DNA of 64,000 nucleotides from Lactifluus volemus (lineage: Eukaryota > Basidiomycota > Agaricomycetes > Russulales > Russulaceae). The notes beneath the pieces are model-generated. The model saw only the letters and a list, made by a program, of their open reading frames with translations, did no database searches and had not been told where the DNA came from. Location: positions 1,860,001 through 1,924,000 of the forward strand of contig WTXI01000001.1 in the NCBI GenBank assembly GCA_022376515.1. Reading direction: 5' to 3'. The translations under genes and the position numbers were made by a program. This document shows positions 1 through 64,000 of this stretch, in pieces (within the stretch, counting starts at the first letter, position 1; the number at the start of each line of letters is the position of its first letter).

Positions 1-33
1 TCGACCAGATATGAGGAAGCCAGTTACAGAATC

Positions 34-1389
34 ATGGCAGTCAAGACAGCCAACCTTGGTGGTGCAGCTTCCCATATCGTCGTCGCGAAAGTTGGGGTAT
101 GCCACTTGTACAATCTTTTCAAAGTCATCTCATTTACATCGTTCGTAGCATGGGCTTATGAGGATGACCTGGTGCCCAACACCTGTCTCGGATGAGCAAG
201 CCTTTGCATCAATCAAGGGAGGTATCGATGCTCTCCCTCCAGGTGTAAAGATGTTCCTCAATAGCGGTGGGTTCCACATGTCGATCCCCTTCGTTGCACT
301 TAATGTATTTTCAGCCGAGTTCTACGGGCAAGGATTGACCACCGCGAATCTCGATCTACTCGCCCGTTTCTTCACAAAATACCCGGAGTACGCTGAGCGT
401 ACTTTCCTCTCTGTCAAGGGCGGCGGTAAACCCGGCAAGCTCGTCTCTGACGGGAGCAGAGCAAACTCGCGCCGTAGCGTCGATGCTATCCTCAAAGCCC
501 TCCGTGGAACGAAGAGGCTAGATTTGTTCCAGCCGGCGAGACCTGACCCGAACTACACTATGGAGCAGTACGCCAAAACGCTGAATGAGATGGTCAAGGA
601 AGGAAAATTCGACTACATTGGCCTGTCTGGAGTTGATGCAGAGGCTGTACGCAGCGCCCACAAGGTGAGCAGCTTTCGGACGAATCCATATGTGCGCATG
701 AATGCGTATACTGCCATATAGTTTATGCCCGTCGCTGCGGTCGAGATTCAAGTAAGCCTGCAAGCGTACGAGTGGCGTATTAGAGATAGTAAGAATCACC
801 TATGTCTCCTTCCTCTCGCAACAGGTTTTCATTATTATGGTCTAGCAATTGCTGCTTGTAAAGAACTTGGCATTGCTGTCATCGCATATTCGTACGCTGC
901 TCTTATTTCCTTATTCTTCTCTACTTACACACACAATAGACCGCTTGGTCGTGGACAACTTGCCCCTCTTCCCAAGGCCCATCAGTCAGGCGATCCCAGA
1001 CAGCCGTTCGCTCGTTCCAAGGAGGTGTGTGCTGGTGCACATCCATTCTCTAGCCTCTTTTCTGACACGACCGTTCTTCAAAGCACATCGGCGGTAATCT
1101 CATAGACTATCTGGAGATCATCGCGAATCGTAAGGGGATCACGGTCGCACAACTCAGCATCGCCTGGGTGGGCGCACTTGGCGATCTCGTCATCCCGATT
1201 CCTGGCTCCTCGTGAGTTTTGCTGTTGTCCCCCATTTTTCTTATTCAACGACCCTGTCGTCGTGCACGTTCACTCAGACACGTCAAACGAACCTTGGAAA
1301 ACCTGAAAGCTGGCGATGTTGAGCTGTCGGCCGAAGACCTAGCCGAGATCGCGCAGTTCTTGGACAACTATACAGCGGACGGTTGGTAA
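34..1389 (+). CDS. Aldo/keto reductase, pyridoxal reductase-like (AKR8 type)
   Basis: NADPH-dependent reductase, probably reducing pyridoxal to pyridoxine in the cytosol. A short first exon ends in K-V-G and splices (intron 97-148) to H-G-L-M-R-M-T-W, the N-terminal signature of yeast Plr1-type reductases. Later exons give V-A-A-V-E-I-Q, A-C-K-E-L-G-I-A-V-I-A-Y-S, P-L-G-R-G and then the C-terminal block with A-Q-L-S-I-A-W-V and I-P-I-P-G-S-S that forms the cofactor pocket. The stop at 1387-1389 follows D-G-W. At least seven exons with introns of about 50 nt are needed. The ATG at 34 is the only start that joins correctly. The family is clear; the substrate is inferred from similarity to Plr1. 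Confidence 0.85.
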
Positions 1390-1553
1390 TATATGGGTGG
1401 TGTTACCGATCGGAAGTGCCTTTCGGGTTGAGCTCAAGAATGGGAACGCTGTACTGTAGTGTAGAAAACATTTATATATCTTGATAGACGCCCATGACTG
1501 AATGAAGCGCGTTCCTCCAGTTTTGAATCCGACGCGTGACACATACATCCACA

Positions 1554-2006
1554 ATGTCCCGCTCACGCCTCTCAGTAGCAGATGTCCTTCATCGAGGTGT
1601 AGTCCTTTCCTTGGTCGGTGTGTGCATCTGGGGTATCGGTACCGGCATTCTCGTACACCGCGACACCTTACGGATGGGAAGAGGTTCGCGCAATCAACGT
1701 TCCTAAAAGTGACATTTCTAACAAACTTTTTTTTTACTTTGTAGAGGCATGAATTTGTTTTGAAAATAATAAAAAGTCCGGATGACCCGGCTGACTCGGG
1801 AGTTTCAACAGATCATTGCACAGCGTGAGGCTGCAGGCTTGCCCATCGACGTCGTCCCGGAAAAGGTGAGAATTGATATCTATTGTGTGGCTTGGATTCT
1901 AACGAATGCCCTATTTCATCAACAGAAGGTCCAGGAGGCAAACGAACAACGCTGGGCGGAGGCTGCTCAGGCAGTATTACGAGGGCGAGGTCCCAAGGCA
2001 GGTTGA
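1554..2006 (+). CDS. COX14-like mitochondrial inner-membrane assembly protein
   Basis: Small protein of about 99 residues from three exons (1554-1683, 1777-1865, 1926-2006). Exon 1 encodes V-A-D-V-L-H-R followed by one hydrophobic membrane segment at residues 16-36, the layout of fungal Cox14, which promotes early assembly of cytochrome c oxidase around Cox1. Exons 2 and 3 add a charged, probably helical tail rich in Q, E and A. The first intron is inferred because joining position 1683 to 1777 keeps the frame; reading through instead would give a 50-residue protein ending at 1706. The assignment rests on the D-x-L-H-R plus single-TM pattern. The gene converges on YTM1, with stops 132 bp apart. 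Confidence 0.55.
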
Positions 2007-2138
2007 CGTGCGTTGTCCCCTCTCCCCGTTGCTGTCGAAATCACTGACTTTGCATCCATATTAGCCCCCCCGATCCAAAATAAACCCCTGATAGATCTAC
2101 CACTTCATTATTCTCCGCTAAGCTATGTAGTATACTTT

Positions 2139-3646
2139 TTATGCCACTGATGGGGTCTCTTTTTGTAACACACCCTCTGAGCCTACACCCGCACGCCATA
2201 CCTCTACTCCGCCCTCTCCCCCGATGGCCATGACTTCGCCTGCCCAGTCCAACGCCAATACTTTTTTCCCGTCCCACACGCGAGCAATGGCCACTTCACG
2301 CGTCGCACTCCGCACGTCCCAGACTCTCACCACTCCGTCATAAGCACCACTCGCAAACTGCGTCCCCGAGCCCTGCGCAAAGACAAGCGCGGCCGGTGTG
2401 GCGGGATGAGAAAATTTGATAGCTGCAGCGACGCTTGTGCCCGCGCGTACATCGAAGAGCGTCACGCTTCGATCGGCTGAAGCTGCGAGGGCGGTCTCCG
2501 GTGTCTCCGGGAGCGCGAGGGCAAGAAACGGCTTTTCTGAAATCGTCTATTGGAGGGTATTAGCCCTTCCGTTCATCACCCGCGAGCAGAGAGGAGCGGT
2601 GTTTGTGTGTGCCTACAATTGTGTGCGCGCAGAGACCGCGCTCGATGTCCCACGTGCGGAGAGTGGAATCGAATCCACAACTGACTGCACCACCTCCAGG
2701 AGAGAACCTGACGGCCGATACGCGCGCCGTATGCGAGCGTAACACCGCCTTAGGCGCCTTTGTTTTGACCGAACCGCCTTCTTGCACCTTTCGTCGCTTC
2801 TTACGCTCGGGCGCAGCGACCGTCTCGAGGGGAACTTCATCCGTTTCTGGGATGCTCGTTGACCAAAGTCCGATGAGACCGTCCCAGCCTGCTGTCAGGA
2901 TAGTTTCTCCGTCCCGACTGGACGCTACATCCGCGAGGGGTGAATCGTGCAAGTGCAATGCTGCGAGCGGCGTGGAGGTGGTCTCTGTCCCATCGAGTGA
3001 GATGCGTGAAATCTGCGCCGTGCGATCGTGTGAAGCGGTCACGATGAGCACGTCTTGGTCAGAAAGAGCTGGTTCTGATGACACGACGGTGAAGGATGTC
3101 ACAGGGGCGGTATGTAAGGACGTAGTGTGAAGGAGAGTCTGAGCGCGATCGAATACACGCAATGCGCCGTCATATGAACCTGTGAGAAAGTGACTGCCTT
3201 ATCATCATCAGGACTTGCATGCGTCGACACAAAACCAAAGGGATGCTAACCCTGGTACGAAACAAGATATAGACGAGACCCATTCTTCGTGAGGAAGCGC
3301 GGCCAATCTAGTCGGGGGCAAAACGCTCTCTATGTACTCGACCTCGAGCGTTTCTTCCTGTTTTTTTTTTTTCCCGTGAGATCACTCGTAGGAAGTTTCA
3401 CAGAACCATACTTACCTCGCCATTGGCCACTTCTGACAAGCTCCCTTTGAGTAATACTCCGCGTATGAGAAAATCAAAGGGCACCACGCGAGGGAGGGCG
3501 AGTGAGGTATTAATGAGTTGCGAGAGTTGGAAGCGCCGCCATGACGCAGGGATCATGAACTTTTGTGGCGGAAGTTGGTATGGAGTTTTTGTGCTGAACA
3601 CTACAGGAATTGAGGGCGGCGTCGCGGTGGATGATGACTCGGCCAT
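2139..3646 (-). CDS. YTM1: Ribosome biogenesis protein YTM1 (WDR12)
   Basis: WD40 protein of the nucleolar Nop7/Erb1/Ytm1 (PeBoW) complex needed to mature the 60S subunit. The first exon starts at 3646 and encodes the N-terminal NLE/ubiquitin-like domain (V-V-F-S-T-K through P-F-D-F-L-I-R-G), which the Rea1 AAA ATPase contacts in yeast. The next exon gives E-T-L-E-V-E-Y-I-E-S and P-H-E-E-W-V-S-S. WD repeats follow with S-H-F-L-T-G-S-Y-D-G, A-S-H-D-R-T, T-A-G-W-D-G and S-G-A-Y-D-G motifs. A basic K-K-R-R-K stretch between repeats is typical of Ytm1. Four or more exons; the last ends V-A-stop at 2139. Start lies 100 bp from the co-directional F-box gene stop. Confidence 0.92.
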
Positions 3647-3746
3647 GTCGTCTGGATCACGGTCGACGGTCGACTTTGTGTGGAAATCAGCACCAAACTG
3701 ATTCTCGGTCCGGCTTTCCGGTTTTAGCACGACAAAGGCGATGGAC

Positions 3747-5615
3747 TCAGCAAAGCAAAACATCGATAGCAACTAGTAGATGTGTACACAGAGTAATGCA
3801 AGACAGCAACAACATAAGCAAAACATCAAGACTAAATGAGATCGTCCAACATGCATCGGCTTCGTTAGAATCGTTACTTTTTGGGTAAATGTCAAGTTCT
3901 TCACGGCCTTCCCCCAATTGCTTCCAAAGATCACTTTCAAAAGGAGTCATGGTCATGGGTTGCGTTACGCGAAGCAAATCTGGTCCGATTCTCTGGAGCG
4001 CCATCCTCCCATTGGGCTTCAGGCGTTCCTCCCACTCCTTGTAGACGTACAACTTCCTTAGTGGCACTCCGTCTTTGGCTCGGCCGTAGGCGAAGTTGAT
4101 CACCGACTCGTGATCGATTTGCTGGACTTCGATCGCTTCGAGTTGCGGGCAGAGGATAATGGGGCCATTACCTATAATGGCCTGACTCTCTTCGAGAGTC
4201 GCGATGAGAGGCATATCGTCTCTGAGACGTAACCGACTGTCGATGAAGAAGTTGGCGTACACGTTCGGCTTTATCAACGCCATTCGCATGAATTTGACCT
4301 TTGGGATGGAAAGGAGCCACTCCGCCACGGCCTTTGCGCCCTGTTGAGACTTTGGGACATCCAAACCGTAAAGTGTCGCCATGAGAAGCTCGGGAAATTT
4401 TCCCGTCAGCGCTCTGATGAGTTGTGTATGGTCGGCGCTGAGGAGGTTGAGGACGGTCACCTCGTGGACGTTCGGGGCATGTATAGCGTTGACGCAGAAA
4501 ACCGCGTATTCGACGGAGAAATCACCAAGGACAAAGCTTTCAAGTTGGGGGAGGACGACAGGAGTGTGCGAACTCTCAGCAGGTTCCGGTGGTCGGATGG
4601 GACCTGCGCCGTCCAAACAAAGCTTCTTGAGATTGGGGCTACTTTTCAGCATTTCGCGAAATCGTTCGAAGCTGGGTCCTAACTCCGGTGGCATGCGACG
4701 TAAATCCAGGACGGTGAGATTGGAAAGATGGCATCTGTCCCAGTCAAGGTGAATGCCGTTCAAGCAAATTGAATTGACTCGACGTGTACGACCGTCACAC
4801 AGTGTCAGTGCATGCTGGTAATCGGAGAGTGGGTAGCCAGGACCGTTCCAGCGGTATGGACGACCGGTGCGATGAATCTCTATGCGTTCTATTTGCTCGA
4901 GCGACCGTGAAGACTTGTGAAGTCTGTCGAGGAGTACAAGGATTGGCGGCCACATTTCAATGACGGCGATGAACAGGCGAATTTGGCTGAACTTTGGGGC
5001 AAGGGTATCCAAAAGTTGCTGCATGTTATCAGCGGTCATAGGCTGGTTTGGCGTCACTCGCGACGGGATGTTATCGTCGATACGTAGATCAAGAGCGGAG
5101 GTGCCAGCTCTTTGGAGGAAAAGTCTGGATCGTGCATGGCCAATCTTGAAGTCGGTGAACAAGATGGTGTTCCACAACGTTTGGTCATGAACAACTATGT
5201 GGCGCCAGCGCCTGCAGACCCAGGTCAAACGGAACCGCAATAAGATGCCTTCGGGTGAACCAAGGGTGGACCATACAGCAAATCGGAAAATGTTGATGAC
5301 GATCTCTACCGGGAGATTATTGAAGGGGAATGATCGCCAGAGAAGAACCTTGCGATTGCACCACGCCTCTGCTAACGCCCTCAGATTGGCCGGTTGGCTG
5401 AGCAGTTGAGAGGAACTCAGAAGTTGGAAAATGAGGGCCTTGAGCTGCGTGGAGAACATTCTGTTGTTGGCCGATATCTCCGCCGGCTCATGGATCGTGG
5501 GTTCTGGCTGGCGACGCAAGAGCTCAAGTATAAAGTGATGCTCGAAACTCTCCCAGGTTAAATTCGTTCCGGGAATAATGGTTAGAGGAGGTAAGGGGAT
5601 GAGTTGAGAACCCAT
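3747..5615 (-). CDS. F-box protein, about 622 residues, single exon
   Basis: Presumed substrate receptor of an SCF ubiquitin ligase. An F-box lies at about residues 98-150 (L-P-V-E-I-V-I-N-I-F then V-C-R-R-W-R and L-W-N-T-I). The rest has leucine-rich stretches (L-T-V-L-D-L-R-R-M, L-K-K-L-C-L-D-G-A) like the degenerate LRR tails of the many F-box paralogues found in Agaricomycetes. The reading frame is open without introns. The final ~30 residues are strongly hydrophobic and may be a membrane segment or a read-through of a missed 3' intron. Target protein unknown. Confidence 0.8.
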   Translation of the reverse strand: MGSQLIPLPPLTIIPGTNLTWESFEHHFILELLRRQPEPTIHEPAEISANNRMFSTQLKALIFQLLSSSQLLSQPANLRALAEAWCNRKVLLWRSFPFNNLPVEIVINIFRFAVWSTLGSPEGILLRFRLTWVCRRWRHIVVHDQTLWNTILFTDFKIGHARSRLFLQRAGTSALDLRIDDNIPSRVTPNQPMTADNMQQLLDTLAPKFSQIRLFIAVIEMWPPILVLLDRLHKSSRSLEQIERIEIHRTGRPYRWNGPGYPLSDYQHALTLCDGRTRRVNSICLNGIHLDWDRCHLSNLTVLDLRRMPPELGPSFERFREMLKSSPNLKKLCLDGAGPIRPPEPAESSHTPVVLPQLESFVLGDFSVEYAVFCVNAIHAPNVHEVTVLNLLSADHTQLIRALTGKFPELLMATLYGLDVPKSQQGAKAVAEWLLSIPKVKFMRMALIKPNVYANFFIDSRLRLRDDMPLIATLEESQAIIGNGPIILCPQLEAIEVQQIDHESVINFAYGRAKDGVPLRKLYVYKEWEERLKPNGRMALQRIGPDLLRVTQPMTMTPFESDLWKQLGEGREELDIYPKSNDSNEADACWTISFSLDVLLMLLLSCITLCTHLLVAIDVLLC

Positions 5616-7481
5616 CTGGAAAAGGGTTAGAAAGGGGAAAGATCATAAGAAGGAAGTTCATTGCACCATGATCTGAAAGGGAGGTATTATTTCCTGAGAT
5701 GAGAGGTATTTGGAGAGGGGAATGTCATGCGGGTCCCTAGGAAAGGCTGGCTAAATTTATGGAGTCGGAGAAAAAATAAAGGCGATATCAAGGAAGAGAA
5801 AGGGGGACAAGTTGGTGAGAGAGAACATGGTCAACGGAGGTCCACAACAATTTAGCGAGAGACGTACTGCTTAAGCACTTGTTTGTCCATGTGGGTGCAC
5901 AATTTTTCGCGCCCAATTTCGGACGCAGCGCTTTGTTCTATACAACAATACTCACTGATCAAGACACTTGCCAATTGTTTTCTTCTTTGTTTTTTTTAAA
6001 AGCCTGGCTGGTTCCAAGGTGTTTTCTTGGCGCTGTTTCCAGGGAAGAGAAGGAACTGCTCAGGGAGGTCATTGACTTACTGCGGATAGTGGACAGGACT
6101 ATGCGGTGCCACAACCTACGATGTACTGCCATCGCGAGTACGCTCTGTGGTAGGGCAAAGGGTAGTGGGAGCATCGCACCGGCGCCAGGCCATGACACTT
6201 GCTTAGACTTATTCTTATTGGCAGTAACAACCAGGACGTTCCTTTCAACGGAATAAATCAATCCCTCCACACAGGATCCGTTATACCTTCCCTCTGTGGA
6301 GATGCGCCATCCCGTCCAAAGACAAAGTAAAGGGAATTGAATGGCCACCAGTGGCAAGACATTCTTCATCCCAGCCGCGGAAATACTGTAGCAACCATTG
6401 TGGCGGTTGGATTTTGAAACGTCTTTGAACCCTGTCAGTGGCGACAATGTTACCCTACAATAAGCATCGGACAAACCTTTTGAGATTATCAATCTTTGCT
6501 TTTGGTCCTGAAAATTGAGCTTACCTTTACCTTGGTGGCTCGTGGGATTTTTTGAAAAGCATTTGCTTCCGTTTGTTGGATCGAGTGGCGCGACGATCCC
6601 GATGAGATGCAAACTGCCCAACCGGCGGCATGTTACCGGCAGCAGGACGTGCCACCAACTATTCACTTGTGTAAACGGTCAACTCGGGCGACACCATCAG
6701 CGCCTTGGTCAGAACGGCCGGGGCCAATGTGTAATGTGATCGGTCGTTCGTAATAGGTATCTGCCCTTTTCTCAACAACGCTTGACAATTGCTCGACATT
6801 ACCGAGCGGTCACTGATGATTCGAGATTCCCAGTTGGAGCGTTGGTCTTGAGAAAGTGGTGCGCTGAGTCCTTGATAAGTTGCTTGAAGTCTTCACGACA
6901 AGATGCCTAATACGCCGCCGTCCGCGGTTCTGAGTCGGTGGACAGCATCCGCGACATGGCAGAAAGCGACTAGTAAGGAGCAATGACAGTGCCTAGAGTG
7001 TATTCTCTCCACTCTGGTCTCTGCGGTATCATCTCGTTTACTAGCGATTGGGTTAACTAGACACTCATTGTATTTTGCAAGTCCGACCCAGCTTCATGGT
7101 TCGCGTCGCACATCGCTTACATTCAATTTTATACAATCTTGCCACATCCTTCGTGGAGTGGCGTCTTCTGATCCACGCCTCATCTAGAGACTACTGAACA
7201 AACTATTTGAATTGAGACTCTATTCCGCTGCATCCACTAGATCACCACCACACACATCACCGTCAACAAGAAACAGCGCCGACACACCCCTAACATACCA
7301 ACAGTATACGAGTACAACAAGTATGAAAAGAGCTACAAGATAGAGTATCACAAAAATTAGAGCATAAGTGGTAGCCAACTAGTTCTCTGAGTAGATCGCA
7401 TAGCATCATAACAATCAAAGATCACCAGCGTAGATCGCAAAAGGTTTACCTTCAAGAACGTGGGCATCAATACAGTCTTCA
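5616..7481. other. Intergenic region, no supported gene
   Basis: About 1.9 kb between the F-box gene and the PB1 gene. It contains a 235-codon open frame on the minus strand (5959-6666) with no family signature and unconvincing composition, so I do not call it. The stretch from about 6750 to 7480 has only very short frames. I see no terminal repeats or RNA gene here. Confidence 0.4.
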
Positions 7482-9764
7482 TCACTTCGACTGAGACGTG
7501 GATTGCATGCCCGAGCCAGAAGCCTCCAGGAGATTCTCCAGGACTTCGCTCATTACATCGTCCTCAATTTCCTTCGTAACTTTGATACCATCATGGGGGA
7601 GATGTGACTCGACAACGATGCGCATCGAAGGGTACATTTCCTCATGGAAACCCATCTAAAGGTGAGTGTTAGCCGCACCTCTAAAAATATAGTCCGGATG
7701 GGGAATAAATCGAGACCTACCCCTTCAAGCCTCTCTACGACGGTATCAACACGTCGTGCTTGATCTTCGCGCTGCTTGGTTGGGCTGCGTGGATAGTTGA
7801 CCATCTCGAGCTGCGGGAAACGGCCCCGAGCGTTACTGACTATTTGCCTGACACCTGTCAGTGGCACAGCTGTGGCCGGGGTAAGGCCCGGACGGCGCGA
7901 AGTCTCGACGTCTGATGGACTTGTTGAATCGGACGTATGACCATCTCCGGGCTGAGCTCCGGGAGATATTGGGCTTTCCCCATCTATCAGTGGTAAATCC
8001 CTAGGAGCGCGTAGTAATACTCACCTGTGCCCACGCCTTCCTTAGCTAGCTGTCTTTCCCGACGCCTAGCTTCTTGTTCCCGGCGGTACCTTTCCTTCTC
8101 TGCCTTATAATGGGCCTTCGCCGCCTCGAGGGAGGCCCTCAACTCGGAGGCACTTGGTCGTGCTCCCCTATTTGTAGAGGCGGTATAATATGACACCTCG
8201 GGCGGGTGACCACTTGGGCCCGGGGCTTGAGAGCCAGGCAATGACCCTGAGAAGGGTTTGAATTGGTTCCAAAAGGGTGTGGTACCCACCGGGGGAGGTG
8301 GTGGTGGCATCATGGTCGTGGGTGGTGCCACACTTACAGGCGGTATCATGCCCGTAGGTTGGGGAACTCCAGGCTGGAGAGGGGCCGGGACCACGGGGGG
8401 TACGTAAGGAGGTATCATCGTAGGAGGTGGAGGTGGGCGGGGCGATGGATTCCATTGATATACAGCCGACGGAGGAGTAGGGTAGAATGGGAACGTGCCG
8501 GGAGGGCCAGGTGGGGGCATCTGGTGATGCGTTGGCATTTGCGTGGCACCAGAAGGGTCAGTGTTAGACGCTTGAGGAGCATCTGGGCCTGGTTTGTAGG
8601 AGACAAGGGTAAAGGCTCTGTGCCGTTCGTACCGAAGACACGAAGTATATTTCCGACAGACTCGGTTACTCGTCTTGCAGCTTCTTGCTGAGCTCGCTGT
8701 CTCACGTCGCGCGCTATTTCTTGGGCCCCTGTTGCAACTGCCGCATGTGTTTGACGCGCGACCCGTTGTATGTCCTGGGCGACTCGAGTCATGGAGTCGC
8801 GCTGCGCATTCCAGTACGACCCATTACCCACATTCCGAAACAGGAGACGCAAATGTTGCCCAACTTCAGGATGTTCTTGGAACATCGAATTGACTGAGTC
8901 CAGGAGAGAGGCAAGATCATTGGTGAGGGAAACATTGGGGTCAATGGAACCCGACACTGGAGTTGGCGGGTCAGGGAATGAGCCTGGCATGTCCTTCTCC
9001 TCGCGATTCTCACTAGGTGAGATAGGAGGGGCAGCCGGAGTAGGTGTTACAGACTCGCGGGCAGGTGTGGAAGCAGCAGGGGGCGAACCAAATGTTCCAG
9101 AACCCATTGGACGTAAGCCATGTACTTGGACATGAATTGGTGGCTTTGTGGGCGTCTCATCCGCTATCACCGACGCGGAAGACGAGAGATCGTCTTGAAC
9201 GAATGCATGCAAGTCGCGAGCTTTGCCCTTACTCTTCTCTTCAGCTAGAGAGCTCCCCGTATTGGAAGCGAAATCGTTCTCTCTCTCGACGTCGTCGTCC
9301 AATACCTCAACAAAGGCATGAGGAGAGTCTAGGTCATGGTCCAGAGAAGAAGGAATAAAAAGATTGCCGAGTGGAAGGCCTTCCCAATCATGATCTACTT
9401 CAAATACGAGGGGAGTCGGTCTACCGAAGGTATTCCGGCTGGAAGATTGGGGGGGAATGGTGAGGTTTGGCAAATTGGCGGCACTGCGAAGAGAGCCGAG
9501 CTCAACGACGCGGAATTTGAGGAGTTGATTCCCTTGGACGGCATTGTCAGGGCTGGAGTCGTAGAAATCACGCCACTCCTCGTCTGAACTCAGGGTGATT
9601 TCATCACCATCCGAGTCGAAGTAAGAAACGCCCAGTCGGCCTAGGGGAATATTGCAGAGAGCCTGAATTCGTGTTGCAAGCTCATTCCAAGATGGACGTG
9701 TAGGGAATGATATACGACGGGTTAGACCGTCAGACATAGATAGCTTGAAGTGAACTGGAACCAT
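7482..9764 (-). CDS. PB1-domain protein with proline-rich and coiled regions
   Basis: Multi-exon protein starting at 9764. The first ~75 residues form a PB1-like domain (F-K-L-S at the start, then Y-F-D-S-D-G-D-E-I-T-L-S-S-D-E-E-W, the acidic OPCA motif), a fold used for pairing with other PB1 proteins in signalling or autophagy receptors. Long disordered Ser/Pro-rich sequence follows, then a proline-rich exon with runs of P and P-P-P-P near 8400-8540, then a charged probable coiled coil (E-K-E-R-Y-R-R-E-Q-E-A-R-R-R) near 8050-8130. The last exon ends S-Q-S-K-stop at 7482. No ZZ or UBA domain was seen, so a function as an Nbr1-like receptor cannot be claimed. Confidence 0.75.
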
Positions 9765-9909
9765 GGAGGGGAGATATTGGGAGTTGTCTTAGCAAGAGCA
9801 CAAATAGATCTATTTGGGACCCTGCTAATATCAAAAATGACAATTCAAACTCCGCATACTGCGCACTCGGGTTTACACGTGAATCGTAGCACTGCAATAC
9901 AGTACAAAG

Positions 9910-11466
9910 CTAGGCAAAGATGGCCAATCGCGGGTCAATGTCCGCCGGGTCATTCAGCTGCGCACCCACACAGCTATCAATTATCGCTGTACACGTAGCA
10001 GAACGAAGCCACACACCCTCAAATTGATGTTCAGAGTGCTGATAGCATCAATCTCACCCTCTGTCAAATCAAATGAAGTACAATCAAGGTTGGAGAACAG
10101 CCTCTGCACGTCGTTTGTCTTGGGGATGACTGCAATGCCTCTCTGCGTCGCCCAGCGCAGGAGTACCTGGGCCGGATCTGCCACCTATCTTCAGTTCCTA
10201 TCATGCGCTACATGAACAAAGACAAACTCCTTTCATGCGCTCTAGCAGCTTTGACGACAGGATCCTGTTCAAACAAAGCCTTCACAGCGCCTTCTTTGAA
10301 GCCCAGCTCCAGGTAGCTCTGAGGACCAAATGATGAGTATGCGGTTACAGCGATACCAAGTGTCTTTGCGAGCTTCAACAAAGCTTCCTGGGTCAAGTAC
10401 GGGTGAAGTTCAACTTGCAGGACTTGAGGCTCAATGCGGGCATAGCTGAGAATATCGACGAGTAAAGCCCCGGCGACATTGCTTGGCACGATCGTGTCAG
10501 AAAACGTTACAAAGGTGAGTGAGTCTAAACCAACCTGACACCGATATTCCTTACGAGCCCCTCGTCGACCAATTCTTCCATGGCCCCCCATGTCTCCTGG
10601 AATGGCGTATTTTCTGATGTCACCGTCAGTGAGAAAGCAGAAAAGGTAAAATATATAGTGCTCACGAAGGTTCACCGACTTCCTGTCATCCCCCCACCAT
10701 TCAGGGGGGTAGCGATGGGCGGGATCAACGTAGGCCAAAGCAACGGGGAAGTGCACTAGGAATAAATCGAAATAGTCGAGACCCCAAAGTTCGAGCTGCA
10801 TCTTAGCTGCTGCTTTTACCTGACAAATGTACCTTAGGATAGGAACTATACATCAGATGAAGGGATATCTTGCATGATCGCGTGCGTGGAAAGTGTTCCA
10901 AAGCTAGGTATGTCAGTGCATTGAAGCCTTTCATCAAGACGACCAATTTCTAACCTTGACGTAATGACTTCCAATCACATGGTGGTCAGAAAGAAACGTC
11001 ATAAGAAAATAGAGTACTCACAAAGCTCTTCACGCTTGACGATGCCGTCCCTTATAGCACGCTTAACTCCTTCTCCGGCCTCTCTCTCATTGCCATAATC
11101 ACCCGCGCCATCCAAGAGGCGGTATCCGACTTTAATGGCATCGTACACTCTCTGAAGGGATGATAAAGCCGGTCGAGTGAATGTATGATGTCAGGAAAGG
11201 GGTCCACCTACAACTGGACAGTCGTTCTTCGGGATCTATGGGTAATTGAGTTAACAAACTACCATGTGAGGGTGGAGTACGAACTTTCCAGAGGCCGAGG
11301 CTGTCATTCACAAAACAGGTGGGTAAGTTCCAAATCAAGCAAGTCTGTCAAATATACACCACCCTACGAGAGGCATCTGTGAACAAAGGCTGTCTGCGAG
11401 GCGGTATAAACCAAGACGCGTATTCCATACCTTGTTGCCAGTCCTTTTCAAAACTACGCTCGCCAT
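9910..11466 (-). CDS. Aldo/keto reductase, xylose reductase-like
   Basis: NAD(P)H-dependent aldose reductase family (AKR2-like), expected to reduce D-xylose or related sugars to polyols. Exons read [14 protein letters not shown] (catalytic Asp and Tyr), I-T-S-K-L-W-N-T-F-H (catalytic Lys), L-V-H-F-P-V-A (catalytic His), [17 protein letters not shown] and [10 protein letters not shown]. The final exon gives N-D-P-A-D-I-D-P and stops at 9910-9912. Splicing is intricate: a 13-nt exon at 10955-10967, and an intron at 10820-10873 with a GC donor. The start at 11466 is the best ATG, but the join of exon 1 to exon 2 is unresolved. Confidence 0.85.
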
Positions 11467-11967
11467 GACAGGTTTTGTTCAAAGGTGGCAGAAAGGTAGG
11501 GAAAAGAGATGGGAGCACGATAAAGTCCGGGGCATTTATAAAGACCCGAAATTAGGCGGTCAGGTGAGACCGCTCGACATGAATTGGAAAGCACTTTGGG
11601 CATGCGGACAATTGACCAAGCTTTGCGCCCTGCAGATGTTAGAGTGCTGCCGGACAGGTGCATGTAATATCTGATCATTGACGTCATTACGGTATCTGTC
11701 GAATATGGCCCAGAGCAGCCCGTAAGAGTAGCCATTCAATACGGAGTCTCCCTGAAAACCTGAGACGCGTACCAACACGGACGTCCCGTGATCTGATCCG
11801 AACCCGACTGTACCTTCAACGTGGACGAGCTCGGGGGCTGTGAGTCGATAAATTCAGTGTTTCTGAAAGTCTTTTTTCTCATGTAATTTATCCTGGCAGT
11901 TATACGCAATTACGTGGATGACACACTGTGAGCACAACCAAGTTCCACAGTTCTATTCCACCGGCCA
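11467..11967. promoter_or_regulatory. Divergent intergenic region
   Basis: About 500 bp between the starts of the xylose-reductase-like and ketopantoate-reductase-like genes, which point away from each other, so it should hold both promoters. No specific binding site was recognised and the short open frames inside have no family signature. Confidence 0.35.
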
Positions 11968-13180
11968 ATGCTCTTCCATGTTCTCGGTCTCGGTCCTATC
12001 GGTACTCTCGTCTCTCATCATCTTTGCAAGACCCTCGACACCACCAAACATGGCATCGTACTTATACACAAAAACCTCCAACAGCTGAAGAGAGCGAATA
12101 AGGCGAGGAACGTACTCAAAGTTGAACGGAACGGTATCGTTGATACGTCCACGGCCTTCCGATCCGAGGTCTTCGAATCAGTAAAACAATTCCAGTACGA
12201 GAAAAGACATGCAAAGAGACATGAAAACATTCCCCAGGAACCCAGTCCAATCGAGTCACTCATCGTTGCCATCAAGGCATATACGGTAGTTGATGCCCTC
12301 AAAGTTTTGGCCCCCCGGCTCACCGCGAATTCCACCATTGTCCTCCTCCACAATGGAATGGGTGTCTACGAACGATTGGTCGATACCATTTTCCGCAATC
12401 CCGAACTGCGACCTCGCTTTATCGTTGCTAGCATCGACCATGGCGCATGGAACACAGATTTTTTTCATACCATCCATGCTGGCGTTGGCTCCATATCGTT
12501 TGGAATCGTTGGTGATCCCGGAGGTAGAAATTTCGAGGACTCGGGCGAGGAGAGGACGTCCCGGTGCAAGAGCGGGTACTATCTCTCGACCGTATCATGT
12601 CACCTCAAGAGGGACACGATTCCCCTTATCGCACCCTACGCGATACCGTGGCTGCTCTGTCGAACCTTTCCGGGCTTAATGCGGTTTGGAAGCCTATCTC
12701 ACATGTTGAGATTGCGATGAAGCGCAAACTGGTCGTAAACTCTGTGATAAATCCACTAACCGCGCTGCTGGGTTGTCGTAATGGCGACCTTCTCGAATCG
12801 CTGGAATCAATGAAGATCATACGACGCATATGCCACGAAGCAGCGGAGGCCTTTGCCATGCAACACAACAGGAGGAAGGGCTTTCGAACGACCGAGAAAA
12901 GCGAGCCAGGATCCAATCAAGACTCAGTCGTCTGCCTTCAGCCTTGACTGCTGAGGCGCTCGAAGAAGAGTGTTTGCGCGTGATCAGGCTCACGGCGGGA
13001 AACATCTCTTCGATGTTAACGGACGTTCGGGCAGGGAGCTATACTGAAATTGACTACATGAATGGCTATCTGATGGGACTTGGTCGCTCGTTTGAGTTGC
13101 CCATGGCAACGACGTCCACTTTGCACAATCTTATCAGGCTAAGATCGGCTCTCCCTTTGGACCGCGTGGTCTATACATAA
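11968..13180 (+). pseudogene. 2-dehydropantoate 2-reductase (ketopantoate reductase) homologue with probable frameshift
   Basis: NADPH-dependent enzyme of pantothenate/CoA synthesis (PanE/Pan5 family). The N-terminus has the Rossmann G-L-G-P-I-G loop; then I-V-A-I-K-A-Y, L-L-H-N-G-M-G and A-S-I-D-H-G follow. An intron at 12524-12570 joins the first part to V-N-S-V-I-N-P-L-T-A-L-L-G-C-R-N-G. The C-terminal domain (N-I-S-S-M-L-T-D-V-R-A-G, T-E-I-D-Y-M-N-G-Y) continues in another frame from about 12872. No GT dinucleotide lies between about 12826 and 12905 and no upstream donor has the needed phase, so a normal intron cannot explain the change. Either the gene is broken by an indel or the assembly has an error. 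All family motifs are otherwise kept. Confidence 0.72.
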
Positions 13181-14410
13181 TGTACCTTGTTGTATTTGGC
13201 AGATGCTAATCTAGTCGCTCGTTTGGGATATGCAAAAAAGTCGACGCTCGTGTGTGATCACTTTTTCTGGCTAATTTTCGATTTCGTGTATTCCTTTCGT
13301 AGGCGCATTTGCCCTTTTCTCATAGGGCCCGGGATCAACGCTTGCTTTTCTCCTCTGGCGTGATATCACAGCGGGTTACGTTGTCCTATCATCACGAACC
13401 CAGGGCTTGAACGCTCCTGCCAGGCGAGATCAAAATATACCCCTCCAGTCCTGTTGGGTAAACTATTGTGCCAAAGGGTGTATGGCCGAGGGGCGGGAGT
13501 TTCCGGTTGGAACTGAGGTACGGTATGTGATTTCCTCCGGGTTCCTCTGAACGTCTATCACCGCGTAAAAGCCTTTGACCATCAGCGTGAGACCCAAGTG
13601 ATGGTACGAATACTGTATGTGTGTGCATGTCTTCTATCACACAGTCTAACCCTCGGTGAACCTGCACATGCATACTGATCGTCTCCCACGTCAACTTGAG
13701 GATCCCCATGCCACCCGGGATGTAGCGAGTCAGCTTGAGGGCGGAGCAAAACTAAAACTGACTGCCATGCAAATGCCGTACAGTACCCGAAGCCCGAGAC
13801 GGTTGCTCCTCTAGTACATCATTAAGGCACCTCTTTACGTTGTCAACCATCGCGCCGTGAAAGAAACAAGAGCTTTGGCCCCGCCCAGGCCTCCGACGCT
13901 CGCTGTAGCCCGTCGAGTTCGTCGCAGATGATTGAGTTATGCTTGAGCTGAGCGCTGAGCGCTGAACATCAAATTTAGTTTGAAAAAAAGAGTTTTTAAC
14001 ACCCATGTGAGCCTCAGAACCGGAGGCTGCATGATCTGCAGGGACACGAGCAAGCGGCGCCACACTTCCATTTGTATTTAAATGGGTGGGAAGTCATACA
14101 CTCTCTATGACCGTCAACAGGTCTGAATTGGCATAATGTAAATTTTCTCGCGTTCGGCCCTAGCACGGCCTGTATCAAAAGAAGGTTAGACGGCTACATA
14201 AGTACACCACATGAAATAAAGAGTTCGAACTACTGTAACTCGCGACGCCTAGTTTAGTTCGTCTCGGCGGCTAAAAAAAAGTACGAGTGACACCCAAGAT
14301 CACCAGGAACGCCAACAACACGACCTATAAAAAGATGCCAGATAAATATATGTCAATTGTCACACGATGTCATGCAGTGGGAGATCTTTAGAAATCCCAC
14401 AAGTCGGTTT
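13181..14410. other. Intergenic region with two unassigned minus-strand open frames
   Basis: Two open frames, 13392-13709 and 13752-14063 on the minus strand, could be exons of one small gene, because a fragment reading L-T-R-Y-I-P-G-G-M-G-I-L-K-L-T-W-E-T leads into the first. Neither matches a family I know. From 14064 to 14410 I see only an AT-rich stretch with short A runs. No confident gene call. Confidence 0.25.
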
Positions 14411-16309
14411 TCAGTGGTCATCAGCATTGGCTGTACCCCATCTCACGTCTTTGTATACGCCGTTGTGCCAGTCCTGAACGCGGCGTCCTGCCAAAAGAGA
14501 CATGGTAGACGAATGCATGCCGATCAGACCAATGCCAGAGGACTGAATGACGGCGTCAATGAGGACTGGATACCTGCGAATTTGTTGAACATATGGAAAA
14601 AAGTGCAAACAAACAAAATGAATCACCATCTGCCGTATTTGTTGACTGTATCTTCTGCCGCGTGGTCGACGGTGTACCAGCCCGCCATACGGATCGAATC
14701 CCACCATGCGGGATCGGACTCATCACTCAGCATGATAACGTGCTGAGGGACGACGCCAAGTCGTTCGCGCGTTTCTTCTTGAATCTCTGCGATGCGTCGT
14801 TGATAGGTGGCGATCGAGGGGAAGCATTCTTCCTTCGGTGTATCACCGCAGTACACAATGAAATCCCCTGAACGGAAATGAATGGCAATATACTTGAAAA
14901 GTCGTCAGTAAAAATCGACTAGCAAATAATAACCCGTACTGACAGGAGGAATAGGCCCGTCGTCGGGGACATCGAATATGCGCCTCAAGTAACCATCTGC
15001 GATGGTTTGAAGCCGGTTCGTCCAACGAAAATGCTTGACAACAAAGCGCCAAGCAGGGCTTATATCGTATTCGAATTCGAACGACTGCCGCCAGTCCGTT
15101 AAATAACTGGCCAGCAAATAGAAGGGTCACGTACGGTATGGGCGCAGACGTAATACAAATAGTCAAAACAAGCCAAATGTTCATCTGGTGGTAATATAGC
15201 GCCATGAACTTTCGACGGTTGAGGTTCTTTCAGGTTGTTCTCCCGCTCAGGTGAATAGAGGAGTGATGCGATGCCCCAGAAGTGAGCATGTGGGTCATGA
15301 GGATTCCCGGGAAATTTGTGAAGCCACCCAGGACCTTCAGTAAATGATATATCTATCCGCGGAGGTGAATCAACTTGAAAGGGCTTGCAAGTAGGCATAT
15401 ACTCACCGAGGCCTTCAAGAGGTAGCGCATTGGTGTAGCGGGGTTCTGTCTCGTGGACCTGAACAGCTTGCCAGACACTCCAACAGCCAATATCTTCAAT
15501 TTCCTCACTGGAGGGATTCTTGACTTCGTTCCATTGGAGTACAGGAATGCCGATAGATCTACTCAAATAGTCGATGTCAAATACCTCACTGAAAAGGATA
15601 GAGCCGGCATCGCCGCCGATATGAGAAGGAGTAAAAGGGCCGATGATTGGCACGCGTTCGGTCAACAGAGCGAGGTAAACGAGGTTTCCCTGAGAACGTT
15701 GAGTCAATTTAGGACAGAGGAGTAGAAGAAACTCACGTAGGTCATGACGTCGTTAGCTGGTTAATCATAAGCAAAGAATACAAAGGAGTAGGGAGGGCAC
15801 TCACTCCACCCAGCAGAAATCCATGAGGTTATGTACCGAGTGTCATTGCGAAGGTTATCTAATGAGAATGAACTCTACGATATTGTGACAGAAGCTTTAC
15901 GTGAGGAAGACGTACCCCGAAAGCGATCTGTAGGAGGGCCCAGGAGGGCCGCCTTTCTATCCCGTGAGGGAGTAATACTAACTGATGGGATGTTGACTGG
16001 TGAGGCTTGCGGGGAGCTAACTGGTGTGGAGCTAACTAATGAGGAGTTGGCTGATGAGTTGCTTGACGGGGAGACTAAGTCTTCTTCCGAGACAAGAACG
16101 GGGGGAGGTCGAGTGAAGGATGGAGAGAAGGAAAGATAGGCAAGGACAAGGAGGGAGAAGACTGAAAGAGTGGAGCCAATGGCGATTACCAGCCTGCGAC
16201 GTCTAGAGTGGAATCTATGCGAGCTAATGCGAGGTGATTCGAAGTTAAAGTCGACAAAAGTTGGAGAAGAGGGAGGGTTAAGGGATTGAGATAGTTTAGC
16301 CTCCTCCAT
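14411..16309 (-). CDS. O-fucosyltransferase-like type II membrane protein
   Basis: Golgi-type glycosyltransferase candidate. The start at 16309 is followed by a short cytoplasmic part, a basic patch, one membrane anchor (L-V-I-A-I-G-S-T-L-S-V-F-S-L-L-V-L) and a Ser/Pro-rich stem. Further exons give D-N-L-R-N-D-T-R-Y-I-T-S-W-I-S-A-G-W, then G-N-L-V-Y-L-A-L-L-T-E-R-V-P and F-T-P-S-H-I-G. The H-F-R-S-G-D-F motif at 14860-14880 resembles the H-x-R-x-G-D-F nucleotide-sugar loop of POFUT-type enzymes. The C-terminus ends near M-H-S-S-T-M-S-L-L-A-G. At least six exons. A divergent GDP-fucose-transporter-like gene begins 213 bp away, supporting GDP-fucose as donor, but acceptor and activity are inferred. 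Confidence 0.72.
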
Positions 16310-16522
16310 GGTTGAAGGTAAAGGACAACTTTTTTTTTCATAGAACCGAAGGACAGCAATAAAAAAGGGGCCGTTGCATTCAAATAAATGTCAATGTCAT
16401 TCGGAGGTAGATCTCAGATCTGACCCCATCTACGGTCCCGCTAACCCTTCAAAACCTCGTAATATACCATTTGATGCCTTATTGGTCCCCCCTTCCACTC
16501 TTTTACCAACGTTTGACGAATC
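16310..16522. promoter_or_regulatory. Bidirectional promoter between O-fucosyltransferase-like gene and transporter copy A
   Basis: The 213 bp between two divergent starts must carry control sequences for both. Much of it recurs at about 22360-22640 in front of transporter copy B, including a T-rich stretch, CATAGAACCGAAG and AGATCTGACCC. In the second copy the O-fucosyltransferase coding region is absent beyond its first codons. Confidence 0.55.
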
Positions 16523-17945
16523 ATGGATTCGACAGACAGATACCCCTCGTCATTGCGTATCGCGGCCGTTGTATCATTCTATATGTTTGCCGCATGGTGG
16601 TATGTCATATCCGCTTTTCCTTTACTCCCGCACCATGCTCATTTTCTTAGATGGTTTTCGTGTACGCCTTTCCTAGACTTGTCCCCTCCTACTTCCTTAC
16701 TTCCCCACTCGTCAAAAGCAACAAGACTGTTCTCAATGCCTCACCAAATGTCCCTCTTTTATTCTTATTCCTTCAACTCATCATCGCAGTCATCCTTCTT
16801 CATGTCACAGCTCTATTCTCCTCTAGAATAGAGATCCACGCTGGGACTATCACACTATGAAGAAGCTCTTCCCAGTTGTCTCAATCAACGTCGTCGGACT
16901 CGTCTTTAATATGTTCTGTCTTAGAGAAGTCGAGGTCACATTTTTCCAGGTATTAATAAGCTTCCGTGTCATCCGCGTTGCTGGGCTCAACCATCACTCC
17001 CCGCCAGATCGCAAGAGGCTTAGTCTTGCCTCTCACCATCTCTGTCACTTCATTGACATCTCACTCACATCCGACGACTCGTGTCATTGTCGCAGCCGCC
17101 ATTGTCACGACGGGATTCTTCATTGGTGTAACATCGGAAGGCAGCCTTCCTGTATCTTCCATCACGCCAACCATCAGTTTATTATATGGTGTAGTTTCCT
17201 CACTTGGCATTGCTGTCCATTCTGTCTTGGTCAAGTCCTCTCTGCCTTACTGCAACAACTCAGCGATCCAACTCGCATATTGGACAAATGCAGGTTCTGC
17301 CGTCCTCCTCTCTCCATTTGTCCTCCTTCTCGGAGAACCTGCCAAGTTGCTGGAATTGGCATCCGGTTCCGAGTCGAGTATGAATGTCTTCGTCTGGGGT
17401 ACTCTCGTGACAGGTTTCTTTGGATTTTTGCTCTGCCTTTCGGGCTTGCTTAGCATAAAGGTGACAAGCCCCGTTACACACATGTTCTCAAGCGTAAGTT
17501 CTGTTCACTTTATTTGCCACTACCACCATTCAACCTTTTTTTGCCGTACCAGGCTGTTCGTTCCGTAATACAAACACTCCTGGGCGTTTGGTTATTTCAC
17601 GATGTCTTGACCATGTAAGGCACTCACTTGATCGCGTCGTACTCCTCTCACACTATTATACAGTAACCGCGTGACGTCTCTCTTGACAATACTTTGTGGT
17701 ACCATGTAGGTTTTTTCTTGCAAGCAACCGTGTCGGGGTGTGTTAATGCCTGTTCTAGGTATTACACATGGGTCAAGGCTACGGAACAAGCACAGCAACG
17801 TGCACGGCCCGCTGATCTTGAGGCACTCCTCCAAGATAAAGATGACAAGGAGGTGGAAGAGAGGGTGTGGTCAGTGAGGTGCGAGAGAAGGCGCCGAATT
17901 AATTCGGAATTACGGGGAGCTGGGAACGACGGCTGGCGTGTTTAA
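16523..17945 (+). pseudogene. GDP-fucose transporter-like, copy A, frameshifted
   Basis: Paralogue of the gene at 22643. It retains the same exon order and splice sites, including an 11-nt exon at 16651-16661. Three single-base deletions relative to copy B break it: in exon 1 near 16594 (spliced frame reaches TGA at once), near 16835 where I-E-I-P-R-W becomes out of frame, and near 17861 in the C-terminal tail. Downstream membrane segments are well preserved (T-S-P-V-T-H-M-F-S-S, A-V-R-S-V-I-Q-T-L-L-G-V-W), so the decay looks recent. A shorter product from the ATG at 16857 is possible but would lack the first membrane helices. Confidence 0.82.
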
Positions 17946-18723
17946 CGGAGGCCTTCAAGCGCCAGCCGAAGACAATGGTCAGGCCCAGCTTTTATAGTAA
18001 TGGACTTTCTAGCGGACACATAGTTGAGATCTAATATTTGTGCGTAGATGAAGTAGGATGGAACCACTGTCAATCTTTAGTAAGTTATCCAGAACAACAT
18101 GGCACCCCGTCTCGGATCACTCCAAACTTCTCGTCCACTTCTCGCTCAATTACCACAAAATTAGTCTACAGTATCAAGCACCATGTGTTACCATATTTAT
18201 ATATATATTGTAGGAATCGTAGCGTGTGGTGAAATAAAAGTACTGTACTGACGAAAGTAAGTTTGGTGGATCCACAGATGAAGTGCCTGACCGCATGACC
18301 CGTGCCCAGATGGCTTTAAACGGATTTGGAAACAGAGACTTGATTACTAACCCCCCATCCTGCCACTCCGTTTTTCTCGCTCAATTCTCACTCAACCATC
18401 ACAAAAATTAGCCTACAGTATCTAGGACCATATGTGACCATATTCCACACATCCTTTTGATAGAAATTGTGGTGTGTAGTGAAATGAAAAATAGCATGTT
18501 TGTCACGCTTGCTTTAATGTCGGAGTTTACAATGTTACAAAAATGGTAAGCAGAAATCACACCAAATGGAGTCTGAAATTTGGCGAGTGACTGGCGGAAC
18601 GGGGCGGTGGCTGGAGAGAACGTCAAATGCAACGTTGTGCTAATGCCAGTGAAAAACGATGCAAATCTTAGTCTCGCCTTATAATTTGGCCGGTCGCGCG
18701 TGCGACCCCCTTGCCCACTCACG
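17946..18723. other. Spacer between copy A genes
   Basis: No gene. The first ~150 bp match the copy B spacer; the middle does not; the last ~60 bp before the acyltransferase match again. It contains an imperfect direct repeat described separately. Confidence 0.6.
18127..18490. repeat. Imperfect direct repeat of about 110 bp, two units
   Basis: Units at about 18127-18238 and 18378-18490 share TCGCTCAAT, CACAAAA, TTAG-CTACAGTATC, ACCATATGTG-like and GTGGTGAAAT-like blocks in the same order and orientation, about 250 bp apart. They lie inside the part of the spacer absent from copy B, so they may be the ends of an inserted or replaced sequence. No open frame lies between them. Confidence 0.6.
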
Positions 18724-20743
18724 ATGACATCCCTCGCTGTTAACTCCTTAACATCGGCGACCGCCATCCTTCCTTCTCCAGATGTGTCCGACGACGAGGT
18801 TTTAGTCTCAAACTCCCAGCAGCTGACCATCTCGACGTCCGTCAGCAGGGCCCAATATCCTACGAGCGCCAGCTAGGAGACAGTGAGCTCTCCTATTATC
18901 TACCTAGCCGAGCGACAGGAGTCAACGACATGTTCGTTTGCATTCCCCACTTGTGGACGGTCAAGTTGGCTTATCCATTCCATGATAGGTATCTCCACCT
19001 GGGATTCAAGGCCCCCAAAAGTCGTATGCTCCGACGCAGAGTGCGCGCCGTATGGGCCATATTACGGATGCGACACCCGTTGTTGGCCTCCAAGGTTGTG
19101 ATGCGGAGTTATGAGGATGTCAGATTTGTGTATGTGCTCCCTTCTCAGGTTTGGGAGGTCCGCCGATCCGATGATGTGCCATCCTTTGTTTGTATAGTTT
19201 TCATCCACCATCGTCTGCCGAAGATGCCCTTGCGGAGGCCGATGGCGTGCTCGATTTCAGAAGCCAAAGCAAGGACGGTACGTGTGGAGTCCGTGACCTT
19301 GGCGCGGTGATTTTGTCTCACCCAACGCGCCCATAGACCTCCTCGAGTGGTACCTCAACGGCCCGCGGACTTTGTCCAATGAGAGACTGTCTTACCTTGT
19401 CGTCTCCCACACCCCTACACCAGATGACCAATTGCCCACACCACCTTCTACGCCCTCAAATTCCGCAGATCCGCTAGTTGAACAGGCTACCGACTCGGAC
19501 GACGGTGACCGCGTGGTTGACTTTGAGTTTTTCATCTGCGCTGTCCACTGCATTAGCGATGGAATGGCACTTGTGCAATTTTCCAACGATTTCTTTAGCC
19601 TGTTGGGCAGCGCCAGCTCACCAGAAGAACTGGAACAAAATGTTGCCGACGAATGGAAGCAACGCTGGGCCCATCCTATCCCATCAGATGTGCAGCTTCT
19701 ATCACAACGTTTGTCAGACTTCTTGACTGACCTATGGGCGTTAGACCTCTGCCCTTCCCCTGAGCTCAGATGAGAAGTTGGGAATTGAAAAACATCGATT
19801 CCGTCGCGCTGCTGGGCAGATTGATTTCCAAAATTTCTTACGCAAACAAATTGTGAGCTTTCGCACATGCATCACGGTTACCCTGTTTGACCACAGTGTC
19901 AGGGTGGGCAAGCCTTTCCACGGAGACGTGACCCTGTTCGCCATACAATCGTTCCGACGACGTCCTTCAAGGAGGACCTTACGAAGGTCATGCTCAAGAA
20001 GTGCAAGGCTCAAGGAGTCTCCATATCGAGTGCATTGTTTGCTGTTTGCAACATAGCCTATGCAAGGATGACCTCTCGGGAGAAGCAGGAGCTGCCATTG
20101 TGGGTCGTTGTGGGTTCCTGGTTAGAGATGATGTACTGATCCTTTTTTTAGGATGATGTACGCGGCCATCAATATCCGATCGTACTTCCCAAAGGCTGCT
20201 CGTGACTCGTACTGGTTCCTTGCTGTGGGCTATTTCAACGTCGTTCTCCCGAATTTCATGCCAACCTCGAGCGATGTGTCCGAGACGTTCTGGCAACGCG
20301 CCCGTAAAGCCAAGGAGCAGATCTCTCGAGTTGCAAGCAGCCCGCTGATCAAGTCGCGCATCCGGGCAATGGCGATTATGCGTGGGAAGCAGTCTCGCTT
20401 GTGGGCAAAAGAAGATGATGAAAAGGCAGCTGGCACATGGGTGCCGCCCCCGCCGACGACTGACGAACCATCTGCTCCCAAGCATCCATCGCAGGCGCTG
20501 ATCGGCCTTTCGTCACTCGGGAATTTGGATGCTATCTACGAATATGCGAACTTCCCGGATATCAAACTTCACACGTTCACGCCTGGTTCTCGTCAGCGTC
20601 ATAGTGGAATGTTGATGTTCGGATACACATTCGCGGGGAAATTATGGATCAGCCTCGGATATGACGAGAACGGATTCGATAGGGAGACAATAGATTTGTT
20701 CTGGGGAAATGTGCACGCAGCTGTTCACGAATTTTTGACCTAG
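18724..20743 (+). pseudogene. CoA-dependent acyltransferase-like, copy A, frameshifted
   Basis: Paralogue of the gene at 24825. A one-base deletion near 18832 shifts the N-terminal frame, which then stops within about 15 codons. Everything downstream matches copy B with the same introns: S-Y-Y-L-P-S-R-A, H-C-I-S-D-G in place of H-F-I-G-D-G, and the C-terminal F-G-Y-T-F-A-G-K-L-W-I-S. A 9-bp in-frame deletion near 19480 removes three residues relative to B. The catalytic-type H-x-x-x-D-G remains, so loss of function rests on the early frameshift. Confidence 0.75.
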
Positions 20744-21607
20744 TCAGGAATGTGTTCACGGTATTCAGATCGAGCGCATAGATATTCGTAGTGAGTAAAA
20801 ATGACATCAGCCTTCGACAAATAAGGCTTGGGGTCGGGTCGATCATGCTCTCCAAAAAAAAGGGGTGCAATGAAGGCCACATAAGACAAACGGGGTGTGA
20901 CCAAGGCAGGGATCAAACTCAAGAGGGGACGACTATGGACAAATTTGGGATTATAAGTCAGAGGTAACGTTTTCACCTCTAGTTAGAAATTACGGACTTA
21001 TCTTTACCCGTTCGGCTGCTCACCAAGAGGTACCCCCGCACACACTTACAGTCCCACCTATTATGCAGATCTTGCAGCTTCGGGTGTCATGGAGCAATAC
21101 ATGTGGATTGGTGAAGGCTTCTTACTCGACCGACTACACACTGCGGAATTCTTTTGAGGAATATCAGCACGTTCCACCAACAAATGTGACCTCAAATTTG
21201 AGCCAATAGTTCAGTAGTTCACAGATGTACTGGATAGTGAATGGGGTATGGAGATATATGTAACCTGAACTGCTGTCACTTGCACTGTGCACGCATGCGA
21301 ATCACCTTGTTTTGGATAGGGCTGGGCCGTCGTTGCTGTCCCAAGTCGCTACACCACCGTTGCGGCACCTACCGCTGCCACCGTAGCCATGAACTTGGGT
21401 CCCTCTGGCCTCAAACTCTATCACGCGTGGGAGTCTATTTTTTTATTTAAAAAATCTGCATTTGTATCCCGCAACGTGTAGCCAAGACAAAGACACGGCC
21501 CCTGGTGAGCGGGATAACAAAGGTAGCCGGGGAGTGCGGGAGGGTAGCGTAACGCTGGATGGGTTCGTGGCTTGGGGGAGGGATGGTGTTGTGCTGTTTA
21601 ACTCGTG
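20744..21607. other. Spacer between duplicated segments, left half
   Basis: No gene supported. Short open frames on both strands lack family signatures. The right part of the spacer, from about 21608, holds a LINE remnant. Confidence 0.45.
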
Positions 21608-22209
21608 CTATATACTAGTTGGAGGGGAATTATTCTGCCTATATCTGATGGGCGGTTGACCTGGGCCCCAGATTTGTCTTGGGAGCATGCAGGCGCAGAT
21701 CAACTTGATAAAGAGGATCATGGCTTCCCCACCTTGGGCTGTGCTGAAGAGGGTGGAGAGCGAGTACTCACAGTCAACTGGGAGGAGGAATTCAGGCTTC
21801 GGTGTAGAGAGGGCAGGTGAACACGACATGTTCGACGGTCTACATGAAGGCACCGCACAGGCAGTTCGTGGGTAGGTCAGGTCAGATTTTTTGGGTGTAA
21901 GCGCCGATAAGGGCGTGAGGCGAATAGGGTGGCGAAGACCGCTCGGTTGCAGCCTTTGGTCGCTTGGATGACTGGTAGGATTCTTCCTGTGGGCGGAGCG
22001 GGGAGGGCGACGTATGTTTGGGAGGGGTGGTCGTTGTTTCGCCAGCGGGTGTCCCACGTGTTGATGGTAGCCGATCTTGTCACACGACGCTGGAAGCTGA
22101 TGGTGTGGGGTTCGTGGTGGTTGGGCGGGAGGGGGCGTGTGAGGTGTTGGGCTCTTGTAAAACGTACGAGACAGCAGTAGGTGATTTGAATTTTCAGGAT
22201 CCTGTTCAA
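21608..22209 (-). mobile_element. Non-LTR retrotransposon (LINE) remnant, 3' end of ORF2
   Basis: On the minus strand, pieces in more than one frame read W-D-T-R-W-R-N-N-D-H-P-S-Q-T-Y, A-V-F-A-T-L-F and C-L-C-G-A-F followed by T-V-E-H-V-V-F-T-C-P-L-Y. This is the Cys/His-rich end typical of fungal LINE reverse-transcriptase/RNase H proteins. Internal stops and frame changes show it is dead. No complete reverse transcriptase domain, poly(A) end or target duplication was identified, so the ends are approximate. Confidence 0.65.
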
Positions 22210-22642
22210 AGAGAGGAGAATGTCAGCAGTCTGCCTGAAGGATAGTGAGAAGGATTGGCCCGTGTGAGCCTAGTTTGAGTATGGCTAGGACCCTATGGGT
22301 AGGGCTGCTCATAAGCGTCTCTGGCCCTGGCCCTAGAAGACGGAGGAGGGTCTTCCATAGTTGAAGTTGAAGGACAATTTATTTTTTCATAGAACCGAAG
22401 CAATAAAAAGGGGCGTTGCAGTAACTGTCACGGTTGATTCATTCGGAAGTAGATCTGAGATCTGACCCAGCCGCGCATCTTACAATCGCCATCTAGATCA
22501 GGTCTGTCACGCCCCCCGGTTGACCCCTTCAAAACGTCGACTTATTCGGTTTGATGCCTTATTGGTCCCCTGTCCACTTTCCCCCTCGAGGCGATCAATC
22601 CCTTCCTCTTTACTTCCCCTCTTGACCAACTTTTCACGAATC

Positions 22643-24034
22643 ATGGACGACAGATACCCCTCGTCATTGCGTATCGCGGCCGTTGTATCATTCTATATGT
22701 TTGCCGCCCTTGTGGTATGTCATCTCCGCTTTTCCCTTACTCCTGCACGCGCTCATTTCCTTAGATGGTTTTCGTGTACGCCCTTTCCTAGACTTGTCCC
22801 CTCTAGTTCCTTACTTCCATTCCCATCAAAAGCAACAAGACTGTTCTCAATGCCTCGCCTGATGTCCCTCTTCTATTCTTATTCCTTCAACTCATCATTG
22901 CAGTCATCCTTCTTCATGTCGCAGCTCTATTCTCCTCTAGAATAGAGATTCCACGCTGGGACTATCACACTATGAAGAAGCTCTTCCCAGTTGTCTCAAT
23001 CAACATCGTCGGACTCGTCTTTAATATGTTCTGTCTCAGAGAAGTCGAGGCCACATTTTTCCAGGTATTAATAAGCTTCCGTGTCATCCGCGTTGCTGGG
23101 CTCAACCATCACTCCCCGCCAGATCGCAAGAGGCTTAGTCTTGCCTCTCACCATCTCTGTCGCTTCCTTGACATCTCACTCACATCCGACGATTCGTGTC
23201 ATTGTCGCAGCCGCCACTGTCACGATGGGATTCTTCATTGGCGTCGCACCGGAAGGCAGCCTTCCTGTATCTTCCATTCCGTCTACCATCAGTTTATTCT
23301 ATGGTGTATTTTCCTCACTTTGCATCGCTGTTCATTCTGTCTTGGTCAAGTCCTCTCTGACTTACTGCAACAACTCAACGATCCAACTCGCATATTGGAC
23401 AAATGCAGGTTCTGCCCTCCTCCTCTCCCCATTTGTCCTCCTTCTCGGAGAACCTGCCAAGTTGTTGGAATTGGTATCCAGTTCCGAGTCGAATATGAAT
23501 GCCTTCTTCTGGGGTACTCTCGTGACAGGTTTCTTTGGATTTTTGCTCTGCGTTGCGGGCTTGCTTAGCATAAAGGTGACAAGCCCCGTCACACACATGT
23601 TCTCAAGCGTATGTCCTGTTCACTTTATTTGCCACTATCACTATTCAAACATTTTGCCGTACCAGGCTGCTCGTTCCGTAATACAAACACTCCTGGGCGT
23701 TTGGTTATTTCACGATGTCTTGACAATGTAAGGCACTCACTTCATCGTGGTCTACTCCTCTCACACTATCATACATATTACAGTAACCGTGTGACGTCTC
23801 TATTGACAATACTTGGCGGTACCATGTAGGTTTTTCCTTGCAAGCAATCGTCGGGTGTCGGGGTGTGTTAATGCCTGTTCTAGGTATTACACGTGGGTCA
23901 AGACTACGGAACAAGCACAGCAATCTGCACGGCCCATTGATCTTGAGGCCCTCCGTCGAGATGGAGATGACAAGGAGGTGGAAGAGGCGGGCGTGGTCAG
24001 TGAGGTGCGAGAGAAGGCGCCGGATTCGGAATGA
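22643..24034 (+). CDS. GDP-fucose transporter-like protein (SLC35C1 / TPT family)
   Basis: Golgi nucleotide-sugar transporter with about ten hydrophobic helices. Exon 1 (22643-22714) splices to an 11-nt exon (22765-22775), then to exon 3 at 22833, giving M-V-F-V-N-K-T-V-L-N-A, the first conserved motif. Later exons give F-C-L-R-E-V-E-A-T-F-F-Q-I-A-R-G, G-F-F-I-G-V, A-Y-W-T-N-A-G-S-A, V-T-S-P-V-T-H-M-F-S-S and Y-Y-T-W-V-K, which line up with human SLC35C1 landmarks such as T-S-P-L-T-H and A-Y-T-W-V. All exon joins keep frame to the stop at 24034. The apparent stop near 22789 falls in an intron. GDP-fucose specificity is inferred from family resemblance and the neighbouring fucosyltransferase-like gene. 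Confidence 0.8.
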
Positions 24035-24824
24035 CGGGGAGCTGGGAACGACGGCTGGCGTGTTTGACGGAGGCGTTCAAGCCCCAACGGTTTGGCCCAG
24101 CTTTTACAGTAATGAACTTTCTAGCGGACACCTAGTTGAGATCTAACATCTGTGCGTAGATTAAATAGGATGGAACTTCTATCAATCTTTAGCTCCTGAG
24201 AACAACAAGTACTATGTAAGTTACGCGACGTTTGTAGATTTGGTATTATCCAGAGTTAAAGTGCCTGATCGGTGCGCACACAAGACAGGAAGACCGTTTA
24301 GAAATTGCCAAAATGGTTTTCACGGAGCTGGTTTCATAAATGCTGTAAATAGAGAGGCCCGCAACACTGCGTCAAAGCTTGCTCGAGAGATCGATCGAGA
24401 CCCAGTATCCGGCACGGTGATCCTTGCCCGCGTGAGGGATTCCGTCATCATCACACTTTGCAACGGGATGTGACCGTTATGTGACTAATGTTGAACTTGG
24501 ACCCACTTCGACAATACGTGGCGTGTCCGATATGTCCTGCGATATATTTACCCGGGGTACATCGCATCGGCAAAACGGACATTAGGTGGGGTTCAAGAGC
24601 ACAAAATATGCAAGAACCCCAATGGGAGGAGAAGATGCAATGCAAACCATGTCTCATGACATGGGGAATAAACCCAATAAAGGCTCATATGGTATAGCGC
24701 AAAAGGGGTAGTTGAATTTGATTCCCGGTAGGCAGTTCAGCAAAACAATGCAAATGATCTTAGTTTCGCCTTAAAATCCTTGTGAATTGGCCGACCGCGC
24801 ATGCGACCCCCTTGCCCACTCACG
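24035..24824. other. Spacer between copy B genes
   Basis: No gene. The first ~150 bp and the last ~75 bp match the copy A spacer; about 24190-24748 is unique to copy B. Short open frames here show no family signature. Confidence 0.5.
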
Positions 24825-26855
24825 ATGACATCCCTCGCTGTTAACTCTTTAACATCGGCGACCGCAACCCTTCCTACTCCAAATGTGTCCGACGAGGAAG
24901 TTTTAGTCTCAAACTCCCAGCAGCTGACCATGTCGGACGTCCGTCAGCAGGGCCCAATATCCTATGAACGCCAGCTAGGAGACAATGAGCTCTCCTATTA
25001 TCTACCTAGCCGAGCGATAGGAGTCAACGACATGTTCGTTTGCATTCCCCACTTGTGGACGGTCAAGTTGGCTTATCCATTCCACGATAGGTATCTCCAC
25101 CTGGGATTCAAGGCCCCCAAAAGTCGTATACTCCGACGCAGAGTGCGCGCCGTATGGGCCATATTACGAATGCGACACCCGTTGTTGGCCTCCAAGGTTG
25201 TGATGCGGAGTTATGAGGATGTCAGATTTGTGTATGTGCTCCCTTCTCAGGTTTAGGAGGTCCGCCGATCCGATGATGTGCCATCCTTTGTTTGTGTAGT
25301 TTTCATCCGCCGTCATCCGCCGAAGATGCCCTTGCGGAGGCCGATGGCGTGCTCGATTTCAGAAGCCAAAGCAAGGACGGTACGTGTGGAGGCCGTGACC
25401 TTGGCGCGGTGTGATTTTGTCTCATCCCAACGCGCCCATAGACCTCCTCGAGTGGTACCTCAATGGCCCGCGGACTTTGTCCAATGAGAGACTGTCTTAC
25501 CTTGTCGTCTCCCACACTCCTACACCAGATGACCAATTACCCACACCACCTTCTACGCCTTCGAATTCCGCAGATCCGCTAGTCGGCCTGACTGAACAGG
25601 CTACCGACTCGGACGACGGTGACCGCGTGGTCGACTTTGAATTATTCATCTGCGCTGCCCACTTTATCGGCGATGGAATGGCACTTCACCAATTTGCCAA
25701 CGACTTCTTTGGCCTGTTGGGTAGCGCCGGCTCACCAGAAGAACTGGAACAAAATGTTGCCGACGAATGGAAGCAACGCTGGGCCCATCCTATCCCATCA
25801 GATGTGCAGCTTTTATCACAACGTTTGTCAGACTTATTAACTGACCTATGGGCGTTAGACCCCTGCCCTTCCCCTGAGCTCAGATGAGAAGTTGGGAATT
25901 GAAAAACATCGATTCCGTCGCGCTGCTGGGCAGATTGATTTCCAAAATTTCTTACGCAAGCAAATTGTGAGCTTTCGCACATGCATCACGGTTGCCTTGT
26001 TTTGACCACAGTGTCAGGGTGGGCAAGCCTTTCCACGGAGATGTGACCCTGTTCGCCATACAATCGTTCCGACGACGTCCTTCAAGGAGGACCTCACGAA
26101 GGTCATGCTCAAGAAGTGCAAGGCTCAAGGAGTCTCCATATCGAGTGCATTGTTTGCTGTTTGCAATATAGCCTATGCAAGGATGACCTCTCGGGAGAAG
26201 CAGGAGCTGCCAATGTGGGTCGTTGAGGGTTCCTGGGGGATCATGTACTGATCCTTTTTTTAGGATGATGTACGCGCCTATCAATATCCGATCGTACTTC
26301 CCAAAGGCTGCTCAGGATTCGTACTGGTTCCTTGCTGTGGGCTATTTCAATGTCGTTCTCCCGAATTTCATGCCAACCTCGAGCGATGTGTCCGAGACGT
26401 TCTGGCACCGCGCTCGTAAAGCCAAGGAGCAGAGCTCTCGAGTCGCAAGCAGCCCGCTGATCAAGTCGCGCATCCGGGCAATGGCGATTATGCGTGGGAA
26501 GCAGTCTCGCTTGTGGGCAAAAGAAGATGATGAAAAGGCAGCTGGCACATGGGTACCGCCCCCGCCGACGACTGACGAATCATCTGCTCCCAAGCATCCA
26601 TCGCAGGCGCTCACCGGCCTTTCGCTACTCGGGAATTTGGATGGTATCTATAAACATGCGAACTTCCCGGATATCAAACTTCACACATTGACGACTGGTT
26701 CTCGTCAGCGTCATAGTGGAATGCTGATATTCGGATACACATTCGCGGGGAAATTATGGATCAGCTTCGGATATGACGAGAATGGGTTCGATCGAGAGAC
26801 GATAGATTTGTTCTGGGGGAATGTGCACGCAGCTGTTCACGAATTTTTGACCTAG
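24825..26855 (+). CDS. CoA-dependent acyltransferase-like protein (condensation / alcohol acetyltransferase superfamily)
   Basis: Predicted acyl transferase of the chloramphenicol-acetyltransferase-like fold. The H-F-I-G-D-G motif at 25660-25677 fits the catalytic H-x-x-x-D-G. Exons: M-T-S-L-A-V start, S-Y-Y-L-P-S-R-A, R-H-P-L-L-A-S-K; an intron from the GTATGT donor after D-V-R-F; L-L-E-W-Y-L-N-G-P; another intron with GTGCAG donor after I-P-S-D; A-L-F-A-V-C-N-I-A-Y; and finally A-P-I-N-I-R-S-Y-F-P and F-G-Y-T-F-A-G-K-L-W. The TAG at 25254-25256 lies inside an intron. An upstream in-frame ATG at 24801 exists but copy A lacks it. Substrate unknown; such genes often act in secondary metabolism, but no synthase is nearby. 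Confidence 0.72.
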
Positions 26856-27035
26856 TCACACTTTGGACATTACTATACTATGTATACCCTTCTTTATCAA
26901 TTGTGACGTGACGTGAACGTGACTATTTGTGGTGTGGGCAGTCAAGTTTCCCGCAAAAGGCGACAAGGGTGCTCTCAAACCTTGCCAAAAATGATATCGA
27001 CCTTTTCGAGCAAAACGGGCATCACGGCAACCAAC

Positions 27036-29057
27036 ATGGCTTACCGCCCTCCTCTAATTACCACAACTCATACTATCACTTCAAATCCACCAGTTCCTCG
27101 TCCCGCTCCAAATACCACTGACGATTACGAACGTTAGTGAACTGCTTGGCTCCCCCCCGTCTTTTCATCCAATGCTCACTCCAATTTGGTATCCTCAGGA
27201 TGGTATACCGAGGCATCACCCAACAACCGGATGCTTCTATCCCTCCGCTCAGGTATACCCTCAGAGATAGCCTGGGCATTTGATCGTCTCTGTCGTCTCT
27301 GCAACAACGAACAATTCCTCTTCCGTTCCATTCCTGGTTTAACCAACACCCTCTTCGAATGGCCCGAATGGTACATCTCACAAAATGCGGCGGGTTCGTT
27401 CAAGTTTGCCTCGCTTTTCGCGATGGCACCCTTGGAGGAACGCAAACGTCGTCACGGGCTAGAGGCCCTTTGCATCATGCGCAACGCGGCAGCCGTCAAT
27501 GACGCCAATGCGGAAGAACTGATCCATCACAACAAGGTGATACCCTTGATCCTTTCAGCTCTGCACAACGTTCAGCCTAATTCCGACGAAAATGTGGAGT
27601 TTCTGCTCTATGTGATCGACCTCTTTCAATACATGGCCCCCACTTATGCCCTACCCCCGACCTCTGCACCACAAAAGTCCTCTCCTCTCCCCCCACTGTT
27701 AGAACTGATCCGTCGTACCTCGAACCGCTCGCTCATTGTTTCATCTCTCACCTGTCTTCACCTCTTGTTCTCCAACCCCATCAACTCGTCCCGCCTGAGT
27801 GCAAACTCTCCGGCTCTTTCTGCCGCACTGCTCTATCTTCCTTTGCTTTCAGATAGAGCCCTCGTGGATGTCTGTATCAATTATCTCTACGCTCACCTTT
27901 CCCACCCTCCGATGGCGAAAGCATTTCTTCTTCGTTCTGATATGCCGAGCACGCTGAAGCTTCTTGTTACTCAAATGTTGTCAGAACAAATCGAAGAAAC
28001 GGTAACCATCGATATTGGGGGACCCATCCATACCGCACCTGCTCAAGCTATTCTCATCAAAGACCACGATCTTACCAAAGAGGAGTTGGACGGGCTTATT
28101 GCGTTGCCCGAACCCCAGCGCTGCTATGAATGGTTTGTCAAACAACAATGTCGTCAGGCCTTTTGACGTTTATCATCTTGTAGGATGAAGCTGATGTTCG
28201 TGGCTAAACCCGAAGGCGAACTAACTCAGGTTGACTTTTGGAATTTGTACAAAGACGTCTTCGTTCCTTATCAAGATCAGTACCATTTACTGGTCGCTTC
28301 TGACGTGATTAAGAACGTCAACGTCGTCTTTCCCCAAGCACAAGCCATGGTCCTCCCTGGGCCGCCACAGAAATTTGTTGTCCGTGGTGTAGACCGCAGA
28401 AAAGATGATCATTCGAACGAGCGTTTCAGGTGTCAATGGAATCGTTCAGAGTGCAGCTCGTCGCCATTTGGTTCTGCCAGCGAATTATATGAGCACGTTC
28501 TAGAACACATTTCTTCACTCGAGGAAGACGGCCAGAGTTGTTTATGGGCAACATGTTCGCGCGAACCCTTACCAAGGTTCAACCTACGCGCACATGTCCT
28601 CACGCACCTCCCGAGCGCGCAGCCACCAGCTAAACATCCAACGCAGAGTGACACGATTACCCTTCCGTCAGCTCAACACCCTCATCCCGTCCCGAACCCT
28701 ACGACAAGACCATTACCTCCGCATAAGACAACCCTATCAGTAAAAAAGCCAGTGGTCGATCCGCCATCAAGTTCCTTGACCGCGTTGCTCTGCATCCGCA
28801 TCCTCTTCCGCACCGCATTTACATCTGTCGAAGCTGCACCTCGAGTTGATGCGGATCACTTTGGCTTTCCGGGCGTTATTGAGGAAGATGAAGAAATGGA
28901 TGTGTTGGAAGACAACGGTCTCTCTGATTCGGAACAGGAGGGACAACGAAGAGGCAGGAGGGCATTCCGTGGGGTGCGGAAATTGTTGGAGGGTGTACAG
29001 ATCCGGGATGAGACTTTGATGGGTTGGATTACAGAGATGATCCAGGCGGCTAGCTAG
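27036..29057 (+). CDS. RSC9-like (ARID2-type) chromatin remodelling subunit
   Basis: Candidate subunit of the RSC/SWI-SNF nucleosome remodeller. Exon 1 (M-A-Y-R-P-P-L) splices to a helical repeat region from W-Y-T-E-A-S, including F-D-R-L-C-R-L-C-N-N-E-Q-F, R-R-H-G-L-E-A-L-C-I-M-R-N, and H-L-L-F-S-N-P. The next exon carries an RFX-like block (L-T-Q-V-D-F-W-N-L-Y-K-D-V-F-V-P-Y) and a C2H2-type zinc finger (C-Q-W then H-V-L-E-H). The join from Y-E-W-F to L-M-F-V-A-K skips the TGA near 28164 with an intron starting GTCAAA. The tail has an acidic patch. It lies 106 bp upstream of the ARMH3 gene on the same strand. Confidence 0.82.
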
Positions 29058-29163
29058 TTAAAAGCATGATGATGTAGTAGTAGACATTGTAGAGCGGACC
29101 GCCAGCCGCGTTTTTATCCACCTGATCTCGGCGCTCGTTGCGCCTTCAACGTCACGTTCATCA

Positions 29164-31775
29164 ATGAGTGTTCTAGCAAAAGCAAGTGTGGTACCACATG
29201 CATCAAGATTCATTGCTCTGTTTCACAAGTTATTTGAGGCAGGTTCTATCATGTTCGCACCTGAGTCGTGAAATTAACAACTCGGATCATCATCGTGTAG
29301 GGACTCACACCGAAACAAATCAACCCGAAAGAAAGTGCAGAAGCGTTTTGGACAGAGCTCTTATCCCTGGATGTAGACCGGACGTACCTCACAGAAAGAC
29401 TTGCCTCACTTTCCAAGGGAGACTGCCTCGAGCGACTCAAGGTCAGACGGAATTTTGCCGGATTCCGTGTGCTACCGACGTCTCATTTTCGAACCCTTGC
29501 AGTAGCCTCTCTTCGTGGCGTTATTCTCAGTTTGTTTGCAACGCGTCCGGATGGCACCTTACGACGACCCAGGAAAATCCCATGCGGTCCAGCTCATGAC
29601 GGTGTTGACGCGAGGTCTGTTGAGCAAAAATGATCTCGCGGGATGGCAAGTTATGGAACTTTTTGCCGGGGGAGTCAATCAAAGTGATAAGTTTTTTAAC
29701 GTGAGTTTTGATTTCTCGAACTTTTGCTCGAAAAAAAAAAAGAAACGAATCTATTTAAAGGAATTTGGCTCTGCTGTGGTGACATTGCTTGGCAATGATA
29801 ATGCACCAGGTATGCGCACCCCTCCACGCGTCGTCAAGTTCTGGCAGGTTGTTCAAGCTTGATTCAAGTTGAACTACGGCACGAAGTGCTACAACTCGCC
29901 ATCGTCTTTCTCTGCGGTATTAACCAACTCAGCCCTGGTGCCTACCTTTTGCGGGACGACCTGTTCCCGGCCATCATCTCTGTCTGTTGTGCCCTTTGTT
30001 TGTTCTTAGATGTCGGACTTACTGCGGGGACCATAGATCATTAGGGGACGGGAGACGGGGAGATTCACATTCGAGGCACTCCTCTTGCTTGCACTTTTGT
30101 CCAACTTCCACAAGTCGGATGCGGCAAAAATGAACCCTTTTCTTCATCAAATCAAGGAAATCACAGACGTAGAAGTATTGCGCAAGGTGTGCTGGAACGC
30201 TGGGTATGCTGCGGCGACGACTGCGACGTGAGGCGCTATGATCCCTACACAGGGCTTGTTTTTTGAGAACACAAAATTTAGAGCGTACCAAGAGATTTCT
30301 GACGACTCTCCACCAACCATGTCTTCAATGATTGGTTCGTTTGTGTCGTCCCTACGCCCCGACAGAGCACTTTCCTCTACGCCGGTCGACACACCCAAAG
30401 AACTTTTCAAAAACCAGTACGTCGTCTTATATTTTGATTTGTTCCTCGACCCTGAAGTGCGCGGAGGCCTATCGAAGCCTGTATCATTCTTCTACCAATA
30501 CTAGAATTCGTGCTGCGCAACCGCACCTTTTCCTCAATTCTTGTTGAAGGCATCAGAGATGCCCCAGGCGACAAAAACTCACGGCCACCCCTACCTCATG
30601 CCATTATGTCTTTATCGTCTTATTTGCTGACGCATGCAACATCCACCTCTTCTTTCCGTGCAATTGGATATGCCAATGTTGCATTGCACATTCTTCTGGC
30701 TTCTGTGGAATCAGAAAACATCATCCGGGCGTTTTGCGAGCCGAGCCCGCAACCAGTAAGACTTTGCCGTCAGGTCTGTCTTATCGTTTTCTTCGATCGT
30801 CTTTTTTAGCTCAAAAAGGTTGAAAGAGACTTCCTATGCTCCCCTTTTCACCGTCTCCTCGCCCACTCATCTGCGCAATTCTGGATTGTTGCATACTCTG
30901 GCTCCGACACAACTTGCACAAACGACTTGAGGGGTCTCTATACTTGTAAGCATGTCTGTCACGAGAGTATCTAGCAATTGCTTGAGACTTCAAAGGACGT
31001 GCGTACGGACATGCCATCGAATAATATGGTTCCTGCAGAAGGAACATATCCGGCCTGGTACGTCCTCACATGAACTTCTCTTGGGCAAATCCTGATGCGA
31101 ACCAGAGTATCACTGGCTAGAGCTTTGGAAAGCGATCATTGGAGTTCTAGACTTTTTAGGTGGAAAATTAGATGAATTGACCTCGATTGTGGGCACAGAA
31201 CAACTGCTCCAGGAGGTGATGGTGAATTTCTTCGCCCCATTTGGCGGTGACTCATTCCTTGTCAAGTCTCTGGTCTTGCTAGATTTTGCATTAACGAAAG
31301 CGGAAGCCTTCCTTTCACCGCCCCAGGCCATCCACGAATTCATTGTAAGCCGAGTGACGGGGGATTGCTGAGCAATAGCTGACGAGTGCAGTATGAACTT
31401 GTCAGGAGCGCGCCCGCTCTTCGGAGACTACCAGCCTCGCTGCGGTCTTTTATTTCACCTCGAACACCGACATCTCCCTCCCACGAGACTTTCTCCGAGC
31501 AGGTGCTATCTCGTCTTCTTTCTACCATCAACTTCTACGAAGAAAAGCTCGGAAGTAAGAATCGCAGTGCTATTGGCGCATTGCGCGTCATTGTGAAAGA
31601 AATTGAACGTGATGGTATCCATGGTGTTGGGGATCCATACACGGAGGATCCCTCGTGCGTATGATTGTTGGCAACGCTGACTAAACTAATCCTTGTTTTT
31701 CTCAGGTCATGGTCCGCAGGGAGTACAATTTTTTTGAGGCATGCATACTCAGATGGGATGGCCTTGATGCCTTGA
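29164..31775 (+). CDS. ARMH3 homologue (armadillo-like helical, DUF1741 family)
   Basis: Homologue of human ARMH3/C10orf76, which supports PI4KB at the Golgi. Exons give A-S-R-F-I-A-L-F-H-K-L-F-E-A, P-L-F-V-A-L-F-S-V-C-L, G-K-S-H-A-V-Q-L, G-W-Q-V-M-E-L-F-A-G-G-V, F-L-C-G-I-N-Q-L-S-P-G-A-Y, F-H-K-S-D-A-A-K-M-N-P, Y-Q-E-I-S-D-D-S-P-P-T, S-L-R-P-D-R-A-L-S-S-T-P-V, I-I-L-L-P-I-L-E-F-V, L-R-H-N-L-H-K-R-L-E, W-L-E-L-W-K-A-I-I-G and L-R-H-A-Y-S-D-G-M-A-L-M-P before the stop at 31773-31775. More than ten exons. The exon 1 to exon 2 phase does not match with ordinary splice sites, and the exon ending A-I-I-S has an unclear donor, so a small frame defect is possible. The 3' half is partly duplicated downstream. 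Confidence 0.8.
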
Positions 31776-32129
31776 TGATGCTCTGTATGCTCTAATTATT
31801 TGTTTGATGTTATGTTTATGTTGTATCATAAGTTCAGCAAAAGTCTTAGAATGTTGGGTTATTCATGCTTAAGGTCTGATTCTCTCCTTCCTGTCTACGC
31901 CACCACCTTCCATACAATGCCTTGCTTCATGACCCCTGTCTGCACTGGAAATCCAGGAGTTTGTAAGATGGCTGGTGAGGAAGACAGTGGAAACATTAGT
32001 ATGAGAAGTGCCGGGCAAAAGATGCGAGGCGGTGGGCGAAGATCATCATATAACGTGACGCACGAAAGTGTTAGCCACTGCTGGCCTCACCTCATCTTCG
32101 TCGTTCTGACTTGCCTCTGGCCATCCGTG
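31776..32129. other. Intergenic region after ARMH3
   Basis: About 350 bp without a supported gene, between the ARMH3 stop and the start of the ARMH3-derived fragment. Confidence 0.5.
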
Positions 32130-32221
32130 TCCCTACCTCATACCATTAGATTTTTGTTATCATATATGCCGACGCACACGACATCCAAATACCCTTTCCG
32201 TGCCATTAGATATGTCAATGT
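32130..32221 (+). pseudogene. ARMH3 3'-half duplicate, left fragment
   Basis: Reads P-H-T-I-R-F-L-L-S-Y-M-P-T-H-T-T-S then F-R-A-I-R-Y-V-N-V, matching P-H-A-I-M-S-L-S-S-Y-L-L-T-H-A-T-S and F-R-A-I-G-Y-A-N-V in the ARMH3 gene at about 30596-30680. The match is cut at the Copia insertion point and resumes at 44388. The copy is diverged, so it predates the retrotransposon insertion. Confidence 0.8.
32217..32221. repeat. Target site duplication of Copia, left
   Basis: AATGT, repeated at 44388-44392 immediately after the 3' LTR. Five-base duplications are standard for Copia integrase. Confidence 0.93.
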
Positions 32222-32612
32222 TGTTGTGTTTTCATCTTCTTGACCAGCCCTAAAGTGGCTGCGCACGGACCACTTCCGTTGATCATCGTAACTTCGTAGT
32301 TTATACTTTTTTGCGCTCTTGCTACTCTACTTGGGCCCTCTCTGCCTATTTTCATGTTTTTCGAGTATCTTCTACTCCACGAGCATTTTCACATGTTACT
32401 CTCCGGACTAGTCGTACATAAACGGGCCTCGCGCGCCCTCCTCACTTTTCCCTCAGCGTTTTCTTTCAACCCGCTGAGGTGAGCATTACATTATGCCTTA
32501 TTATCTTCATTGTAGCATCTTTATCTAACCTTAGAACGTAGTTTATTTTACAACAGGTTAGAGATGAAGAATACAGCGTTTTCTTTCAACCCGCTGAGTT
32601 TATTTTACAACA
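32222..32612 (+). repeat. 5' LTR of the Copia element
   Basis: 391 bp, starts TGTTGT and ends ACAACA. Contains two copies of an internal block GCGTTTTCTTTCAACCCGCT about 110 bp apart. Identical to the 3' LTR except for C versus T in the GGGCCTCGCGCG / GGGCCTTGCGCG site. Confidence 0.97.
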
Positions 32613-32674
32613 GATTCTGAGCCCCGAGTCTCTACCTGAGCTTCTCGACCACACTGTCGCCCATCACTCGAAGC

Positions 32675-35600
32675 ATGAGCCAAGCCGCTGCACAACATGC
32701 CACGGCACAACAACCCCCGGACGTCGACCAAAATGCAGACGATGACAACGCTGTCGCCGGCCCTGCTGGCTCCGTCCACGGTTCTTTTCATGGCTCCGCT
32801 GCTGACTCCGCTCATGCACGATCCCCTCTGACTTCGGCTGCGAACACACCAGCTCGTTCGCAATCCCCTCCTGACGTGATCTGTCCGCTGCATTACCCGG
32901 AACCGATCCCACGACTTCCACCAATGCATCCATTTGCAGGAATGCCGTTCGCACGTCAGCAGGCCGCGATTCCACCGGCACCTCAGCAGGCTCCGATCCT
33001 ACCAGCTCGTCCACCACCTGCAATAGCCGCCCCAACGGTCATCTCGCAACGGTACGACATCCCTCCGCTCGAGCAAGATGGCAGCAACTTCTCAGTGTGG
33101 CGTTTTCATATGCACGTCGTCCTCAGGAGCTACAAACTCCTTACTGTGCTTAATGACCCACGCCCTAACGCTTTCCTTTACCCTGCCGAGTCCGCCGCGT
33201 GGGATGAGAAGGACCAACAAGCCTTCTCCCTCATCGCGTTATCGCTCACTGGAGAGCCCGCACACCTCATTTTCCATGCCCAGACGGCGAAAGACTGTCT
33301 CGACTGTCTCTCAGCGCGTTTCGAAGGCCGAGGAGGACATAAAATCTCCCAACTTATGAACAGGCTTTTCAGCACGCCTCTCAATGACACCGAGCCCCTC
33401 GAGCCCCAGATCAACGCCATGATCGACGCATCTCATCGCCTCGCCGAAGCCGGATCCCCCTTCACCGACCAACAGATCGCTCACGCCATCACCAACACCC
33501 TCCCTGCGTCTCACAGGATGCTCAAGATTGTTCTCAATAACCTAAGCCCTCTCGATCAAACGGCTGAGAACATCAAGCTACGCATCCTTACGGACGAGGA
33601 TTCACGCATTCGTGAATCCGGAGACGGAGCGGCCGCCTTCTATGCTAAGGCCGCCAAAAAGGGCAAGGACGGCAAAAAGAAGTCGGAGAAGAAGGATTCC
33701 GATAAGGATAAGGGGAAAGGCAATTGGAACAAGCGCAAAGACCAACAAAAGAAACGTTGCACCCATTGCAACTACACGGGTCATGACATCAGTGAGTGCC
33801 GAAAACTCAAGGCGCAGAAGGAAAAGGAAGCGAAGGCAGCGACTACGACACCTGCAACGGCGTCCGCCCCCCCTTCCACTTCGACCTCTGCGCCCGCCTC
33901 CGCAAAAGTGGCGGTGGCTCCATCACACGACGAGGAAATCTTTCTTTATCAAGCTCGCCCGTCGCACTCCTCTTCCCCCCTTCTTGAATCCTGGATCCTC
34001 GATTCAGGGGCGTCCCGTACGATGTCTTGCAATCGCTCGTGGTTCACCCATTTCTCTCCCCTCTCCGTCCCCATCAAGGTTACACTTGGAGATGCTCGCT
34101 CCATCTTAGCCACGGGTGTCGGACGTATTCGTGTCCGCATGCACGCCGACGACCAATGGAGAACGGCAATCCTCCAGGAGGTCCTTTTCGTCCCTGATTT
34201 ACACGGAAATTTACTCTCCGTGTCTTATCTCACGCAACACGGCGCAAGCCTTCTCTTCAGTGACAGCTCTTGCCTACTTCGGGACAAGTCAGGTATTACC
34301 ACCTGCCATGGTCACATGTCATCGAACCTCTATATTATGGACATCAAGACCATTGTCCCGGAGAGAGTCCAGATCGCTAACGTCACCCCTTTCCCGCGTG
34401 ATGACGAGAATCCCCCCGCGCCTGACCAAATTGCCCTCCTCAGTGAGGACGCTGGCTCTAAAGCCTCCCTCACCACCTGGCACCGTCGACTCGGACATGT
34501 CAGCACCGATACCATCGTTCGGATGGCTGAAAAGGGGATAGTAGATGGGATTACCATTGATGGTCCTACGAGCGCAAGCATCATTTGCCAACCGTGTCTT
34601 AACGGGAAGCAAACACGCACCGACATATCAAAGGTGACCAGCACGCGTGCCACCGACGTTCTTGGCCGTGTATTCTCGGACATTTGCGGCAAACTCCCGA
34701 CGCGCTCTCGTCAAGGTTTCGAGTATTTTGCGACCTTTACTGACGACAAAACTCGGATGGTGTCTGTTGCCGGACTGAAACTCAAGTCCGAACTCCTCCA
34801 GCACCTGAAGACTTACGTTGCGTGAGCCGAACAAGAGACGGGAAAGCAGCTCAAAGTACTGCGTTCAGACGGAGGTGGCGAGTACACTGGAACAATACCA
34901 ACTCGTTATTTCGAGGAGAAGGGAATCTGTCAGGAGGTAACGACCGCCTACACGTCTGAGCACAACGGTGTTGCGGAACGCATGAACCGCACACTGCTCA
35001 ATAAGGTGCGGACTATGCTTAATGATGCCTCCCTCCCCGATTCTTTCTGGTACGATGCTCTCGAGTACGCCGCGATTCTCCACAACCATCTGCCGACGCG
35101 TTCGCTCCCTGGCATCACACCTGAAGAGGCCTGGAGCGGCAACAAACCGAACGCAACCTGTCTGCGCGTTTTTGGCTGCAAAGCCCACATGCACGTTCCC
35201 AAGAAGCATCGATCGAAACTTGCATCCCGATCTTATCAATGCACTTTCCTTGGGCTCGCTGCAAATTACAAAGCATTCAAACTTATCCACCGTCCCTCCA
35301 ACAAAGTTTACAATTCACGCGACGTCATTTTTGATGAAGGGGGTGCTGTACATGAACGTATCATAATCAACGACGAAGACGATCGCGACGATACGGTTGA
35401 CGATGCCGGAGACACTCCAGAAGCGACTGCGCCGCCGCGCGCACCTCCTGCACCTGAAACGCCTGATCGTCCGAAGCGCACCATCCGCGCGCCTGTTCGC
35501 GACGATGATGACCGCTACAATGTGAGCTCATACGACCGCAAGCACCCCGCGCGCGTCACTGTCGCCGACGCCGAACTTGGAAGTGATCCACGCACTTTCG

Positions 35601-36851
35601 ACAAGGCTATGGCACGACCTGACGCAGCCGAGTGGATTTTGGCCTGCGAGAACGAGCGACATGCCTTCGAACAAATGGGCGTTTTCGAAATCGTCCCACG
35701 TCCGCGCGATCGCAAGATCGTTGGCAGTCGATGGGTTTTCCGCGTTAAGCGCGGCCCAGACGGTAGCGTTCAAAAGTACAAAGCACGAATCGTTGCCCAG
35801 GGTTTCACGCAGACCGAAGGGGTCGATTACGACGAGACTTTCGCGCCAGTCGCGAAATTCGCCTCTTTCTGCGTCATACTCGCGATGGCTGCCGAGCGAA
35901 ACCTAGAAGTGCACCAGATGGACGTGAAGTCAGCTTATCTCAACGGAGATTTAAAAGAGGAGATCTTTATGCATCCCCCCCCTGGTTTTGGAGCGCCGAG
36001 CGGCACAGTTTTACGATTACTGAAAGCCGTCTACGGAACCAAACAAGGTGGACGCGTCTGGTATGAGAATATCAGATCGCGATTATTCTCCATGGGATAT
36101 GCTAACACACAAGCCGACCATGCCGTCTTCACTCGTTTTGCTGACCCCGATCTCTCCATCATCGCCCTCTATGTGGATGACATCACCATGGTCTCCACCA
36201 ACCTCGCTGACATCGAACGAGACAAGGCCCTCCTCGGACAGCACTACGAGATGACCGACCTAGGTGAACTCACCTGGATACTTGGAATGCACGTCACTCG
36301 TGACCGCACCGCAGGGTGGATCTCTCTATCACAGGAGAAGTACACCTGTGAAGTCCTTGAACGTTTTGGGAAGTCCACAGTGCGCCCTATCACTACTCCT
36401 GCCCTCGCCAACGAGCACCTTCGTAAGCTCTCCGAACCCGAAGGCGATCCGAAGCCTTACCAAAGTGCCGTGGGTGCTCTCATGTATCCGATGCTGGGTA
36501 CGCGCCCCGATTTGGCTTACGCTGTCGGTGCTCTCGGACGTCATAACGCCACCCCTGGCTCCACACATTTCCAGTCTCTGGACCGGGTCTTCAAGTATCT
36601 TCGCGGCTCCTCTGCCCTCCGCCTCGTCTTCAGGCGCGGTGTTCCTGAGGGCACCACCTTACGCGGCTATGTTGACGCCGACTGGGCCAGCGATATCAAC
36701 GATAGAAAGTCGACCTCTGGTTTCGTGTTTATGCTCGCTGGGGCCGCTGTTAGCTGGGGATCGAAGAAGCAATCATCCGTAGCCCTGTCTAGCATGGAGG
36801 CCAAGTATATCGCAGTCGCTTATGCGACCAAGGAGGCCATCTGGTTACGAC
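32675..36851 (+). pseudogene. Copia Gag-Pol polyprotein, 5' part (in-frame stop; 3' end severed by hAT)
   Basis: Gag with a UBN2-like core and CCHC knuckle (C-T-H-C-x4-H-x4-C near 33758-33800), protease D-S-G-A near 34004, GAG-pre-integrase motif W-H-R-R-L-G-H with C-Q-P-C, integrase core (S-D-G-G-G-E-Y, then S-E-H-N-G-V-A-E-R), reverse transcriptase with Y-V-D-D near 36172, and the first part of RNase H (D-W-A-S-D, S-S-M-E-A-K-Y-I-A-V-A-Y). The frame is the same throughout except for one TGA at 34823-34825 inside the integrase core. At 36852 the hAT begins and the frame runs into a stop at 36874. Apart from these two lesions the reading frame looks clean. Confidence 0.93.
36844..36851. repeat. 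Target site duplication of hAT, left
   Basis: GTTACGAC, matching 43704-43711 exactly; part of the Copia RNase H coding sequence. Confidence 0.95.
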
Positions 36852-36866
36852 TAGTGTTGCGGCGGC
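36852..36866. repeat. hAT terminal inverted repeat, left
   Basis: TAGTGTTGCGGCGGC, exact inverse complement of 43689-43703. Confidence 0.95.
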
Positions 36867-37035
36867 CCGCGTAGCCGCGCCGAGCCGGTAGTCAAGCCGA
36901 TTTTAGCCGCGCCGTTTCCTTATTAGCCAAGCCGCGCCGATGGACACATGTCATCAAGCCGAGCCGAGCAGAGCCGATCAAATAGCCGGCTATTCTCCGG
37001 CTAGGATGCAGCTCGGCTCCCAAGCCAGCTCGAGG
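36867..37035. promoter_or_regulatory. hAT left subterminal repeat cluster
   Basis: Many copies of AGCCG and GCCGAGCCG, several in inverted pairs such as AGCCGGCTATTCTCCGGCT. Subterminal pentamer clusters in hAT elements are usually transposase binding sites; here this is inferred from position and repetition, matched by a similar cluster at the right end. Confidence 0.7.
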
Positions 37036-37167
37036 TCATGTCATCGAAAAATTTACACCCAGTGACCAAACTACAGGTCTACAACAATATATTCACCGAC
37101 GCGTTACGAGTCTTTGCCTACATGTACCTCAAAAGCTTAAACCCAACTACGAAAACAGTAAATAATG

Positions 37168-38343
37168 CTACATCTTCAAGTTGTGCCTTCTTGTACGAGT
37201 GGCACGAGCGGGTGTTTGACGTATGTACCGAGACGATTCATCAACCGTGCAAGTCGAAGAGCGAAGCCTAAAATAGTCTAGTTAGCGTCAGTAATTTCAC
37301 ACAGGGTGAGACTACTTACACCGGACTGGTGAAGATAGGTTCAGGGTCTACGGACTCTACGCTGACCTGGGGACACAAGTACAAGGGTGGCGCTTTGATG
37401 GGTTGATTAGCCTCGGCTTCTGAGCACTGTAAGAGGATGGAATGAAGGTACTGATAATCCGGTTTCTGGTCAAAGCCAAGAGAACGGACACAGGTGACGA
37501 ATTTGCAGAAAGGAGCGGGTAAGCCTTCGCACAGCTCTTCCGCTGTGATTGATGTTTTCTTTCGGAGGATTGCCTCCTCGTTGCCCACAGCATTGCTAGT
37601 CCAAGGCAAATTGCCGAGTGCCGAATAAATGATCGTATAGGCGAGTGACTCCAGGTCATCGCGACGCGACTGGGCATAGCCTTGCTGACCGTTGATAGAT
37701 ACGAATGGAAGAGTACCAACGATTGAATGATCCGTTGTAAAAGGGAAATGCAAATAGGTTGCAGGATTTCGGAATAACCGTGCCAAGCCGAAATCAATGA
37801 GGAAGACGGTAGGATGAAGGTCATCAATGCGAATCATGAAATTCCCGGGTTTGATGTCACGATGGACATAGTGTTGGCTATGAAGTGACTCGACTGCCGA
37901 GAGCTGTACACGAGGCTGTATTTAGTACGATCGTCTGTTTCATATATCAAGCGTACCATTAGGGTGGCATACGAGAATGTCTTTCCATGGTCAAACTTGG
38001 GCTGATTGATCAGGTCACCCAGTGAAGTTCCAAGATAGTCCAGGACAATAACTTCATATACACCTTCTTTGCCGTACCAGAGTACTCGAGAGATTCCTCT
38101 GCTACCAGCGATCGTTGTATAGACGTTGTATTCATGGTTGAGTCTTGAAGGCAAGCTGCATCGGTGCCCTATCTTCAAAGCAACGTCAGACCCCGTCATA
38201 ATGTCTTTTCCTAGATAGACACTCCCTAACGAGCTTAGCAAAGTGTCTCAAATTCTCAAATTTGAGTTGAGCTTACCTGATCCCCCAGTACCGAGTAATT
38301 TGCCTACTCTGTACCGGCCACCAACACGCACAATATCTGACAT
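37168..38343 (-). CDS. Casein kinase 1-like protein kinase carried in the hAT element
   Basis: Ser/Thr kinase of the CK1 type. The start at 38343 gives M-S-D-I-V-R-V-G-G-R-Y-R-V-G-K-L-L-G-T-G, the CK1 glycine loop region. Further exons give V-A-L-K-I (ATP-binding Lys), V-L-D-Y-L-G-T-S-L-G-D-L, H-Y-V-H-R-D-I-K-P-G-N-F (catalytic loop near 37835-37870), L-I-D-F-G-L-A-R (metal-binding Asp) and S-I-N-G-Q-Q-G-Y-A-Q-S-R-R-D-D-L-E-S-L, the CK1 counterpart of the APE region. The last join uses a GTAAGT donor after S-P-V to a basic final exon ending at 37168. All key residues are present. It lies between the left TIR and the transposase on the transposase strand, so it is element cargo. An earlier in-frame start is possible. 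Confidence 0.85.
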
Positions 38344-38594
38344 TGGGTGAGGGAGTCGCTTCTCAAAGGTCTGTCGTGGATATCGAAGGCGCATAATGGT
38401 CATCAATGCTAACAGAGAAATGGGGTGTAAAGTCAACGTATTTTGCGACTATTGTATGCGTCGGTTGAACTCGAACCACGAACTCCGATCCCAAATAAGC
38501 ACCAACAAATGGCGCCATATGACAGAAACGTGGCCAGTAAACTTTGTTTTCATTGTATAGTGGACGTAAAATAAAAGCTAGTCAAGACTCGTGA

Positions 38595-41500
38595 TCAATC
38601 GTAGATACTAAGGCTCTTCAACAAAGCGTCCAAACGGTCCGATGCAGAATCAGGATCATCCATGAAGAGAGAGCCAAGGTCGCCAGTTGCATTCGACACC
38701 CCACTCATGGCAGCTACTGACGTCGACCACCCTTTCATGAAGTTGAGGCGTTCTTTCTTGAGCAAGTATTTCAGCATTTGTAGGGCCTCCATGAGAACTG
38801 GGCTGATTCGGTTTCGCTTCGCGGTGTCTGTATCCTTCGCTGATGAGAACACGCGCTCACAAGGTACAGATGTTGCCTGGATCGGGAGGTAATCCATGGC
38901 GATTGAGAAAAGCGTTGGGAATTCCGTCCTATTAGCCTGTTCAGGGAGTGAGCTGCGCAAAGCACAATTCAATCATGTCTCACCTCCCAGAACCGCAGGA
39001 TGTTGGTCTCCTTAGACGAGATAGAAGAAGTATACCTCTGGAATTCAGCCTCTACCGTGCAGTCATTATGTGTGGATTTTTTGTTATATACGGAATTTTT
39101 AACCCTAAATCGTGTTGGAATCGGATTGGCCACAGAGACCGGGGCAGGTACGGCAGGTCGGGCAGGGGGGCCATCGGACGTTGATGATTTCTTGTCACGG
39201 TACCGGCGCATCTGCAAGTCATGAGAAAGAACTGATCTGAAAGGTGGTGTAGTCTTACGAGCTTTATAATGATACCTTTCGCTTCCCGAATATAGTCATT
39301 ACCCCATTCCTCTTGGATCCAGGTGAAGCGCGTAGCAGGATCGAGGACTGTAGAATCAAGTCGGAGGTTAGAGAAACGCCACAACAAGACATCGATTCAA
39401 AGACTCACACATCGTGATGACATAAGCGTCTGTATCATCCATTCGAATATAGTATTTCTTCGCCCATCGCAGGCCGATTTCCGTCCAGGGCCGGAGTTTG
39501 TCCCATTGTGTCCCAATGTTTTCCCACTCGGTCATAAACTCCTCGAAACTGGAGATTGCATGCGACAAAATTGGTGTGGATTCGGACGACATGCTTTGTT
39601 GAAATGTGTGAGGAACCTGTTGTTACATGAGCGCCTGTCTATGTATTAAGTCGACGACGACTCACACTCAAGACCGATTCTAACCCTTCAAGAACTTCCC
39701 AATCGTTGTTGGACAGTTTCCAATGAGAGAAGTCATGCAACTCGTTCGCAAAAAACTTATCGATAGCCTGTAAGAAAATTATTTAGTCCCCACTGTACTG
39801 TCTGGTCGCTGAGACGAACTTACCGGCCGGAGAGCTCTAAGACGTTGCAGCATCAAATAAACCGAGTCCCACCTTGTCTTCACATCCCTCAGAAGATGTA
39901 CCTCGGGAACTGTGACCTTAACAGATTTGCTCTTCTCAACATTTACGGTGAACCAGCCTCGTTCATTTCCGGCTCGGATGTGCTCGCGAAAGGCAGTCTT
40001 GCGTGTGTCCGAAGAGCGTAATAGACGAATAACTCTGCGAGCACGCTTGAGGGGATCGCGTTTGATATCTGCAAACCAACGTTCGAGCCTAGAATCGCCA
40101 TGGGCATCGTATTGACCCTCCAGTTGCAACTCGGTAATATCTTCACTACTGTCAATGTCGTCGTCGTCATAGTCGTCGTCGTCGTCGTCATCAGCGGAAG
40201 TCATGTGGACTGTACCAACAGGAACTTTAAGACCGGAGAGATACTGTTCGGAAACAGAAGTCATGGATGAAATGATGTGAGATGCGCAAATGTTAATGAT
40301 GTGTGCGTAACACCGGACGCGGTGTTGAAGGTGATCGAAGTCGATTTCGATGGCCGTCTCACGTTTGGCGAGCAGAGACTCCAGCTCTTGCATGGCTACG
40401 GCGTTGTTCTCGGCGTTGTCGAGTGTAAAGTAGCCAATCTACAAAGAGTAAGGCACAAGCGAATAGTTATCACATGAATACGGACCTTGAGTGTAACATC
40501 AGCCCGATCAAGTAGGTATAGGATAGTCTTCGCTATATTGAGACCTGTGTGTTTCTTCTTGAGGCGATGAAAACCAATAAGCGCAGCATTAAGTGCGAGG
40601 CGTCCACTTGACTCGTCACATGAGATCCAGTGAGCAGTCAACGCCAAGTAGGATTCTAAATTCGCGTTTGACCAGATATCTGAAGTAAAACTGATCCGCC
40701 CACAGGATTTCGAAAGGTCTGATTTCAACTCTCGAAACTTATCCCGCCATTGACTAATGACCGCTTCCCTCATCTTGTCGCGGCGAGGGATATCAGCGTC
40801 GACAAGAGCCCGGCAAAGAACCATACACAACTTTCGAAACTCAGGGCATTCTACAACACGGATCGACTGAGGACTTGTGAGTATGAAAGAACACGAGACC
40901 ATTGGGACTCACCTGGTCATCTGCAACTATGAAGCGAACGAGATGCTCTAGAAATACCGCCGGTGAGAATGATGGGACATCCGGGTCGCGTTGGTTGCGA
41001 TCATTTTGGGTGGATGCATCGCGCGTTTGGGTCGATAACAAGTATGGCCAGTTATACCGCGAAATTGCTTCATCGTACTCTTTACCGTGTACATTGCGGA
41101 GATGATTTCGGAGATTCGTGTTCCCGGTTTTTATCGCGTAGACACCATGGGGCTTACCAGAGCCAGATATCTCACTGATGTCGTAAGAACGCAGAATGAA
41201 TACCAGAAAGCCAATACATACGAGCACAGCTTGCAGACTCTAGAGGGAGGCACATCTTCATCCGAAGAAGGAGGGGGTTTGACGACAGTGAAGAAATGCA
41301 AAATATCGAGCGCTGCCTTCGTGTTAGCTGGCACATCAAGGGCGTCAACTTGTTGGGAACTTGTGCTCCGAGTCTCTCGCTCAGGCGAGGGATTGGGAGG
41401 ACCAGAGTCGGACGTCTCGTCAACGTCCTCTATCCCTTGTAAGCTGAATTCTTCGCCACTACCTGCATCGGGTTGGGTGGTAGCTGCCTAGATCAACTGG

Positions 41501-41671
41501 TAAGTCTCAAGACTCAAAGAGCGAAAAAGGGACCAGGAGAGTTGCCTTTGATCGGGTCCGGGACGAGCCAATGGGACGTGCATTTGTGCGACGAGAAGTT
41601 TTGGCTTTGGATTGTTCCACAGCTGCGGGTGCAGCTGGTTCAATGGGCTGCTTTGCCTTGCCTGGAGCCAT
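38595..41671 (-). CDS. hAT transposase (BED zinc finger, RNase H-like core, dimerisation domain)
   Basis: Cut-and-paste transposase read in many exons from M-A-P-G-K-A-K-Q at 41671. A BED-type finger follows (R-V-C-K-L-C, then T-N-L-R-N-H-L-R-N-V-H). The RNase H-like core shows first Asp in I-S-F-T-S-D-I-W-S, second Asp in Y-F-T-L-D-N-A-E-N-N and the catalytic Glu in S-V-P-C-E-R-V-F-S-S-A-K. An insertion holds a poly-Asp tract encoded by a GTC/GTCGTC-rich run near 40150. The C-terminal hAT dimerisation domain runs F-P-T-L-F-S-I-A-M-D-Y-L-P through L-M-E-A-L-Q-M-L-K-Y, ending S-I-Y-D-stop. No defect was seen, so it may be active. Confidence 0.9.
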
Positions 41672-42187
41672 GGCACAAAGAGACGGTGAGTGAAAAAAAA
41701 AAAGTGAAATGGGAATCGAGAGAGTGGGGGATTTGGGCGGCCTTAAATCCCGGTGATTTGAGCTTTGCACCTGGGCAACGCACTCCACAAAAATGACTAA
41801 AAAAAAGACAAACTGAATTACGTCCATGATATTGACGTCAAATGTGGTCCATCGGCAAGCATTGGGCGAGCCGCGAGCGTCTCGAAGCGAAAATGTGGTG
41901 ATGTGTACTTGTAGCCTTGGCGCGGAATCCTGAGTGCCTGGGGGATGAGATGGGCAGTGAAGACCTTGGGAAGTGAGGAACTTCAGAGGAAGTGGGATAG
42001 GTGGTGAAAGGCGGGGCGACTGGCGAGCAGCAAGCGAGCGGGGCCATGCCGCCTGGACCACGTGCACATACCATGAGGTCGGCCGAACCGTTTATCAATT
42101 TCACCGAATATAGAACAAGGATATCATAAGGACAGGTAGCGCAACCAAACGCAATCAAATTTCAATACAGGATGCAACATAGAACCG
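41672..42187. other. hAT internal region upstream of transposase
   Basis: About 500 bp between the transposase start and the Q-rich fragment; presumably contains the transposase promoter. The open frame through it on the minus strand is only the 5' extension of transposase exon 1 and has no family signature. Confidence 0.4.
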
Positions 42188-42698
42188 CTAGAGTAGGTCA
42201 CAAAACACGCCAACTGATTGAATATGTTGGTAAGGTGCGAGTAATGGCACATCAGCTATATTGTTTAAACTAAGCATCTGTTGTCCCCCTTGAGGGGGGG
42301 CTTGCGATGGTGGAGCCGAGGACTGGAGACCTGCGGAGGGAGCGGAAGGGTTGGGTTGAACAACGAGGTTTTGTTGTAGTGAGCCATCCTTGAGAAAGTC
42401 CCAATCCAGGGGGTGAAAGTTTTGACCCACCCGAGCGGAGAAGCTGGCGCTGCCATTTGGCGGTTGCTGACTGTGTGAGGAGATTGTTCAAGGGACGAAA
42501 ACTTGGATGATCCTGTGCCTGAACGACGCGTTGGAGGATATTCATCTGATTATTGACCATTGGCTGGGCATGCTGCTGCGAGAGCGCAGACATTTGTTGC
42601 TATGTAGGGCCACCTGCCATCCCACCAGAGGTGAAAGTTGGCAGTATATGTTGAGGAACAGCCTGTTCTTGAAATGGGAGGGCTGCAGAGGCCTGCAT
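42188..42698 (-). pseudogene. Q-rich gene fragment carried in the hAT element
   Basis: From 42698 the minus strand reads M-Q-A-S-A-A-L-P-F-Q-E-Q, then after a TAG Q-Q-M-S-A-L-S-Q-Q-H-A-Q-P-M-V, then in another frame S-Q-Q-P-P-N-G-S-A-S-F and G-Q-Q-M-L-S-L-N-N-I-A-D-V-P-L. Glutamine- and proline-rich text ending L-S-L-N-N-I-A-D resembles low-complexity parts of fungal chromatin proteins such as SWI1, but this is a weak resemblance. The internal stop and frame change suggest a captured, decayed host fragment. Confidence 0.45.
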
Positions 42699-43544
42699 GA
42701 TAGTGAAACGCTCGAGGTTGGTCCAGGAGTGGTCCTGGAACAAGAGGGACCAAGGAAGCCACTGAACCACTGGATGACGGAGTGGGAAGAGTTTGAGGTG
42801 ACAAGGCAACACACTCCCCCTACATAGGACATTGGCAGGGAGGCTTAGATGCGCCGCCTCAGCCCGCTCGCGGTCATGGAGAGAGTGGCGTGAGGACCGT
42901 GATCGGGACCGGGACGGGGGTCAGTTCCAGGATGAAAGGGATTGACATCCACCCATGCCTAGGAGAGAATCGCCGCCTCCGCGAGCGGCGTGGAGTGAGT
43001 GTGATCGTGCACCTTGGGATAGACGGTCGCCCTCTCGGTCTCGGTCGGGTTCCCCAACAGCACGCAGAAAAAGTTGGAGGATGGGCCCTAAGACGGCATC
43101 TGTGGTAACCCCCCATGACTGGTATATATCGCTCCATGTCGTTATAAAATCAGAACCTGAAATTATTTGTTAGGGGGGGAACGTAGGGAATCACGGGGGG
43201 GAGGGGCATACCATTGCCAATCATCCAGTATCGCGTGCATGGCATCATTGGTGGTGCGAGGGCAGGCAGTTTCCATGGATGGTTGAGTGGGAATGGCGCT
43301 GTCACGATGGTCGGAAGTGTTGGACGCGACACAAAAATGAACGGGAAGGGGGGTGCAACAGGAGCTCTACCTAAGATAGCAGGACGGCTTGTCGATGCTA
43401 TCCGAGATGGAGGATGTGCGGAGAAGGAAAAGACTTGACACAGTTGCAAGGAAAGAAGACGGGGGGTGCATGACCGTGTCAAGAGGAAAGGGGAGCGGTA
43501 GGGAGAGTCCAACGCAGACAAGAGGAAGGTGGCGGGGGTTTGCG
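42699..43544. other. hAT internal region, right side
   Basis: No complete gene. Minus-strand open frames with Pro, Arg and Ser-rich text (for example around 42874-43137 and 43150-43521) may be further captured fragments, but none is recognisable. Confidence 0.35.
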
Positions 43545-43688
43545 TCAGCTAGCTGGCTCTAGCTGGTCTAGCTGGCAAAAAGCCGGCTTGTCCCGAGTCG
43601 GCTAAAGGGGGTGGCTATGCAACAGTGGCTCGGCTCGGCTAGCATTTTAGCCGGCTACGGCTCCGGCTATAGCCGCGTTTTAGCTGGA
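43545..43688. promoter_or_regulatory. hAT right subterminal repeat cluster
   Basis: Repeated CTAGCTGG units at 43548-43575, then AGCCGGCT, GTCGGCT, GGCTCGGCTCGGCT and CCGGCTACGGCTCCGGCT. It mirrors the AGCCG-rich left cluster in inverted sense. Confidence 0.7.
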
Positions 43689-43703
43689 GCCGCCGCAACA
43701 CTA
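43689..43703. repeat. hAT terminal inverted repeat, right
   Basis: GCCGCCGCAACACTA, exact inverse complement of 36852-36866. Confidence 0.95.
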
Positions 43704-43711
43704 GTTACGAC
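43704..43711. repeat. Target site duplication of hAT, right
   Basis: GTTACGAC, equal to 36844-36851. Confidence 0.95.
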
Positions 43712-43989
43712 GACTCCTTAGCGAACTCGGATTTTCGTTCTCTTCGCCGACCATCCTACGCGTCGATAATCAGTCTGCAATTTCGATAGCGCACAACCCC
43801 GAGTTCCACGACCGGACAAAACACATCGATCTCCGCCACCATTTTCTCCGCGAAAGGGTCGCTGCCGGAGACATCGAGCTATCTTACGTACCCACTGGTG
43901 ATCAGTTAGCTGACATCTTCACGAAGGGATTGGTGCGAGAGAAGCACCAGCGTTTCACACGCGAGATGGGCTTGCACTTTGAGGTCTGA
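43712..43989 (+). pseudogene. Copia Gag-Pol polyprotein, severed 3' end of RNase H
   Basis: Continues the RNase H frame after the hAT: R-V-D-N-Q-S-A-I-S-I-A, H-D-R-T-K-H-I-D-L-R-H-H-F, then A-D-I-F-T-K-G-L and the stop at 43987-43989. These are the conserved Copia C-terminal motifs. The stop lies 7 bp before the 3' LTR. Confidence 0.93.
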
Positions 43990-43996
43990 GGGGGTG

Positions 43997-44387
43997 TGTT
44001 GTGTTTTCATCTTCTTGACCAGCCCTAAAGTGGCTGCGCACGGACCACTTCCGTTGATCATCGTAACTTCGTAGTTTATACTTTTTTGCGCTCTTGCTAC
44101 TCTACTTGGGCCCTCTCTGCCTATTTTCATGTTTTTCGAGTATCTTCTACTCCACGAGCATTTTCACATGTTACTCTCCGGACTAGTCGTACATAAACGG
44201 GCCTTGCGCGCCCTCCTCACTTTTCCCTCAGCGTTTTCTTTCAACCCGCTGAGGTGAGCATTACATTATGCCTTATTATCTTCATTGTAGCATCTTTATC
44301 TAACCTTAGAACGTAGTTTATTTTACAACAGGTTAGAGATGAAGAATACAGCGTTTTCTTTCAACCCGCTGAGTTTATTTTACAACA
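43997..44387 (+). repeat. 3' LTR of the Copia element
   Basis: 391 bp, one substitution from the 5' LTR; starts TGTTGTG and ends ACAACA, followed by AATGT. Confidence 0.97.
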
Positions 44388-45355
44388 AATGTAGCATCGC
44401 ACCTACGGGTTTCGGTGAAATTTGGCTGAGCACGAAATCAGTAAGACTTCGCTGCCGGGTCTGTCTTATCGTTCTCCTCGATGACCTTTTGATCTGATTC
44501 CGTCCGAATAGGTCTAAAGAAATACCCAATGTCCCCCTTCAAGTTTTCGTCGTCTCCTTGCCCACTCGTTTGCTCTGTTCTGGACTTTTGCATACCCTGG
44601 ATTCGACGACTTGCACAAACAGCTTGAAGAGTCTCCATACTTGTGAGCGTGTCTGTCGTGGAAGCATCTAGCAAGGACGTGCGTGCGGACATGCCATCGC
44701 ATAATATGGCTCCTGCAGAAGCGTATTCGGCCTGGTACGGCTTCGTGGCCTTGTCTTGGAAAGACTTTTCAAGTGGCAAAATCAGACGAGTTGATCTCGA
44801 TTGTGGACATAACAACTGCTTCAGGAGGAGGTGGTGTATTTCTTGGCCCCATTGGCATTCCTAGTCAAGTCCCTGGTCTTGCTAGAATTTGTTTTTGCCA
44901 CAACGGAAGCCTTCTGTTCACCGCCCCAGATCATCCCGAAAGCATTGTAAGTCAAGTGACGGAGGATTGCTGAGTACAAGCACAATATGAGCTCGTCAGG
45001 AGCACGGCCGCTCTTCGGAGACTAACAGCCTTGCTGCGCTGCGATCTTTGATACTATCTCCTCGAACATCAAGTGTTCCCTCTCACGAGTCCCTCCAAGC
45101 AGGCGCTATCTCGTCTTCTTTCTACCATCAACTTCTACGAGGAAAGCTCGGAAGTAAGAATCACAGTGCTATTGGCACGTTGCGCGTCATTGTGAAAGAA
45201 GTTGAACGTGATGGTATCCACGGTGTTGGGGATCCCTACAGTACATTAGAAGTACGACTTTTTAAATTCCATTTTAGTGCGGAAACGCTAACTAAAATGA
45301 TTCCCGTTATGTCGAAAGAATTACATTTTTTGAGGCACGCGTACTTGCCTTGATG
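44388..45355 (+). pseudogene. ARMH3 3'-half duplicate, right fragment
   Basis: Continues the ARMH3-derived copy interrupted at 32221. It matches the 3' exons of ARMH3 base for base over long stretches: the GTCTGTCTTATCGTT intron start, the exon matching L-R-H-N-L-H-K-R-L-E (here one base short, near 44605), and the stretch with S-F-Y-H-Q-L-L / S-A-I-G-T-L-R-V-I-V-K-E-V-E-R-D-G-I-H-G-V-G-D-P-Y. It ends with R-H-A-Y-L-P near the same position as the ARMH3 stop. Frame lesions mark it as a pseudogene. Confidence 0.82.
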
Positions 45356-45781
45356 CCTTGATGCTGCCCTGTATGCTTTATTTATTTGTTTGATTATAAG
45401 TTCGGCGAAAGGCGAAGAGCGGACATAAGTCGTCCCCAGCTGCATTTTGTTCAACGTACGGTACTTGTCGTAAATAGCAACTAGAGAGCTGTACAACTCA
45501 AAATTAGCCTTGTCGGACAAAGGGGAGAGAACCGAGTCAGCCTAGACAAGATTGCTCCGAGCCAAAGTTGGGTTGCCATAGAGGCAGTGAAAAACTTTTT
45601 TAATAGAGCGGGAAGGGACTGGCTCGGGAAATTAACAGGGCGGATTCAGGGTCCGTGTAACGTTGGCTCTGATCTACTCGGTGAATGGCTCGGTGAATGC
45701 CAACTATGCGAGCCTACGATGGCCTCGCGCTTCGCTACCCTCCTTTTACTCCGTTTTTACCCCTCTACAACCTTCCAATAG
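45356..45781. other. Intergenic region before glycine dehydrogenase
   Basis: About 430 bp without a gene. C/T-rich sequence (CCTCCTTTTACTCCG) occurs shortly before the start at 45782, as often seen in fungal promoters. Confidence 0.45.
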
Positions 45782-48700
45782 ATGGCTGCGTTGCGTCTTG
45801 CCCCTCGGTCTACCCGTGGATGCGCCCATCGCCGCGTCTTGTCCGCTCAACGAAAGGGGCTCGCCACCGCAAAACCCCCGTCATCATTGTTCGCAGCCCT
45901 CGACACATTTTCAGACCGCCACATAGGGCCCGACAATGCCGAAGCCGCGTACATGCTCTCCAAATTGGGCTACAGTTCCATGGATGCCTTTGTCGATGAG
46001 GCCGTCCCTCCAAAAATCAGGATCCCTGCGGACGCGATATCTGACAAGGCAATCGGCTCTCTCAGCGAAGGAGAGTTGTTGAGACACGCAAAGCTTCTGG
46101 GAGCTGAAAACAAGCCATTCAAAAGCTATATTGGGATGGGCTACCACAACGCGGTCGTTCCGCCCGTGATTTTACGAAACGTAAGTCCCTTGGTCAACCT
46201 TCAGGGGTAACTTCAGTTTTTTTATTACGAACGTCTAGATTATGGAAAACCCCGCCTGGTATACCCAGTATACCCCTTACCAGGCTGAGCTTGCCCAAGG
46301 CAGGTCGTGTGACATGTCTCCCAGGGTGTTCTGACCAGTTTCATCTTTTACAGGACGACTAGAATCTTTGGTTAATTTTCAAACCATGATCATGTCGCTA
46401 ACCGCCATGGATATTGCCAATTCGTCTCTCTTGGATGAGGCTACGGCAGCCGCAGAGGCAATGGTCATGTCCCTGGTCGCTGCAAACCACAAAAGGAAGA
46501 CTTTCTTGGTTGATAGTGGCGTCCTCCCGCAAACCTTCGCCGTTCTTAAAACCCGCGCAAAAGGTTTTGGCATTCGGTTAATTGTCGCTGACGTTAGCAC
46601 CGCTCTAAATGACGAGGCGCTGCGTTCGGATCTGTGTGGGGTTCTGCTCAATTATCCAGACGTAAACGGTCAGATCAAGGATTTCCACAGTCTGGTAGAA
46701 TCGGTACATGCAAAGAATGCCCTTGTTACGGTGGCCACGGATCTCCTTGCCCTCACTATGCTTAAGCCCCCTGGTGAATGGGGCGCTGATATTGTATTCG
46801 GTAACTCTGGACGGTTTGGTGTTCCTGTGGGCTATGGTGGCCCTCATGGTGCATTCTTTGCATGCACGGAAAAATTAAAGAGGAAGATGCCCGGAAGGAT
46901 CATCGGTCGGAGTCGGGATATGCAGGGATTGCCTGCTTATAGGCTTGCGCTTCAAAGTAAATCACCTTTTCCACAGTCATGGCTCTTGACTGATTGACCA
47001 ATAGCTCGCGAGCAACATATTCGGCGCGAGAAGGCTACCAGCAACATTTGTACTAGCCAGGCTCTTCTTGCCAACATGGCTGCCATGTTCGCCGTATATC
47101 ATGGCCCAGAGGGTCTGAAGCGTATAGCCAACAAGGTGCACGGCCTAACACAGCTATTGAAGGTGATCGTGGAGAGATTCGGCTATCGTGCGATACACGA
47201 ACAATTTTTCGACACATTGACTTTGGACGTGACCGGTGCCGTACCTTCTGCCCAATCTTTGCATTCCGCTGCTGCCAAAGTTGGTATCAATTTGAGAGCC
47301 GTGGATGGAAAGCATGTGGGAGTCACCCTTGATGAGAGTGTTGGACCTATTGACTTCCTGCGCATTGTCAATGCGTTCTCGGCATCTGTAGGGATGCCGA
47401 TAAGCACAGCGGAGAGCTTACCGACACCAGAGCCCACTTCGGCTATCCCAGAACCCCTCCGGCGAACTTCAGAATACCTTCCTCATCCAGTTTTCAACAA
47501 GCACCACTCGGAAACGGAGATGCTTCGTTACATTCATCACCTCCAGTCTAAGGATCTTTCCTTGGTTCATTCCATGACTCCTCTCGGCAGCTGCACGATG
47601 AAACTGAACAGCACAAGCAGCATGATTCCACTAACTTGGCCCGAATTCGGTGCTATCCACCCCTTCGCTCCGGTGGAACAAGTGGAGGGGTACTCCAAGA
47701 TTATTGGTGTATGTTTTAGAACACACGAGCTGACAAATTAGTTGACGCCATTGAGCAGGAGCTAGAAGCGTATCTCTGCAAGATTACTGGTTTCCACGCG
47801 TGCTCCCTCCAACCTAATTCTGGGGCTGCGGGTGAATATGCCGGCCTCAGCGTCATTCGAGCATACCACGAGTCACTTGGGGAAGGACATCGTGATATCT
47901 GTCTGATTCCGGTCAGCGCGCATGGAACAAACCCAGCTGTGAGTGTGCTTTGATGTCACATGCGTGCTGGCACTCATTATACCCAGTCTGCGATGATGGC
48001 CGGTTTGAAGGTCGTGCCTGTGAAGAGCTTGCAAGACGGTAACTTGGACCTCGTTGATCTCAAAGAAAAGGCCGAAAAGCACAAAGACAATTTGGCGGCA
48101 CTTATGGTCAGTTCCGGTCAACGTAACTCGTTTCATCGCGTGATTGATTTCCCCAGATCACTTATCCATCTACATTTGGCGTCTTCGAAGATGGTGTCCT
48201 TGATGTATGTCAAGTACTTTGATGGCTGCATCATGGATTGACCGCCCCGCAGGCATGTCAGATCGTCCATGATAATGGTGGCCAGGTCTATCTGGATGGT
48301 ATGTCCCTCTATACTGCACTGGCATAGCTTTCTTACCCTGATCCAGGTGCAAATTTGAACGCCCAGATTGGTTTGACAAACCCTGCAACTTGTGGTGGTG
48401 ATGTATGTCATATGAACCTTCACAAAACCTTTGCTATGTGCGTCGACATCCCAGTGATACCTACAATATATTGATTACGTGCCGCACAGCCCTCACGGTG
48501 GAGGCGGACCTGGCATGGGGTAAGTAATCCAAGAAAAGAAAGGTTTCAAACTGAAAGTCAGTTCTCCAGCCCAATTTGTGTCGCTAAGCACCTCGCGCCA
48601 TTCCTTCCAGCCCATCCCGTCATTCGTACAGGTGGTGACCAGGCCATTGACGCTGTTTCCGCCGCTCCTTGGGGAAGCGCGTCAATCCTTCTTATCTCAT

Positions 48701-49567
48701 GGGCTTACATCAGGATGTTGGGTGGCCAAGGACTCGTTGACTCCTCAAAAATAGCATTGTTAAGTGCCAATTACATGGCTCACCGCCTCTCGGGCCATTA
48801 TAGTTTGCGGTACAAAAATGCCAACGGTCGGGTCGCCCACGAACTACTCATAGATTTTGCGGAATTTGACAAATCGGCTGGCTTGAAGGTCACTGACTTC
48901 GCGAAGCGTCTCCAGGTGAGGACTGCGAAGTTACCCTAAAGCCGGCAATCTAACATTACTACTCCCAGGACTACGGTTTCCATCCCCCAACGGTCTCCTG
49001 GCCCATCTCCACGTGTATGCTTATCGAGCCAACAGAGTCCGAGTCTTTGGAAGAGATCGACAGGTGAGATCGTCTAGGCCACTGTGGGCATTTAGTCTGA
49101 TATCCGGAAGGTTTTGCGACACCATGATTAATATTCGCCGGGAAGCGGAGGAGGTCATCACAGGAAAGCAACCCCGGGATAATAACGTTTTGAAGAATGC
49201 ACCCCATCCTTTGTCGGTTATCACACTTTCCGAAGAGGAATGGAACCGGTGAGTGGATATCAAGACAATAGTGACGAATACTCAAAGCTGCTGATAGGCC
49301 TTACTCACGTCAGCAAGCCGCCTACCCACTCCCATGGCTCCGAGAAAGGAAGTTTTGGCCGACAGTTTCGCGAGTGGATGATGGTGAGTGGCCAGTTTGA
49401 TATTGTTTGAGGTTCCCGCTCATCATTACATGGATATCAGCGTATGGCGATACTAACCTCGTCGTGAGTATTTCAGATGCCCGTTCTTCGTATCCTAGTC
49501 TGATCAATCACCTACGCTCCAGTGTGACTGTCCATCAGTGGAAGAAAGTGCTTATGACCAAGCTTAG
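45782..49567 (+). CDS. GCV2: Glycine dehydrogenase (decarboxylating), P protein
   Basis: Mitochondrial PLP enzyme that decarboxylates glycine in the glycine cleavage system. The N-terminus is rich in R, A and S, like a transit peptide; then [29 protein letters not shown]. Later: V-G-Y-G-G-P-H-A-type [34 protein letters not shown], and [18 protein letters not shown] with the PLP-binding Lys near 48428. The final joins give D-A-Y-G-D-T-N-L-V then C-D-C-P-S-V-E-E before the stop at 49565-49567. Many short introns. All landmarks of a full-length (~1,000 residue) P protein are present. Confidence 0.93.
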
Positions 49568-50032
49568 CTTTGAGGCGGGCCTACCTGACTTTTCAACAAT
49601 ATGCCAGGGGCTCTCTCCATCGTAGAGTTAGACAAGCTTGTTATTATGGTCCACTATTGTTCAACCAATATCCAGTGCTCGATTATTTACATTACATATT
49701 CAAAATACAAATACATATATCCTTTTCCATCGATCGTTCAATGATGGTATCTCTGTGATCGCAATGATCTATCTGATTGATCCACCTAGACAACCGGGTA
49801 ACCTGGTCATTAAACAGCGCTTCAAGCTTAAGGTCCGCATTAGCACAATCATGTTCGCAACGTCAATTTCGTACTAGTACCCCTCATTGCTTTTGTTAGC
49901 CCCCCTGTCATTGCTTCTCTTTCCTTCCCCCTCCTTCACTGAGGGGAAGCAGCCTTATATCTGCAGGTTAAAGCGCCATTCTTTCTTGTCCGGCTCCCTC
50001 ACGCTGAACGCATCGTTGACTCGGACAGGCAG
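49568..50032. other. Intergenic region
   Basis: About 465 bp, AT-rich in its first half and C/T-rich (TTCCTTCCCCCTCC) close to the next start. No gene seen. Confidence 0.45.
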
Positions 50033-51422
50033 ATGGGAGATTTTGGGAACTTGACACCTGCGTTCATAGCTCTATTGGTCCTAGGCGGTCAGATCGGACT
50101 TCCCGTCCTTGTCCTGACAACTCTTCGCTGCAAGAAGCTCAACCGCCACTCGACCTTTGTAAATTTCTGCTTGACGGGCATCATCTATTCCATCGTCTTT
50201 TGTCTCCTGTGAGCGCGTGCATGCCTTTGTTATTTTTTTTTTTCACTTCATTGATCAGTTCGGGATTTAGAATATACAGTGGGAATCACCGGTTTGGGCG
50301 GTCAAATGGTGCCCTCTGTGTCGCACAGGCTTCCATGGTGTCGGGCGTTCTTCCCATGTGAGCCACTTTTGAACTTCTCTTTACCCCATTGAAGTTGACG
50401 TGCTCTGGTAGGATAGGCGTCTCTGCCTTCACGGTTGTCCTCCAGGTACGAGCCCCATACTGTGTTCCCGACACGTAGCCAGTCTCCTGATGAGATGAAT
50501 GGTTTAGATCTGGGCAACGTTCCAAGATCCTGGTTCAGCGATCTTCACCGCCTTTGAGAGGCGTTCTGTACGAATTATGGTCCGTCTTGCCTTTTGGTAG
50601 GGCCGTCATACAAAGACGTCGCTGATACTTGTTCCGTACACAGCTTCTCCTGTTCCCTTACGTTACTTTCCTTTGCTTCTTGTTGGCAGCTATTTTGGTA
50701 TGGGCATCCTTCCATCTAGTTCAAGAGAATGCTGGCCTAATGAGGTGCTCCAAAAGGTCGCAACAAAAGTACCTGGCTCTGTCGGGAATCATAACGGACT
50801 TTACTGCTTTTTCAGCACAGTAGCCATGTACGAAGGTCGTCAGAGGTGTGAGGACTTACTTACACAACTTGCTCCTAGAGCGATGTATGTGACACCAATA
50901 ACGTGCGCCGCCCTCATGGCAATCACCGCCATACTAGCAGGTGCGTCGCTGAATTATCCTTGAATTTACCTTCAGAAACTTATAAAGAATACACAGCTGT
51001 AACTGTAGTTCAATGGTACCGACGATGGCGCGTCATGAAGAAGGCATTTCCATTGGCAGCCAACGAGACACATGCAATGATCTGCCTTCGCGCGTTTCTA
51101 TTTAATGTGTATACTTGGATTATTCTCATGTGGGTCTTTATGTCTCATGGCTTGACAATAACTGATGGTGTTTCAGTGTGTCATTATATTATCAAAGCGG
51201 AAAGAACACTGGTCTCCTGTATTTGGCCGAGGCTGGGCGTGAGTAACCTTGCCACAGAAAGTTGCGTACCGCTGAACTTGACCAACCAGTCCCCTTGGCC
51301 ACATTTCTCGTTTTTGGGACACAGAGGGTGAGTCAAGGTACAGTTAGATCGTAAAGTCAACTTGATAGACTCGAGAACAGGATATACTCGAAGCTTGGGG
51401 CATTCGAATAGGGTGGAAATAA
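50033..51422 (+). CDS. Seven-transmembrane, receptor-like protein of fungi
   Basis: Multi-exon membrane protein. The first exon gives M-G-D-F-G-N-L-T-P then a hydrophobic helix with G-G-Q-I-G-L-P-V-L-V, R-H-S-T-F-V-N-F-C-L-T and a second helix. Next: C-V-A-Q-A-S-M-V-S-G-V-L-P-M, A-F-T-V-V-L-Q-I-W, L-L-L-F-P-Y-V-T-F-L-C-F-L-L, A-F-L-F-N-V-Y-T-W-I-I-L and finally F-G-T-Q-R-D-I-L-E-A-W-G before a stop at 51420-51422. The spacing of helices and the C-x-A-Q-A motif after helix 2 resemble GPCR-like proteins common in Agaricomycetes. No ligand or G protein can be assigned, and two middle introns are not firmly placed. Confidence 0.6.
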
Positions 51423-51638
51423 AAAAACACCCACACAACGCTTGGTCAACTTGCGATTGCGACTAGTGCCGTTTCTTTCCAAGCCCCAATGTGCATGGAC
51501 TATTCATTCATGGTGGTCTCAATGCACGATGACTCGAGCTCATTGCGGGTTCAACACGCGGCCTATGTAGAAGAGATCTTCTGCATTAAGATGGGTAGGA
51601 TGTACAAGCGAATAAGCGGTGGCTAGGGATAGCAAGGT

Positions 51639-52068
51639 TCATGCTCCTCCTCTGAGGGGCGAGAATGAGAAACAGGCCGGGGATAGTGGGGTATGAATAC
51701 GTACACAAGAATATTATTACTGCCGGATGTAGGTTAGAAACAGGGTAACTTAAAAAAATCATGGATGCTCACATGGGGATGTGAATGAGCTTGACCAAGT
51801 ACCCGATGAAACCCATGACGGCAAAGCCAATCGCAACTGCCTTGGAAATCTGAATGAATTCTTTGTGAAAAAGTATCGCATCAACGAATTCTCAAGGATG
51901 ACGGAAAGTATGAGTTAGGGACCTTTTCGAGAGGGTTTTGTGCACCGAATGAGAAACTGTGCGTGTATGAGGTGGAGGGGACTAGGCGAATGCGAGATGA
52001 CGAACCTGGTTTCCATCACGAACAAACTCCTGGGGGATTTCAAGGAACTCTTGAAGTTTTTCTGACAT
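51639..52068 (-). CDS. SSS1: Sec61 gamma subunit (SSS1/SEC61G)
   Basis: Essential small subunit of the ER protein-conducting channel. Exons: [21 protein letters not shown] (start 52068), [11 protein letters not shown], then [13 protein letters not shown] with the membrane helix [16 protein letters not shown], and I-N-N-I-L-V-G-G-A with the stop at 51639-51641. The last residues come from a final short exon reached by a GTACGT donor. The match to the family consensus is nearly complete along about 70 residues. Its start is 98 bp from the divergent PPR gene, a probable shared promoter. Confidence 0.94.
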
Positions 52069-52166
52069 GGTTGGAGGATAGAAAGCAAGGTTTGGTGACT
52101 GATGAGGTTGAGTTGAATGAGATGAGAAGTGTAAACGTGGTCGCAATTTTTTTCTCACGCTGACTT

Positions 52167-54374
52167 ATGCTCTCAGTCACAGCCAGTAGAATCGGTCAGT
52201 TGCTGTTTTCCACTTCAGTCGTTGCTAGCCCTACCCTCCCACATCTCGCCTTACAACTACGCGAACGTATCTGGCATTGTTGCGCTTCCCCATCAACCAC
52301 CAACGAGCTCCAATTCGCCTATCGATCACTACGCAGGGCTCTTCGAAACAGTCACGGCGTCCAATTACCTGACGACGCTCGTGGTCTTCTCACCAGAAAA
52401 GATCTACACAACGCGCTAGATGTTCTCGCATCTTCTGCCCAATCGGATGACGTCCTTCTCATTATAGACTTGCTTGATGACATGATGCCTGTTTTCGGCC
52501 ATGTCGTCACGGCAGATACCCACCGCACCATTGTCCATGCTCTAGCGGACGGCGGTCATACGGCCGCCCTTCTCAAATGGCTCACGACAATGCCCACAAA
52601 GCCAGGGAATATTCAGCCCACCTTGGAGTTTTGGCACACGTTCATGAATCATTGTTTGATGTGTAGCTCTATCCAAATGATGTCTCGAGGGACAAACGTC
52701 ATGCGATCACGGGGCCCTCCCGCTAACAACGAAACGTACCGATTTCTCGTCCAAAAAGTATTCATGTCCTCTTCCCACCATTTCCTTTGGATTATCCGGA
52801 TCATCAATCACATTTCACGTGGAAAGCTCCCATTTGACGATGGACTTCTTGGCATCATGTTGGAAGGTTTCAATGACCTAGGGTTACCCGTTCAGGCCGC
52901 AAGAGTTGAGGAAGTATACCGATCGCGATTTTTGAATAATCAGTTATCTCACGGGCGACGCGGTCGTGACTTCAACATGCAACTTGCTCAAACGTTTCGC
53001 GCCCGTGGTCAGGTGGCTGCGGTAAAGTTGTATCACTCTCTTCGTGGACATGGGTTTCAACCATCTCAAGCCACTTTAATGTCGTTGCTCACCGATGCGC
53101 GTAATGCCAAAGATATCGCGTTTTGGGAGCAAACATTCGAAATCCAGGCGGATTCCCGCGTTTGGTCCAAGGTCATTCGTAACGCTTTGTTATTGCGGAA
53201 ACCTGCTGCTGTCCCAGAGATCTACCGTGCTGCAAGGGCCGCAGGAGTACCCGTAGATTTGGCTCTTGCGGGCCCTGTAATTCGTTCCCTCTGCTCGTCT
53301 TCTCTACAAGCACCCACGGATGCAGCTCTCGACTTGGCAGTCGGGATATACCGAGAGATTGAGCAGGTTCCATCATCCGAAGCCAAGTTCGCAAACACGG
53401 GCCCACAGGTGGCGCTCTTCCAAACCCTGCTCCGCGCCCTTTCAGCCTCCTCCAACAAAACAAAGTATATGCCCATTGCCATAGACCTCCTCGAAGAGAT
53501 GAAACGACGTGGACTTTCGGACAGCGCACACATAACTTCGCTCGTGATCCTCCTCATGCGCTCCGCATCTAGTTTTGCCGAGGCTTTTGAAGCTTACAAA
53601 ACCGTCCGCCGGCGTACGCAGATACCGTTTCATGCCAAGGGCTACGCGGCTATACTCCACACATTCACGGCCCTCAAGTTCGACAATCGCACCATTCCAC
53701 CATGGCAAGATTATTTCCAGATTGTGAAGGACATGCAAGAAGATGGGTCCCCCGTCCTTCCGCACCTCTACACAAACATGCTCCGCCAGATGGCGCGCAT
53801 GGTTGGACGGGCAAAGCCCTCGAACGATCTCGACCATATCCACGACCTGCAGAAGATAGTTTACACGGCGCGTGAGGTACAACATCTCCTCAGCGTTAGC
53901 ACGACCGTCGCACCAGATACCCCATTCTGGAACCAATTGATGGATACCTACCAGCGCGCTGGCGCGTTTGACGACGCGCGACGGATATGGGACAAGCTGT
54001 ACCATGAGGGCCGGGCAGACGCGGCGAGCGTGAGCATCATCTTTGATGCCTGCGGCTATGCCCGGGCAGGCCGCACGGCGGTGCAGATTTTCGCCAACCT
54101 CCGCGCGAGCGGATATAGACTCAACTTGCGCAACTGGCACACCTGGCTCGAATGCCTCTGTCGTCTTGACCAATTCGACGACGCCGCACGGTACTTCTGT
54201 CTCGAGATGGGCAGCGGGCCGCACGGTGTGCCGCCGGACGAGGAAGGTGCCCGCATCTTGCTCAAATTTGCGAACCACCGTGGAATAGGAGATGAAGTGC
54301 GAATGCGCATACGACGGTTCTTGCCTATGCTTTGGGAGAAGTTACCGCCAGATATTGTGCGGGCTCCTTACTGA
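52167..54374 (+). CDS. Pentatricopeptide repeat protein, probably mitochondrial
   Basis: 735-residue single-exon protein. Helical repeats with PPR-like spacing include A-V-K-L-Y-H-S-L-R-G-H-G-F-Q-P, A-I-D-L-L-E-E-M-K-R-R-G-L, D-A-R-R-I-W-D-K-L-Y-H-E-G and A-V-Q-I-F-A-N-L-R-A-S-G-Y. The N-terminus (M-L-S-V-T-A-S-R-I-G-Q-L-L-F-S-T-S) fits a mitochondrial targeting peptide. PPR proteins bind organellar RNA; the specific transcript is unknown. The gene converges on COG1 with stops 85 bp apart. Confidence 0.85.
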   Translation: MLSVTASRIGQLLFSTSVVASPTLPHLALQLRERIWHCCASPSTTNELQFAYRSLRRALRNSHGVQLPDDARGLLTRKDLHNALDVLASSAQSDDVLLIIDLLDDMMPVFGHVVTADTHRTIVHALADGGHTAALLKWLTTMPTKPGNIQPTLEFWHTFMNHCLMCSSIQMMSRGTNVMRSRGPPANNETYRFLVQKVFMSSSHHFLWIIRIINHISRGKLPFDDGLLGIMLEGFNDLGLPVQAARVEEVYRSRFLNNQLSHGRRGRDFNMQLAQTFRARGQVAAVKLYHSLRGHGFQPSQATLMSLLTDARNAKDIAFWEQTFEIQADSRVWSKVIRNALLLRKPAAVPEIYRAARAAGVPVDLALAGPVIRSLCSSSLQAPTDAALDLAVGIYREIEQVPSSEAKFANTGPQVALFQTLLRALSASSNKTKYMPIAIDLLEEMKRRGLSDSAHITSLVILLMRSASSFAEAFEAYKTVRRRTQIPFHAKGYAAILHTFTALKFDNRTIPPWQDYFQIVKDMQEDGSPVLPHLYTNMLRQMARMVGRAKPSNDLDHIHDLQKIVYTAREVQHLLSVSTTVAPDTPFWNQLMDTYQRAGAFDDARRIWDKLYHEGRADAASVSIIFDACGYARAGRTAVQIFANLRASGYRLNLRNWHTWLECLCRLDQFDDAARYFCLEMGSGPHGVPPDEEGARILLKFANHRGIGDEVRMRIRRFLPMLWEKLPPDIVRAPY

Positions 54375-54459
54375 AACCGTGTTGAAGCATGACCACGCCA
54401 CCTAGACCACACATCACCGGAGTCGCCGGGTTTGAATCACGTAAGTAGTTATAAAAGTG

Positions 54460-57400
54460 CTACCTAGCGACGGTTGTACTGCCTACTAATAATGACCCAA
54501 AGCGAGGCCCCGGTTTCACCAGGTCCATCACAGGTTGTGCCGTTTGTTCGACAGCCGGTATACCGAATAGCAACAAACTTTCAGTCCGGGTATCCTTCGT
54601 GGACGACTTGTTTGGATGCGTTAATGGTTTTGGCAGTACGGGGGGTAAAAGAGGTGCCAATAGGATTTGAGTGCGTAATACGTGTTGTTCTATGACAGAC
54701 GCCTCGTCCGGTCGCACTTTTGAATTAACACTGGAAACCTGTGGGAGGATTGGGGTAAATGCAGATCCCACATCGTATATACTATTAAGCAGGCTGCCCA
54801 CCTCCAGCTGCTTGATTAATTCGTCGAGATCTGATAATCCATCCCAATCGGATGTCCATAATGTCAGAAGCCTTCTCAGAAACTTCATGTCAAAGGAGCT
54901 AGCTTGTCGACCGCGTTGCTCTTTCCCCCAAGCTTCACGACCTGACGCTAACGCGTCAACAAGAGATGCAGTGAAGCGTCTGAGGCTCATCTCAGCAATG
55001 CTGCTGTTCGGCGACCGCGTAGGAAAACCCGAAGGGGCGTCGATGGAATGCACGTAAGAAGACAGTGATAACAACGCTTGCATCAGGGACCAGGATGGCT
55101 GGTTAGACGCTATATGCATAAAGTTAGTTCGATCGCGCCATGAATCGGCTCTGGAATTATCTCACAGTCGCCATGGCTTCGGGCATGCCAAAAAGTCTTC
55201 TGATAATCAGCCAGGACCGTGGCTATCACGAAACCTTGCCATTGATTGATCGCCCGATCACGTAGTGCAGAAATACCTCCGTGGAAATCTGCAATTTTTT
55301 GTTTGGCGCTCTAAGCGGATTTGCATCAGGACAGGATACGAAACGTACCGATGCCAATTGCGGTTTCGCATTTGAGGTATGAGTGGAATTGAGACGCATG
55401 AAGCGCCTCGGTAAGTCGACTCAAGAATGCGAGTGAGCGAACATTAGCATCTGCAGCATCGCCGTCATTTTGTCAGTAAGTGAGCGAAGAACGCCTGAAA
55501 AAGCATTACCAGTCCCAGAGTTTAGTTCGTCTACGTTCAAAGAGATGGTGGAGATAATGGCCTTGCAACAGCCTTCCGCAAGCGGTGCGTAAGCCTCGCG
55601 TAGCTTTGCCGACAGCTTTCTGACGAACGCATCCGTGAGTCCCTGGTGTAGGAAATCAAGATACACGAATTTTACCCCTCTGAGTCTTCTTGTAAAGCTT
55701 TTGCACGGTTTTCTAGGGAAGACACGATTTTATGGAGTAGGGGCGTTCTACTAGTGACTTGCCGCCGAACCGTTGATTCGTATTTGCGGAAGGCCGAAAT
55801 TAAGGTCGATCCCACACCGACGTCGAAAGGTGGAGGTGCTAGAGGTTGGAATAAGAACTTTGCAGGAGTACTCTCTGAAGGGATAATCACTCAAAAAACT
55901 CGTTAGCGAAACTTACACCCATGAACATACCTAAGACAGCCTCATTCGTGCCATCTCGCAGCTGTACCAAGGCGTTTTGCAACTCGTCCTGGAAATCGTC
56001 CTGCAAGTCTCCCAACGCGGACCTTATAATTTTTACCGCTTGGCCGTGCGCAACGCCATCGATGACGTCCACCAGCTCCTGCTTCTCCCTGTCCTCCAGT
56101 TCCTTTTCTCGGAGCCAATCGTTGAACCATGAGCGCACCGCCCACACTTCTTTCAGGGTCCGTAGCTCCGTGAACCAACCTTCGGCAACGCTCCTCAGTT
56201 CCGCCACGGCCTTGGAGAACCACTCGCCGAGTCGCAGACCAAGTTGCGCAGGGGAGAGTGCTGACATCACAGAGGTTAGGTCCACGTAGGGTTTGTACGA
56301 CCGGATGGTGCTCGGGAGTAGGACAAAGTGAGAGGCGGACGGTAGAGTGGAAAGGAGATGCTGTGTGGACATCTGGAGCTCCGATGGTAGAGAGGTATCT
56401 GGTACAGGGACATCCGATTGGATGAACGAAAGCACGCGGGACATAAGAGATGGGTCTTCCTGGCCCCGATCGCGGAACACATCGCGTGCTAGGCCGACGG
56501 TCGAGGCCATGACCTCCAAGACACCTTCGAGTCCCTCTCTAACCTCACGAACGATGGCCTTTTTGGATTTCGGGGGAGCGCTGCCGTTTAGTAAAGAGGA
56601 CCCGTTGGGTTTAGATTTCGGACTCCGTGATAGGGTTGTCTGTAAGCCCCGTGTTCGTTGCGTAAGAAAGATGGCTAATACATCTACCAATGGCCGAGAT
56701 TCCAGGAGATGCAGCGTCAGAAGGATTGAGCAGATGTCCTAGAGAGAACGTGTTGGCCAGAAATTAAGAATATGCATAAAAGACGTACCTCTAACGATGC
56801 GTTCGAATCGCGGAGAGATAGAGTCGCTTTGTACGTGATTTGTGCCCGTAACTGGGCGACGGTGTCCCACTGACGCTGAACAAGAGGGAATTGTTCCTGT
56901 TGGCACATCATGAACGCTTGCACGAACAAGTTACAAACGGGATCTACACACCGGAACAACGATGCCATGAGCTATCCAATCGTCCTCGTCTTCAGTATTA
57001 TCCCGCATCAAGGCTTGGTAAATAATCCGCGCAAGGAGAAACAGCCACCCTGCGTGCAAATACTTTTTCTTTTCTAAAAGGCGCCATATGTGTTCGGGGG
57101 TGTCAAGTAACAACTTCATGTGAGCAGCTACAGACTGCAGTATATGCAGCTGTGAATCTTGATCACGCCGTTGCGTAAATGCAGCGCTCGCAATAGAGTA
57201 AGTACATGCTCACCGTCTTTCTCACTGCTATGGGGTCGTCGCGCTGACTGAGGTATGTCGGCGGGTATCGACGCTTTGACATCTTCGAGAGCACTCAAAA
57301 CGTCCCGAGACGACTGAGCGATGGATATGATAGAGGTAGATGCTTGCAAGAGATCGCGGTACCGCTCCCTGCGCTTTCATATTCGAGTTCCCAAAACATA

Positions 57401-57792
57401 CGGGGTGCAGGATACAGCTACGCACCCGACCATGAGCCGTAACTCTTCCTGTTTCGCGTCCGCATCAGTCCTGTTATGAAAGAGCTTTAGAGTCAATAGC
57501 GTGAAAGTCGGAGGCAGATTTATGGGTATGGCGCGCACAGTAGGCGTTGGTGAACTTGTTTCACCTCGGGCACGGTCAATTTTGCAAACAATTCATCGGG
57601 GTCTTCGACGTTGGGAGCGTGTGAATATCGAGGTGGAATGGGGAATGAAGTGCTCCGTGGCGGCCATGGGGAAGTGGGTGTCCGGAAAGCTTGTAAAGGC
57701 GACAGTCGTGGGGACAGTTTGGAGGGTGGGTGTATTCCTGAGGGTGAAGATGGGAAAGGAGAGACGATGGCCGTGGACGGTCTTCTGGCCAT
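54460..57792 (-). CDS. COG1: Conserved oligomeric Golgi complex subunit 1
   Basis: Lobe A subunit of the COG tether for retrograde intra-Golgi traffic. The start at 57792 leads to a disordered Ser/Pro-rich stretch, then D-P-D-E-L-F-A-K-L-T-V-P-E-V-K and D-A-K-Q-E-E-L-R-L-M-V-G (the Vps51/COG1 N-terminal block), followed by E-R-Y-R-D-L-L-Q-A-S-T-S-I-I, H-I-W-R-L-L-E-K-K-K-Y-L-H-A-G-W-L-F-L-L-A-R and Q-R-Q-W-D-T-V. A large exon (55887-56690) carries the helical middle part, and the C-terminal exon ends R-F-G-S-L-L-V-G and T-V-A-R-stop. About ten exons. The stop codon of TMEM115 lies 211 bp upstream. Confidence 0.9.
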
Positions 57793-58003
57793 CTGAGTTG
57801 TTGAATCAAGTCTTGGTCCAAGACGCGACCGGGACACGAGCACAACACAAGCGCCAAAGGGCTCGCTCACTCATCACATATCGGACAAACTCATTTTCAG
57901 TACACAACACGCGTATGTTCCGTTAGAGGGTACATTATTGTGATTTGGGATGAGCATGCGCAGTCGAAACTAATGTAGATAGAGTCATTTTACGACAAAC
58001 TCG

Positions 58004-59283
58004 TCACCGGCTTGCCTTTCCAGCCGTTCCCAAATCCCCGCCCTCTTGTTCATCGGTAATTTGTGTACTCTCCGGCTTTGATGAACTGGTCGGTGGGTGT
58101 GGGCGAGCTGGTTGCGCAGAGGATGACGCATTCGTGGGGTTTGCGAGTCTCTGATCGAGTGCCTTCAGCGCCATAGCCCTGCAAGACAAAATTATCCTCT
58201 ACGCCTTGACAGCGAGATACAAAAGACTAACCTCCTTCGCTCGGCCTCAGCACGGGCACTGCCAGGTTGAGTGTGATTTGCCTCCAAGTCAGCTCCTCCA
58301 CTCGGGATGAGATGAAATTGCGAGGCGTATTTATATGTGGTATTCGCAAGAACAGTGATTGGGGTACTGAAAGCGAATTCAGAGCACGAATCCACCGACT
58401 AATAGGAACGTACTGCAAGATGGGAGGAAATGAGTTGACCAAGGCGAACGTCTCGCTACGATCCCCATACGTGGGACCGCCACTCAAGGTTTCAGTTGAG
58501 TTCTTCTTATAGAATCGGAGCCATATCCATGAGACAAGCCATCCAAATTGAATGACTATAAATGGACACTGAAAACCGATGATGCACATCACTGTGGAGA
58601 ATGTGACATATGCCATTGGAAGCGTCTGCAAAAGGGTTGGTCGAAACCTTCGATGCGTGCAAGTGAGACATACCTTGACGCGGGCCCTAAACACGCCGAA
58701 GAGCTGTACTTGATGTTCTGGTATGAGCTGCGTGAAAGCAACGAGGACTCCGACTTGCAATGCCATTTGTCCATGATATTGCATACCGTACCTTCAAAAG
58801 TGTCAACGTGAGTTTGTTCATAATAATGGAAACTCACAAGAACAGGTCTGCGTTTCTGAGCAAGGCGAACTCGAGCCAATTCAAGCCAAAGGCTATGATA
58901 TTTGCAAAGGTGACTGTGACCACAATAAATTTGATAGTCTCGACAGCACCCCACAGCCGTTCTAGGTAACGTAGACAAGGGGGAACCGTGGCGAGGGTGA
59001 AAATGAGCTATAAAAAAAAAAGCCACATTTAGTAAGGGTTTGGTTGAAATAGGTAGCGACAAACTTCGTAAATGGTCGTCTCGACAAAAACGGAGGTGAA
59101 GAGCGTCCATGGATAGAAGAGACTCGAGCCAGGTACGAGTGTGAGATATGGCATTGGGTGTCTGGCTTCAATTGTCCATTGTAGGTAGAGGTAGAGGAGA
59201 GAAAACAGTAAAGTTGTGAGAGCAAATAAACGCGTAACTGGTGGGATTGAGGCGATAAGCTGTGTGGGAGAGAATACGGCCAT
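58004..59283 (-). CDS. TMEM115 homologue (rhomboid-like Golgi membrane protein)
   Basis: Multi-pass protein of the TMEM115/DUF1751 family (yeast YOL107W), a Golgi protein involved in retrograde traffic in human cells. The start at 59283 gives M-A-V-F-S-P-T-Q-L, then a helix L-F-A-L-T-T-L-L-F-S-L-L-Y-L and P-Y-L-T-L-V-P-G-S-S-L-F-Y-P-W-T-L. Later exons: F-I-V-V-T-V-T-F-A-N-I-I-A-F, Y-H-G-Q-M-A-L-Q-V-G-V-L-V-A-F-T-Q, P-E-H-Q-V-Q-L-F-G, W-L-V-S-W-I-W-L-R-F-Y, G-D-R-S-E-T-F-A, and the basic tail A-E-A-E-R-R-R-A-M-A-L-K-A-L-D-Q-R-L. The stop is at 58004. It faces away from FAM32A with 147 bp between starts. Confidence 0.9.
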
Positions 59284-59430
59284 GAGCTTGGTCGGGTTGG
59301 TTTTCTGTGCCAGACACGTCCAAGTGTGCGATTCCACAGTTGCAGTTACGGCAACCCATTTCTCGTCGCCACGTGCGGGCCTCTTTCTCACTCGGCCAAG
59401 ACCGAACACCCCTTCTTCTCTCTCACGACC

Positions 59431-59956
59431 ATGTCTGATTATGACTTTCGTCCAGGCAGTTCCCTTAAACTCAAAGGAGTCGCTGAGGGTGGCGTGGTCA
59501 AAAAGTGAGCCCTCGTTGCTATTTCACCCGATATATCATTCCTCAGATGTCTTATAGAAAGAAAAAGTTGAAAAGCGTTCAGAAAGCCAACGCCGCCGTT
59601 CATGATGAGGAGCCCGTCCAAGCCTCCCCATCAGGAAGTAACAGTAGCTCTCCTGCCATCCCTAGTGGTAGTAACGACCGAAAGACAGCTGCGGAGAAAC
59701 GGTTTCAGGAGGTCCAGCGGAAACGGGTATGTATCTTCGGTTTATGTCTAATTACATATTGCACTCATGCGTGCCACGTAGCTGGCAGAGAAGGTGAAGA
59801 AATTGGCAGGCAAGACACATAAGGATCGTGTCCACGAATTCAACGCGAAGCTCGAGGCACTTAGTGAACACCATGACATACCAAAGGTGAATATAGCTAG
59901 CCTATCCCTCCTAACTTTGATCTAATCGGCCAATCTATCAGGTTGGTCCTGGATAA
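59431..59956 (+). CDS. FAM32A family nuclear protein (DUF1754)
   Basis: Small basic nuclear protein; human FAM32A is a spliceosome factor. Three exons: F-R-P-G-S-S-L-K-L-K-G-V-A-E-G-G-V-V-K-K, then a Lys-rich and Ser-rich linker with A-A-E-K-R-F-Q-E-V-Q-R-K-R, then K-T-H-K-D-R-V-H-E-F-N-A-K-L-E-A-L-S-E-H-H-D-I-P-K-V and stop at 59954-59956. Both the L-K-L-K-G-V and the D-I-P-K-V ends are diagnostic. The first intron ends at the TATAG before the AAG-rich stretch, restoring K-K-K-K-L-K. Confidence 0.93.
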
Positions 59957-60282
59957 GGTCGTGGTAGGGCTTTTGGAAGGTTGCCCCATACCTTGTGCTT
60001 TGTTAGTCATGTTCAAATTACTACCATGCTCCTTTCCCCCTTTCACGTCCAAGAAGCTGAGAGATGTCTCACTGCACGAGTGGACTGCGTGCCGCGATGA
60101 ACAGTTAGTTGTACATACTTAATTTCTGGCCGCCGCGTGCCCGGAGAGCCGTTATTGTACTGTATTTGTGCATCGACTTGAAATTGGATGACGAGATGTA
60201 CTTTAAAGTCGGCGCGTAAAACCGCGTAGCTGTTGCGCCAACCTTCATCACGGCTTCTTTCTTTTAAACACGATCCATCATC

Positions 60283-62347
60283 ATGAGGAAGGCTCCTATC
60301 GAGCCTCCCCCCGATAAGAAGGGTCACCTCTGCCCTCCCTCAACTGCTACTCATCCTAAAGATCGTTGGGAGTCTCTCTTCGTGTACTCCTTTATAATCA
60401 AGTTTACCCAATTACGAGGTAAGGTCGACGGCTTGAATTCCCCCATGGAGTGCGTGGAATTTCCCGTACATCCCCCTTGTATTTTCCTGAGCCTGGTCCC
60501 CAGCTTCGAGGAAGCTCTCCTATCACACGAGCCTCATACCATCATGACGCAGATCCTTACGCGTTTTGTTCTAAACCTGAAACCTGGAACGCGTAATGTT
60601 AGGTGAGTTGGCCTCTCGCCATGTTACCTGACCTGGAGAACAAGGATAGATACCTCTTCTTGATAGCACCGATCAGATATCGAGTACCCTGTCAGGGGTG
60701 CTCGCCGATTATTCGAAGAGTTCCGAGAGGACAGTGTTCTGGGATGATGACCTTGGAATAAATGTAGACCCTTTCAGGGGTGTGGACGGAGGGTTTTTTG
60801 CTGCGGACTGGGACATAAAAGTTCGTCTCTCAAAATCGTATTCTTTCCTTGGTCTTGACGCCTGTCCTAGCTCAAAATTTTGCGACAACTGGTCGAGCTC
60901 CAGTTGACCCACAGCATGGTCGTTAAAAGCCTCATTGACCACGCGTGGGCTGTGGGCCACAGCAAGCACAAAAAGAAAGAGCCCATTGAGGTCCCTATCC
61001 CGGACCCCTCCGACCCAAATAGTCGCGATAACCTCTCTTTCAGCCCAATAGGGCAAGATAGCTCAAGGAAACGTTATTGGATTGTGGATGGTCTGTGCAC
61101 TCCTTTTCCGCTATTCAGGCGGTATTTGCGTGTATTTGCGCTGATCTTGACGTCTTGTTGTTTGCTTTCCTTTCTTCTCCGATGGTTGCGGCGTTCGCCG
61201 TATCTTATCTCAAAATTATGATTGTCTCGCGTTGCCCTGGTTCTCCCAGATTCACCTAGGGTCTACTTGTCGACCAACCCATGGAAGGTCACATCAACGT
61301 TTCAAACCGTATCCTCCACGAGGGAAGAATATGTTGCCTTGATTGAGAAACTAAAAGCGTTGGCGCCCACCAAACCGAAGCTGAAAGTGGAGCATGCGCA
61401 TCAAAACCTCGTAGTAGCCCTCGAAGGGCGTTTGGAGGTCATTGACAAAGAATTTGCGGTAGGAGTGGCGTTGCACTTTCCCACTGCGCAGCCCCTTTTG
61501 TCATATTATGCTTAGTCTCACATGAGTTCCCAGCGCATACAGCGGGCGCGCAAAAAGGCTGAGCAGCGTCACCTACTTTTTGCTCAAGCTGAAATCAGGC
61601 AAACACGTACACGGCGGCAAACTCGCAGGCCTGATTATGTTTATTACGATGCCGAAAACAGCGATGTATGTGGCCTAATTTCGGCATACACTGGACTACC
61701 ACTGAATAATTTCGTGGCAGAATGAGAGGGATGGCGAATATAAATATCAAGAGAATAATCTCTCCGCGGATGAGGACACGGACTTTATGAATTCACGATC
61801 GGATACGGCGTCTGCGACTACGGGCAGCAAACGCACAGGAACAGACATGGGTCGGCGACGGTCGACAAGGACCGCAGTTGTGAATAGCAGCGCAAGGCGT
61901 TCGGCAGCCGAAGCAGACCCGTGGACCCAGTGGCGAGGCGAGCGGAGGTCCGCACGGTTGGGCGCTCCGCCAGAAGCTCAACTCGATGAGCCTCCATCAA
62001 AGCGTGCACGCACCGAAGATACGCTGAGCGTCAAATCTGGAGTATCCGACGTGGTCATCGATTCATCAATTGATTCACCTGTTGAACAGCCCTTACAGGT
62101 GAAGCATTCTGGTGCAGCGGTGGTAAAGCCAACAGAAGTTGCCATGGATCAAGTTGCTGGACGGAAGAAGAGCCGATTCTGGTATTACGCCGTAGAACCG
62201 CTGCCGACCCCACCCGTCGCGGTGCAGGCAAATGAAGGTGTGAATCCTCGTGGCGCGGGGAGTGACTTTACCTCAAGTGAATCAACTGCGGTACCGCGCC
62301 TGGAGGGAAGCTTATCTCCTGCGCCACCAAGCATCGACGAGGATTGA
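60283..62347 (+). CDS. DDT/WHIM-type chromatin remodelling protein (ISWI-complex-like)
   Basis: The N-terminal region (R-W-E-S-L-F-V-Y-S-F-I-I-K-F, F-E-E-A-L-L-S-H-E-P, L-T-R-F-V-L-N-L-K-P) resembles a DDT-like helical domain. The WHIM-type motif follows (F-S-P-I-G-Q-D-S-S-R-K-R-Y-W-I-V-D) then S-P-R-V-Y-L-S-T-N-P-W-K. These parts in metazoan RSF1/CECR2 and yeast Ioc proteins bind ISWI ATPases. The tail from about 61522 is basic then disordered, with A-R-K-K-A-E-Q-R, R-R-Q-T-R-R-P-D-Y-V-Y-Y and a Ser-rich end. About seven exons; one intron is in the first exon region (donor after S-P-M). No PHD or bromodomain was seen. Confidence 0.78.
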
Positions 62348-63694
62348 GTTTACACGTGCATTTTCTTCTCTCCACGCTCACTATATAACTAAGTTATTCT
62401 CCGCATCTTTATACCACTACAGCTTTTGTCAGTTCATCGTAGACGGGTTCCTGCTTTCACTCTGTGCTGTACTATCTATCATTAGTCTAGCGCATGTGCG
62501 CCTAGTATGTCTATTTGAGGGGCTTGCTTGCGTGCCTCGTCGAGGAGGAGCATCTTCAACTGAATGGGATCGACGATTCTTCCGTACTTCCGTCACCGTG
62601 ACGAGGCTACAATTAACTGGTACTGGTACACCAGCACCCATCAATGGCGCTGGGCGCTCTGTGTGACGGGATCGTCGTCACGATCCCTGTCGTCAGTACT
62701 TTTATCCAACCCAACCTTCGGCCACACCCATTTTCGGACACAGTGTTATATCTCACTCATTTCTGGCCTGTTTCAAGGTGTTTTGGGGGCATGAAGTGTA
62801 GTTTTTAATGGGGATGAAAAAGACGTGAACTGTTCAAGCTTGCCGAGTTGCCGAGTCTGTGATTGGGAGGCTCGAAAGCTTCAGTCAGTGTTATTAGTAC
62901 TGTCAGTGTTAGGGAGGCTCGCATAAGTAAATGCAATACCGACTGAAGGGGAAATTCGTCACATACCTCGGACGAAATGAGTGTAAACGTAGTACAGTAG
63001 TACAGACGGGAAAGGACTCGGATGTGTGTTGACAAACAAAGTGCATCCAAACTGGTCACCGTTTTATCGTTCAAAAGAGGAGACGTGTATTGGTATAGAG
63101 GAAAATGACAACACGAGAGGCCCCGGAAGACCGAGATATGTTTGTGTCAAATACACGGGAGAGAATCCAAAGCCAGGCAACCGACATCGAGTAATTCGCA
63201 TGCGGGTCACAGAAATTAGTGGCCGAATCGGGTCTTCCCTCGTCAAGGTGATCCTGTTAGCCACAGATTTGATGGAAGAAGATCAAACTCCATATGACGT
63301 GTAGTAATCTTTCGTTGCGCATGGCAATTCTCCGGTCCGACGTTCGACGGACTCACGCCTCCTGCGTTCATGTTGTCGATCACGGAGGACACCATAGCAC
63401 AAATTCTTGCAAGTCAAATAGCTCCTCATGAAAAAAACTACAGAGAGTGAGGTCACGATCGAACATGCCAATCAAGCGGGTGTGTTCCCTTCTTCAACAT
63501 GTATCAGAGAGTGGGTTGTGTCCGAGTCTCCAGAGAGACAACCTCGAAATGATCTCACTTTTTATCTCCTCTACGTACTCTCGCATAGTTCACAGGTAGA
63601 AACCCACCTCCTCATGAACCCTCTGGTGTAGAACTTATTAAGGGATAGGGAAGAAGAGCTCTCGTACCATGGATGATATCCAGTTTTCCACATC
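62348..63694. other. Intergenic region, no supported gene
   Basis: About 1.3 kb. Open frames at 62429-62644 (minus), 63026-63304 (plus) and 63064-63264 (minus) overlap one another and show no family signature. A gene with small exons cannot be excluded. Confidence 0.35.
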
Positions 63695-63883
63695 TTAGAT
63701 CACGAATTCATCCGAGTCACTTTCCCCCCTGTGCACGAAGTGAGCGACATTGTTTACCGCACGCGTAAACGGTGCCGAGAATGTCGCCCCCTTTCCACGA
63801 TTGAATAACTGTTTCTCAGTTCCTGCGGCTTTGTAGGTTCTATTTCTGAAGAAATGGGGTCTTCCTCCATTTTCTCTCGCCAA
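63695..63883 (-). CDS. Last exon of an unidentified gene running off the right edge
   Basis: Reads N-G-G-R-P-H-F-F-R-N-R-T-Y, then A-V-N-N-V-A-H-F-V-H and an acidic end G-E-S-D-S-D-E-F-V-I before the stop at 63695. The acidic terminus and the lack of a start context suggest a 3' exon rather than a whole gene. No family recognised; whether it is real depends on sequence beyond the window. Confidence 0.35.
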   Translation of the reverse strand: MARENGGRPHFFRNRTYKAAGTEKQLFNRGKGATFSAPFTRAVNNVAHFVHRGESDSDEFVI

Positions 63884-64000
63884 GTCTTAACTCTTACATC
63901 CACTTGCCAGTGCCTACTGCTCTGATTCATGCCTGTCCCGCTCCCTCATGTATCTTATCCATTTCACCATGCCACAATGGCACTGGTCGTTGTTGTTGGG

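What the first reader, a model, noticed from the sequence alone, without database searches (positions are those of the whole stretch)
37168..38343. Casein-kinase-1-like kinase gene carried inside an hAT transposon
The sequence shows a complete CK1-type kinase (ATP-binding Lys, H-R-D-I-K-P-G-N loop, D-F-G) between the left terminal inverted repeat and the transposase of a hAT element with exact target duplications. Non-transposase genes are unusual hAT cargo. If the kinase is a standing part of the element, it may modify the transposase or host factors; if it is a captured host gene, this is a gene-transduction vehicle.
Basis: partly seen in the sequence, partly recalled or inferred. Interest (0 to 1): 0.86.

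Follow-up and report, generated by a model that had tools for sequence, protein, structure and literature searches.

The report
Mushroom transposon with built-in kinase gene
A cut-and-paste jumping gene in a mushroom genome carries its own protein-kinase gene as a lasting part of the element, some relatives carry two different kinases around the transposase, and this may partly explain why mushrooms have so many unexplained kinases.

Summary
Window 36852-43703 is a complete 6852-bp hAT element (15-bp TIRs, exact 8-bp TSD GTTACGAC) inside a Copia-like gene. It encodes a spliced hAT transposase (876 aa) and, downstream on the same strand, an intact CK1-like kinase (311 aa, three exons, 38343-37316).

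It is not a one-off capture. A second complete copy with its own TSD (C89) and four partial copies keep the kinase. In this genome 27 of 28 related hAT C-termini have a same-strand CK1-like kinase within 2.5 kb downstream, against 0 of 75 other hAT C-termini. These fall into about four diverged subfamilies. Two of them (elements of 7.75 and 8.94 kb with their own TIRs) also carry a FunK1 kinase upstream: FunK1-transposase-CK1. Russula and Lactarius gene models show neighbouring kinase and hAT genes. The host's canonical CK1 is only 40% identical.

So the kinase is a standing accessory gene of a hAT lineage. Its job is inferred: most likely phosphorylating the transposase or a limiting host factor. 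Against a need for activity: one subfamily lost the catalytic Asp, 4 of 6 kinase copies in the window's family carry stops, and a single origin of all the element kinases is not shown. Ten paper searches listed no CK1 or FunK1 gene in a hAT element.

The parts
36844..36851 (.). left target-site duplication GTTACGAC
36852..36866 (+). left 15-bp terminal inverted repeat TAGTGTTGCGGCGGC
36867..37151 (.). left subterminal region with CGGCTA/TAGCCG repeats (5 in the terminal 300 bp; 0 in the middle of the element)
37316..37915 (-). CK1-like kinase exon 3 (HRDIKPGN, DFG), ends in the stop codon
37957..38225 (-). CK1-like kinase exon 2 (ATP-binding Lys in VALK)
38277..38343 (-). CK1-like kinase exon 1, ATG at 38343
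38595..38936 (-). hAT transposase last exon, Dimer_Tnp_hAT domain
38595..41671 (-). hAT transposase gene, ten-exon model, 876 aa; contains a CxxC...HxxxH stretch that looks like a BED zinc finger (motif recalled, not called by Pfam)
41672..43688 (.). region upstream of the transposase; no FunK1 remnant found and no third gene established; right subterminal CGGCTA/TAGCCG repeats at its end (6 in the terminal 300 bp)
43689..43703 (-). right 15-bp terminal inverted repeat
43704..43711 (.). right target-site duplication GTTACGAC

Best explanation
The CK1-like kinase is a standing accessory gene of a lineage of hAT transposons in Russulaceae-like mushrooms, and it works for the element. SHOWN: a TIR/TSD-bounded unit that holds both genes, the same pair in a second complete copy, the same order and orientation in about four diverged subfamilies, low identity to the host's CK1, and fewer amino-acid than synonymous changes between family members in most comparisons. 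INFERRED: the kinase is made together with the transposase and phosphorylates either the transposase or a host factor that limits transposition (silencing, repair, cell-cycle timing). Since a kinase acts in trans, copies with a broken kinase could be served by an intact one. In two subfamilies a second, FunK1-type kinase sits upstream of the transposase. My odds: standing gene of the element 0.93; works for the element by phosphorylation 0.6.
For: Second complete copy C89 with TSD AGCGGCAC and kinase; C20, C494, C244, C11 keep it. 27 of 28 clade hAT C-termini have a same-strand kinase 281-1668 bp downstream; 0 of 42 lower-scoring hits and 0 of 75 PF05699 hits outside the clade. Element B (FunK1-transposase-CK1, 7753 bp) and element D (8940 bp) bounded by their own TIRs. 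Gene models in Lactarius pseudohatsudake (hAT domain then kinase, P0071) and Russula decolorans (FunK1 then hAT, P0121, 139 member sequences). Window kinase has the catalytic residues. dN/dS 0.37 between the C145 and C125 kinases; between subfamilies dS is saturated with 44-56% of exon-3 residues kept. Host CK1 40.4% identical.
Against: Kinase stops in 4 of the 6 copies of the window family examined, one stop shared by C20 and C89, whose transposases show none: a copy with a dead kinase may have moved. dN/dS of the C244 kinase against the window is 1.10 on few changes. Subfamily D has HRH for HRD and subfamily B has Ser for Asn133. In the tree the C and D kinases sit on the host side of a 100/100 branch, and the C kinase is 49.0% identical to host CK1 but 38.0% to the window kinase, so separate captures are possible. 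The transposase C-terminus tree is unresolved. No expression or activity data.
Confidence: 0.6

Rival explanations
1. Long-lived passenger: the kinase is copied with the element but does nothing for transposition.
For: Stops in 4 of 6 kinase copies, one shared by two copies with open transposases; catalytic residues lost in subfamily D and Asn133 in B.
Against: Retention in about four diverged subfamilies at the same place; dN/dS below 1 between C145 and C125; intact catalytic residues in the window, R. emetica and L. hatsudake kinases. Decay also hits one of the transposases (C494, 1 stop).
Confidence: 0.2
2. Non-catalytic role: the kinase fold binds the transposase or a host CK1 substrate or regulator as a decoy or scaffold; catalysis matters only in some lineages.
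For: Subfamily D keeps the fold with HRH for HRD; subfamily B has Ser for Asn133; R178, G215 and K224, the CK1 phosphate-binding residues as I recall them, are changed in the window kinase and in C and D.
Against: The window kinase and its closest relatives keep Lys, HRD, Asn and DFG.
Confidence: 0.15
3. One-off capture of a host CK1 gene, with this copy as a gene-transduction vehicle.
For: The canonical host CK1 lies on the same contig, C1:1742801-1743810.
Against: Other copies and subfamilies carry it and identity to the host CK1 is 40.4%.
Confidence: 0.02
4. The kinase serves the host (a domesticated or adaptive gene spread by the element).
For: CK1-like kinases are numerous in Russulaceae proteins.
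Against: The copies of the window family differ by about 1-4% and mostly at CpG sites, and most kinases in them are broken, as for young repeats; no host gene freed from the element was shown.
Confidence: 0.03

Closest known systems
TET/JBP-encoding fungal DNA transposons, including hAT7 of Puccinia (PMC12730594: outline, passages and the first part of the discussion seen)
   Same: A standing enzyme gene beside the transposase, kept in order and orientation in several families; the author infers a role for the element
   Different: The enzyme is a dioxygenase, not a kinase; those hAT7 have 7-bp TSDs, here 8 bp; in Russulales that paper reports only Kyakuja elements with TET
IS3EU transposons with an alpha-kinase gene in rust fungi (PMC12730594, same sections)
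   Same: A DNA transposon that encodes a protein kinase beside the transposase; nearest precedent for the principle
   Different: Another transposon superfamily; alpha-kinase, an unrelated kinase class (recalled); transposase and kinase in opposite orientations, here the same
Histone H3-carrying hAT of Pseudocercospora and relatives (PMC6710886: abstract, outline and one results section seen)
   Same: hAT with TIRs and 8-bp TSDs amplifying a gene of host origin
   Different: Recent transduplication, copies inactivated by RIP, an original host gene still present; here an old and diverged gene
ToxhAT of Pyrenophora and others (PMC9594970: passages seen)
   Same: hAT element with a non-transposase gene
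   Different: Cargo is an effector gene that serves the host's interaction; no kinase
FunK1 kinase family (PMC3203195 and PMC3591445: passages seen)
   Same: The upstream kinase of subfamilies B and D matches PF17667 and is FunK1-type
   Different: The passages describe lineage-specific expansion, non-syntenic positions and unknown function; none of them links FunK1 to a transposon

Membership tests
hAT superfamily | 8-bp target-site duplication | tested here: met
   GTTACGAC in the window, AGCGGCAC in C89, GGCCTGCC in C379; the C145 copy lacks a matching pair
hAT superfamily | short terminal inverted repeats | tested here: met
   15-bp exact TIR
hAT superfamily | transposase with C-terminal dimerisation domain PF05699 | tested here: met
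   E 6.1e-14, 52 bits, cut-off 21.4
hAT superfamily | catalytic DDE triad in an RNase H-like fold | not tested
   likely first two Asp seen by eye in the model (TSDIW, TLDNAENN); no structure or alignment test
CK1 kinase group | best sequence match to CK1 among solved kinases | tested here: met
   the best 38 rows shown are CK1 isoforms, fungal CK1 homologues and Gilgamesh, before tau-tubulin kinases and VRKs
CK1 kinase group | catalytic Lys, Glu, HRD, Asn, DFG | tested here: met
   window kinase K, E, HRD, N, DFG at CK1-delta 38, 52, 126-128, 133, 149-151; not met in subfamily D (HRH)
canonical CK1 (primed-substrate type) | phosphate-binding residues R178, G215, K224 (role recalled) | tested here: not met
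   P, S and a gap in the window kinase; host C1:1742801 keeps R, G, K. So it is CK1-like, not filed as a canonical CK1
FunK1-bearing elements (subfamilies B, D) | FunK1 gene upstream of the transposase in the window element | tested here: not met
   tblastn of the C145 FunK1 against window 41600-43710 gave no hit at E 10; no PF17667 hit there
TET-bearing transposons | TET/JBP gene in the element | tested here: inconclusive
   Pfam scans of eight ORFs of the element and two spliced proteins showed none; no dedicated search was run

The most novel reading that the evidence does not exclude
hAT transposons of mushrooms have evolved kinase-transposase-kinase units whose kinases control transposition or disarm host silencing, and this traffic is a main source of the unexplained FunK1 and CK1-like kinase expansions of Agaricomycetes. 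In this genome 11 of 32 FunK1-type loci already lie upstream of a hAT of this clade.
Probability: 0.3. Interest if true: 0.87.

Novelty: new variant of a known kind. Interest (0 to 1): 0.72.

Why it matters
Eukaryotic cut-and-paste elements seldom keep enzyme genes other than the transposase (recalled general knowledge). A kinase kept by a hAT lineage, in two subfamilies beside a second kinase, suggests that transposition may be controlled by element-encoded phosphorylation, which can be tested directly. It also offers a concrete partial answer to why FunK1 kinases, whose function the passages read call unestablished, multiply and sit in non-syntenic places: some are transposon genes. Kinome counts of mushrooms would then need correction.

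Tried and rejected
One-off capture: rejected. Misassembly at this locus: made unlikely by the second complete copy on another contig; no reads were seen. A third gene at 41672-43688: not supported, since the gaps against the related C44 sequence are not multiples of three; not excluded. A FunK1 remnant in the window element: none at E 10. Co-descent of kinase and transposase by trees: not shown, because the transposase C-terminus tree was unresolved (1 of 6 inner branches well supported). Viral contigs scanned with the kinase: no relative. Sequences with the same TIR but no kinase (C112/C616, C44, C55, C212): no DNA match to the transposase or kinase coding regions in the stretches held, and one search lists no hAT C-terminus inside those stretches; C112/C616 is a 1204-bp non-autonomous element. 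C98, C65 and C390 match only at an end. C491 and C602 hold transposase pieces but no match to its C-terminus or the kinase in the stretches held. The C334:1425769 relic keeps a transposase C-terminal piece and only the start of the kinase. The script mis-oriented some loci and was replaced; the first script for the transposase model stopped with an error and was redone. No structure prediction was run.

Literature: ten searches listed no paper on CK1 or FunK1 genes in hAT elements; only open-licence papers are held. PMC6416283 passages mention Pkinase domains with Helitron remnants, not hAT.

Full report
What is there. The window holds a complete hAT element at 36852-43703 (6852 bp). Its ends are the exact 15-bp inverted repeat TAGTGTTGCGGCGGC, flanked by the exact 8-bp duplication GTTACGAC. 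It interrupts a Copia-like pol reading frame (named from the look of the ORFs; no family scan was run on it); with one duplication taken out the flanks read on in frame. CGGCTA and TAGCCG motifs number 5 in the left and 6 in the right terminal 300 bp and 0 in the middle.

Genes. On the minus strand a ten-exon model gives an 876-aa protein with Dimer_Tnp_hAT. Downstream of it on the same strand is a three-exon kinase gene of 311 aa, 38343-37316. Both models are mine, from GT-AG sites, without RNA evidence. The nearest solved relatives of the kinase are casein kinase I chains, E 6e-63. Catalytic residues are present; the residues aligned to R178, G215 and K224 of CK1 delta, its phosphate-binding site as I recall it, are not. 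Upstream of the transposase no FunK1 remnant was found, and gaps against the related C44 sequence are not multiples of three.

The host genome. 62.4 Mb in 628 contigs, unnamed. That it is a Russula or a near relative is inferred only from the kinase hits: the best named relatives are Russula emetica proteins (P0001, 78% identical, 80 member sequences), then R. brevipes and Lactarius species; 120 of 6148 hits were listed.

Copies of the same family. C89:42016-48865 is a second complete copy (98.96%) with its own TSD AGCGGCAC and the kinase. C20, C494 and C244 are partial and keep kinase and transposase parts; C11 keeps the kinase with an interruption; C65, C390 and C98 match at one end only. 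Two transposase-bearing pieces lack a whole kinase: C334:1425769-1426298 has only its start, and C491/C602 hold transposase pieces without its C-terminus or the kinase. Of 254 variable sites among eight copies, 212 are of CpG type, which fits cytosine methylation and recent spread. Kinase stops: none in the window copy and C244, one each in C20, C89, C494 and C11, so 4 of 6 are broken. C20 and C89 share one stop while their transposases show none. dN/dS of the kinase against the window is 0 (C20, three synonymous changes), 0.40 (C89), 0.17 (C494), 1.10 (C244) and 0.31 (C11).

The association is wide. A search with the transposase C-terminus of a second family (C145) gave 71 hits; one row, C344:17176-17349, the second piece of a listed copy, was left out, leaving 70. 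Kinase hits merged to 57 loci, weak ones included. With a cut at 98 bits, set after seeing the list, 27 of 28 hits have a same-strand kinase 281-1668 bp downstream; the exception, C11:61038, has one 8.7 kb downstream (coordinates). Below the cut it is 0 of 42, and of 103 PF05699 hits the 75 outside the clade have none within 2.5 kb on either side. The 28 are not independent: by similarity they fall into A (window family, 5), B (C145 and others, 11), C (6) and D (6), and some may be alleles, since C112 and C616 are one insertion seen in two contigs.

A second kinase. A PF17667 search gave 102 rows; after removing CK1 loci and merging, 32 FunK1-type loci remain. Of these, 11 of 32 lie 3.6-4.4 kb upstream of a clade hAT C-terminus on the same strand, and 11 of 28 clade members have one: 8 of 11 in B, 3 of 6 in D, 0 of 5 in A, 0 of 6 in C. 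Comparing C145 with C379 bounds element B: 7753 bp (one search printed 7754, with one flank base), ends TAGTGTTGCGG, TSD GGCCTGCC at C379 and no matching pair at C145, order FunK1, transposase, CK1. Two D copies on C596 bound element D: 8940 bp at 1551-10490, ends TAGTGTTGCCGC. In Russula decolorans a 1589-aa model (P0121, 139 member sequences) holds FunK1 at 186-484 and the hAT domain at 1424-1499; in Lactarius pseudohatsudake a 413-aa model (P0071) holds the hAT domain and then the CK1-like kinase. These may be merged gene models; they still show that the genes are neighbours.

Descent and constraint. The canonical host CK1 at C1:1742801-1743810 is 77.5% identical to human CK1 delta and 40.4% to the window kinase. 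In a 17-row tree the window kinase groups with Russula and Lactarius kinases (six rows, 100/100), so the gene is likely older than the split of these genera. The four host or outgroup rows lie on one side of a branch (86/91, 88% of 200 bootstrap trees), which allows one origin of all element kinases; but the C and D kinases sit nearer the host group, across a 100/100 branch from A, B and E, and C is 49.0% identical to host CK1 against 38.0% to the window kinase. One capture followed by descent, and repeated capture at the same place, both remain open; the transposase tree does not decide. dN/dS between the C145 and C125 kinases is 0.37 (hAT C-terminus 0.21); between subfamilies dS is saturated while 44-56% of exon-3 residues remain. 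Against a constant need for catalysis, D has HRH for HRD and B has Ser for Asn133.

How it works. I hold it most likely (0.6) that the kinase is an accessory factor acting in trans for the element by phosphorylating the transposase or a host factor; which one is open. That it is a standing gene of the element I hold at 0.93. A passenger (0.2) and a non-catalytic decoy or scaffold (0.15) are the serious rivals.

Against what is known. [quoted passage not shown] Histone H3 in hAT elements (PMC6710886) and ToxhAT (PMC9594970) are other cargo cases. FunK1 expansion is described without a known function and, in the passages read, without a link to transposons (PMC3203195, PMC3591445). Ten searches of the paper library listed no CK1 or FunK1 gene in a hAT element. 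I therefore call this a new variant of a known kind: accessory-gene hAT elements, here with one or two protein kinases.

Noticed in passing
G000 C596:1551-10490 and 18704-27645: Two inverted D elements have exchanged flanks: one has GTAACGGT left and AGTATGGG right, the other AGTATGGG left and GTAACGGT right. This fits an inversion by recombination between two copies that each had an 8-bp duplication.
   Followed up: partly
G000 C24, C268, C122: FunK1-type genes occur as inverted pairs about 7-8 kb apart on three contigs, perhaps another repeated or mobile unit.
   Followed up: no
G000 C112:204860-206063 and C616:100537-101740: A 1204-bp non-autonomous element with the same TIRs and TSD CAACAACC; both contigs show the same flank, so the assembly holds both haplotypes in places.
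   Followed up: partly
window 36852-43703 against C89, C20, C494, C244, C11, C65, C390: Copies differ mostly by C/T and G/A changes at CpG (212 of 254 variable sites), as expected from methylated repeats.
   Followed up: partly
window 32675-36851 and from 43712 on: The Copia-like element that hosts the insertion reads as two ORFs, with a stop at 34825 before the hAT insertion point.
   Followed up: no
L054, G000 C334:1536102-1537048: A second, divergent host CK1-like gene (58.3% identical to the canonical one) that has lost the residues aligned to R178, G215 and K224.
   Followed up: no
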